Shown in pieces: positions 1 through 64,000 of a stretch of 64,000 nucleotides of DNA (positions are counted from its first letter, which is position 1; the number at the start of each line of letters is the position of its first letter). The notes below the pieces were generated by a model. It had not been told where the DNA came from. It was given only the letters and a program-made list of their open reading frames with translations, and made no database searches. The stretch covers positions 14,573,666-14,637,665 of the forward strand of contig OY979723.1 in assembly GCA_963855995.1 (NCBI GenBank), read 5' to 3'. The position numbers and the translations under genes were made by a program. Source of the stretch: Muricea muricata. Lineage: Eukaryota; Cnidaria; Anthozoa; Malacalcyonacea; Plexauridae.

Positions 1-612
1 TGCAAAGATTGTGGTGCATTAACACCGCGGAAACGTGACGTACCATCGCGTCACGCTTTTTGCAATACCTGAATTTAAGAGTCTAGAGGTGCTTAAAAAA
101 ATTTTTTTGCATTAATATTATTGTCAATCAACCCCAAAAATAACCCTAACACTAACCCTGACCTTAATTATAAAGAAAAAAACTACGACACAGCACAACA
201 ATCACTAAACCGTGTTTGAAAACGGTATTTAACATTGTCGCTTAAAAAGAGAGCATAACCATGGTGAAATTGACCAAGTATTGCTATAAAAAATGGCTTT
301 GAAAACGGTATTTAACATTGTCGCTTAAAAAAGAGAGCATAACCATGGTGAAATGGACCAAGTATTGTTATGAAAGATGGCTTTGGACATTTGGCGCCCT
401 GACAGAATTGGACGTTGTTGTCGTTAACATTGACATCCAATTGACTGCCTTCGCCTAATATCCACCATCCCTGGCCCGAATTCGAACTGTTAGGGGAGGG
501 TAGAAGCGGCCCCCAGACCATGGGTGCTAAAACCCTGGAATTCCAGATTCGAATTCGACCATCGATAGTATAGAATCACCGTTTGTATATATGTACGTTA
601 GCCTCTGCTGCT
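1..612. repeat. Satellite monomer lacking the tRNA-like segment
   Basis: First monomer in the window. Around 182 the A-rich tract joins directly to the sequence that follows the tRNA-like segment in other monomers, so about 90 bp including box B and most of box A is missing. It also has the short internal duplication seen in the 708-bp class (second copy starting at 299). This is the only monomer in the window without the tRNA-like part. Confidence 0.85.
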
Positions 613-1452
613 TGCAAAGATTGTGGTGCATTAACACCGCGGAAACGTGACGTACCATCGCGTCACGCTTTTTGCAATACCTGAATTTAAGAGTCTAGAG
701 GTGCTTAAAAAAATTTTTTTGCATTAATATTATTGTCAATCAACCCCAAAAATAACCCTAACACTAACCCTGACCTTAATTATAAAGAAAAAAACTCAAA
801 AAAAAAACTTTGACTCAAAAGTATAAAATAGACGTCGCCGGGATTCGAACCCCAAACTGCGGCATGGAAGACATTCACCTCGACCACTACGACACAGGAC
901 AACAATCAACAAACCGTGTTTGAAAACGGTATTTAACATTGTCGCTTAAAAAAGAGAGCATAACCATGGTGAAATGGACCAAGTATTGTTATAAAAGATG
1001 GCTTTGGACATTTGGCGCCCTGGCGGAATTGGACGTTGTTGTCGCCAACATTAACATCCAATTGACGGCCTTCGCCTAATATCCACCATCCCTGGCCCGA
1101 ATTCGAACTGTTAGGGGAGGGTAGAAGCGGCCCCCAGACCATGAGTGCTGAAACCCTGGAATTCCAGATTCGAATTCGACCATCGATAGTATAGAATCAC
1201 CGTTTGTTTATATGTACGTTAGCCTCTGCTGCTTGCAAAGATTGTGGTGCATTAACACCGCGGAAACGTGACGTACCATCGCGTCACGCTTTTTGCAATA
1301 CCTGAATTTAAGAGTCTAGAGGTGCTTAAAAAAATTTTTTTGCATTAATATTATTGTCAATCAACCCCAAAAATAACCCTAACACTAACCCTGACCTTAA
1401 TTATAAAGAAAAAAACTCAAAAAAAAAAACTTTGACTCAAAAGTATAAAATA

Positions 1453-1517
1453 GACGTCGCCGGGATTCGAACCCCAAACTGCGGCATGGAAGACATTCAC
1501 CTCGACCACTACGACAC
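1453..1517 (-). pseudogene. tRNA-like remnant in each satellite monomer (tRNA-Gly-like)
   Basis: Read on the minus strand, this 65-bp segment has an exact internal promoter box A (TGGTCGAGGTG, 1498-1508, fitting TRGYNNARNNG) and an exact box B (GGTTCGAATCC, 1463-1473). A possible acceptor stem pairs GTCGTAG with CGGCGAC at 6 of 7 positions counting one wobble. Only 24 bases separate the boxes, about 8 fewer than in a normal tRNA, and no proper anticodon stem forms, so it is a remnant and not a working tRNA. By eye it aligns best with tRNA-Gly(GCC), with ATGCCGC in the anticodon-loop position. Equivalent segments start at 831, 1453, 2075, 2697, 3317, 3938, 4646, 5268, 5890, 6516, 7136, 7757, 8465, 9087, 9709, 10335, 11044, 11752 and 12459. 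Several copies have a box A change (AAGGTA) and 12459 has a changed box B (GGTTCAAATCC). It could be a SINE head captured by the satellite. Confidence 0.6.
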
Positions 1518-2754
1518 AGCACAACAATCAACAAACCGTGTTTGAAAACGGTATTTAACATTGTCGCTTAAAAAAGAGAGCATAACCATGGTGAAATGGA
1601 CCAAGTATTGTTATAAAAGATGGCTTTGGACATTTGGCGCCCTGGCGGAATTGGACGTTGTTGTCGCCAACATTAACATCCAATTGACTGCCTTCGCCTT
1701 GTATCCACCATCCCTGGCCTGAATTCGAACTGTTAGGGGAGGGTAGAAGCGGCCCCCAGACCATAAGTGCTAAGACCCTGGAATTCCAGATTCGAATTCG
1801 ACCATCGATAGTGTAGAATCACCGTTTGTATATATGTACGTTAGCCTCTGCTGCTTGCAAAGATTGTGGTGCATTAACACCGCGGAAACGTGACGTACCA
1901 TCGTGTCACGCTTTTTGCAATACCTGAATTTAAGAGTCTAGAGGTGCTTAAAAAAATTTTTTTGCATTAATATTATTGTCAATCAACCCCAAAAATAACC
2001 CTAACACTAACCCTGACCTTAATTATAAAGAAAAAAACTCAAAAAAAACAACTTTGACTCAAAAGTATAAAATAGACGTCGCCGGGATTCGAACCCCAAA
2101 CTGCGGCATGGAAGACATTTACCTTGACCACTACGACACAGCACAACAATCAACAAACCGTGTTTAAAAACGGTATTTAACATTGTCGCTTAAAAAAGAG
2201 AGCATAACCATGGTGAAATGGACAGAGTATTGTTATAAAAGATGGCTTTGGACATTTGGCGCCCTGGCGGAATTGGACGTTGTTGTCGCCAACATTAACA
2301 TCCAATTGACTGCCTTCGCCTAATGTCCACCATCCCTGGCCCGAATTCGAACTGTTAGGGGAGGGTAGAAGCGGCCCCCAGACCATAGGTGCTAAAACCC
2401 TGGAATTCCAGATTCGAATTCGACCATCGATAGTATAGAATCACCGTTTGTATATATGTACGTTAGCCTCTGCTGCTTGCAAAGATTGTGGTGCATTAAC
2501 ACCGCGGAAACGTGACGTACCATCGCGTCACGCTTTTTGCAATACCTGAATTTAAGAGTCTAGAGGTGCTTAAAAAAATTTTTTTGCATTAATATTATTG
2601 TCAATCAACCCCAAAAATAACCCTAACACTAACCCTGACCTTAATTATAAAGAAAAAAACTCAAAAAAAAAAACTTTGACTCAAAAGTATAAAATAGACG
2701 TCGCCGGGATTCGAACCCGAAACTGCGGCATGGAAGACATTTACCTTGACCACT

Positions 2755-5700
2755 ACGACACAGCACAACAATCAACAAACCGTGTTTGAAAACGGTATTT
2801 AACATTGTCGCTTAAAAAGAGAGCATAACCATGGTGAAATTGACCAAGTATTGCTATAAAAGATGGCTTTGGACATTTGGCGCCCTGGCGGAATTGGACG
2901 TTGTTGTCGCCAACATTAACATCCAATTGACTGCCTTCGCCTAATATCCACCATCCCTGGCCCGAATTCGAACTGTTAGGGGAGGGTAGAAGCGGCCCCC
3001 AGACCATAAGTGCTAAAACCCTGGAATTCCAGATTCGAATTCGACCATCGATAGTATAGAATCACCGTTTGTATATATGTACGTTAGCCTCTGCTGCTTG
3101 CAAAGATTGTGGTGCATTAACACCGCGGAAACGTGACGTACCATCGCGTCACGCTTTTTGCAATACCTGAATTTAAGAGTCTAGAGGTGCTTAAAAAAAT
3201 TTTTTTGCATTAATATTATTGTCAATCAACCCCAAAAATAACCCTAACACTAACCCTGACCTTAATTATAAAGAAAAAACTCAAAAAAAAAAACTTTGAC
3301 TCAAAAGTATAAAATAGACGTCGCCGGGATTCGAACCCCAAACTGCGGCATGGAAGACATTTACCTTGACCACTACGACACAGCACAACAATCACCAAAC
3401 CGTGTTTGAAAACGGTATTTAACATTGTCGCTTAAAAAGAGAGCATAACCATGGTGAAATTGACCAAGTATTGCTATAAAAGATGGCTTTGGACATTTGG
3501 CGCCCTGGCGGAATTGGACGTTGTTGTCGCCAACATTAACATCCAATTGACATCCTTCGCCTTGTATCCACCATCCCTGGCCCGAATTCGAACTGTTAGG
3601 GGAGGGTAGAAGCGGCCCCCAGACCATGAGTGCTAAAACCCTGGGATTCCAGATTCGAATTCGACCATCGATAGTATAGAATCACCGTTTGTATATATGT
3701 ACGTTAGCCTCTGCTGCTTGCAAAGATTGTGGTGCATTAACACCGCGGAAACGTGACGTACCATCGCGTCACGCTTTTTGCAATACCTGAATTTAAGAGT
3801 CTAGAGGTGCTTAAAAAAATTTTTTTTCATTAATATTATTGTCAATCAACCCCAAAAATAACCCTAACACTAACCCTGACCTTAATTATAAAGAAAAAAA
3901 CTCAAAAAAAAAAACTTTGACTCAAAAGTATAAAATAGACGTCGCCGGGATTCGAACCCCAAACTGCGGCATGGAAGACATTCACCTCGACCACTACGAC
4001 ACGGCACAACAATCAACAAACCGTGTTTGAAAACGGTATTTAACATTGTCGCTTAAAAAAGAGAGCATAACCATGGTGAAATGGACCAAGTATTGCTATA
4101 AAAGATGGCTTTGAAAACGGTATTTAACATTGTCGCTTAAAAAAGAGAGCATAACCATGGTGAAATGGACCAAGTATTGTTATAAAAGATGGCTTTGGGC
4201 ATTTGGCGCCCTGGCGGAATTGGACGTTGTTGTCGCCAACATTAACATCCAATTGACTGCCTTCGCCTTGTAACCACCATCCCTGGCCCGAATTCGAACT
4301 GTTAGGGGGGGGGGTAGAAGCGGCCCCCAGACCATAAGTGCTAAAACCCTGGAATTCCAGATTCGAATTCGACCATCGATAGTATAGAATCACCATTTGT
4401 ATATATGTACGTTAGCCTCTGCTGCTTGCAAAGATTGTGGTGCATTAACACCGCGGAAACGTGACGTACCATCGCGTCACGCTTTTTGCAATACCTGAAT
4501 TTAAGAGTCTAGAGGTGCTTAAAAAAATTTTTTTGCATTAATATTATTGTCAATCAACCCCAAAAATAACCCTAACACTAACCCTGACCTTAATTATAAA
4601 GAAAAAATTTCAAAAAAAAAAACTTTGACTCAAAAGTATAAAATAGACGTCGCCGAGATTCGAACCCCAACCTGCGGCATGGAAGACATTTACCTTGACC
4701 TGTACGACACAGCACAACAATCAACAAACCGTGTTTAAAAACGGTATTTAACATTGTCGCTTAAAAAAGAGAGCATAACCATGGTGAAATGGACAGAGTA
4801 TTGTTATAAAAGATGGGTTTGGACATTTGGCGCCCTGGCGGAATTGGACGTTGTTGTCGCCAACATTAACATCCAATTGACTGCCTTCGCCTAATATCCA
4901 CCATCCCTGGCCCGAATTCGAACTGTTAGGGGAGGGTAGAAGCGGCCCCCAGACCATAAGTGCTAAAACCCTGGAATTCCAGATTCGAATTCAACCATCG
5001 ATAGTATAGAATCACCGTTTGTATATATGTACGTTAGCCTCTGCTGCTTGCAAAGATTGTGGTGCATTAACACCGCGGAAACGTGACGTACCATCGCGTC
5101 ACGCTTTTTGCAATACCTGAATTTAAGAGTCTAGAGGTGCTTAAAAAAATTTTTTTGCATTAATATTATTGTCAATCAACCCCAAAAATAACCCTAACAC
5201 TAACCCTGACCTTAATTATAAAGAAAAAAACTCAAAAAAAAAAACTTTGACTCAAAAGTATAAAATAGACGTCGCCGGGATTCGAACCCCAAACTGCGGC
5301 ATGGAAGACATTTACCTTGACCACTACGACACAGCACAACAATCACCAAACCGTGTTTGAAAACGGTATTTAACATTGTCGCTTAAAAAAGAGAGCATAA
5401 CCATTGTGAAATGGACAGAGTATTGTTATAAAAGATGGTTTTGGACATTTGGCGCCCTAGCGGAATTGGACGTTGTTGTCGCCAACATTAACATCCAATT
5501 GACTGCCTTCGCCTAATATCCACCATCCCTGGCCCAAATTCGAGCTGTTAGGGGAGGGTAGAAGCGGCCCCCAGACCATGAGTGCTAAAACCCTGGAATT
5601 CCAGATTCGAATTCGACCATCGATAGTATAGAATCTTCGTTTGTATATATGTACGTTAGCCTCTGCTGCTTGCAAAGATTGTGGTGCATTAACACCGCGG

Positions 5701-6573
5701 AAACGTGACGTACCATCGCGTCACGCTTTTTGCAATACCTGAATTTAAGAGTCTAGAGGTGCTTAAAAAAATTTTTTTGCATTAATATTATTGTTAATCA
5801 ACCCCAAAAATAACCCTAACACTAACCCTGACCTTAATTATAAAGAAAAAAACTCAAAAAAAAAAACTTTGACTCAAAAGTATAAAATAGACATCGCCGG
5901 GATTCGAACCTCAAACTGCGGCATGGAAGACATTCACCTCGACCACTACGACACAGCACAACAATGAACAAACCGTGTTTGAAAACGGTATTTAACATTG
6001 TCGCTTAAAAAAGAGAGCATAACCATGGTGAAATGGACCAAGTATTGTTATAAAAGATGGCTTTGGACATTTGGCGCCCTGGCGGAATTGGACGTTGTTG
6101 TCGCCAACATTAACATCCAATTGACTGCCTTCGCCTTGTGTCCACCATCCTTGGCCCGAATTCGAACTGTTAGGGGAGGGTAGGAGCGGCCCCCAGACCA
6201 TAAGTGCTAAAACCCTGGAATTCCAGATTCGAATTCGACCATCGATAGTATAGAATCACCGTTTGTATATATGTACGTTAGCCTCTGCTGCTTGCAAAGA
6301 TTGTGGTGCATTAACACCGCGGAAACGTGACGTACCATGGCGTCACGGTTTTTGCAATACCTTAATTTAAGAGTCTAGAGGTGCTTAAAAAAATTTTTTT
6401 TGCATTAATATTATTGTCAATCAACCCCAAAAATAACCCTAACACTAACCCTGACCCTAATTATAAAGAAAAAAACTCAAAAAAAAAAACAACTTTGAAT
6501 CAAAAGTGTAAAATAGACGTCGCCGGGATTCGAACCCCAAACTGCGGCATGGAAGACATTCACCTTGACCACT
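2755..6573. repeat. 3,819-bp higher-order repeat, copy A (six monomers)
   Basis: A block of six monomers, one of the 708-bp class, is repeated at an exact offset of 3,819 bp. Private variants match in both copies: a nine-G run near 4305 and 8124, the changed A-tract and CGCCGAGATT near 4609-4660 and 8428-8479, CCATTGTGAAATGG near 5400 and 9219, and AATCTTCG near 5632 and 9451. I saw no difference in the stretches compared, so the duplication is very recent or the product of gene conversion. Confidence 0.93.
4027..4194. repeat. 84-bp internal duplication defining the 708-bp monomer class
   Basis: The segment starting TTGAAAACGG is present twice in tandem (4027 and 4111), which accounts for most of the extra length of the 708-bp monomers. 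The same duplication is at 7846-8013, 10424-10591, 11133-11300 and 11841-12008, and in slightly altered form at 216-382. Its junction (GATGGCTTTGAAAACGG) looks the same each time, so one event spread by amplification. Confidence 0.85.
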
Positions 6574-9500
6574 GCGACACAGCACAACAATCAACAAACC
6601 GTGTTTGAAAACGGTATTTAACATTGTCGCTTAAAAAGAGAGCATAACCATGGTGAAATTGACCAAGTATTGCTATAAAAGATGGCTTTGGACATTTGGC
6701 GCCCTGGCGGAATTGGACGTTGTTGTCGCCAACATTAACATCCAATTGACTGCCTTCGCCTAATATCCACCATCCCTGGCCCGAATTCGAACTGTTAGGG
6801 GAGGGTAGAAGCGGCCCCCAGACCATAAGTGCTAAAACCCTGGAATTCCAGATTCGAATTCGACCATCGATAGTATAGAATCACCGTTTGTATATATGTA
6901 CGTTAGCCTCTGCTGCTTGCAAAGATTGTGGTGCATTAACACCGCGGAAACGTGACGTACCATCGCGTCACGCTTTTTGCAATACCTGAATTTAAGAGTC
7001 TAGAGGTGCTTAAAAAAATTTTTTTGCATTAATATTATTGTCAATCAACCCCAAAAATAACCCTAACACTAACCCTGACCTTAATTATAAAGAAAAAACT
7101 CAAAAAAAAAAACTTTGACTCAAAAGTATAAAATAGACGTCGCCGGGATTCGAACCCCAAACTGCGGCATGGAAGACATTTACCTTGACCACTACGACAC
7201 AGCACAACAATCACCAAACCGTGTTTGAAAACGGTATTTAACATTGTCGCTTAAAAAGAGAGCATAACCATGGTGAAATTGACCAAGTATTGCTATAAAA
7301 GATGGCTTTGGACATTTGGCGCCCTGGCGGAATTGGACGTTGTTGTCGCCAACATTAACATCCAATTGACATCCTTCGCCTTGTATCCACCATCCCTGGC
7401 CCGAATTCGAACTGTTAGGGGAGGGTAGAAGCGGCCCCCAGACCATGAGTGCTAAAACCCTGGGATTCCAGATTCGAATTCGACCATCGATAGTATAGAA
7501 TCACCGTTTGTATATATGTACGTTAGCCTCTGCTGCTTGCAAAGATTGTGGTGCATTAACACCGCGGAAACGTGACGTACCATCGCGTCACGCTTTTTGC
7601 AATACCTGAATTTAAGAGTCTAGAGGTGCTTAAAAAAATTTTTTTTCATTAATATTATTGTCAATCAACCCCAAAAATAACCCTAACACTAACCCTGACC
7701 TTAATTATAAAGAAAAAAACTCAAAAAAAAAAACTTTGACTCAAAAGTATAAAATAGACGTCGCCGGGATTCGAACCCCAAACTGCGGCATGGAAGACAT
7801 TCACCTCGACCACTACGACACGGCACAACAATCAACAAACCGTGTTTGAAAACGGTATTTAACATTGTCGCTTAAAAAAGAGAGCATAACCATGGTGAAA
7901 TGGACCAAGTATTGCTATAAAAGATGGCTTTGAAAACGGTATTTAACATTGTCGCTTAAAAAAGAGAGCATAACCATGGTGAAATGGACCAAGTATTGTT
8001 ATAAAAGATGGCTTTGGGCATTTGGCGCCCTGGCGGAATTGGACGTTGTTGTCGCCAACATTAACATCCAATTGACTGCCTTCGCCTTGTAACCACCATC
8101 CCTGGCCCGAATTCGAACTGTTAGGGGGGGGGGTAGAAGCGGCCCCCAGACCATAAGTGCTAAAACCCTGGAATTCCAGATTCGAATTCGACCATCGATA
8201 GTATAGAATCACCATTTGTATATATGTACGTTAGCCTCTGCTGCTTGCAAAGATTGTGGTGCATTAACACCGCGGAAACGTGACGTACCATCGCGTCACG
8301 CTTTTTGCAATACCTGAATTTAAGAGTCTAGAGGTGCTTAAAAAAATTTTTTTGCATTAATATTATTGTCAATCAACCCCAAAAATAACCCTAACACTAA
8401 CCCTGACCTTAATTATAAAGAAAAAATTTCAAAAAAAAAAACTTTGACTCAAAAGTATAAAATAGACGTCGCCGAGATTCGAACCCCAACCTGCGGCATG
8501 GAAGACATTTACCTTGACCTGTACGACACAGCACAACAATCAACAAACCGTGTTTAAAAACGGTATTTAACATTGTCGCTTAAAAAAGAGAGCATAACCA
8601 TGGTGAAATGGACAGAGTATTGTTATAAAAGATGGGTTTGGACATTTGGCGCCCTGGCGGAATTGGACGTTGTTGTCGCCAACATTAACATCCAATTGAC
8701 TGCCTTCGCCTAATATCCACCATCCCTGGCCCGAATTCGAACTGTTAGGGGAGGGTAGAAGCGGCCCCCAGACCATAAGTGCTAAAACCCTGGAATTCCA
8801 GATTCGAATTCAACCATCGATAGTATAGAATCACCGTTTGTATATATGTACGTTAGCCTCTGCTGCTTGCAAAGATTGTGGTGCATTAACACCGCGGAAA
8901 CGTGACGTACCATCGCGTCACGCTTTTTGCAATACCTGAATTTAAGAGTCTAGAGGTGCTTAAAAAAATTTTTTTGCATTAATATTATTGTCAATCAACC
9001 CCAAAAATAACCCTAACACTAACCCTGACCTTAATTATAAAGAAAAAAACTCAAAAAAAAAAACTTTGACTCAAAAGTATAAAATAGACGTCGCCGGGAT
9101 TCGAACCCCAAACTGCGGCATGGAAGACATTTACCTTGACCACTACGACACAGCACAACAATCACCAAACCGTGTTTGAAAACGGTATTTAACATTGTCG
9201 CTTAAAAAAGAGAGCATAACCATTGTGAAATGGACAGAGTATTGTTATAAAAGATGGTTTTGGACATTTGGCGCCCTAGCGGAATTGGACGTTGTTGTCG
9301 CCAACATTAACATCCAATTGACTGCCTTCGCCTAATATCCACCATCCCTGGCCCAAATTCGAGCTGTTAGGGGAGGGTAGAAGCGGCCCCCAGACCATGA
9401 GTGCTAAAACCCTGGAATTCCAGATTCGAATTCGACCATCGATAGTATAGAATCTTCGTTTGTATATATGTACGTTAGCCTCTGCTGCTTGCAAAGATTG

Positions 9501-10449
9501 TGGTGCATTAACACCGCGGAAACGTGACGTACCATCGCGTCACGCTTTTTGCAATACCTGAATTTAAGAGTCTAGAGGTGCTTAAAAAAATTTTTTTGCA
9601 TTAATATTATTGTTAATCAACCCCAAAAATAACCCTAACACTAACCCTGACCTTAATTATAAAGAAAAAAACTCAAAAAAAAAAACTTTGACTCAAAAGT
9701 ATAAAATAGACATCGCCGGGATTCGAACCTCAAACTGCGGCATGGAAGACATTCACCTCGACCACTACGACACAGCACAACAATGAACAAACCGTGTTTG
9801 AAAACGGTATTTAACATTGTCGCTTAAAAAAGAGAGCATAACCATGGTGAAATGGACCAAGTATTGTTATAAAAGATGGCTTTGGACATTTGGCGCCCTG
9901 GCGGAATTGGACGTTGTTGTCGCCAACATTAACATCCAATTGACTGCCTTCGCCTTGTGTCCACCATCCTTGGCCCGAATTCGAACTGTTAGGGGAGGGT
10001 AGGAGCGGCCCCCAGACCATAAGTGCTAAAACCCTGGAATTCCAGATTCGAATTCGACCATCGATAGTATAGAATCACCGTTTGTATATATGTACGTTAG
10101 CCTCTGCTGCTTGCAAAGATTGTGGTGCATTAACACCGCGGAAACGTGACGTACCATGGCGTCACGGTTTTTGCAATACCTTAATTTAAGAGTCTAGAGG
10201 TGCTTAAAAAAATTTTTTTTGCATTAATATTATTGTCAATCAACCCCAAAAATAACCCTAACACTAACCCTGACCCTAATTATAAAGAAAAAAACTCAAA
10301 AAAAAAAACAACTTTGAATCAAAAGTGTAAAATAGACGTCGCCGGGATTCGAACCCCAAACTGCGGCATGGAAGACATTCACCTTGACCACTGCGACACA
10401 GCACAACAATCAACAAACCGTGTTTGAAAACGGTATTTAACATTGTCGC
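6574..10449. repeat. 3,819-bp higher-order repeat, copy B
   Basis: Second copy of the six-monomer block. Homology to copy A at the fixed offset continues to about 10449, where the A-run length and then GAAATGG versus GAAATTG break the match. The sequence after 10449 returns to ordinary, more diverged monomers, several of the 708-bp class. An assembly duplication cannot be excluded from sequence alone. Confidence 0.9.
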
Positions 10450-12628
10450 TTAAAAAAGAGAGCATAACCATGGTGAAATGGACCAAGTATTGCTATAAAA
10501 GATGGCTTTGAAAACGGTATTTAACATTGTCGCTTAAAAAAGAGAGCATAACCATGGTGAAAGGGACCAAGTATTGTTATAAAAGATGGCTTTGGACATT
10601 TGGCGCCCTGACAGAATTGGACGTTGTTGTCGCCAACATTAACATCCAATTGGCTGCCTTTGCCCAATATCCACCATCCCTGGCCCGAATTCGAACTGTT
10701 AGGGGAGGGTAGAAGCGGCCCTCAGGCCGTGGGCGCTAAGGCCCTGGGATTCCAGATTCGGATCCGACCATCGATAGTATTGAATCACCGTTTGTATATA
10801 TGTACGTTAGCCTCTGCTGCTTGCAAAGATTGTGGTGCATTAACACCGCGGAAACGTGACGTACCATGGCGTCACGGTTTTTGCAATACCTGAATTTAAG
10901 AGTCTAGAGGTGCTTAAAAAAATTTTTTTTTGCATTAATATTATTGTCAATCAACCCCAAAAATAACCCTAACACTAACCCTGACCCTAATAATAAAGAA
11001 AAAAACTCAAAAAAAAACAACTTTGACTCAAAAGTATAAAATCGACGTCGCCGGGATTCGAACCCCAAACTGCGGCATGGAAGACACTCACCTTAACCAC
11101 TACGACACACCACAACAATCAACAAACCGTGTTTGAAAACGGTATTTAACATTGTCGCTTAAAAAAGAGAGCATAACCATGGTGAAATGGACAAAGTATT
11201 GCTATAAAAGATGGCTTTGAAAACGGTATTTAACATTGACGCTTAAAAAAGAGAGCATAACTATGGTGAAAGGGACCAAGTATTGTTATAAAAGATGGCT
11301 TTGGACATTTGGCGCCCTGACAGAATTGGACGTTGTTGTCGCCAACATTAACATCCAATTGACTGCCTTCGCCTAATATCCACCATCCCTGGCCCGAATT
11401 CGAACTGTTAGGAGAGGGTAGAAGCGGCCCCCAGGCCGTGAGCGCTAAAACCCTGGAATTCCAGATTCGGGTCCGATCATCGATAGTATAGAATCACCGT
11501 TTGTATATATGTACGTTAGCCTCTGCTGCTTGCAAAGATTGTGGTGCATTAACACCGCGGAAACGTGACGTACCATGGCATCACGGTTTTTGCAATACCT
11601 GAATTTAAGAGTCTAGAGGTGCTTAAAAAAATTTTTTTTGCATTAATATTATTGTCAATCAACCCCAAAAATAACCCTAACACTAACCCTGACCCTAATA
11701 ATAAAGAAAAAAACTCAAAAAAAAACAACTTTGACTCAAAAGTATAAAATAGACGTCGCCGGGATTCGAACCCCAAACTGCGGCATGGAAGACACTCACC
11801 TCAACCACTACGACACACCACAACAATCAACAAACCGTGTTTGAAAACGGTATTTAACATTGTCGCTTAAAAAAGAGAGCATAACCATGGTGAAATGGAC
11901 CAAGTATTGCTATAAAAGATGGCTTTGAAAACGGTATTTAACATTGACGCTTAAAAAAGAGAGCATAACCATGGTGAAAGGGACCAAGTATTGTTATAAA
12001 AGATGGCTTTGGACATTTGGCGCCCTGACAGAATTGGACGTTGTTGTCGCCAACATTAACATCCAATTGACTGCCTTCGCCTAGTATCCACCATCCCTGG
12101 CCCGAATTCGAACTGTTAGGGGAGGGTAGAAGCGGCCCCCAGGCCGTGAGCGCTAAAACCCTGGAATTCCAGATTCGAATCCAACCATCGATAGTATAGA
12201 ATCACCGTTTGTATATATGTACGTTAGCCTCTGCTGCTTGCAAAGATTGTGGTGCATTAACACCGCGGAACCGTGACGTACCATGGCGTCCCGGTTTTTG
12301 CAATACCTGAATTTAAGAGTCTACAGGTGCTTAAAAAAATTTTTTTGCATTAATATTATTGTTAATCAACCCCAAAAATAACCCTAACACTAACCCTGAC
12401 CCTAATTATAAAAAAAAAAACTCAAAAAAAAACAACTTTGACTCAAAAGTATAAAATAGACGTCGCCGGGATTTGAACCCCAAACTGCAACATGGAAGAC
12501 ACTCACCTTGACCACTACGACACAGCACAACAATCAACAAATGTGTTTGAAAACGGTATTTAACATTGTCGCTTAAAAAAGAGAGCATAACCATGGTGAA
12601 ATGGACCAAGTTTTGCTATAAAAGATGC

Positions 12629-12770
12629 TTAAACAAACCTAAAAAACCCTAAAAAACCCTAAACGACCCTACATGACCCTAAATGACCCAAAATTAGGAT
12701 AAATAAACCTATATAACCTTAAATAACCGTAAACACCCCCCTAAATGACCCTAAAAAGCATATCAAGTCT
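12629..12770. repeat. Degenerate CCCTAAATAA-type telomere-like array
   Basis: Imperfect 10-bp units such as CCCTAAATGA and CCCTAAACGA, C-rich on the plus strand and so opposite in orientation to the terminal TTAGGG. Too degenerate to be a recent telomere. Confidence 0.8.
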
Positions 12771-12915
12771 CTTTCTGTCATGTACTTGATGTGAGAACTA
12801 GCTCAGGGCTATTTCAGATCCGTCAGAGCACCTCCTGCTCGCAGGTTATATGCATATTGACTAGTAGCAACTATTTCAACGGCTTTTTTCGTTTTGAATA
12901 TTTTTTAAATGTGTT

Positions 12916-12959
12916 TAAGGATGAGGACGCCTCTACCCACTGCGCCAAGGATGCTCGCT
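12916..12959 (-). pseudogene. Truncated tRNA-like sequence (box A half only)
   Basis: Minus-strand box A TGGCGCAGTGG (12937-12947) is intact, but the box B half seen in the second unit is gone. The junction AAGGATGA/GGACGCC replaces about 130 bp present at 20828-20957. The join falls inside the tRNA-like sequence, so a deletion here is simpler than an insertion in the other copy. Confidence 0.65.
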
Positions 12960-12985
12960 AAAAGAGTCGTATCAAAAATTGTATT

Positions 12986-13002
12986 TAACCCTAACCCTAA
13001 CC
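12986..13002. repeat. Short interstitial telomeric repeat
   Basis: About two and a half perfect CCCTAA units next to the right arm of the inverted-repeat element. The same sequence is at 21017-21033 in copy 2, so it predates the segmental duplication. Confidence 0.75.
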
Positions 13003-13031
13003 AGGTGCTCTGACGGATCTGAAATAGCCCT

Positions 13032-13831
13032 AACCTGAGAACTTTGCGTTGAACTCGGCCCAGGCCTCCATATGGATGTCGATTTAATGCGGTTACATTT
13101 GATTTGGCGGCCATTTTTGAGTTTTTCTTTTGCACAACATGAGCTCCGCCGGATGGCTGCCTTGAAGACGATTGAGACGCTATGTATGTATTCCGTTGTA
13201 TTTGTTCATCAGTTGTCCATTTACTTGTTTAAATATTGGTAATTGTGTACGATATTTGTTTCCGTTTATTTGTATAACTTTCACCGTGGTTGTACGAATT
13301 AAAAAGTGTTTAATTTCGTGTTCTTCGGAGGGTGTTGAAAAAAACTATCAAAAACAGGTCGGTTTCTTGAACAGGAGAAGCGAAAATGACCGATTTCGTT
13401 AGGGAAGAACGTTAACCGGACGAAAATGTTGAGCCTTCTCGTAAATCTCAGTTTCGACGGGAAGTTTTAGGCTTATAGCCGATGTCCTTGCTGCGCACGT
13501 GGACAGGGAGAATTTAGCTATCTGAAGCGAATCCTTCAATTGATCGAAAAAATATGTCAATTATAGGTAATGCTGTCTTTGAAATGAATGATTTTGACTT
13601 TGTATTTTAAGGACAACACAGTACTGATGCGAAAACAAGTTGTGTTCGCATTTCTTGTTCAAACCGCCTCGTAACCTAATTTGCAACAAGAACTTATATA
13701 TTTTCTGTTTATTATATAAACTACAAGTGTTTTCTACCAATATAAAATATCCACAAGCTATGTTGATGATTGTTTGAAAGGCAATAATTTTCACATGTGA
13801 AATTATCATAAATAATCTGCTACATAAATAA
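13032..13831. other. Unique-looking stretch, no gene recognised
   Basis: About 800 bp of non-repetitive AT-rich sequence, repeated once at 21063-21862 with a few substitutions. Small open frames on both strands (76-82 codons) have no recognisable domain, no good start context and no codon-level conservation signal that I could see. I assign nothing here. Confidence 0.5.
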
Positions 13832-14350
13832 GCAGTGCTCTAGCGCGTTTATTATACAATCTACAGAAATCATTCTTTTGTAGGCGGAAAGACCAGGCTT
13901 TTAGCTTTCGATTGTCATCGTTTTTGTGAAATTTGAAGAAAGATTGGGCAGATACGAATCAAATGAAACTAGCCGGTCGAAATCGCATATTTTCACCTCT
14001 GAGCATTACTAGGGCAGCGAATAAGGAAAGAAATTTCATTAATCCTTTATCTGTTAGGAGAAACAATTAACATCGCTAATAAAATGCCAGAAGTTTACTA
14101 ACTAAGCTAAAATTGGTCAATTAATTTTGTAATTTAATTCCCTAATGGGTTTAAATTTCAACAGATTCTCAATAAACTCCCAACGGTGAAAATATGCGAT
14201 TTCGACCGGCTATTTTCATTTGATTCGTATTTGCCCAATCTTTCTTCAAATTTCACAAAAACGATGACAATCGAAAGCTAAAACCCTGGTATTTCCGCCT
14301 GCGAAAGGATAATTTCTGTAGATTGTATAATGAACACGCTAGAGCACTGC
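13832..14350. mobile_element. Foldback element with ~165-bp inverted arms, copy 1
   Basis: The left arm (13832-13996, starting GCAGTGCTCTAGCGCG) and right arm (14185-14350, ending GCTAGAGCACTGC) are reverse complements over nearly their whole length with scattered mismatches, and enclose a ~190-bp loop. The ends read CAGTGCTCTAG one base in, as in some hAT ends, but the flanking 8-mers match poorly, so the superfamily is open. The structure is that of a non-autonomous foldback or long-TIR MITE and has no coding capacity. Confidence 0.85.
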
Positions 14351-15117
14351 AAAAATCGGTGAAGGCCGTGAAGAAACATTCTAGTAGGGTTAACAGGCCT
14401 TGAATTCAGCAGAAGCCATTGGCCGTCAATACCCTGCTTGCTGGTCACTATGGTGAAATCCAAGGCCTGGGACTTAGTAGCTTTTCTAATATTTTAGGTT
14501 TGGATCAAGATATCTGAGTGCTCAGTATCCTCAAAGTCGAAAACATTTATTCAGGTTGGTGAACTGGCCAATTTATGCTTGCTACAGTAACAGCGATCGA
14601 AGCTGTGTAGATGTATCATATAGAAGATTAGTGCTCATACAGAATTACATTACAGAATTTATTTGACTTTATATCTCTTTGTTTATTATAGATTGCAATA
14701 ATTGTCAATATTGAAGTTGTTTCAAGGTTGATTATGATGATATTGTTATGTAAATCTTGTGTAGCATGCAGTTTATCAAAATTCAAAAATACAGCACCAT
14801 CAACTCATCAATGTCCTAGCTTCACACAACTTCCATTAAAGTTGTGAAAATTAAAAATTTTAAGTTTTAGGAACTAAACCTAATTGCTCTGTTAATATTT
14901 TACGTTTGGATCAGGTATTCATCATTGGATGACCCAACCCATTCCCCCACTGCGCTAGGCAGTCAAGTATTTTTAAACCTGCACATTTTTTTCTTTGGCC
15001 AATTTTTTGTATATTTTTTACAGCATATACATGCTACTGCATGCCTTCCATCCTGATCAAACAGGGAATCATTTTATGTTGCCGTCATTTGCAGCAGCCA
15101 CAAAAATTCATATATCT
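14351..15117. other. Unique-looking stretch, no gene recognised
   Basis: Spacer between the foldback element and the microsatellite, repeated at 22382-23149. Part of it (from about 14808) recurs in diverged form at 30294-31005, where about 200 bp of extra sequence is inserted. No coding or RNA signal is evident. Confidence 0.5.
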
Positions 15118-16738
15118 ATAGGTACATTAGGTACTATAGGTACTATTGGTACTATAGGTTTTATAGGTACTACAGGTTTTATAAGTAGTGTAGGTCTTAA
15201 AGGTACTATAGGTTTTATAGTTACTATAGGTTTTATAGTTACTATAGGTACTATAGTTTTTATAGGTACAATATGTTTTATAGGTACTATAGGTTTTATA
15301 GGTACTATAGGTTTTATAAGTACTATAGGTTTTATAATTACTATAGGTACTATAGGTTTTATAAGTATTACAAGTTTTACAGGAACTATGGGTTTATAGG
15401 TACTATTGGTATTATAGGTACTATAGGTCTTTTAGGTACTATAGGTATTATAGGTTTTATAGTTAGTATAGGTACTATAGTTTTTTAGGTACTATAGGTT
15501 TCATAGGTACTATAGGTTTTATAGGTACTATAGGTTTTATAGGTACTATATTTTATTGGTACTTTAGGTACTATAATCTTTATAGGTACTATAGGTTTTA
15601 TAGGTACTATAGGTTTTATAAGTACTATAGGTTTTATAGGTACTATAGGTTTATAGGTACCATAGATGGTATAGGTTTTATAGGTACTATAGGTTTTATA
15701 AGTACTGTAGGTCTTATAGGTACTATAGGTTTTATAGTTACTGTAGGTTTTATAGTTACTATAGGTACTATAGTTTTTATAGGTACTATATGTTTTATAG
15801 GTACTATAGGTTTTATAGGTACTATAGGTTTTATAAGTACTATAGGTTTTATAATTACTATAGGTACTATAGGTTTTATAAGTATTACAAGTTTTACAGG
15901 AACTATGGGTTTATAGGTACTATTGGTATTATAGGTACTATAGGTCTTTTAGGTACTATAGGTATTATAGGTTTTATAGTTAGTATAGGTACTATAGTTT
16001 TTTAGGTACTATAGGTTTCATAGGTACTATAGGTTTTATAGGTACTATAGGTTTTATAGGTACTATATTTTATTGGTACTTTAGGTACTATAATCTTTAT
16101 AGGTACTATAGGTTTTATAGGTACTATAGGTTTTATAGGTACCATAGGTTTTATAAGTACTATAGGTTTATAGGTACTATAGGTCTTATAAGTACTATAG
16201 GTGTTATAGGTACTATAGGTTTATAGGTACCATAGATGGTATAGGTTTTATAGGTACTATAGGTTTTATAAGTACTATAGGTATTATGGGTTTTATAGGT
16301 ACTATATGTCTTAAAGGTACTATAGGTTTTACAACTACTATAGGTTTTAAAACTACTATAGGTTTTGTAGGTACTATAGGTTTTATATGTACTACATGTT
16401 TTATAGGTACTATAAGTACTACAGGTTTTGTGTAGGTACTGTAGGTGCTATAAGTTTTATAGGTGCTATATGTTTTATAGGTACTATAAGTTTTATAGGT
16501 ACCATAGGTTTTATAAGTACTATAGGTTTATAAGTACTATACGCTTTATAAATACTAAAGGTTTTATAGGTACTGAAGGTTTATACGTACTATAGGTCTT
16601 ATAAGTACTATAGGTTTTATAGGTACTATAGGTTTATAGGTACCATAGATGCTATAGGTTTTATAGGTGCTATGGGTTTTATAGGTACTATGGGTTTATA
16701 GGTACTATATGTTTTATAGGTACTACAGGTTTTATAAG
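15118..16738. repeat. GGTACTATAGGTTTTATA microsatellite, copy 1
   Basis: Imperfect tandem repeat on an 18-bp theme, GGTACTATA alternating with GGTTTTATA and single-base variants. A 517-bp segment is itself duplicated inside (15273-15488 matches 15790-16005 exactly in translation), so it grew by segmental steps as well as slippage. Because 18 is a multiple of three, all frames stay open for long runs and encode Ile-Gly-Thr-Ile-Gly-Phe or Tyr-Arg-Tyr-Tyr-Arg-Phe repeats. These are low-complexity by-products and not credible genes. Confidence 0.95.
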
Positions 16739-17640
16739 TTATGGTGGATGTCGTGAATATGGTGAATTGTTTGGGCAATTTAGTGGATATCGAGTCCCAT
16801 GTAAGTTTGCCTAGTGAATATCACTTGAGTTAAAAAACAAAAGAAATAAGTTTGTGATGATCATAAATTTATGTAGGTTTTACATCAAATTTTAGGGGGT
16901 CTATTGGAATGGTGGACTGATTCGTTGTCTTGGTCAAATATACATTGCATTGGATATGAAATTCCTGGTAAGTTTTCCATGGTGAAAAGGACTATATTTT
17001 TCTGGAAACAAACTAAATAATAACTTTATGATGATAGTGGCATATGGTGATGTCGTGTGTTGCATATGGTGAGTCGCCTGGGCAAATTGGTAATATGGTG
17101 TACGTCAAGTTTTGGGTAAGTTTGCATGGTGAATATCATTATCACTATAGTTAAAATTCTAAAAACGAAATAGATAAGTTTGTGATGATCATAAATTTAT
17201 GTAGTTTTTCCACCAAATTTTAGTTGGTCTAGTGGAATGGTGGATTGGTTCGTTGTCTTGGACAAGTATAGATTGCAGTGCATGGGAAGCTCCTGGTAAG
17301 TTTTGCATGGTGAATATAACTATATTTCTCTAGAAACAAACTAAAGAATTACTTTATGATGATAGTGGCATGTGGTGGTGTGGTGTGTTGCATATGCTGA
17401 GTCGCCTGGGCAAATTGGCAATATGGTGGATATGAAATTCCTGGTAAGTTTGCATGGTGAATATCACCATCACTATAGTTAAAATTCTAAAAGCAAAGTC
17501 AATAAGTTTGTGATGATCATAAATTTATGTAGTGTTTCAACCAAATTTTAGTGGGTCTAGTTGAATGGTGGATTTGGTGGTTGTCCTGGACAAATATACA
17601 TTGCAGTGGATATAAAGCTTCGGGTAAGTTTTTCATGGTG
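16739..17640 (+). repeat. GTAAGT module array, copy 1 (six modules)
   Basis: Six homologous modules each end in a splice-donor-like GTAAGTTT, with GT at 16801, 16968, 17116, 17296, 17444 and 17624. Spacing alternates between 148 and 167-180 bp. Two module types alternate: one preceded by a TTTATGATGATAG acceptor-like end, the other by a CACCAAATTTTAG end. This is the short form of the array that reaches 25 modules at 32765-36760. Confidence 0.85.
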
Positions 17641-18076
17641 AATATAACTCGAATAATTGTCAATTATTATTATAGAGTAAAACTGGGAAAGCGATACACG
17701 AGCTTGTGAATATTTTTCTCAAAAACCCTTGCCAGTAATTTCTTTTTTGATTTAGCAAAGCGAGTATTGTTGGAATGCCTGATAATTCTCTCTTTCAAAG
17801 CCTTTTTTCTTCTCAATTGTGATGCTGAAATAGATTTAGACTTTGACGCAGTGCATACATGAAACGTTCATGTAACTGCTTACCTGTAAAAACTCATACT
17901 AACAGTGCTAAATTAGACCTGTAATATAAGTGATTGAATAAAACGGACGGCATTGACATTTGATTGATTTTTTCTTGTTTTAGTACATGAAGATACGTTT
18001 TGTTAGCTGATCCAATGGTTCCGTGTTGCATTAAGCAGTCAAGCATTTTAACTCAGGTAGAATATGTTTCTGTCTA
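17641..18076. other. Spacer between module array and MITE cluster
   Basis: AT-rich sequence conserved in the three units (also at about 25510-25928 and 36828-37217). No open frame of note, and I see no function. Confidence 0.5.
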
Positions 18077-18434
18077 CACAGCCAAAAATGCGACAGGCTT
18101 GTTGCAATTTGTCAATTTTACCGGCTTCTCGCAAATTGTTGAGAAGTTGCAACAAGATTGTCAATGTCATCAAGTTGCAACAAGCTTGTCAAAGTCAGGC
18201 TTGCTGCAACTTGTCACCTGGAGACTTGTTACAGCTTGTTGAAACAACTTGCATCAAGCCTGTGGATAACACGTTTTGAGAATAAACTTGCAACAAGCCA
18301 GTTGACAACTTGCAACAGACTTGTCGTCAACAAGCTGTCGCAAGCCATGCGAACGCATCCTGATATCGGCTTGTTGAAACAAGTTGTTAATAGATGTCAA
18401 CAGACTTGTTTCAACTGGTGCGTTTTTGGCTGTG
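18077..18434. mobile_element. MITE built of TTGCAACAAG dyads, copy 1
   Basis: Terminal inverted repeats CACAGCCAAAAATGCG / CGTTTTTGGCTGTG flank a 358-bp element, with TA on both sides (18075-18076 and 18435-18436), which fits a TA target-site duplication. The interior is a chain of CTTGTTGCAACTTGTC and GCAACAAGC motifs in both orientations, so each strand could fold into many small hairpins. Open frames inside are an effect of the repetition. Other copies: 25929-26286 and 37218-37548. Confidence 0.85.
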
Positions 18435-18439
18435 TAAAG

Positions 18440-18609
18440 GTGGCGGATCCAAGGTAAGTCAAAATAAATTATAGCAGCTCTACTCGAAATTCAAAAACAA
18501 CTTTATAAAAATGTCATAGGTTATGACTTTGAAAATAATAAAATCTAGGCAATGAAGTTGCTTTGAATGAGCTGTGGTGATTTATTTTGACTTACACTAG
18601 ATCGGCCAG
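18440..18609. mobile_element. MITE with GTGGCGGATC / GTAAGTCAAAATAAAT ends, copy 1
   Basis: A 170-bp inverted-repeat element whose arms both read inward through GTGGCGGATC-like and then AAGTCAAAATAAAT sequence, with a ~100-bp middle. It starts only a few bases after the previous MITE. The GTGGCGGATC end resembles common hAT-type ends, but I found no clear target-site duplication. Other copies: 26292-26461 and 37551-37722. Confidence 0.75.
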
Positions 18610-18617
18610 TGCTCTCT

Positions 18618-18800
18618 GGGCTGAGGTGGTTATTGAAATCAGAAAAAAAAGTGAATCGGTTTTGCGGTTACTTCGGTTTTGCGGTTATTTCTGTTGGACG
18701 ATTATTTCAGCTAGTCGGTTATTTGAAAATAGCGAAACCGGAGTAACCAATATTTAAGAAAACTGGCTCAGTCCGGTGAACGAAATAACTGCCTCAGCCT
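18618..18800. mobile_element. 183-bp MITE with 10-bp target-site duplication, copy 1
   Basis: The ends GGCTGAGGTGGTTATT and AATAACTGCCTCAGCC are inverted repeats, and the interior has more pairing (GGTTACTTCGGTTTTGC against GCGAAACCGGAGTAACC). The flanks are AGTGCTCTCT (18608-18617) and ACTGCTCTCT (18801-18810), a 10-bp direct repeat with one mismatch. The third unit has the empty site, so insertion is shown directly. A 9-11 bp duplication would fit a Mutator-like family, but that is inference. Confidence 0.88.
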
Positions 18801-19128
18801 ACTGCTCTCTACGTTGATGGACGTACAAGCCCATGTGAACACGATATTCAAGATAAGATAATATAAGATATAGGATATAAGATAATAACATTGGAGGACA
18901 TATTGCGGCCTATTGTTGTTCTGAGGTGAACGGGCGGCTGTTTCTTTAATGATGCGTAATCGTACATTCGGAGAGGCCTGGGCCCACCTGTCCGGTGCAC
19001 TTTTGCCATTGTTGGGTTACGGGTCGTTGTGAATCTTGGGATATATGATAAGCTGCGATGTTAAATTCAATGTTGTTATCCTTAATAAGCGGAGAGCTAT
19101 AGCGGAAAGCTATTGCTGTGCGCTATAA

Positions 19129-19229
19129 TGTTGTGGCAGGATGGTACGTTGTGAAACGGAGTATTTCAATAAGACACGACATGAGCAAATGATGCAGTTT
19201 ATTAAATTATTCCTCCCTGCCACAACAAC
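19129..19229. mobile_element. Small inverted-repeat element, TGTTGTGGCAGG ends
   Basis: TGTTGTGGCAGG at 19129 returns inverted as CCCTGCCACAACA ending at 19228, enclosing about 75 bp. It is preserved at 26983-27083 and, with about 80 bp of extra sequence inside, at 38038-38219. It may be a small MITE; no target duplication was identified. Confidence 0.5.
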
Positions 19230-19342
19230 GTCGTTAGGAAATCGTGGATATCGTGGGATCATATTGGTTTGTAGGATCATCGATTATAATAATATGCTGT
19301 CGTTAGCATTGCTAATTATGTAAATGGTCAGACCATAGCTCT

Positions 19343-19530
19343 CGTACTTTGAATTTTATACTTGTAAACTTACTGTGCTTGTAAATTAGTGCATAGGTTT
19401 TTGCATACGTCCTGTCGGGGGACTCTGTAACATCTCGGCCCGACCCGGGTTTCCTTGCAAGGTGAGGTTTTTCCTGGCCTCCCGGTGTTGCAGAGACTTA
19501 AATAAATGATTGAATTGTATTGTATTGTAT
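19343..19530 (+). mobile_element. Retroelement 3' tail with ATTGT repeats, copy 1
   Basis: A GC-richer stretch (CCTGTCGGGGGACTCTG, CGGCCCGACCCGGG) ends in AAATAAATGATTGA followed by tandem ATTGT units. A short pentamer tail on a fixed 3' sequence is typical of the 3' ends of CR1/L2-type LINEs and of SINEs that use them. No coding part of the same element precedes it. Copies: 27197-27385 and 38703-38896. The left boundary is unclear. Confidence 0.6.
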
Positions 19531-19553
19531 GGTGAATATTTTGTGCAAGTGTG

Positions 19554-19977
19554 CAAGATCATAGTCGATATTTTGACTCAGAATTCAGAATTTCAAATCT
19601 GGTATAATACACTCATTTTACCCCATTTTGAGACTATTGCTGCCTTGTATGGAACAACTGTTCGATAACGCGGAAAACGAGTTTGCAACAGGGCATCAAG
19701 GGTCATCACAGGGGATAGTTATGATGTCCCATTAGAACAGGTACTTGGAAAGTTGGGATGGAAAACCTTAGAAGAAAGGCACGAAATTAAGTTGACAAAA
19801 TACATGAGCAAAGTTATACAGGGAGACTGTACAGAAATACTTTCTAACCTATTTGAAAAATGTAACAACGAAAAATATAATCTAAGAAGTAGCGGCAAAC
19901 TTCTAAGGCTTCCGTCAGTAGTTCAGGACAATAGCGGAGAAGCTTATAATTTATTTTATCTAGCCCAGTTGCCTTAG
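19554..19977 (+). pseudogene. LINE reverse-transcriptase C-terminal remnant, copy 1
   Basis: From 19678 to the stop at 19975-19977 one frame reads through a pattern typical of the region after the reverse-transcriptase domain of non-LTR retrotransposons: CNRASRVITG, SYDVP, LGWKTLEER, YNLRSSGKLLRLP and a final LFYLAQLP. In intact LINEs the matching motifs are QNRAARVITG, LGW..L..RR, YNLRS and a closing W..LP. Upstream, 19554-19677 matches the ILPYFDYC..VW part in the other copies but is broken here by a TAA and frame changes. There is no catalytic YADD motif and no endonuclease, so this is a short dead fragment of a few hundred bases. It lies directly after an ATTGT tail that belongs to another element. 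Confidence 0.82.
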
Positions 19978-20408
19978 TTTTACAGAGTTTCTTCAAGAGT
20001 GAACAAACAATAGATGAAGTTGTCAGCTTGAATTCGAAAATTGTGATTGCATGTATGGTTCCTCTCTACACTGTTAAAATACGCTGTTTCATGATCATGT
20101 TTTAAACATACTTGTCAACTTCCAAATACTGTACATCCTGAATCTTATTAGTAATATGCAGCTAGCATAACTAGCTTAAAACTTCCTTATTATTTAAAAG
20201 TAATACAATATATTTCTTACTGCATTGCATGACAGAGCAAGTGAGCATGTCATGACTCAATAAAATTCTGTAGTGTGCGACTTGAAGTCTGGAACGAAAC
20301 CCAATGAATCTGAAGCAAAAGCTACTGAACATGAATAATTCAAGCTTTAGGCGACACGATTAGAAATATTAATTGTTTCATATTTTAACTCTCGAAGCAA
20401 CAATTTTT
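19978..20408. other. Spacer after LINE remnant, no gene
   Basis: AT-rich non-coding sequence. The first part is shared by all three units (to about 20256). The remaining ~150 bp has no match in the other units, which pass directly into the CCCTAA-like array. Confidence 0.5.
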
Positions 20409-20655
20409 TATGCCCAAAATAACCGCAAATAACCCTAAAAAACCGTAAAAAACCTAAATAGTCCTAAATATCCCTAAATATCCCTAAATGAGCCTAAATA
20501 AGCTTAAACAAACCTAAAAAACCCTAAAAAACCCTAAACGACCCTACATGACCCTAAATGACCCAAAATTACGATAAATAAACCTATATAATCTTAAATA
20601 ACCCTATATAACCTTAAATAACCGTAAATACCCCCCTAAATGACCCTAAAAAGCC
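20409..20655. repeat. Degenerate CCCTAAATAA-type array between units 1 and 2
   Basis: Runs of CCCTAAATA/CCCTAAAAA units, C-rich on the plus strand. It spans the boundary of the two segmental copies. The part from about 20503 is the counterpart of 12629-12770. Confidence 0.85.
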
Positions 20656-20707
20656 AATCAAATCTCTTGTAACATTTCTGTCATGTACTTGATGTGAGAA
20701 CTAGGTC

Positions 20708-21062
20708 AGGGCTATTTCAGATCCGTCAGAGCACCTCCTGCTCGCAGGCTAATTGCATATTGACTAGTAGCAACTATTTCAACGGCTTTTTTCGTTTTGA
20801 ATATTTTTTAAATGTGTTTAAGGATGAGTAATATGTTATGAACAAGAAAAAATTTTGAGAACGAGAAAAACTTTGAAAAAAAATTTGAAAAAAAAACATA
20901 AATAAAAGAGCGACTCAACGAGCCCTCGAACCAGCGCCGCTCAAACCAGGTGACGCGACGCCTCTACCCACTGCGCCAAGGACGCTCGCTAAAAGAATCG
21001 CATCAAAAATTGTATTTAACCCTAACCCTAACCAGGTGCTCTGACGGATCTGAAATAGCCCT
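20708..21062. mobile_element. Inverted-repeat element with tRNA-like core, copy 2
   Basis: The arms at 20708-20736 and 21034-21062 are the same as in copy 1. The interior is longer (about 300 bp) and includes an A-rich tract, the whole tRNA-like sequence at 20907-20989 and the short telomeric stretch at 21017-21033. Confidence 0.72.
20907..20989 (-). pseudogene. tRNA-derived sequence with boxes A and B
   Basis: On the minus strand it has box A TGGCGCAGTGG (20968-20978, matching the consensus) and box B GGTTCGAGGGC (20922-20932, mismatched at the 3' end), with 35 bases between as in real tRNAs. The 5' end GAGCGTC can pair with the 3' end GTCGCTC at 6 of 7 positions. The T stem is poor and no clear anticodon arm forms, and an A-rich tract lies just downstream (20842-20908, minus-strand reading T-rich). 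This looks like a tRNA-derived SINE head or decayed tRNA gene and is probably not a functional tRNA. Confidence 0.65.
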
Positions 21063-21862
21063 AACCTGAGAACTTTGCGTTGAACTCGGCCCAGGCCTCC
21101 ATATGGATGTTGATTTAATGCGGTCACATTTGATTTGGCGGCCATTTTTGAATTTGTCTTTTGCACAACATGAGCTCCGCCGGATGGCTGCCTTGAAGAC
21201 GATTGAGACGCTATGTATGTATTCCGTTGTATTTGTTCATCAGTTGTCCATTTACTTGTTTAAATATTGGTAATTGTGTACGATATTTGTTTCCGTTTAT
21301 TTGTATAACTTTCACCGTGGTTGTACGAATTAAAAAGTGTTTAATTTCGTGTTCTTCGGAGGGTGTTGAAAAAAACTATCAAAAATAGGTCGGTTTCTTG
21401 AACAGGAGAAGCGAAAATGACCGATTTCGTTAGGGAAGAACGTTAACCGGACGAAAATGTTGAGCCTTCTCGTAAATCTCAGTTTCGACGGGAAGTTTTA
21501 GGCTTATAGCCGATGTCCTTGCTGTGCACGTGGACAGGGAGAATTTAGCTATCTGAAGCGAATCCTTCAATTGATCGAAAAAATATGTCAATTATAGGTA
21601 ATGCTGTCTTTGAAATGAATGATTTTAACTTTGTATTTTAAGGACAACACAGTACTGATGCGAAAACAAGTTGTGTTCGCATTTCTTGTTCAAACCGCCT
21701 CGTAACCTAATTTGCAACAAGAACTTATATATTTTCTGTTTATTATATAAACTACAAGTGTTTTCTACCAATATAAAATATCCACAAGCTATGTTGATGA
21801 TTGTTTGAAACGCAATAATTTTCACATGTGAAATTATCATAAATAATCTGCTACATAAATAA

Positions 21863-22381
21863 GCAGTGCTCTAGCGCGTTTATTATACAATCTACAGAAA
21901 TCATTCTTTTGTAGGCGGAAAGACCAGGCTTTTAGCTTTCGATTGTCGTCGTTTTTGTGAAATTTGAAGAAAGATTGGGCAGATACGAATCAAATGAAAC
22001 TAGCCGGTCGAAATCGCATATTTTCACCTCTGAGCATTACTAGGGCAGCGAATAAGGAAAGAAATTTCATTAATCCTTTATCTGTTAGGAGAAACAATTA
22101 ACATCGCTAATAGAATACCAGAAGTTTACTAACTAAGCTAAAATTAGTCAATTAATTTTGTAATTTAATTCCCTAATGGGTTTAAATTTCAACAGATTCT
22201 CAATAAACTCCCAACGGTGAAAATATGCGATTTCGACCGGCTATTTTCATTTGATTCGTATTTGCCCAATCTTTCTTCAAATTTCACAAAAACGATGACA
22301 ATCGAAAGCTAAAACCCTGGTATTTCCGCCTGCGAAAGGATAATTTCTGTAGATTGTATAATGAACACGCTAGAGCACTGC
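21863..22381. mobile_element. Foldback element, copy 2
   Basis: Same element as at 13832, with arms 21863-22027 and 22216-22381. It differs by a handful of substitutions and came with the segmental duplication, not by a new insertion. Confidence 0.85.
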
Positions 22382-23149
22382 AAAAATCGGTGAAGGCCGT
22401 GAAGAAACATTCTAGTAGGGTTAACAGGCCTTGAATTCAGCAGAAGCCATTGGCCATCAATACCCTGCTTGCTGGTCACTATGGTGAAATCCAAGGCCTG
22501 GGACTTAGTAGCTTTTCTAATATTTTAGGTTTGGATCAAGATATCTGAGTGCTCAGTATCCTCAAAGTCGAAAACATTTATTCAGGTTGGTGAACTGGCC
22601 AATTTATGCTTGCTACAGTAACAGCGATCGAAGCTGTGTAGATGTATCATATAGAATATTAGTGCTCATACAGAATTACATTACAGAATTTATTTGACTT
22701 TATATCTCTTTGTTTATTATAGATTGCAATAATTGTCAATATTGAAGTTGTTTCAAGGTTGATTATGGTGGTGTTGTTGTATAAATCTTGTGTAGCATGC
22801 AGTTTATCAAAATTCAAAAATACAGCACCATAAACTCATCAATGTCCTAGCTTCACACAACTTCCATTAAAGTTGTGAAAATTAAAAATTTTACGTTTTA
22901 GGAACTAAACCTAATTGTTCTGTTAATATTTTAGGTTTGGATCAGGTATTCATCATTGGATGACCCTAGCCATTCCCCCACTGCACTAGGCAGTCAAGTA
23001 TTTTTAAACCTGCACATTTTTTTGTTTGGCCAATTTTTTGTATATTTTTTACAACATATACATGCTACTGCATGCCTTCCATCCTCATCAAACAGGGAAT
23101 CATTTTATGTTGCCGTCATTTGCAGCAGCCACAAAAATTCATATATCTA

Positions 23150-24590
23150 TAGGTACATTAGGTACTATAGGTACTATTGGTACTATAGGTTTTATAGGTA
23201 CTAAAGGTTTTATAAGTACTGTAGGTCTTATAGGTACTACAGGTTTTATAGTTACTATAGGTTTTATAGTTACTATAGGTACTATAGTTTTTATAGGTAC
23301 AATATGTTTTATAGGTACTGTAGGTTTTATAGGTACTATAGGTTTTATAAGTACTATAGGTTTTATAATTACTATAGGTACTATAGGTTTTATAAGTATT
23401 ACAAGTTTTACAGGAACTATGGGTTTATAGGTACTATTGGTATTATAGGTACTATAGGTCTTTTAGGTACTATAGGTATTATAGGTTTTATAGTTAGTAT
23501 AGGTACTATAGTTTTTTAGGTACTATAGGTTTCATAGGTACTATAGGTACTATAGGTTTTATAGTTACTATAGGTTTTATAGGTACTATATTTTATTGGT
23601 ACTTTAGGTAGTATAATCTTTATAGGTACTATAGGTTTTATAGGTACTATAGGTTTTATAGGTACTATAGGTTTTATAAGTACTATAGGTTTTATAATTA
23701 CTATAGGTACTATAGGTTTTATAAGTATTACAAGTTTTACAGGAACTATGGGTTTATAGGTACTATTGGTATTATAGGTACTATAGGTCTTTTAGGTACT
23801 ATAGGTATTATAGGTTTTATAGTTAGTATAGGTACTATAGTTTTTTAGGTACTATAGGTTTCATAGGTACTATAGGTACTATAGGTTTTATAGTTACTAT
23901 ATTTTATTGGTACTTTAGGTACTATAATCTTTATAGGTACTATAGGTTTTATAGGTACTATAGGTTTTATAGGTACCATAGGTTTTATAAGTACTATAGG
24001 TTTATAGGTACTATAGGTCTTATAAGTACTATAGGTTTTATAGGTACTAAAGGTTTATAGGTACCATAGATGGTATAGGTTTTATAGGTACTATAGGTTT
24101 TATAAGTACTATAGGTATTATGGGTTTTATAGGTACTATATGTCTTAAAGGTACTATAGGTTTAACAGCTACTATAGGTTTTGTAGGTACTATAGGTTTT
24201 GTAGGTACTATAGGTTTTATATGTACTACATGTTTTATAGGTACTATAAGTACTACAGGTTTTGTGTAGGTACTGTAGGTGCTGTAAGTTTTATAGGTGC
24301 TATATGTTTTATAGGTACTATAAGTTTTTTAGGTACCATAGGTTTTATAAGTACTATAGGTTTATAGGTACTATACGCTTTATAAATACTAAAGGTTTTA
24401 TAGGTACTGAAGGTTTATACGTACTATAGGTCTTATAAGTACTATAGGTTTTATAGGTACTATAGGTTTATAGGTACCATAGATGCTATCGGTTTTATAG
24501 GTGCTATGGGTTTTATAGGTACTATGGGTTTATAGGTACTATATGTTTTATAGGTACTATAGGTTTTATAGGTACTACAGGTTTTATAAG
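23150..24590. repeat. GGTACTATA microsatellite, copy 2
   Basis: Same 18-bp theme as copy 1 but 180 bp shorter. It has its own internal duplication of the block containing the AAGTATTACAAGTTTTACAG variant (about 23388 and 23724), at a different spacing from copy 1, so the arrays were reshuffled after the segmental duplication. Confidence 0.95.
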
Positions 24591-25495
24591 TTATGGTGGA
24601 TGTCGTGAATATGGTGAATTGTTTGGGCAATTTAGTGGATATCGAGTCCCATGTAAGTTTGCCTAGTGAATATCACTTGAGTTAAAAAACAAAAGAAATA
24701 AGTTTGTGATGATCATAAATTTATGTAGGTTTTACATCAAATTTTAGGGGGTCTATTGGAATGGTGGACTGATTCGTTGTCTTGGTCAAATATACATTGC
24801 ATTGGATATGAAATTCCTGGTAAGTTTTCCATGGTGAAAAGGACTATATTTTTCTGGAAACAAACTAAATAATAACTTTATGATGATAGTGGCATATGGT
24901 GATGTCGTGCGTTGCATATGGTGAGTCGCCTGGGAAATTGGTAATATGGTGTACGTCAAGTTTTGAGTAAGTTTGCATGGTGAATATCACTATCACTATA
25001 GTTAAAATTCTAAAAACGAAATAGATAAGTTTGTGATGATCATAAATTTATGCAGTTTTTCCACCAAATTTTAGTTGGTCTAGTGGAATGGTGGATTGGT
25101 TCGTTGTCTTGGACAAGTATAGATTGCAGTGCATAGGAAGCTCCTGGTAAGTTTTGCATGGTGAATATAACTATATTTCTCTAGAAACAAACTAAAGAAT
25201 TACTTTATGATAATAGTGGCATGTGGTGATGTGGTGTGTTGCATATGCTGAGTCGCCTGGGCAAAATTGGCAATATGGTGAATATGAAATTCCTGGTAAG
25301 TTTGCATGGTGAGTATCACCATCACTATAGTTAAAATTCTAAAAGCAAAGTCAATAAGTTTGTGATGATCATAAATTTATGTAGTGTTTCAACCAAATTT
25401 TAGTGGGTCTAGTTGAATGGTGGATTTGGTGGTTGTCCTGGACAAATATACATTGCAGTGGATATAAAGCTTCGGGTAAGTTTTTGATGGTGAAT
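24591..25495 (+). repeat. GTAAGT module array, copy 2
   Basis: Six modules in the same order and spacing as 16739-17640, with scattered substitutions (for example GAGTAAGTTT in place of GGGTAAGTTT near 24966). All donor-like GT dinucleotides are kept. Confidence 0.85.
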
Positions 25496-25928
25496 ATAAC
25501 TCGAATAATTGTCAATTATTATTATAGAGTAAAACTGGGAAAGCGATACATGAGCTTGTGAATATTTTTCTCAAAAACCCTTGCCAGTAATTCCTGTTTT
25601 GATTTAGCAAAGCGAGTATTGTTGGAATGCCTGATAATTCTCTCTTTCAAAGCCTTTTTTCTTCTCAATTGTGATGCTGAAATAGATTTAGACTTTGACG
25701 CAGTGCATACATGAGACGTTCATGTAACTGCTTACCTGTAAAAACTCATACTAACAGTGCTAAATTGGACCTGTAATATAACTGATTGAATAAAACGGAC
25801 GGCATTGACATTTGATTGATTTTTTCTTGTTTTAGTACATGAAGATACGTTTTGTTAGCTGATCCAATGGTTCCGTGTTGCATAAAGCAGTAGAGCATTT
25901 TAACTCAGGTAGAATATGTTTCTGTCTA

Positions 25929-26286
25929 CACAGCCAAAAATGCGACAGGCTTGTTGCAATTTGTCAATTTTACCGGCTTCTCGCAAATTGTTGAGAAGTT
26001 GCAACAAGATTGTCAATGTCATCAAGTTGCAACAAGCTTGTCAAAGTCAGGCTTGCTGCAACTTGTCACCTGGAGACTTGTTACAGCTTTTTGAAACAGC
26101 TTGCATCAAGCCTGTGGATAACAAGTTTTGAGAATAAACTTGCAACAAGCCAGTTGACAACTTGCAACAGACTTGTCGTCAACAAGCCGTCGCAAGCCAT
26201 GCGAACGCATCCTGATATCGGCTTGTTGAAACAAGTTGTTAATAGATGTCAACAGACTTGTTTCAACTGGTGCGTTTTTGGCTGTG
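25929..26286. mobile_element. MITE built of TTGCAACAAG dyads, copy 2
   Basis: Same length as copy 1 (358 bp), TA flanks at 25927-25928 and 26287-26288, few substitutions. Confidence 0.85.
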
Positions 26287-26291
26287 TAAAG

Positions 26292-26461
26292 GTGGCGGAT
26301 CCAAGGTAAGTCAAAATAAATTATAGCAGCTCTACTCGAAATTCAAAAACAACTTTATAAAAATGTCATAGGTTATGACTTTGAAAATAATAAAATCTAG
26401 GCAATGAAGTTGCTTTGAATGAGCTGTGGTGATTTATTTTGACTTGCACTAGATCGTCCAC
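26292..26461. mobile_element. MITE with GTGGCGGATC ends, copy 2
   Basis: 170-bp counterpart of 18440-18609. Confidence 0.72.
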
Positions 26462-26469
26462 TGCTCTCT

Positions 26470-26652
26470 AGGCTGAGGTGGTTATTGAAATCAGAAAAAA
26501 AAGTGAATCGGTTTTGCGGTTACTTCGGTTTTGCGGTTATTTCTGTTAGATGACTATTTCAGCTAGTCGGTTATTTGAAAATAGCGAAACCGGAGTAACC
26601 AATATTTAAGAAAACCGGCTCAGTCCGGTGAACGAAATAACTGCCTCAGCCT
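26470..26652. mobile_element. 183-bp MITE with perfect 10-bp direct repeats, copy 2
   Basis: Starts AGGCTGAGG and ends CCTCAGCCT, flanked by identical ACTGCTCTCT at 26460-26469 and 26653-26662. This copy shows the target-site duplication most clearly. Confidence 0.9.
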
Positions 26653-26982
26653 ACTGCTCTCTACGTTGATGGACGTACAAGCCCATGTGAGCACACGATA
26701 TTCAAGATAAGATAATATAAGATATAGGATATAAGATAATAACATTGGAGGACATATTGCGGCCTATTGTTGTTCTGAGGTGAACGGGCGGCTGTTTCTT
26801 TAATGATGCGTAATCGTACATTCGGAGAGGCCTGGGCCCACCTGTCCGGTGCACTTTTGCCATTGTTGGGTTACGGGTCGTTGTGAATCTTGGGATATAT
26901 GATAAGCTGCGATGTTAAATTCAATGTTGTTATCCTTAATAAGCGGAGAGCTATAGCGGAAAGCTATTGCTGTGCGCTATAA

Positions 26983-27083
26983 TGTTGTGGCAGGATGGTA
27001 CGTTGTGAAACGGAGTATTTCAATAAGACACGACATGAGCAAATGATGCAGTTTATTAAATTGTTCCTCCCTGCCACAACAAC
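26983..27083. mobile_element. Small inverted-repeat element, TGTTGTGGCAGG ends, copy 2
   Basis: Counterpart of 19129-19229 at the unit offset of 7,854 bp. Confidence 0.5.
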
Positions 27084-27196
27084 GTCGTTAGGAAATCGTG
27101 GATATCGTGGGATCATATTGGTTTGTAGGATCATCGATTATAATAATGTGCTGTCGTTAGCATTGCTAATTATGTAAATGGTCGACCATAACTCTC

Positions 27197-27385
27197 GTAC
27201 TTTGAATTTTAAACTTGTAACCTTACTATGCTTGTAAATTAGTGCATAGGCTTTTGAATGCGTCCTGTCGGGGGACTCTGTAACATCTCGGCCCGACCCA
27301 GGTTTCCTTGCAAGGTGAGGTTTTTCCTGGCCTCCCGGTGTTGCAGAGACTTAAATAAATGATTGAATTGTATTGTATTGTATGG
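27197..27385 (+). mobile_element. Retroelement 3' tail with ATTGT repeats, copy 2
   Basis: Counterpart of 19343-19530, with tandem ATTGT units ending at about 27383. Confidence 0.6.
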
Positions 27386-27389
27386 TGGA

Positions 27390-27856
27390 TATTTTGTGCA
27401 AGTGTGCAGGATCATAGTCGATATGTTGACTCAGAATTTCAATTCTGGTATAATATACTCAGCTTACGCTATTTTGACTATTTCTGCCTTGTATGGAACA
27501 ATTGTTCGATAACGCAGAGAATGAGTTTGCAACAGGGCAGCAAAGGTCTTCACAGGGGATAGTTATGATGTCCCATCGGAACAAGTACTTGCAAAGTTGA
27601 GATGGAAAAGCTTAGAAGAAAGGCAGGAAATTAAGTTGACAAATACATGAGCCAAGTTACAGAGGGAGACTTTCCAGAAATACTTTCTAATGTATTTGAA
27701 AAATGTAACCACGAAAAAAATAATCTAAGAAGTAATGGTAAACTTCTAAAGCTTCCGTCAGTAGTTCAGGACAATAGTGGAGAAGCTTATCAGATATTCT
27801 ATTTGGCCAGTTGCTTTAGTTTTACAGAGTTTCTTCAAGAGAGAACAAACAATTGA
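27390..27856 (+). pseudogene. LINE reverse-transcriptase C-terminal remnant, copy 2
   Basis: This copy preserves more of the upstream part: NILSLRYFDYFCLVWNNCS, matching the LILPYFDYC..VW block of LINE reverse transcriptases, then after a frame change CNRAAKVFTG, SYDVPSEQVLAKL and SLEERQEIKLT, then another frame change and ILSNVFEKC, NNLRSNGKLLKLP. The second break is one A missing from the run at about 27641 relative to copy 1 (TTGACAAATACATG against TTGACAAAATACATG). Three frames are needed to follow the protein, so it is inactive. Confidence 0.82.
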
Positions 27857-28089
27857 TGAAGTTGTCGGCTTTAATTCTAAAATTGTGATTGCATGTATGC
27901 TTCCTCTCTACACTGTTAAATACACTGTTCCATGATCATGTTTTAAACATACTTGTCCACCACTAAATACTGTACATCCTGAATGTTATTAGTAGAACGC
28001 AGCTAGAATAACTAGCTTAAAACTTCCTTATTATATAAAAGTAATACAATATATTTCCTACCGCATTGCATGACAGAGCATGTGAGCAT

Positions 28090-28345
28090 GTTGCAAATGA
28101 CCCTAAAACCCCATAAATAGCCCTAAATGACCCTAAATAATCCTAAAAAATTCGCAAATGATCCTAAATAACCCTAAAAACCCCTAAATAACTCCAAATA
28201 ACCCTAAATAACGCTAAATGGCCATAAAAAACAATAAATAAACCTAAAAAGCCCTAAATTACCCTAAATATCTGTAAATGACCCTAAATAACTCTAAATA
28301 ACCCAAAATATGCCTTAGTGACCCTAAATAACCTAAATAAACCTT
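28090..28345. repeat. Degenerate CCCTAAATAA-type array after unit 2
   Basis: About 25 imperfect units, mostly CCCTAAATAA and CCCTAAAAAC variants, C-rich on the plus strand. Confidence 0.85.
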
Positions 28346-30293
28346 TCATTATTTAATATATTTAAATATTGCGAACGATCCTGATAAATGCTCGGTTTGT
28401 AAAGAGCAAGGTGTGTGATATATACTAGACATGTGCCGTATCTGTGCAAAGAGGCTCCCACAATCTTTAGAGTGTAGCTGTACTAAAGTAGATAAATACA
28501 TACGCATTTGTTGTAAAATCTACGCGTTTGTTGTTAAATACGTAAAACGATAAAGTAAAATTGTTGTCGTTGCCATATTATTTTAAAGATAATTCCTGTG
28601 AAATGTGTTTTTAATTGTGGATTTATCATTCATTGGAGAGTCGACATGGAAAATTCCAAACCGTGCTTGCCATGTGGTGACTGTCTTTTCATAGCTGGCT
28701 TTTCATGTCAAGATTAAAAAGGTAATTTACTTTCCTTGTAGGTTTTATTTCTGCAAAGTATAGGTGGGTTTATATGCCTTTATGAACAGGAATGGCGTTG
28801 ATGATGCGTTTCAAATTTAGTGAATCAACTTTAAAATAAATTAATTGTGCAGAAAACGAATATATGAATAGCTCCCCCCAACATACTGCACAAGGGACCC
28901 GACTGTTTGCCTCATGGTTCATATTTCATACTTCAACTTATAAGATATGTTGATTTACAAAATCAATTTAAATTGACTGTATTGAATTAAAGATGTTTCT
29001 GTTCTTTTTGTAGAAAAGAGTGTAAATGTGAATAATAGAAGGAATGCTTCATCAAAGTGCTTCGAAAGCGCGAGTGAGTTTATATACTGTCAGTAATGAG
29101 TAGCGTAGCCAGCTTCGATAATTGGAGGGGTGAATATTCATATATTTGTGTTCACAGACCTTAAAAACAATGGATTTAAAAAGAAATTAATGATGCAAAA
29201 CATGATACATGAATATTCGCCCCTCCAATTATCGACGCTAGCTACGCCACTTTCAGTAATTTGGTTTGCCGAATTTTCGACCCTAGAGTTTTTCCAAAAT
29301 TCCACCCCTTTCTCCACTTAGGAATAAGAGAACGGCCCTCGGCATGTGGTTGTTTTTTAATGGTTGGGTTTTGTTGTAAAGGTTACTTAGGTGGGTAAAT
29401 TATGACAAAATGAGTTTACATAATGCTCATTGTTTTGCTTTGTATTAGCCTTTTGTTTTCTTTGACATTTCTATAGTGTTAATGAGGTTTCGGCTTATTT
29501 ATTCATACTTATGTTGAGAAATGCAAATGAAGTCACATGTTTCTGACATCACAGGGGAGACAGTCGTCACAGAACATTTTATACATCGTGCTGGCAGCAA
29601 TGGAAATAAGAGTCTTTTAGAACGTATTTCGTTCTTCAAATGGCGATTTTATGGCTTTTATGTTGGCTTAAACCAAAGTAGGATGATGATTGTTGTTACT
29701 TAGAGGTAGTTTATAATTTTTTGTGGCAAAATTGTGTTTGTAATTGTTGTTTTAGGTTCTCCTCGATACATAGATTTGGAAGGACGGTCGCCATATTTAA
29801 ATTTGTCATTCTTGTAGGGCGTGTACAATAGCGATGGTCTTTTTAGTAAAGGTAATTTACTTTTCCATAGCTTTTATTTGAGTAAAGTATGGGTTGGTTG
29901 GTTCGTTCACGTTTTAAATGTTCTTTTAGCATTTGGTGAAGATGGCAAGATATGAGTTGTGCTTGCTCTTCAATGTAAAGACTATTGTCTGGGAAGGTAA
30001 TTTACTTTCGTTGTGGCTGTTATTTGAGTAAAGTATACCTTTTTTCAGTAATCGTAGATTATGATGTGGTAGAAATGTGTTTCTAAATGTGGGTTTACGT
30101 TTTGTTGCAGAATCGAGATGGTAAAGTTTCGAACGGCCATCGCCATGTGGTTGTGTTTTAAAGGCTGGCTTTTATTTTGAAGGTAACATAAGTAGGTAAA
30201 TTATGAAACAATGAGTCTATATAATGTTCATTGTTTTCCTTTGTATTTGCCTTTTGCTTTCTTTGTCATTTCTATGGTATTGATGATGTTTTG
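28346..30293 (+). repeat. Diverged members of the 810-bp exon-like repeat family
   Basis: 28370-28500 resembles 42755-42873, and 28560-28700 resembles 43685-43795. The part from 29470 to 30290 is a diverged single unit of the family amplified at 44400-48484. It has the same ordered blocks: one with AGTCGTCACAGAACATTTTA near 29560, TTTTAG-GTTCTCCTC to AGTAAAG-GTAATTT (29756-29849), CTTTTAG-CATTTGGTG to GGGAAG-GTAATTT (29928-29996), and TTGCAG-AATCGAGATGG to TTTTGAAG-GTAACAT (30111-30180). A MITE interrupts it at 29098. At 30293/30294 it joins a segment homologous to 14808. Confidence 0.75.
29098..29252. mobile_element. 155-bp hAT-type MITE with 8-bp target-site duplication
   Basis: Inverted ends GAGTAGCGTAGCCAGC and, read inward from the right, AAGTGGCGTAGCTAGC continue as matching arms through TCGATAATTGGAGGGG and GAATATTCAT, about 40 bp each. 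TCAGTAAT flanks it at 29090-29097 and 29253-29260. Ends close to CAGTGGCGTAGC with an 8-bp duplication are typical of non-autonomous hAT elements. A 63-codon frame inside is incidental. Confidence 0.9.
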
Positions 30294-31005
30294 TCAATGT
30301 CCTAGCTTCACACAACTTCCATTAAAGTTGTGAAAATTAAAAATTTTAAGGTTTCCTCAAAATTTGTTAAAAATGCTGGAAATGCCATTTTTTAGTGACT
30401 AAAAATTTAAATTTTTCTTCCCAGTGCTCAAACTGCACACTCCAATCTTAAAACATGATCAAAACGAAGGTTCTAGCTAAAGCTGCCTAAGAATCATACC
30501 CTTGGTATGAATCAAATCAACTTAGGAAGTAACCCTTATTGCTCTGTTAATATTTTACATTTGGATAAGGTATTCATCATTGGATGACCCAACCATTCCC
30601 CCACTGTGCTAGGCAGTCAAGTATTTTTAAACCTGCACATTCTTTGTTTAGGCAATTTTTTATATTTTTTTTCTACATCATATACATGCTACCACGCTCA
30701 GGAAGAAGTCAAGAGACCCGCACCTGACTGCATGCTTCCATCTTCATCAAACAGGGAATAATTTTAAGTTGCCATCATTTTCAGCTTTTACTCTGGCATG
30801 CATGAGCTAGATCTTCCTGCACTGTTTCTGCAGCAAAAATGTGCAATTTTAACTTCAATAAAGATTATCACCACGTAGCCAGTAGCTACAAAAATAATAG
30901 ATCTTTCTTTTAGGTTGCATCATTATAGTTATACCTTGTTCTCATGGGAAATAGGGGGAGGGGGGAAATTATATTGTTGTCTCAAAAATGTTTGCACTTG
31001 ATTCT
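30294..31005. other. Spacer before microsatellite copy 3
   Basis: Homologous to 14808-15117 with extra sequence: about 200 bp at 30350-30530 and about 250 bp at 30695-31005 have no counterpart in copies 1 and 2. A G-rich run (GGGGGAGGGGGG) is at about 30953. No gene seen. Confidence 0.55.
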
Positions 31006-32324
31006 AGATACTATAGGTTTTATAGGTTTTATGTGTACTATAGGTTTTATAGGCACTATAGGTTTTATAGGTACTATGGGCTCATAGGTACTACAGGTAC
31101 TATTGGTACTATTGGTACTATAGGTTTTATAGGTACTATAGGTTTTATAAGTACTATAGATTTTATAGGTACTATAGGTACTACAAGTTTTATAGGTACT
31201 GCAGGTTTTATAAGTAATATAGGTTTTATAGGTACTATAGGTATTATAAGTACTATAGGTTTTCTAGGTACTATAGGTTTTCTAGGTACTATAGGTTTTA
31301 TAAGTACTATAGATTTTATAGGTACTATATATACTACAAGTTTTACAGGTACTGTAGGTTTTGTAAGTACTATAGGTCTTATAGGTACTATAGGTACTAT
31401 GGGTTTATAGGTACTATGGGTACTATAGGTCTTATAGGTATTATAGGTTTTATGGTGCTACAGGTAGTATAGGTTTTATAGGTACTATAGGTTTTATAGG
31501 TACTATAAGTTTTATAAGTACTGTAGGTGTTATAAGTGCTGTAGATTTTATAGGTACCATAGGTTTATAAGTACTATAGGTTTTATAAGTACTATAGGTT
31601 TACAGGTACTATAGGTACTACAGGTACTATGGGTACAACTGGTACTATGGGTAGTATAGGTTTATATGTACTATAGATTTTATAAGTACTACAGATTTTA
31701 TAGGTACTATAGGTAGACTAGGCTTTATAGGTACTGTAGGTTTTATAAGTACTATAGGTTTTATAGGTGCTATAGATACTATAGGTTTTATAAGTCTATA
31801 GGTTTTATAGGTACTATAGGTTTATAGGTACTACAGGTAATATTGTTACTATAGGTTTTATAGGTACTATAGATGCTATAGGTTTTATAAGTAATATAGG
31901 TCTTATAGGTACTACAGATACTGTGGGTTTTATAGGTACTATGGGTACTATAGGTCTCATAAGTCTTAGAGGTACTCTATATGTCTTATAGGTACCATAG
32001 ATACTATACGTTTTATAGGTACTATAGGTACTATAGTTGTTATGGGTACTATAAGGACTATGGGTCTTATAGCTACTATAGGAAGTATAAGTCTTAAAGG
32101 TACTACATGTCTTATACGTACTATATGTTTATAGGTACTATATGTCTTATAGGTACTATAGGTACTATAGGTACTACAGGTTTTATATGTACTATAGGTT
32201 TTATTGGTAGTATAGGTACTATAGGTTTTATAGGTACTATGGGTTTTATATGTACTATAAGTACTATAGGTCTATAGGTACTATTACGTTTTATAGGTAC
32301 TATAGGTTTTTTAGGTACTATAGC
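31006..32324. repeat. GGTACTATA microsatellite, copy 3
   Basis: Same 18-bp theme but more interrupted. It is bordered by an inverted pair, TTTGCACTTGATTCTAG at about 30990 and CTACAATCAAGTGCAAA at about 32324-32340. The 56 bp before the left border recur as a direct repeat at 32456-32515. No such borders are seen in copies 1 and 2. Confidence 0.93.
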
Positions 32325-32764
32325 TACAATCAAGTGCAAAAATTATGAGACTTTTCCTATTTTACTTGTTATTTTAAAACAAATCAGCGCCTTACCCCCT
32401 GGACAATGATGGAGGAAATTTCTAATTGTTTTTCGGCTTTGTACGATAACAGCAACATTGAAATAGGAAGAGGGGGAAATTATATTGTTGTCTAAACAAT
32501 TTTTGCACTTGATTGTTGCACAGTTTGAGATTGTGGATTTTCAATCAAAACAACAAGAAAATTATAAAAATAGCAGTGTGGCAAAAATGGCACCTTGTAG
32601 ATGATATCTTACCAGGACTTGCAGTATTCACAAGTGCAATATGCTAGGTCTCTTAGGTTTAGGTTAAGGTGAGATAAACACTATAAGCTTAGCCGCCTCA
32701 GATGACACCCAAACCCTTTTTCAACACTAAATACTAAATTACCCCACCTTACCACATCGTGGAA
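32325..32764. other. Spacer after microsatellite copy 3
   Basis: About 440 bp with no counterpart in copies 1 and 2, containing a direct repeat of 30948-31003. No coding or RNA feature recognised. Confidence 0.5.
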
Positions 32765-35700
32765 AAATCATGGTGGATGTGAAATATGGTGGTTATCAAG
32801 TTCCTGGTAAGTTTTGCATGGTGAATATCATTATATTTCTCTGGAAACAAACTAAATAGTAACTTTATGATGATAGTGGCATATGGGGATGTTGTGTGGC
32901 ATATAATGATGTCATGTGGCATATGGTGAATCGCCTGGGCAAATTGGATACATGGTGGATATCCAGTTCCTGGTAAGTTTGCATTGTCAATATCACTATC
33001 ACTATGGTTAAAATTCTAAAAATAAAATAAATATGTTTGCGATGATCATAAATTTATGTAGTGTTTCTACCAAATTTTAGCTGGTTCTACTGGAATGGTG
33101 GATTGGGTCGTTGTCTTGGGAAATATACATTGCGGTGGATATGAAGTTCCTGGTAAGTTTTGAATGGTGAATATGACTATATTTTTCTGGAGAAAAACTA
33201 AATTATAAGTTTATGATGATAGTGGCATACAGTGATGTCTGGGCAAATTGGCAATATGGTGTATATTCAGTTCCTGGTAAGTTTGCATGGTCAATATCAC
33301 TATCACTATAGTTAAAATTCTAAGAACAAAAAAAAATAAGTCTTTGATGATCCTAAATTTATGTGGTGTTTCTGCAAAATTCTAGTGGCATGATGAATAG
33401 CGTCGTTGTCTTTGGCAAGTTGTACATTGCTGTGGATATGAAGTTCCTGGTAAGTTTTGCATGATGAATATAATAATATTTTTCTGGAAACAAACTAAAT
33501 AATAACTTTATGATGATAGTGGCATATGGTGATGTCGTGTGGCATATGGCGATTCGCCTGGGCAAATTAGGAATATGGTGGATATCCAGTTCCTGGTAAG
33601 TTTGCATGCTCAACATCACTATCACTATGGTTAAAATTCTAAAAACTAAGTAAATAAGTTTGTGATGATCATAAATTTATGTAGTGTTTCCACCAACTTT
33701 TAGTTCTAGTGGTTGTAGTGGAATGGTGGATTGGGTCGTTGTCTTGGGTAAATATAGATTGCAATAGATATGAAGTTCGTGGTAAGTTTTGCATGGTGAA
33801 TATCACTATATTTTTCTGCAAACAAACTAAATAATAACTTTATGATGATAGGGGCATATGGTGATATCGTGTGGCATATGGCGAGTCGCATGGGCAACTT
33901 GGCAATATGGTGGATATCCAGTTGCTGGTAAGTGTGCATGGTCAATATCACTATAGTTAAAATTCTAAGACCAAAAAGAATAAGTCTGTGATGAACATAA
34001 ATTTATGTGGTATTTCTGCCAAATTGTAGTGGCATGATGAATAGCGTCGTTGTCTTTGCAAGTTGTACATTGCTGTGGATATGAAGTTCCTGGTAAGTTT
34101 GGCATGGTGAATATCACTATATTTTTCTGGAAACAAACTAAATAATAACTTTATGATGATAGTGGCATATGGTGATGTCGTGTGGCATATGGCGAGTTGC
34201 CTGGGCAAATTGGGAATATGGTGGATATCCAGTTCCTGGTAAGTTTGCATGGTCAACATGACTACCACTATGGTGAAAATTCTAAAAAAAAAATAAATAA
34301 GTTTGTGATGATCATAAGTTTATGTAATGTTTCCACCAAATTTTAGTGGGTTCTAGTGGAATGGTGGATTGGGTCGTTGTCTTGGACAAATATACATTGT
34401 GGTTGACATGAAGTTCCTGGTGAGTTTTGCATGGTGAATATCAGTATATTTTTCTGGAAACACACTAAATAATAACTTTGTGGTGATAGTGGTGGATGGT
34501 GATGTCTTGTGGCATATGGCGAGTCACCTGGATAAATTGGCAACATGGTGGATATCCATTTTCTGGTAAGTTTGCATGGTGAATATCACTATCAATATAG
34601 TTAAAATTCTAAGACAAAAAAGAGTAAGTCTGTGATGATCATAAATTTATGTGCTGTTTTTGCCAAATTGTAGTGGGATGATGAATAGCATCGTTTTCTT
34701 TGCAAGTTGTACATTGCTGTGGATATGAAGCTCCTGGTAAGTTTTGCATGGTGAATATCACTATATTTTTCTGGAAACAAACTAAATAATAACTTTATGA
34801 TGATAGTGGCATATGGTGATGTCGTGTGGCATATGGCGATTCGCCTGGGCAAATTGGCAATATGGTTGATATCCAGTTCCTGGTAAGTTTGCATGTTCAA
34901 CATGACTATCACTATGGTTAAAATTCTAAAAACAAAATAAATAAGTTTGTGATGATCATAAATTTATGTAGTGTTTCCACCAAATTTTAGTGAGTTCTAG
35001 TGGAATGGTGGATTGGGTCGTTGTCTTGGACAAATATACATTGTTGTGAACGTGAAGTTCCTGGTGAGTTTTGCATGGTGAATATCACTATATTTTTCTG
35101 GAAACAAACTGAATAATAACTTTTTGTTGATAGTGGTGGATGGTGATGTCCTGTGGCATATGGCGAGTCACCTGGATAAATTGGCAATATGGTGGATATG
35201 CATTTGCTGGTAAGTTGGCATGGTGAATATGACTATCAATATAGTTAAAATTCTAAGACCAAAAAGAATAAGTCTGTGATGATCATAAATTTATGTGCTG
35301 TTTTTGCAAATTGTAGTGGCATGATGAATAGCGTCGTTGTCTTTGCAAGTTGTACATTGCTGTGGATATGGAGCTCCTGGTAAGTTTTGCATGGTGAATA
35401 TCACTATATTTTTCTGAAAACAAACTAAATAATAACTTTATGATGATAGTGGCATATGGTGATGTCGTGTGGCATATGGCGATTCGCCTGGGCAAATTGG
35501 GAATATGGTGGATATCCAGTTCCTGGTAAGTTTGCATGCTCAACATCACTATCACTCTGGTTAAAAATCTAAAAACAGAATAAATAAGTTTATGATGATC
35601 ATAAATTTATGTAGTGTTTCCACCAAATTTTAGTGGGTTCTAGTGGATTGGGTCGTTGTCTTGGACAAATATACATTGTGGTGGATGTGAAGTTCCTGGT

Positions 35701-36760
35701 GAGTTTTGCATGTTGAGTATCACTATATTTTTCTGGAAACACACTAAATAATAACTTTTTGTTGATAGTGGTGGATGGTGATGTCCTGTGGCATATGGCG
35801 AGTCACCTGGATAAATTGGCAATATGGTGGATATCCATTTCCTGGTAAGTTTGCATGGTGAATATCACTATCAATGTAGTTAAAATTCTAAGACCAAAAA
35901 GAATAAGTCTGTGATGATTATAAATTTATGTGCTGTTTTTGCCAAATTGTAGTGGCATGATGAAGAGCGTCGTTGTCTTTGCAAGTTGTACATTGCTGTG
36001 GATATGAAGCTCCTGGTAAGTTTTTCATGGTGAATATCACTATATTTTTCTGGAAACAAACTAAATAACTTTATGATGATAGTGGCATATGGTGATGTCG
36101 TGTGGCATATGGCGATTCGCCTGGGCAAATTGGGAATATGGTGGATATCCAGTTCCTGGTAAGTTTGCATGCTCAACATCACTATCACTATGGTTAAAAT
36201 TCTAAAAACAAAATAAATAAGTTTGTGATGATCATAAATTTATGTAGTGTTTCCACCAAATTTTAGTGTGTTCTAGTGGAATGGTGGATTGGGTCGTTGT
36301 CTTGGACAAATATACATTGTTGTGAACGTGAAGTTCCTGGTGAGTTTTGCATGGTGAATATCACTATATTTTTCTGGAAACAAACTGAATAATAAGTTTT
36401 TGTTGATAGTGGTGGGTGGTGATGTCCTGTGGCATATGGCGAGTCACCTGGATAAATTGGCAATATGGTGGATATCCATTTCCTGGTAAGTTTACATGGT
36501 GAATATCACTATCAATATAGTTAAAATTCTAAGACCAAAAAGAATAAGTCTGTGATGATCATAAATTTATGTGCTGTTTTTTCCAAATTGTAGTGGCATG
36601 ATGAATAGCGTCGTTGTCTTTGCAAGTTGTACATTGCTGTGGATATGGAGCTCGTGGTAAGTTTTGCATGGTGAATATCACTATATTTTCCTGGAAATAA
36701 ACTAAATAATAACTTTATGATGATAGTGGTATATGGTGATGTCGTGTGGGATGGTGAGTC
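32765..36760 (+). repeat. Expanded array of 25 exon-like GTAAGT modules
   Basis: Donor-like GTAAGT or GTGAGT sites have their GT at 32807, 32973, 33153, 33277, 33450, 33596, 33782, 33928, 34093, 34239, 34420, 34566, 34737, 34883, 35064, 35210, 35380, 35526, 35699, 35845, 36016, 36159, 36340, 36486 and 36657. Two related module types alternate. Type A (about 76 bp) follows TTTATGATGATAG and ends ATCCAGTTCCTG; type B (about 73 bp) follows CACCAAATTTTAG or GCCAAATTGTAG and ends GAAGTTCCTG. The interval from a B donor to the next A donor is 146 bp in most cases, and from A to B 165-186 bp. Four modules make a higher-order unit of 636-644 bp. CAAACTAAATAATAAC before the type A acceptor resembles a branch-point region. 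Minus-strand open frames of about 60-100 codons recur in it but lack any recognisable domain. Confidence 0.88.
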
Positions 36761-37217
36761 CTTGACTTCGTCTCGGTGAATATTTCCCGATAATCACCTC
36801 GCCATCGTCGCCTCGCCACTTATTGTACAGTAAAACTGGCAAAGCAATACATGTGCTTGTGAATATTGTTTTCCAAAACCCCTCTCAGTAATTCCTGTTT
36901 TGATTTACCAAAGCGAGTCTTGCTGGAATGCCTGAAAATTCTCTCTTTCAAAGCCTTTTTCTTTTTATTGTGATGCTGAAATAGATTTAGACATCCACGC
37001 ACTGCACACATGAAACATTGATGTAACTACTTATCTTTAAAACACCCTAAATTAGACCTGTAATATAACTGATAGAACAAAACGGGGACAGCATTTACAT
37101 CTGATTGATTTTTTCTTGTTTTAGTACATCAAGATATGTTTTGTTAGCTGACCCAATGGTTCCGTGTTGCATTAACTAGTCAAGCATTTTAACCCAGGTA
37201 ATAGATGTTTCTCTCTA

Positions 37218-37548
37218 CACAGCCAAAAACGCCGCAGACTTGCTGCAAGTTGTCAATTTTACCGGCTTGTTGAAAATTGTTGACAAGTTGCAACAAGCTT
37301 GTGAAAATCAGGCTTATTGCAATTTGTCATCTTTAGACTTGTTACAGCTTGATGAAACAACTTGCATCAAGCCTGTGGATAACAAATTTTGAGAATAAAC
37401 TTGCAACAAGCCTGTTGACAACTTGGAACAGACTTTCCATCAACAAGCTGTTGCAAGCCATGTGAACGCATCCTGATATCGGATTGTTGAAACAAGTTGT
37501 TACAAGATGTCAACAGACTTGTTGCAACTTGTGCGTTTTTTGGCTGTG
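37218..37548. mobile_element. MITE built of TTGCAACAAG dyads, copy 3
   Basis: Best-preserved ends of the three copies (CTACACAGCCAAAAACGC on the left, its inverse on the right with one extra T). Flanked by TA at 37216-37217 and 37549-37550. Confidence 0.85.
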
Positions 37549-37550
37549 TA

Positions 37551-37722
37551 GTGGTGGCAGATCCAGGAGAAGTCAAAATAAATTATAGCAGCTGAATTTA
37601 AATTTAAAAATAACTTTATAACAATGCCATAGGTTATGAATTTCAAAATAATAAAATCTAGCCAATGAAGTTGCTTTGAATGAGCTGTGGTAATTTAGTT
37701 TGACTTACACTAGATCCGCCAC
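37551..37722. mobile_element. MITE with GTGGCGGATC ends, copy 3
   Basis: Diverged counterpart of 18440-18609. The right end reads inward AGTGGCGGATCTAGTG. Confidence 0.72.
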
Positions 37723-37730
37723 TGCTGTCT
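37721..37730. other. Empty insertion site of the 183-bp MITE
   Basis: A single ACTGCTGTCT is found here, followed by AAGTTGATG as after the right-hand repeat in copies 1 and 2. It represents the state before the 183-bp MITE inserted (or, less likely, a precise loss). Confidence 0.85.
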
Positions 37731-38037
37731 AAGTTGATGATGTACAAGCCCATGTGAACACGATATTCAAGATAAGATAATATAAGATATAAGATAGTAA
37801 CATTGGAGGACATATTGCTACTTATTGTTGTTCTGAGGTCTCACGGGCGTCACTATTCAATGATGCGCGATCGTACATTCGAAAGGTCAGGGCCCGCCTT
37901 TCTGGATGTACTTTTGCCATGTTGGGTTGCGGACGTTGTGTATCTTGGGATATATGATAAGTTGTAATGTTAAATTCAATGTTATTATCTTTAATAAGCG
38001 GGGAGCTATAGCGAAAAGCTATTGCTCTCCGCTATGA

Positions 38038-38219
38038 TGTTGTGGCAGGATGGTACATTGTGAAACAGAGTATTTCACTGTAGAATAAGACACAACATGA
38101 GCGAATGGCGCAATTTATTAAAACACATGAGCGAATGACGTAATTAAGTCCCTGAGAAGGGGATCCAAGAACCTGTGTTTCTCAATAAATGTTAAATTAT
38201 TCCTCCCTGCCACAACAAC
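38038..38219. mobile_element. Small inverted-repeat element, TGTTGTGGCAGG ends, copy 3
   Basis: Counterpart of 19129-19229, with about 80 bp of additional sequence inside. Confidence 0.45.
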
Positions 38220-38355
38220 ATCGTTAGGAAATTGTGGGTATCGCAGGATCATATTGGTTTGTAGGATCATCGACTATAATCATATGCTGTTGTTAGCATT
38301 GCTAATTATGTAAATGATTCAGACCAACAGTATAAAGGTGTGGTCTGCTATAGAT

Positions 38356-38516
38356 GTTGTCCTCTCTCGGACGTTACATAACAGATTGTTATTTTTATTT
38401 TAAGAGTGCAATTATATGTTCCATATCTAATACATTCGTATTACATATGGAAAATATAATTGTACTGTTAAAATATAAAAAACTGCCTGTTATGTAACGA
38501 CGAAGAGAGAACAAAA
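38356..38516. mobile_element. 161-bp inverted-repeat element, present only in unit 3
   Basis: The arms at 38356-38427 (GTTGTCCTCTCTCGGACG...) and 38445-38516 (...CGAAGAGAGAACAAAA) are reverse complements with some mismatches, centred on GTTACATAACAG / CTGTTATGTAAC, and separated by 17 bp. It lies in a ~370-bp stretch (38328-38697) missing from copies 1 and 2. The whole insertion may be a larger element whose ends I cannot define. Confidence 0.75.
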
Positions 38517-38702
38517 TAGGTTCTATGTGTTTCTGTGTAAAAGGCAATTTGGCTGTTGTAAAGTATTTTGCTAGCGTGAGACAATACATGTAATGCCAAC
38601 ACAGGCACTAAATCGATTTGTAGCTATATATAGTTGTTTGATATATTTGCTAATAGTATAGAAGAATTATGGATTAAGTAATGTATATTCTGTGTAACAT
38701 AA

Positions 38703-38896
38703 CTCTCATACTTTGACTTTTAAACTTGTAAGCTTACTATGCTTGTAAATTAGTGCCTAGGTTTTTGCACGCGTCCTGTCGGGGGACTCTGTAACATCAC
38801 GGCCCGACCCAGGTTTCCTTGCAAGGTGAGGTTTTTCCTGGCCTCCCGGTGTTGCAGAGATTAAAATAAATTATTGAATTGTATTGTATTGTATGG
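38703..38896 (+). mobile_element. Retroelement 3' tail with ATTGT repeats, copy 3
   Basis: Counterpart of 19343-19530, with tandem ATTGT units near 38880-38893. Confidence 0.6.
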
Positions 38897-38897
38897 T

Positions 38898-39345
38898 GGA
38901 TATTTTATGCAAGTGCGCACGATCATAGTCGATATTTTGACTCAGAATTCAGAATTTCAATTCTGGTATAATATACTCAGTTTACCCTATTTTGACTATT
39001 TCTGCCTTGTATGGAACAATTGTTCGATAACGCGGAGAACGAGTTTGAAACAGGGCATCAAGGGTCATCACAGGGGATAGTTAGGATGTCCCATCAGAAC
39101 AAGTACTTGCAACGTTGAGATGAAAAACCTTAGAAGAAAGGCACGAAATTAAGTTGACAAAATACATGAGCAAATTAATAGAGGGAGACTGTCCAGAAAT
39201 ACTTTCTAATCTATTTGAAAAATGTAGCGACGAAAAATATAATCTAAGAAGTAACGGTAAACTTCTATGGCTTCTGTGAGTAGCTCAGGACAATAGCGGA
39301 GAAGCTTATCCGATATTTTATCTAGCCCAGTTGCCTTAGTTTTAC
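38898..39345 (+). pseudogene. LINE reverse-transcriptase C-terminal remnant, copy 3
   Basis: The upstream block NILSLPYFDYFCLVWNNCS is well preserved. The downstream part has in-frame stops (TAG in the SYDVP motif near 39082, TGA in place of the conserved Gly-Trp near 39116, TGA near 39276). The three copies decay differently, so the insertion predates the segmental duplications and none is active. Confidence 0.8.
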
Positions 39346-39574
39346 AGAGTTTAATTCGAAAATTGTGATTGCATGTATGTTCCCTCTCTACACTGTTAAA
39401 ATACACTGTTTCATGATAATGTTTTAAACATACTTGTCAACGTCTAGATACTGTACATCCTGAATGTTATTAGTAGAACGCAGCTAGCATAACTAGCCTA
39501 AAAGTTCCTTACTATTTAAAAGTAATACAATATATTTCTTACTGCATTGCGTGACAGAGCATGTGAGCATGTCG

Positions 39575-41040
39575 CCAATGACCCTAAAACCCCATAAATA
39601 ACCCTAAATGTGCGTAAATCACCCTAAATAACCAAAAAAAGCCCAAAATTAGCTCCAAGTGACCTTAATTGGCCCTAAACAACCATACATAACCCTTAAA
39701 AACCCCTGAATAACCCTAAACAGCCCTAAATTACTCTAAATAACCCTAAATGACCCTATATAACCCTAAAAACCCTGAAAAACCCTAAATATCCCTAAGT
39801 GAACCTAAAAAACTCTAAATAGGCCAAACTAACCCTAAATAACCGGCAATATCCATAAATCAACCTGAGTAATCCTAAATAACCCTAAATAATCGTGAAA
39901 ACCTCTAAATTACCTTAAATAAGCTTAAATAACCCTACCTTACACTAAATAACTCTAAATAACCTTAAATATAGCCTTAAATTACCCTAAATAAGCCTAA
40001 ATAGCTTTAAATTATCGTAAATAAGCATAAATAAGCTTAAATAACCCTAAATGATGCTAAATGATCCTAAATAACCCTAAATAACTGTAAGTGACCCTAA
40101 ATGACCCTAAATAAGCCTAAATGACCCTAAAAACTCTTAAATAACCCTAAATAACCCTAAATGATGCTAAATGATCCTAAATATCCATAAGAAATGCTAA
40201 ATAACCCTAAATAGCCTCAAATAATCTTAGATGACCATTAATGACCCTAAACGACCCGAAATAACTATAAATAACCGTGAATAAACTTGCATGACCCTAA
40301 ATAACCGTAAAAACCCTTAATGACCCTAAATAACGCTAAATGTTCGTAAATATCGTTAATTAATTGGAAGTAACCCTAAGCTATCCTAAATAATCCTAAA
40401 TGACTGTAAGTATTCCTAAGTAATCCTAAATAACCATAAATAACCCAAAATCACCGTAAATGACCCTAAATAACCCTAAGTGTGCCTAAATATGCCTAAA
40501 TAATTTTAAATAAGCCTAGATGACCCTAAATGACCCTAAGTGATTCTAAATCACCATAAATAACACCCGAAAGTCATAAGTAATACTAAATAAAGCTGAA
40601 TGACCCTAAATAAGCCTAAACAACGCTAAATATCCCTAAATAATCCTAAATGACCTTTAATGACCCAAAATGACTGTAAATAATCCTAAGAAATCCTGAA
40701 TGACCGTAAATAAGCCTAAATAATCGTAAGTAACCCGAAATAACCTTAAATAACCCTAATCGACCGTAAATTACTCTAAATGATCCTAAATAACCCTAAA
40801 TGAGCCTAAATAATCCTGTGCGACCCTAAGTAACCCTAAATAACGGTAAATACATCTAAATGACCGTAAATAACTTCAAATAACGCAAAAAACCCTTGAT
40901 TACCCTCGATTACCCAAGATTACCCTGAGTAACCCTAAATAAGCAAAATAACCTTAAATAACCTTAAGTAAGGTTAAATAACTCAACAGTATTCTAGATT
41001 ACCTTAAATAAGCCTAAAGAAACCTCAATAACACTAAAAC
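39575..41040. repeat. 1.5-kb degenerate CCCTAAATAA-type array
   Basis: About 140 units, mostly of 10 bp (CCCTAAATAA, CCCTAAATGA, CCTAAATAAG and similar), C-rich on the plus strand. This is the largest of four such arrays. It follows directly after the shared unit end GAGCATGT at 39570. Confidence 0.92.
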
Positions 41041-41087
41041 CCCCAAAACAGCTCTAATCTACTAAAGTGTTTTGGAAGGTTACCATG

Positions 41088-41335
41088 AAATTTTGTTAAT
41101 TTCTATTGTTTTTAATCCCTAGTGGGATTTTGTTAATTTCTATTTTTTTAGGCCTTATTTCAATAATACTGTGGAATTTTGTTAATTTCCATTGTTTTCA
41201 AGTCTTGTTGGAATAATGCCGTGGAATTTTGTTAATTTCTATTGTTTTTAAGCCTTATTTGAATAATAAAGTAGAGTTTTCGTTAATTTCTTTTGTTTTT
41301 AAACCTTATTTGAATAATACTGTGAAACTTCCGCT
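41088..41335. repeat. 50-bp tandem repeat, five units
   Basis: TTTTGTTAATTTC recurs at about 41091, 41128, 41178, 41228 and 41277. The last four are spaced about 50 bp apart, followed by CCTTATTTGAATAATAC-like sequence. Confidence 0.85.
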
Positions 41336-41380
41336 CGATATGGTTAAAGCGAAAAATGGGCTTAATGCATTAGCCAGTCG

Positions 41381-42113
41381 TAAGTCAAATCTTGCAAACA
41401 AATTTTATTTATATTTTTTTCCATTTATTTCGGATATAGAGCAAATTCATTCGTCCAGTTTTTTATTATAAGGCCCCATCAGCAGAGACCTGACAGCATT
41501 GGAGAATTTGTAAATATAAGAGGCTAAATGTCTACTCACAGCACAAAAGGTTTTTTTCCATACTTCTGCAGTCTAGCTAGAGGCAAAGAAAACACTCTAA
41601 ATCCACAGTGGTGGGGAAAGACAAATTGCAAAAAAAGAAACTTCCTTGGATAAATTATTAAACGGAGCCAGGAGGAGAATTGATATTTTGAAAAAATAGC
41701 TAATTTAAAGTTCTAAATGTTAAGTGTATTTCAAGTTAATTTTCAATCGGGTTTGTTTGTGAAGGAGGGAAATAGGTTTAAATTAAATAGAGTTTTTAAG
41801 CAGTGTGGTCTTATTCAGCCTGTTTGGCCAAGTGGTCGTCGAGCTAGCTCTCGTTCTTTTTGGTGTGGGTTCGAATCGCAGTCCTGCCTTCGGATTTCTT
41901 TCATTTTTTTCTCTCCTTTTTTTAAATGCGAGCTTTCTACCTGAAGTTTTCATGAAGTTGTTGGTGTTGGTTTTAACTGCTGTTTGTTGTTTCGTTATTT
42001 AATATATATTTAATATCTAAATATTGTGAACAATCCTGATAATATAATGCACATGTGGTCCCACAATCTTTAGAGCGTGGCTGTACTAAAGTAGATAAAT
42101 ACGATCCCAGGGA
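41381..42113. repeat. ~733-bp tandem duplication, copy 1
   Basis: Begins TAAGTCAAATCTTGC and ends GATCCCAGGGA; the same sequence starts again at 42114. It lacks about 34 bp (AATGCATGG... to GTGTGTG) that copy 2 has near 42777. Confidence 0.92.
41818..41888 (+). pseudogene. tRNA-like sequence in duplication, copy 1
   Basis: Plus-strand box A TGGCCAAGTGG (41825-41835, full match) and box B GGTTCGAATCG (41868-41878, one mismatch) are separated by 32 bases, the normal tRNA spacing. The acceptor ends do not pair well and no anticodon arm is clear, so a tRNA-derived SINE or pseudogene is more likely than a tRNA. A pyrimidine-rich stretch follows. Confidence 0.6.
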
Positions 42114-42880
42114 TAAGTCAAATCTTGCAAACAAATTTTCATTTATATTTTTTTGGATTTATTTCGGATATAGAGCAAATTCATTCGTCCAGTTTTTTAT
42201 TATATGGCCCCATCAGCACAGACCTGACAGCATTGGAGAATTTGTAAATATAAGAGGCTAAATGTCTACTCACAGCACCAAAGGTTTTTTTCCATACTTC
42301 TGCAGTCTAGGTAGAGGCAAAGAAAACACTCTAAATCCACAGTGGTGGGGAAAGATAAATTGCAAAAAAAGAAACTTCCTTGGATAAATTATTAAACGAA
42401 GCCAGGAGGAGAATTGATATTTTGCAAAAATAGCAAATTTAAAGTTCTAAATGTTAAGTGTATTTCAAGTTAATTTTCAATCAGGTTTGTTTGTGAGGGA
42501 GGGAAATAGGTTTAAATTAAATAGAGTTTTTAAGCAGTGTGGTCTTATTCAGCCTGTTTGGCCAAGTGGTCGTCGAGCTAGCTCTCGTTCTTTTTGGTGT
42601 GGGTTCGAATCGCAGTCCTGCCTTCGGATTTCTTTCATTTTTTTCTCTCCTTTTTTTAAATGCGAGCTTTCTACCTGAAGTTTTCATGAAGTTGTTGGTG
42701 TTGGTTTTAACTGCTGTTTGTTGTTTCGTTATTTAATATATATTTAATATCTAAATATTGTGAACAGTCCTGATAAATGCATGGTTTCTAGAGAGCAACG
42801 TGTGTGATATATAATGCACATGTGCTCCCACAATCTTTAGAGCGTGGCTGTACTAAAGTAGATAAATACGATCCCAGGGA
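42114..42880. repeat. ~733-bp tandem duplication, copy 2
   Basis: Second copy, 767 bp with the extra ~34 bp. Its right end (42755-42873) also matches 28370-28500, which links this region to the earlier exon-like block. Confidence 0.92.
42552..42622 (+). pseudogene. tRNA-like sequence in duplication, copy 2
   Basis: Same as 41818-41888 at an offset of 734 bp, with box A 42559-42569 and box B 42602-42612 unchanged. Confidence 0.6.
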
Positions 42881-43085
42881 TAAGTAAGTTAGTTGAGTTA
42901 CTCCCTGGAAATTTGCATCGACGGACTGATCACCCATCGGTGTGAGTTGGGGGGGGGAGGTTGTCTGCGAGCGGGGTACGGCCCGTTGCGTCGGTTGCTT
43001 GGGCCAAACCCCAATCAAAGTCATCGTCCGAACCCACTTGAGTATCAGTGAGTGTCAGTCAGTGGGGGTTGCGAGTGGACAGGAC
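42881..43085. other. GC-rich island of unknown origin
   Basis: About 200 bp, clearly richer in G and C than anything around it, with GGGGGGGG at about 42950 and CGAGCGGGGTACGGCCCG at 42969. A homologous junction at 28500-28560 lacks it, so it may be an insertion. No inverted ends, tail or coding frame was recognised. Confidence 0.5.
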
Positions 43086-44399
43086 TTGTGGCTCTATATT
43101 TTAACTTCTTTGGAGAAATGCAAATGAGTTCACGTGTTCAACGTGTTCAACGTCACAAACCGGACACATCACAGAAAAGTTTTTACAACGTGTTGGACCA
43201 TCGTGAAAGACAGACGTGCGAAGTTCGTTTAGAGTTTTTTTTTTCAAATCGCTGATTTTATGGCTGCTTAAAAGCTGAGAAGAACGTTGATTGTTGTTGT
43301 TTGAAGGTAATTTGGAATTTTTAGTCCCTAAATTGTCTTTGTAAATGTTGTTTTAAGCGTGTGTTGGCGAAGGTAAATTTAGAAAGGACGGTCGCCATGC
43401 TTGAATTTGTCGTTCTTGTAGGCGTTTGTTGTACTTTGTTGCTCGCTTTGAGTTGAAGAATGACTGTCTTCGAAGGTAATTTGCTTTATTTGCGCAAAAA
43501 ATTATCGTGGTTGCGTTTGTAAATGTTGTTTTAAGCGTGTCTTGGCGAGGGTAAATTTAGAAAGGACGGTCGCCATGTTTGAATTTGTCTTTCTTGTAGG
43601 CGTTTGTTGTACTTTGTTGCTCGCTTTGAGTTGAAGATTGACTGTCTTAAAAGGTAATTTGCTTTATTTTCGGTAAAAAATTATCGTCGTTGCCATATCA
43701 TTCCTGTGAAATGTGCTTTTAATTGTGGATTTATTTTTCATTCGAGAATCGAGATGGAAAATTCCGAAGCGTGCTTGCCATGTGGTATCGTTTGAAGGTA
43801 ATTTGGCATTTTTAATCCCTAAATTGTCTTTGTAAATGTAGTTTTAAGTGCATCTTTGCTTTGAGTTGAAGATTGACTGTCTTTGAAGGTAATGTGCTTT
43901 ATTTGAGCAAAGTATAGGTTTTTAAATACCTAAAACGATAAAGTAAAATTTCCCTGGGACTAAATGAAGCGTAAAATAATTTTGAGGTCGTGAAATGAGT
44001 CAAAGTTTAAAATATAAAAACAATCGGTTGCTGATTGATCGAGATTTTTGTTTCACAAAAATATGGGATTTATTTTTGTATAATATATCTTTTTATGGAT
44101 AAATACTGAAAGCATTGTAATTTTGGTTGTTTTATAATTTATAATACGAGTTTATTCATTTAATTTCTAACAAGTGGGATCAGGATTTAGTATTGTTGTA
44201 TTTGTCATTGCCATGTTTGAATTTGTCATTGTTGTAGAGCGTCTTTGTAGTAAAGGTAATTTGAGTTGTGGTTGGCTTTCAATGTAAAGACTATTGTCTG
44301 GGAAGGTAATTTATTTTCTTTGTGGCTGTTATTGAACTAAAGAATGCCTTGTTTCAGTAAGCGTAGATTGTAATGCAGTAGAAATGTGTTTTTAAATAT
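43086..44399 (+). repeat. Diverged exon-like blocks before the 810-bp array
   Basis: Contains block-like segments of the same family, including a ~178-bp tandem pair (starting about 43349 and 43527) with TTAGAAAGGACGGTCGCCAT in each, and repeated AAGGTAATTT donor-like ends (about 43304, 43473, 43652, 43796, 43888). Order and spacing are less regular than to the right. Confidence 0.7.
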
Positions 44400-47300
44400 G
44401 GGTCTATCGCTAGATGTTGTTGTGAGGGTAAAATAGGCGGGTAAATCATGACAAAATGAGTTTATAAAATGCTCATTGTTTTCCTTTGTATTAGCCTTTT
44501 GTTCTATTTATGGTATTAATGACGTTTTTGCTAATTTATTCGTAGTTGTGTTAAGAAATGCAATTGAAGTGACGTGTTTTGAAGATTATAAGGAGCCAGT
44601 CGTCGCAGAAAATTTTATACATCGTGCTGCAAGGAAGGGAAAGGAGTCTCTTTTCGTAGGTATTTTGTTCTTCAAATGTATGCTTGCTTTAGGCAAAGTA
44701 GAAGGTTGATTGTTGTTACTTAATTTGTAATTTGTAATCTTTCGTCGCACAGTTGTGCTTGTAAATATTGTTTTAGCTTCTCGTCGAGATGTATATTTAA
44801 AAGGAAGGTGACCATGTTTGAATTTGTCATTCTTGTAGAGCACGTGCGATGGCGATGGTGTGTGTGGTAAAGGTAATTTACTTTTAGATAGCTTTTATTT
44901 GAGTAAAGTATAGCTTGGTTGATTCATTTAAGTTAAAGACGATGTTTATAGAGGTGTGTTTGGACGTTTGTAACTTATGGCGTTCATGTTTGAAATGTTC
45001 TTTTAGGATTTCGTGAAGATGGCCAAATACGAGTTGTGCTTGACTTTGAAAGTGAAGGGTATTGTCTGGGAAGGTTATTTACTGTCGTTGTTGCTCTCAT
45101 TTAACTAAAGTATACCTTGTTTAAGTAAGCATAGATTACAATGTGGTAGAAATGTGTTTTTAACTGTGGGTTTACGTTTCGTTGCAGAATCAAAATGATA
45201 AAATTTCGAACGACCCTCGCCATGTGGTTGTGTTTTAATCGCTGGATGTTGTTGTGAAGGTAACATAGGTGGGTAAATTATGCAAAAATGCGTTTATATA
45301 ATGCTGATTGTTTTCCTTTGTATTCGCCTTTTGTTCTATTTGTCGTTGCTATGGTATTAATGACGTTTTTGCTTATTTATTCATAGTTGTGTTAAGAAAT
45401 GGAAATGAACTCATGTGTTTTAAACATTATAAGGAAAGAGTCGTGACCGAGAATTTCATACATCGTGCTGCAAGCAAAAGAAAGGAGTCTCTTCAAGAAG
45501 GTATTTTAAGCTTCAAATGTATGTTTGCTTTAAGCAAAGTATAAGGTTGATTGTTGTTGCACAATTGTGCCTGTAAATGTTGTTTTAGCTTCTCGTTGAG
45601 ACGTAGATTTAGAAGGACCCTCACGATGTTTGAATTTGTCATTCTTGTAGAGCGTGTACGATAGCGATGGTCTTTGGAGTAAAGGTAATTTAGTTTTCTA
45701 TAGCTTTTATTTGAGTAAAGTATAGGTTGATTCGTTTATTTAAGTTAGACGATGTTGAAAGAGGTGTGTTTGAACGTTTGTAACTTATCGCATTCACGTT
45801 TAAAATGCTGTTTCAGGATTTCGTGAAGATGGCCAAATTTGAGAAGTGCTTGGCTTTGAAAGTAAAGACTATTGTCTTGGAAGGTAATTTACCGTTGTTG
45901 TGGCTGTTATTTGACTAAAATATAGCTTGTTTGAGTAAGCGTAGATTCTAATGGGGTAGAAATGTGTTGTTAACTGTGGGTTTACTTATTGTTGCAGAAT
46001 CGAAGTGGTAAAATTTCGAGCGACCCTCGCCATGTGCTTGTCTTTTAATCGCTGGATGTTGTTGTGAAGGAAAAATAGGTGGGTAAATTATGTAAAAATG
46101 CGTTTATATAATGCTGATTGTTTTCCTTTGTATTGGCCTTTTGTTCTATTTGTCGTTGCTATGGTATTAATGACGTTTTTGCTTATTTATTCATAGTTGT
46201 GTTAAGAAATGGAAATGAAGTCCGGTGTTCTAAACATTATAAGGAGAGGGTCGTCATTGACAATTTCATACATCGTGCTGCAAGCAAGGGAAAGGAGTCT
46301 TTTCAAGAAGGTATTTTGTTCTTCAAATGTATGTTTGCTTTAAGCAAAGTATAAGGTTGATTGTTGTTGCACAATTGTGCTAGTAAATGTTGTTTCAGCT
46401 TCTCGTTGAGACGTAGATTTAAAAGGACCCTCACGATGTTTGAATTTGTCATTCTTGTAGAGCGTGTACGATAGCGATGGTCTTTGGAGTAAAGGTAATT
46501 TAGTTTTCTATAGCTTTTATTTGAGTAAAGTATAGGTTGATTCGTTTATTTAAGTTAGACGATGTTGAAAGAGGTGTGTTTGAACGTTTGTAACTTATCG
46601 CATTCACGTTTAAAATGCTGTTTCAGGATTTCGTGAAGATGGCCAAATTTGAGAAGTGCTTGGCTTTGAAAGTAAAGACTATTGTCTTGGAAGGTAATTT
46701 ACCGTTGTTGTGGCTGTTATTTGACTAAAATATAGCTTGTTTGAGTAAGCGTAGATTCTAATGGGGTAGAAATGTGTTGTTAACTGTGGGTTTACTTATT
46801 GTTGCAGAATCGAAGTGGTAAATTTTCGAGCGACCCTCGCCATGTGCTTGTCTTTTAATCGCTGGATGTTGTTGTGAAGGAAAAATAGGTGGGTAAATTA
46901 TGTAAAAATGCGTTTATATAATGCTGATTGTTTTCCTTTGTATTCGCCTTTTGTTGTATTTGTCGTTGCTATGGTATTAATGACGTTTTTGCTTATTTAT
47001 TCATAGTTGTGTTAAGAAATGGAAATGAAGTCCGGTGTTCTAAACATTATAAGGAGAGGGTCGTCATTGACAATTTCATACATCGTGCTGCAAGCAAGGG
47101 AAAGGAGTCTTTTCAAGAAGGTATTTTGTTCTTCAAATGTATGTTTGCTTTAAGCAAAGTATAAGGTTGATTGTTGTTGCACAATTGTGCTAGTAAATGT
47201 TGTTTCAGCTTCTCGTTGAGACGTAGATTTAAAAGGACCCACACGATGTTTGAATTTGTCATTCTTGTAGAGCGTGTACGATAGCGATGGTCTTTGGAGT

Positions 47301-48484
47301 AAAGGTAATTTAGTTTTCTATAGCTTTTATTTGAGTAAAGTATAGGTTGATTCGTTTATTTAAGTTAGACGATGTTGAAAGAGGTGTGTTTGAACGTTTG
47401 TAACTTATCGCGTTCACGTTTGAAATGCTGTTTCAGGATTTCGTGAATATGGCCAAATTTGAGAAGTGCTTGGCTTTGAAAGTAAAGACTATTGTCTTGG
47501 GAGGTAATTTACCGTTCTTGTGGCTGTTATTTGACTAAAATATAGCTTGTTTGAGTAAGCGTAGATTCTTATGGGGTAGAAATGTGTTGTTAACTGTGGG
47601 TTTACTTATTGTTGCAGTATCGAAGTGGTAAAATTTCGAGCGACCCTCGCCATGTGCTTGTCTTTTAATCGCTGGATGTTGTTGTGAAGGAAAAATAGGT
47701 GGGTAAATTATGTAAAAATGCGTTTATATAATGCTGATTGTTTTCCTTTGTATTGGCCTTTTGTTCTATTTGTCGTTGCTATGGTATTAATGACGTTTTT
47801 GCTTATTTATTCATAGTTGTGTTAAGAAATGGAAATGAAGTCAGGTGTTTTAAACATTATAAGGAGAGGGTCGTCATTGACAATTTCATACATCGTGCTG
47901 CAAGCAAGGGAAAGGAGTCTCTTCAAGAAGGTATTTTGTTCTTCAAATGTATGTTTGCTTTAAGCAAAGTATAAGGTTGATTGTTGTTGCACAATTGTGC
48001 TAGTAAATGTTGTTTTAGCTTCTGGTTGAGATGTAGATTTAAAAGGACCCTCACGATGTTTGAATTTGTCATTCTTGTAGAGCGTGTACGATAGCGATGG
48101 TGTTTGGAGTAAAGGTAATTTAGTTTTCTATAGCTTTTATTTGGGTGAGAAATAGGTTGATTCGTTTATTTAAGTTAGACGATGTTTGAACGTTTGTAAC
48201 TTATCGCGTTCACGTTTGAAATGCTGTTTCAGGATTTTGTGAAGATGGCCAAATTTGAGAAGTGCTTGGCTTTGAAAGTACAGACTATTGCCTTGGAAGG
48301 TAATTTACTGTTGTTGTGGCTGTTATTTGACTAAAGTATACCTTGTTTCAGTAATCGTAGATTATGATGTGGTAGAAATGTGTTTCTAAATGTGGGTTTA
48401 CGTTTTGTTGCAGAATGGAGATGGTAAAATTTCGAAGGAACTCAGAACCGTCGGAAGACCAATGAGGAGAACATTTCGTTTAGG
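44400..48484 (+). repeat. 810-bp tandem repeat of exon-like blocks (five units)
   Basis: Landmarks recur at 44476, 45308, 46118, 46928 and 47738, so the spacing is 832 and then exactly 810 three times. The units at 46118, 46928 and 47738 are nearly identical; the first is the most diverged. Each unit has four blocks that begin after an acceptor-like CAG/TAG and end at a donor-like GTAAT or GTATT. Block starts in one unit are 199, 202, 228 and 181 bp apart, so the 810-bp unit itself looks like four ancient ~200-bp repeats. The last unit ends in GTAAGTTAA and passes straight into the next array. Confidence 0.93.
45188..45883 (+). other. Four exon-like blocks in one representative 810-bp unit
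   Basis: Block d is 45188-45259 (GTTGCAG before, GTAACA after), block a 45387-45500 (TTCATAG before, GTATTTT after), block b 45589-45684 (TGTTTTAG before, GTAATTT after), block c 45817-45883 (GTTTCAG before, GTAATTT after). Block a is 114 bp, has the same phase at both ends, and stays open in all five units, reading for example NFIHRAASKGKESLQEG. The other blocks carry stops in most frames. In later units the donor of block d has decayed (GGAAAA). Blocks b, c and d share a weak common pattern (GATTTAAAAGGACC, GGCCAAATTTGAG, GTAAAATTTCGAG). Transcription and splicing are not shown by the sequence. Confidence 0.5.
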
Positions 48485-49455
48485 TAAGTTAACTTAGCTA
48501 AGTTACTTAAGTTAAGATAGTTGATATAAGTGAAGTTACTTAAGTTAAGTTGAGTTAATTTACTTGAGTTAAGTTGAGATAAGTTAGTTCAGCTGAGTTG
48601 AGTTAAGTTACTTAAGTTAAGTTAAGTTATGTTACTTAAGTTATGTTAGTTGAGGTAATTGGCTTAAGTTAGTTGAGTTAAGTGAGTTAAGTTAAGTTGA
48701 ACTAACTTCAGTTATGTTAGTTAAGTTAATTTGGGTTAAGTTGTTTGGGTTAAGTTGTTTGGGTTAAGTTGCTTAAGTTAACTGAAGTTGAGTTAAGCTG
48801 GTCAAGTGGAGTTAAGTTGCTTGAGTTGAGTTGAATTATTTAAGTTAAGTTAAGTTGAGTTACTTAAGTTAGGTTGAGTTGAGTTACTTAAGTTAAATTG
48901 AGTTGAGTTACTTAAGTTAAGTTGAGTTACTTAAGTTAAGTTGAGTTAAGTTAAGTTAAGTTGAGTTGAGTTACTTAAGCTAAGTTGAGTTGAGTTAATT
49001 AAGTTAAGTTGAGTTGAGTTACTTAAGTTAAGTTAAGATGAGTTGAGTTACTTAAGTTAAGTTGAGTTACTTAAGTTAAGTTAAGTTACTTAAGTTAAGT
49101 TGAGTTGAGTTACTTAAGTTAAGTTAAGTTGAGTTGAGTTAATTAAGTTAAGTTGAGTTGAGTTACTTAAGTTAAGTTACTTAAGTTAAGTTAAGTTGAG
49201 TTACTTAAGCTGAGTTACTTAAGTTAAGTTGAGTTACTTAAGCTGAGTTGAGTTACTTAAGTCGAGTTGAGTTAGTTAAGTTGAGTTGAGTTACTTAAGT
49301 CGAGTTGAGTTGAGTTACTTAAGTTAAGTCAAGATGAGTTACTTAAGTTAAGTTAAGATGCGTTACTTAAGTTAAGTTGAGTTGAGTTACTTAAGTGAAG
49401 TTGAGTTCGTTAAGTGAAGTTGAGTTATTTAAGTGAAGTTAAGTTGAGTTACATA
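48485..49455. repeat. TTAAGTTGAG-type simple repeat array
   Basis: About 970 bp of GTTAA, GTTGA and GTTAC pentamers, most often as TTACTTAAGTTAAGTTGAG. It starts at the donor-like GTAAGTTAAC of the last exon-like block and decays at the right edge. Confidence 0.95.
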
Positions 49456-49641
49456 AGTTATAGAGAATTGTAGCTATTATTTCAAAAAAGTGTAAATTTT
49501 GATGGAATTCATTGAAATTATGTAGAAATGTCCAAACGGTGGATTACTGGTGGAAAAAGAAAGATTGCAGTGGTGTGGTTATATTTGGAAAAGAATAGGA
49601 GAACATTTTTGTTGTTGTAAGTGATTTTAACGTTATTATTG
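49456..49641. other. Unique spacer between simple arrays
   Basis: 186 bp without repeats. It contains AATAGGAGAACATTT, resembling GAGGAGAACATTTCG just before the previous array (48465), so it may derive from the same block. No gene. Confidence 0.5.
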
Positions 49642-51029
49642 TTAAGCTCTTTAGACTCTTAAGCTCTTAGACTCTTAAGCTCTTAGACTCTTAAGCTCTT
49701 AGACTCTTAAGCTCTTTAGACTCTTAAGCTCTTTAGACTGTTAAGCTCTTTAGACTGTTAAGCTCTTTAGACTCTTAAGCTCTTTAGACTCTTAAGCTCT
49801 TTAGACTCTTAAGCTCTTTAGACTCTTAAGCTCTTTAGACTCTTAAGCTCTTTAGACTGTTAAGCTCTTTAGACTCTTAAGCTCTTTAGACTCTTAAGCT
49901 CTTAGACTCTTAAGCTCTTAGACTCTTAAGCTCTTAGACTCTTAAGCTCTTAGACTCTTAAGCTCTTAGACTCTTAAGCTCTTTAGACTCTTAAGGTCTT
50001 AGACTCTTAAGCTCTTAGACTCTTAAGCTCTTAGACTCTTTAGACTGTTAAGCTCTTTAGACTCTTAAGCTCTTTAGACTCTTAAGCTCTTAGACTCTTA
50101 GACTCTTAGACTCTTAGACTCTTAGACTCTTAAGCTCTTAAGCTCTTAAACTCTTAGACTCTTAAGCTCTTAGACTCTTAAGCTCTTAGACTCTTAAGGT
50201 CTTAGACTCTTAGACTCTTAGACTCTTAAGCTCTTAAACTCTTAAGCTCTTAGACTCTTAGACTCTTAGACTCTTAGACTCTTAAGCTCTTAGACTCTTA
50301 GACTCTTAAGCTCTTAAACTCTTAAGCTCTTAGACTCTTAGACTCTTAGACTCTTAGACTCTTAGACTCTTAGACTCTTAAACTCTTAGACTCTTAAGGT
50401 CTTAGACTCTTAAGCTCTTAAGCTCTTAGACTCTTAGACTCTTAGAATCTTAGACTCTTAAACTCTTAAGCTCTTAGACTCTTAGACTCTTAGACTCTTA
50501 CACTCTTAGACTCTTAAACTCTTAAGCTCTTAGACTCTTAAGCTCTTTAGACTCTTAAGCTCTTTAGACTCTTAAGCTCTTTAGACTGTTAAGCTCTTTA
50601 GACTGTTAAGCTCTTTAGACTGTTAAGCTCTTTAGACTGTTAAGCTCTTTAGACTGTTAAGCTCTTTAGACTGTTAAGCTCTTTAGACTGTTAAGCTCTT
50701 AGACTCTTAGACTCTTAGACTCTTAGACTCTTAAACTCTTAAACTCTTAAGCTCTTAGACTCTTAGACTCTTAAGCTCTTAGACTCTTAGACTCTTAGAC
50801 TCTTAGACTCTTAAACTCTTAAGCTCTTAGACTCTTAAGCTCTTTAGACTCTTAAGCTCTTTAGACTCTTAAGCTCTTTAGACTGTTAAGCTCTTTAGAC
50901 TGTTAAGCTCTTTAGACTGTTAAGCTCTTAGACTCTTAGACTCTTAGACTCTTAGACTCTTAGACTCTTAGACTCTTAGACTCTTAGACTCTTAGACTCT
51001 TAGACTCTTTAGACTCTTAAAGTCTTAAA
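49642..51029. repeat. CTCTTAGA / CTCTTAAG simple repeat array
   Basis: Mixture of 17-bp units (TTAAGCTCTTTAGACTC or ...CTG), 16-bp units (TTAAGCTCTTAGACTC) and 8-bp units (TTAGACTC), arranged in blocks: the 17-mer dominates at 49642-49890 and 50520-50700, the 8-mer at 50090-50520 and 50930-51010. The base unit is 8 bp. Confidence 0.95.
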
Positions 51030-51149
51030 CCATTTGTAGAAAAAATAATAAAATAAAAGTAAAATTAAAGTGAAGTAAAAGTAAAATTTTACTTCACTTC
51101 ACTTTAATTTTACTTTTATTTTTATTATTTTTTTTAGAAAGGGTTTAAG
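51024..51149. repeat. ~125-bp near-perfect palindrome at the telomere-side boundary
   Basis: Centre between 51086 and 51087 (GTAAAATTTTAC). The left arm reads CTTAAACCATTTGTAG, then the A-rich AAAATAATAAAATAAAAG and AAAATTAAAGTGAAG. The right arm is its reverse complement with a few mismatches and ends in CTTAAACCC sequence, which is the first unit of the TTTAAGGG array in reverse. It separates the CTCTTAGA array from the TTTAAGGG array and can form a long hairpin with almost no loop. Confidence 0.9.
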
Positions 51150-51644
51150 GGTTTAAGGGTTTAAGGGTTTAAGGGTTTAAGGGTTTAAGGGTTTAAGGGT
51201 TTAAGGGTTTAAGGGTTTAAGGGTTTAAGGGTTTAAGGGTTTAAGGGTTTAAGGGTTTAAGGGTTTAAGGGTTTAAGGGTTTAAGGGTTTAAGGGTTTAA
51301 GGGTTTAAGGGTTTAAGGGTTTAAGGGTTTAAGGGTTTAAGGGTTTAAGGGTTTAAGGGTTTAAGGGTTTAAGGGTTTAAGGGTTTAAGGGTTTAAGGGT
51401 TTAAGGGTTTAAGGGTTTAAGGGTTTAAGGGTTTAAGGGTTTAAGGGTTTAAGGGTTTAAGGGTTTAAGGGTTTAAGGGTTTAAGGGTTTAAGGGTTTAA
51501 GGGTTTAAGGGTTTAAGGGTTTAAGGGTTTAAGGGTTTAAGGGTTTAAGGGTTTAAGGGTTTAAGGGTTTAAGGGTTTAAGGGTTTAAGGGTTTAAGGGT
51601 TTAAGGGTTTAAGGGTTTAAGGGTTTAAGGGTTTAAGGGTTTAA
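51141..51644. repeat. TTTAAGGG array, 63 units
   Basis: 504 bp of 8-bp GGGTTTAA units with no visible interruption or substitution. G-rich on the same strand as the telomere, and joined to it directly at 51644/51645 (TTTAAGGGTTAGGG). Confidence 0.97.
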
Positions 51645-54600
51645 GGGTTAGGGTTAGGGTTAGGGTTAGGGTTAGGGTTAGGGTTAGGGTTAGGGTTAGG
51701 GTTAGGGTTAGGGTTAGGGTTAGGGTTAGGGTTAGGGTTAGGGTTAGGGTTAGGGTTAGGGTTAGGGTTAGGGTTAGGGTTAGGGTTAGGGTTAGGGTTA
51801 GGGTTAGGGTTAGGGTTAGGGTTAGGGTTAGGGTTAGGGTTAGGGTTAGGGTTAGGGTTAGGGTTAGGGTTAGGGTTAGGGTTAGGGTTAGGGTTAGGGT
51901 TAGGGTTAGGGTTAGGGTTAGGGTTAGGGTTAGGGTTAGGGTTAGGGTTAGGGTTAGGGTTAGGGTTAGGGTTAGGGTTAGGGTTAGGGTTAGGGTTAGG
52001 GTTAGGGTTAGGGTTAGGGTTAGGGTTAGGGTTAGGGTTAGGGTTAGGGTTAGGGTTAGGGTTAGGGTTAGGGTTAGGGTTAGGGTTAGGGTTAGGGTTA
52101 GGGTTAGGGTTAGGGTTAGGGTTAGGGTTAGGGTTAGGGTTAGGGTTAGGGTTAGGGTTAGGGTTAGGGTTAGGGTTAGGGTTAGGGTTAGGGTTAGGGT
52201 TAGGGTTAGGGTTAGGGTTAGGGTTAGGGTTAGGGTTAGGGTTAGGGTTAGGGTTAGGGTTAGGGTTAGGGTTAGGGTTAGGGTTAGGGTTAGGGTTAGG
52301 GTTAGGGTTAGGGTTAGGGTTAGGGTTAGGGTTAGGGTTAGGGTTAGGGTTAGGGTTAGGGTTAGGGTTAGGGTTAGGGTTAGGGTTAGGGTTAGGGTTA
52401 GGGTTAGGGTTAGGGTTAGGGTTAGGGTTAGGGTTAGGGTTAGGGTTAGGGTTAGGGTTAGGGTTAGGGTTAGGGTTAGGGTTAGGGTTAGGGTTAGGGT
52501 TAGGGTTAGGGTTAGGGTTAGGGTTAGGGTTAGGGTTAGGGTTAGGGTTAGGGTTAGGGTTAGGGTTAGGGTTAGGGTTAGGGTTAGGGTTAGGGTTAGG
52601 GTTAGGGTTAGGGTTAGGGTTAGGGTTAGGGTTAGGGTTAGGGTTAGGGTTAGGGTTAGGGTTAGGGTTAGGGTTAGGGTTAGGGTTAGGGTTAGGGTTA
52701 GGGTTAGGGTTAGGGTTAGGGTTAGGGTTAGGGTTAGGGTTAGGGTTAGGGTTAGGGTTAGGGTTAGGGTTAGGGTTAGGGTTAGGGTTAGGGTTAGGGT
52801 TAGGGTTAGGGTTAGGGTTAGGGTTAGGGTTAGGGTTAGGGTTAGGGTTAGGGTTAGGGTTAGGGTTAGGGTTAGGGTTAGGGTTAGGGTTAGGGTTAGG
52901 GTTAGGGTTAGGGTTAGGGTTAGGGTTAGGGTTAGGGTTAGGGTTAGGGTTAGGGTTAGGGTTAGGGTTAGGGTTAGGGTTAGGGTTAGGGTTAGGGTTA
53001 GGGTTAGGGTTAGGGTTAGGGTTAGGGTTAGGGTTAGGGTTAGGGTTAGGGTTAGGGTTAGGGTTAGGGTTAGGGTTAGGGTTAGGGTTAGGGTTAGGGT
53101 TAGGGTTAGGGTTAGGGTTAGGGTTAGGGTTAGGGTTAGGGTTAGGGTTAGGGTTAGGGTTAGGGTTAGGGTTAGGGTTAGGGTTAGGGTTAGGGTTAGG
53201 GTTAGGGTTAGGGTTAGGGTTAGGGTTAGGGTTAGGGTTAGGGTTAGGGTTAGGGTTAGGGTTAGGGTTAGGGTTAGGGTTAGGGTTAGGGTTAGGGTTA
53301 GGGTTAGGGTTAGGGTTAGGGTTAGGGTTAGGGTTAGGGTTAGGGTTAGGGTTAGGGTTAGGGTTAGGGTTAGGGTTAGGGTTAGGGTTAGGGTTAGGGT
53401 TAGGGTTAGGGTTAGGGTTAGGGTTAGGGTTAGGGTTAGGGTTAGGGTTAGGGTTAGGGTTAGGGTTAGGGTTAGGGTTAGGGTTAGGGTTAGGGTTAGG
53501 GTTAGGGTTAGGGTTAGGGTTAGGGTTAGGGTTAGGGTTAGGGTTAGGGTTAGGGTTAGGGTTAGGGTTAGGGTTAGGGTTAGGGTTAGGGTTAGGGTTA
53601 GGGTTAGGGTTAGGGTTAGGGTTAGGGTTAGGGTTAGGGTTAGGGTTAGGGTTAGGGTTAGGGTTAGGGTTAGGGTTAGGGTTAGGGTTAGGGTTAGGGT
53701 TAGGGTTAGGGTTAGGGTTAGGGTTAGGGTTAGGGTTAGGGTTAGGGTTAGGGTTAGGGTTAGGGTTAGGGTTAGGGTTAGGGTTAGGGTTAGGGTTAGG
53801 GTTAGGGTTAGGGTTAGGGTTAGGGTTAGGGTTAGGGTTAGGGTTAGGGTTAGGGTTAGGGTTAGGGTTAGGGTTAGGGTTAGGGTTAGGGTTAGGGTTA
53901 GGGTTAGGGTTAGGGTTAGGGTTAGGGTTAGGGTTAGGGTTAGGGTTAGGGTTAGGGTTAGGGTTAGGGTTAGGGTTAGGGTTAGGGTTAGGGTTAGGGT
54001 TAGGGTTAGGGTTAGGGTTAGGGTTAGGGTTAGGGTTAGGGTTAGGGTTAGGGTTAGGGTTAGGGTTAGGGTTAGGGTTAGGGTTAGGGTTAGGGTTAGG
54101 GTTAGGGTTAGGGTTAGGGTTAGGGTTAGGGTTAGGGTTAGGGTTAGGGTTAGGGTTAGGGTTAGGGTTAGGGTTAGGGTTAGGGTTAGGGTTAGGGTTA
54201 GGGTTAGGGTTAGGGTTAGGGTTAGGGTTAGGGTTAGGGTTAGGGTTAGGGTTAGGGTTAGGGTTAGGGTTAGGGTTAGGGTTAGGGTTAGGGTTAGGGT
54301 TAGGGTTAGGGTTAGGGTTAGGGTTAGGGTTAGGGTTAGGGTTAGGGTTAGGGTTAGGGTTAGGGTTAGGGTTAGGGTTAGGGTTAGGGTTAGGGTTAGG
54401 GTTAGGGTTAGGGTTAGGGTTAGGGTTAGGGTTAGGGTTAGGGTTAGGGTTAGGGTTAGGGTTAGGGTTAGGGTTAGGGTTAGGGTTAGGGTTAGGGTTA
54501 GGGTTAGGGTTAGGGTTAGGGTTAGGGTTAGGGTTAGGGTTAGGGTTAGGGTTAGGGTTAGGGTTAGGGTTAGGGTTAGGGTTAGGGTTAGGGTTAGGGT

Positions 54601-64000: not shown

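Follow-up and report, generated by a model that had tools for sequence, protein, structure and literature searches.

The tandem array at positions 44406-48426 of the 64,000-nucleotide stretch of Muricea muricata DNA analysed here (the window) is probably a further case of a known class, the subtelomeric higher-order satellites, and its ordered exon-like blocks probably reflect splice-like motifs inherited with the satellite, among which one short box is perhaps constrained. Three features of this class were found, namely head-to-tail tandem copies, a location at a chromosome end and blocks common to non-homologous ends; homology between the monomers within the unit is seen for some pairs of pieces and in some lineages. 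On contig C8 of a 453-Mb genome, the window forms the right end, and it terminates in 12 kb of TTAGGG telomere.

The array claimed in the preliminary description was recovered by self-BLAST, nhmmer and alignment as five head-to-tail units of 794-810 bp (Table 1), three of them of 810 bp, with a GC skew of 0.36 and an AT skew of –0.19 on the plus strand. The diverged copy that had been claimed at 29470-30290 is also present on the plus strand, and only its extent had to be redrawn, to one copy at 29330-30122 and a partial unit at 30123-30292.

Table 1. Features of the window (positions are counted from its first nucleotide).
Feature	Position	Strand	Remarks	Basis
Old fragment	28600..28771	+	segment-4-like part and donor-like box at 28719	nhmmer
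Diverged unit copy	29330..30122	+	73% to U1	self-BLAST, alignment, nhmmer
Partial unit directly after diverged copy	30123..30292	+		self-BLAST, nhmmer
Older unit relatives, in pieces	43096..44406	+	include two 178-bp monomers in tandem, 43338-43693, ~94% alike	nhmmer
Unit U0	44406..45199	+	794 bp; 81% to U1; proximal array edge	self-BLAST, nhmmer, alignment
Unit U1	45200..46009	+	810 bp	self-BLAST, nhmmer, alignment
Exon-like segment 1 of U1	45387..45500	+	114 bp; acceptor AG 45385; donor GT 45501	
Exon-like segment 2 of U1	45589..45684	+	96 bp; acceptor AG 45587; donor GT 45685	
Box AAGGTAATTT at donor 3 of U1	45682..45691	+		
Exon-like segment 3 of U1	45817..45883	+	67 bp; acceptor AG 45815; donor GT 45884	
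Box AAGGTAATTT at donor 4 of U1	45881..45890	+		
Exon-like segment 4	45998..46069	+	72 bp; acceptor AG 45996; following donor (46070) is GA	
Unit U2	46010..46819	+	810 bp; donor 1 is GA	self-BLAST, alignment
Unit U3	46820..47629	+	810 bp; donor 1 is GA	self-BLAST, alignment
Unit U4	47630..48426	+	797 bp; donor 1 is GA; distal array edge	self-BLAST, alignment
Short satellite, TTAAGT-like, 5/24-bp periods	48480..49451	+	order common to C16 and C6	
16/8-bp satellite TTAAGCTCTTAGACTC	49642..51027	+	also on C16 and C6	
8-bp repeat TTTAAGGG	51139..51649	+	~64 perfect copies; also on C16 and C6	
TTAGGG telomere	51644..64000	+	up to contig end	

A genome search with one unit returned at least 133 matches, and none of those listed is farther than 335 kb from a contig end. 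The array has five units on C8 and four each on C5, C6, C7 and C16, and units matched by position (first, second, third and last) among these five ends are 94.3-99.8% alike; because of these unit counts and this positional identity, the five arrays look like versions of one block and not like five separate amplifications. The succession of array, TTAAGT-like repeat, 16-bp repeat, TTTAAGGG and TTAGGG is the same on C8, C16 and C6, and among the other end stretches two read N and four carry no terminal TTAGGG array. At twelve chromosome ends there is just one copy, about 70% identical, which lies within a larger shared segment. Judged by eye on the listed matches, most copies face the nearest contig end, the exceptions being the array at the right of C7, the copy at the right of C10 and some copies on C2 and C9.

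Cutting the unit at its acceptors gives four pieces (types 1-4), the pairwise homology of which was tested in three lineages. Pieces 2 and 3 align in all three (z 6.4-9.2), pieces 1 and 2 do so in two of them (z 5.5 and 3.7), and pieces 1 and 3 (z 5.1) as well as pieces 2 and 4 (z 4.6) in one; type 4 showed homology to types 1 and 3 in none of the three. Of the four pieces, at least three appear related to a single monomer of about 200 bp. One older lineage has four occurrences of the box AAGGTAATTT, at distances of 188-209 bp, and because of the homology between pieces, these spaced boxes and the tandem pair of 178-bp monomers, the regular exon-like order would be mainly the spacing of one box. 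A satellite of about 200 bp with inherited motifs had been offered in the preliminary description as the alternative to an exon series, and it is this alternative that best fits the piece homology, the spaced boxes and the subtelomeric position of the listed copies.

The four acceptor-like and four donor-like motifs that had been described in the unit at 45200-46009 are all there, and so are the acceptor spacings, with AGs at 45385, 45587, 45815, 45996 and 46195 that are 202, 228, 181 and 199 bp apart. The first three exon-like segments measure 114, 96 and 67 bp in all five units and 115, 96 and 67 bp in the diverged copy; the fourth measures 72 bp in U0-U3, and in U4 the sequence differs before a comparable end. 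The intron-like lengths range from 78 to 134 bp among the window copies. The exon-like lengths themselves vary across the wider set of 16 lineages (first 78-129, second 72-135, third 36-68). The pattern had been said to be kept in all copies, but only 44 of the 48 splice-like dinucleotides (8 sites in six window copies) are retained, the losses being donor 1, which is GA in three of the five units (U2, U3 and U4), and acceptor 1, which is AC in the diverged copy; the array thus does not keep its splice sites in every copy. Across 87 alignment rows, donor 1 is GT in 39, GA in 15, AT in 10 and G- in one, and is absent from 22, and acceptor 1 is kept in only six of ten further lineages. Acceptors 2 and 3 alternate between TTTTAG and TTTCAG, with the AG mostly retained.

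Sequence change was followed in lineages drawn from 86 copies, i.e., those of the window and of 32 other stretches (a subset of the 133 listed matches), from which 17 short matches had been removed and in which eight pieces had been merged into four. The lineages are clusters at 95% identity and are not independent of each other. An excess of conservation at GT/AG positions, the absence of which had been named in the preliminary description as speaking against use of the sites, is present but weak: on the 87-row tree, seven sites (acceptor 1 included, donor 1 left out as it sits at the alignment edge) underwent 11 changes, compared with 22.3 expected (P = 0.014) or, with CpG-free controls, 20.5 (P = 0.035). 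In ten further lineages, the cells kept amounted to 51 of 52 for six sites, vs. 275 of 307 for GT controls and 112 of 122 for AG controls (P = 0.012), acceptor 1 and donor 1 having been excluded from this comparison after their failure was seen. The exon-like parts change faster than the intron-like parts, both as percentage (9.6% vs. 7.4% in 14 lineages) and in tree steps (1.78 vs. 1.32, and 1.48 vs. 1.10 without CpG). Gap intervals number nine in exon-like parts only, 24 in intron-like parts only and seven across both, with 29 insertions unplaced; exons make up 43% of the unit.

The box AAGGTAATTT, present at donors 3 and 4, may be constrained, as suggested by modest P values obtained on related copies. 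Among the 765 10-base windows, the donor 3 box ranks first for conservation in 16 lineages and fourth in the 14 closer ones, and the donor 4 box sixth and 19th, respectively; by tree steps the two are joint sixth of 739, and together they reach P = 0.00135 (0.006 against CpG-free windows). The donor 2 window ranks 81st of 765 in the 16 lineages and 162nd in the 14 closer ones, and the 10-base windows ending at acceptors rank between 147 and 693 of 765. In the window, a 15-base form of the box with up to two mismatches has 17 matches, all on the plus strand, with 1.5 expected, and the exact 10-mer occurs 18 times, once on the minus strand. All 33 distinct boxes, up to six of which had been picked by their motif, carry T at +5 and +7; the favoured base of a donor at +5 is G. 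Since neither T is required of a donor, a constraint on the DNA is as plausible as splicing. The box was also considered as a palindrome, AAGGTAATTTACTTT matching its own reverse complement at 12 of 15 positions, and the idea was dropped because the right half varies.

A noncoding RNA that would run toward the telomere, be transcribed from the array's plus strand and be spliced into a chain of small exons is an unlikely reading of these data. The sites do lie on the strand that runs to the telomere, where an alternating-site chain of 33 was found on the array, compared with 2 on the minus strand and at most 5 in six other stretches scanned, and this direction would fit TERRA, the telomeric repeat RNA, which is not known to be spliced in the proposed way. 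The GT/AG sites kept above controls, the high conservation ranks of two donor boxes, acceptors 2 and 3 varying around a mostly constant AG and the fewer gaps in exon-like parts would agree with such an RNA too. Against it stand the loss of donor 1 in U2-U4 and of acceptor 1 in several lineages, the low ranks of the acceptor windows and of donor 2, the exon-like lengths that vary across the wider lineage set, and the result of a genome search with joined exons, in which none of the 149 listed matches contains an exact exon-exon junction. Two of these 149 cross junction 3-4; since both retain TTGTTGCAG of the intron and lack the last part of exon 3, they resemble deletions at TTGT. One further match extends 17 nt beyond junction 1-2, yet intron 2 follows there. 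Spliced retrocopies were also sought, with 60 exon-exon probes in 337 kb, and the 16 matches obtained, with six mismatches each, are all the unspliced boundary of segment 2. The usable exon series put forward in the preliminary description fits these data less well, donor 1 being lost in three of the five units, the exon-like parts changing faster and the exact junction not having been found among these matches. Slightly less likely still is the complete proposal, in which transcription of the array would run to the telomere and splicing would join small exons into a long chain, with sites kept through repeated amplification and exchange.

Descent of the unit from a protein-coding gene, as a degraded remnant with four exons and their introns that was caught in subtelomeric amplification, is very improbable. 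Such an origin would agree with exon-like lengths that are constant among window copies while the introns vary, with a stop-free frame of segment 1 in 11 of 16 lineages, with the best frame of U0, which has three stops in 116 codons, and with stops in joined exons that were below the shuffle mean in all nine lineages tested (those of the 14 closer ones with four long-enough segments). However, the stop depletion is not significant in any of the nine (P 0.09-0.49), no consistent period-3 signal in variability was seen by eye in 14 lineages, the exons change faster than the introns, and their lengths vary in the wider set; moreover, the joined peptide of two copies matched no Pfam family up to E = 10, and that of one copy no PDB chain. 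A spliced protein, for which frames, stops, position variability, Pfam and PDB were considered, was rejected for want of significant support; likewise, no conserved RNA family was found at Rfam gathering scores in 1-51700 and no tRNA gene by ARAGORN in 1-51600. Equally hard to accept is that the motifs are pure chance in a G- and T-rich strand, under zero constraint. The skews of the array do favour GT and T-tracts, and when scored with a generic splice matrix, one unit has 10 acceptors that equal or exceed the weakest of the claimed sites, hardly more than the 8.3 of dinucleotide shuffles. Donors, by contrast, are in excess over the shuffles (7 vs. 2.2, on the same matrix), and both the conservation of the two donor boxes, also against CpG-free windows, and that of the GT/AG sites relative to controls speak against chance. 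A chain of nine alternating sites was reached in none of 500 shuffles, with thresholds that were set on the claimed sites themselves. When the four donors were fixed and the rest shuffled (500 times), chains of at least eight appeared in 8.2% and the observed nine or more in 0.8%, so that the order of the motifs is largely, though not wholly, due to the spacing of the donor-like motifs.

A subtelomeric higher-order satellite could have acquired this appearance as follows. A monomer of about 180-200 bp would have diverged into several types, for which homology was found among types 1-3 and to a lesser degree for type 4. Together the four types, about 810 bp long, would then have been amplified in tandem, presumably via unequal exchange. 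Blocks are shared between chromosome ends, to which they may have been copied by ectopic exchange. The donor-like and acceptor-like motifs would have been inherited along with the monomers, and the box AAGGTAATTT need not be a used splice site, as it may be held by selection or by a factor at the DNA level, for instance protein binding or biased recombination.

Comparable arrangements are found among the satellites of Meloidogyne, which are described as monomers in higher-order repeats, with CENP-B-box-like motifs conserved between diverged sequences, human alpha satellite being named as the comparison (PMC3694981). The array resembles those satellites in combining monomers in higher-order repeats with conserved short motifs, and differs from them in that its box is AAGGTAATTT and its location subtelomeric (PMC3694981). 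In galliform birds, PO41 is likewise a subtelomeric tandem repeat; it has a 41-bp pattern and both its strands are transcribed, as determined by experiment, whereas the array has a unit of about 810 bp and its transcription is hypothetical (PMC4301066). Literature searches, cnidarian ones included, retrieved no published account of this satellite in the portions of text available. With a truly constrained box, one short motif would persist in a chromosome-end satellite amid much turnover and drift of the remaining sequence; were the sites used, chromosome ends would produce a spliced repeat RNA; and if neither applies, the array is a warning that a satellite of about 200 bp on a G- and T-rich strand can mimic a string of exons.

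Several observations run against the satellite reading, i.e., the better kept GT/AG sites, the rarity of 9-chains, the fewer exon-like gaps, the fewer (though not significantly fewer) stops, the scant homology of type 4 and the monomers in the interior of C16. With regard to the latter, the older 178-bp monomer has 54 matches, five of which lie more than 1 Mb inside C16, and the older family is therefore not purely subtelomeric; the 601 bp around one of these interior matches contain the same kind of modules.

One unit on each of the contigs C1 and C3 of the same genome lacks intron 4 together with the end of exon 3 (the terms denote exon-like and intron-like segments of the roughly 810-bp satellite unit), apparently by a deletion at TTGT, a short repeat; in a BLAST search it mimics the loss of an intron. 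In the tree built for 45300-46109 and its copies, CpG columns take 2.6 steps against about 1.25 for the others, roughly a twofold rate of change, which is what germ-line methylation of the array would be expected to produce. Copies of the 178-bp monomer, the older relative of the unit, lie more than 1 Mb inside contig C16 at five places, at one of which the stretch L053 was read; the other 49 matches are not so placed.

Features of the window and of related sites
Feature	Position	Remarks
Units without intron 4	L034 3080-3260; L036 3580-3760	one unit on each of C1 and C3
Interior 178-bp monomer copies	C16:1364074, 1908289, 6870515, 9370556, 10382544	
TTTAAGGG repeat	51139-51649	~64 perfect copies; between satellites and TTAGGG telomere
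Degenerate telomere-like repeat AATAACCCTA	39577-41038	plus strand
ORF fragments	19669-20065; 39206-39436	

The TTTAAGGG copies adjoin the telomere on C16 and C6 too, and the internal AATAACCCTA repeat is on the strand opposite to that of the terminal telomere. The ORF fragments presumably resemble the reverse transcriptase of non-LTR retrotransposons; the two pieces of them tested gave no significant match in Pfam. The segments 12926-20250 and 20957-28091 form a large duplication, with pieces 93-95% alike, which contains 9/18-bp and 327-bp satellites, and at 182-12630 tandem repeats of about 0.6-0.7 kb, 94-99% alike, are nested inside a 3.8-kb period.
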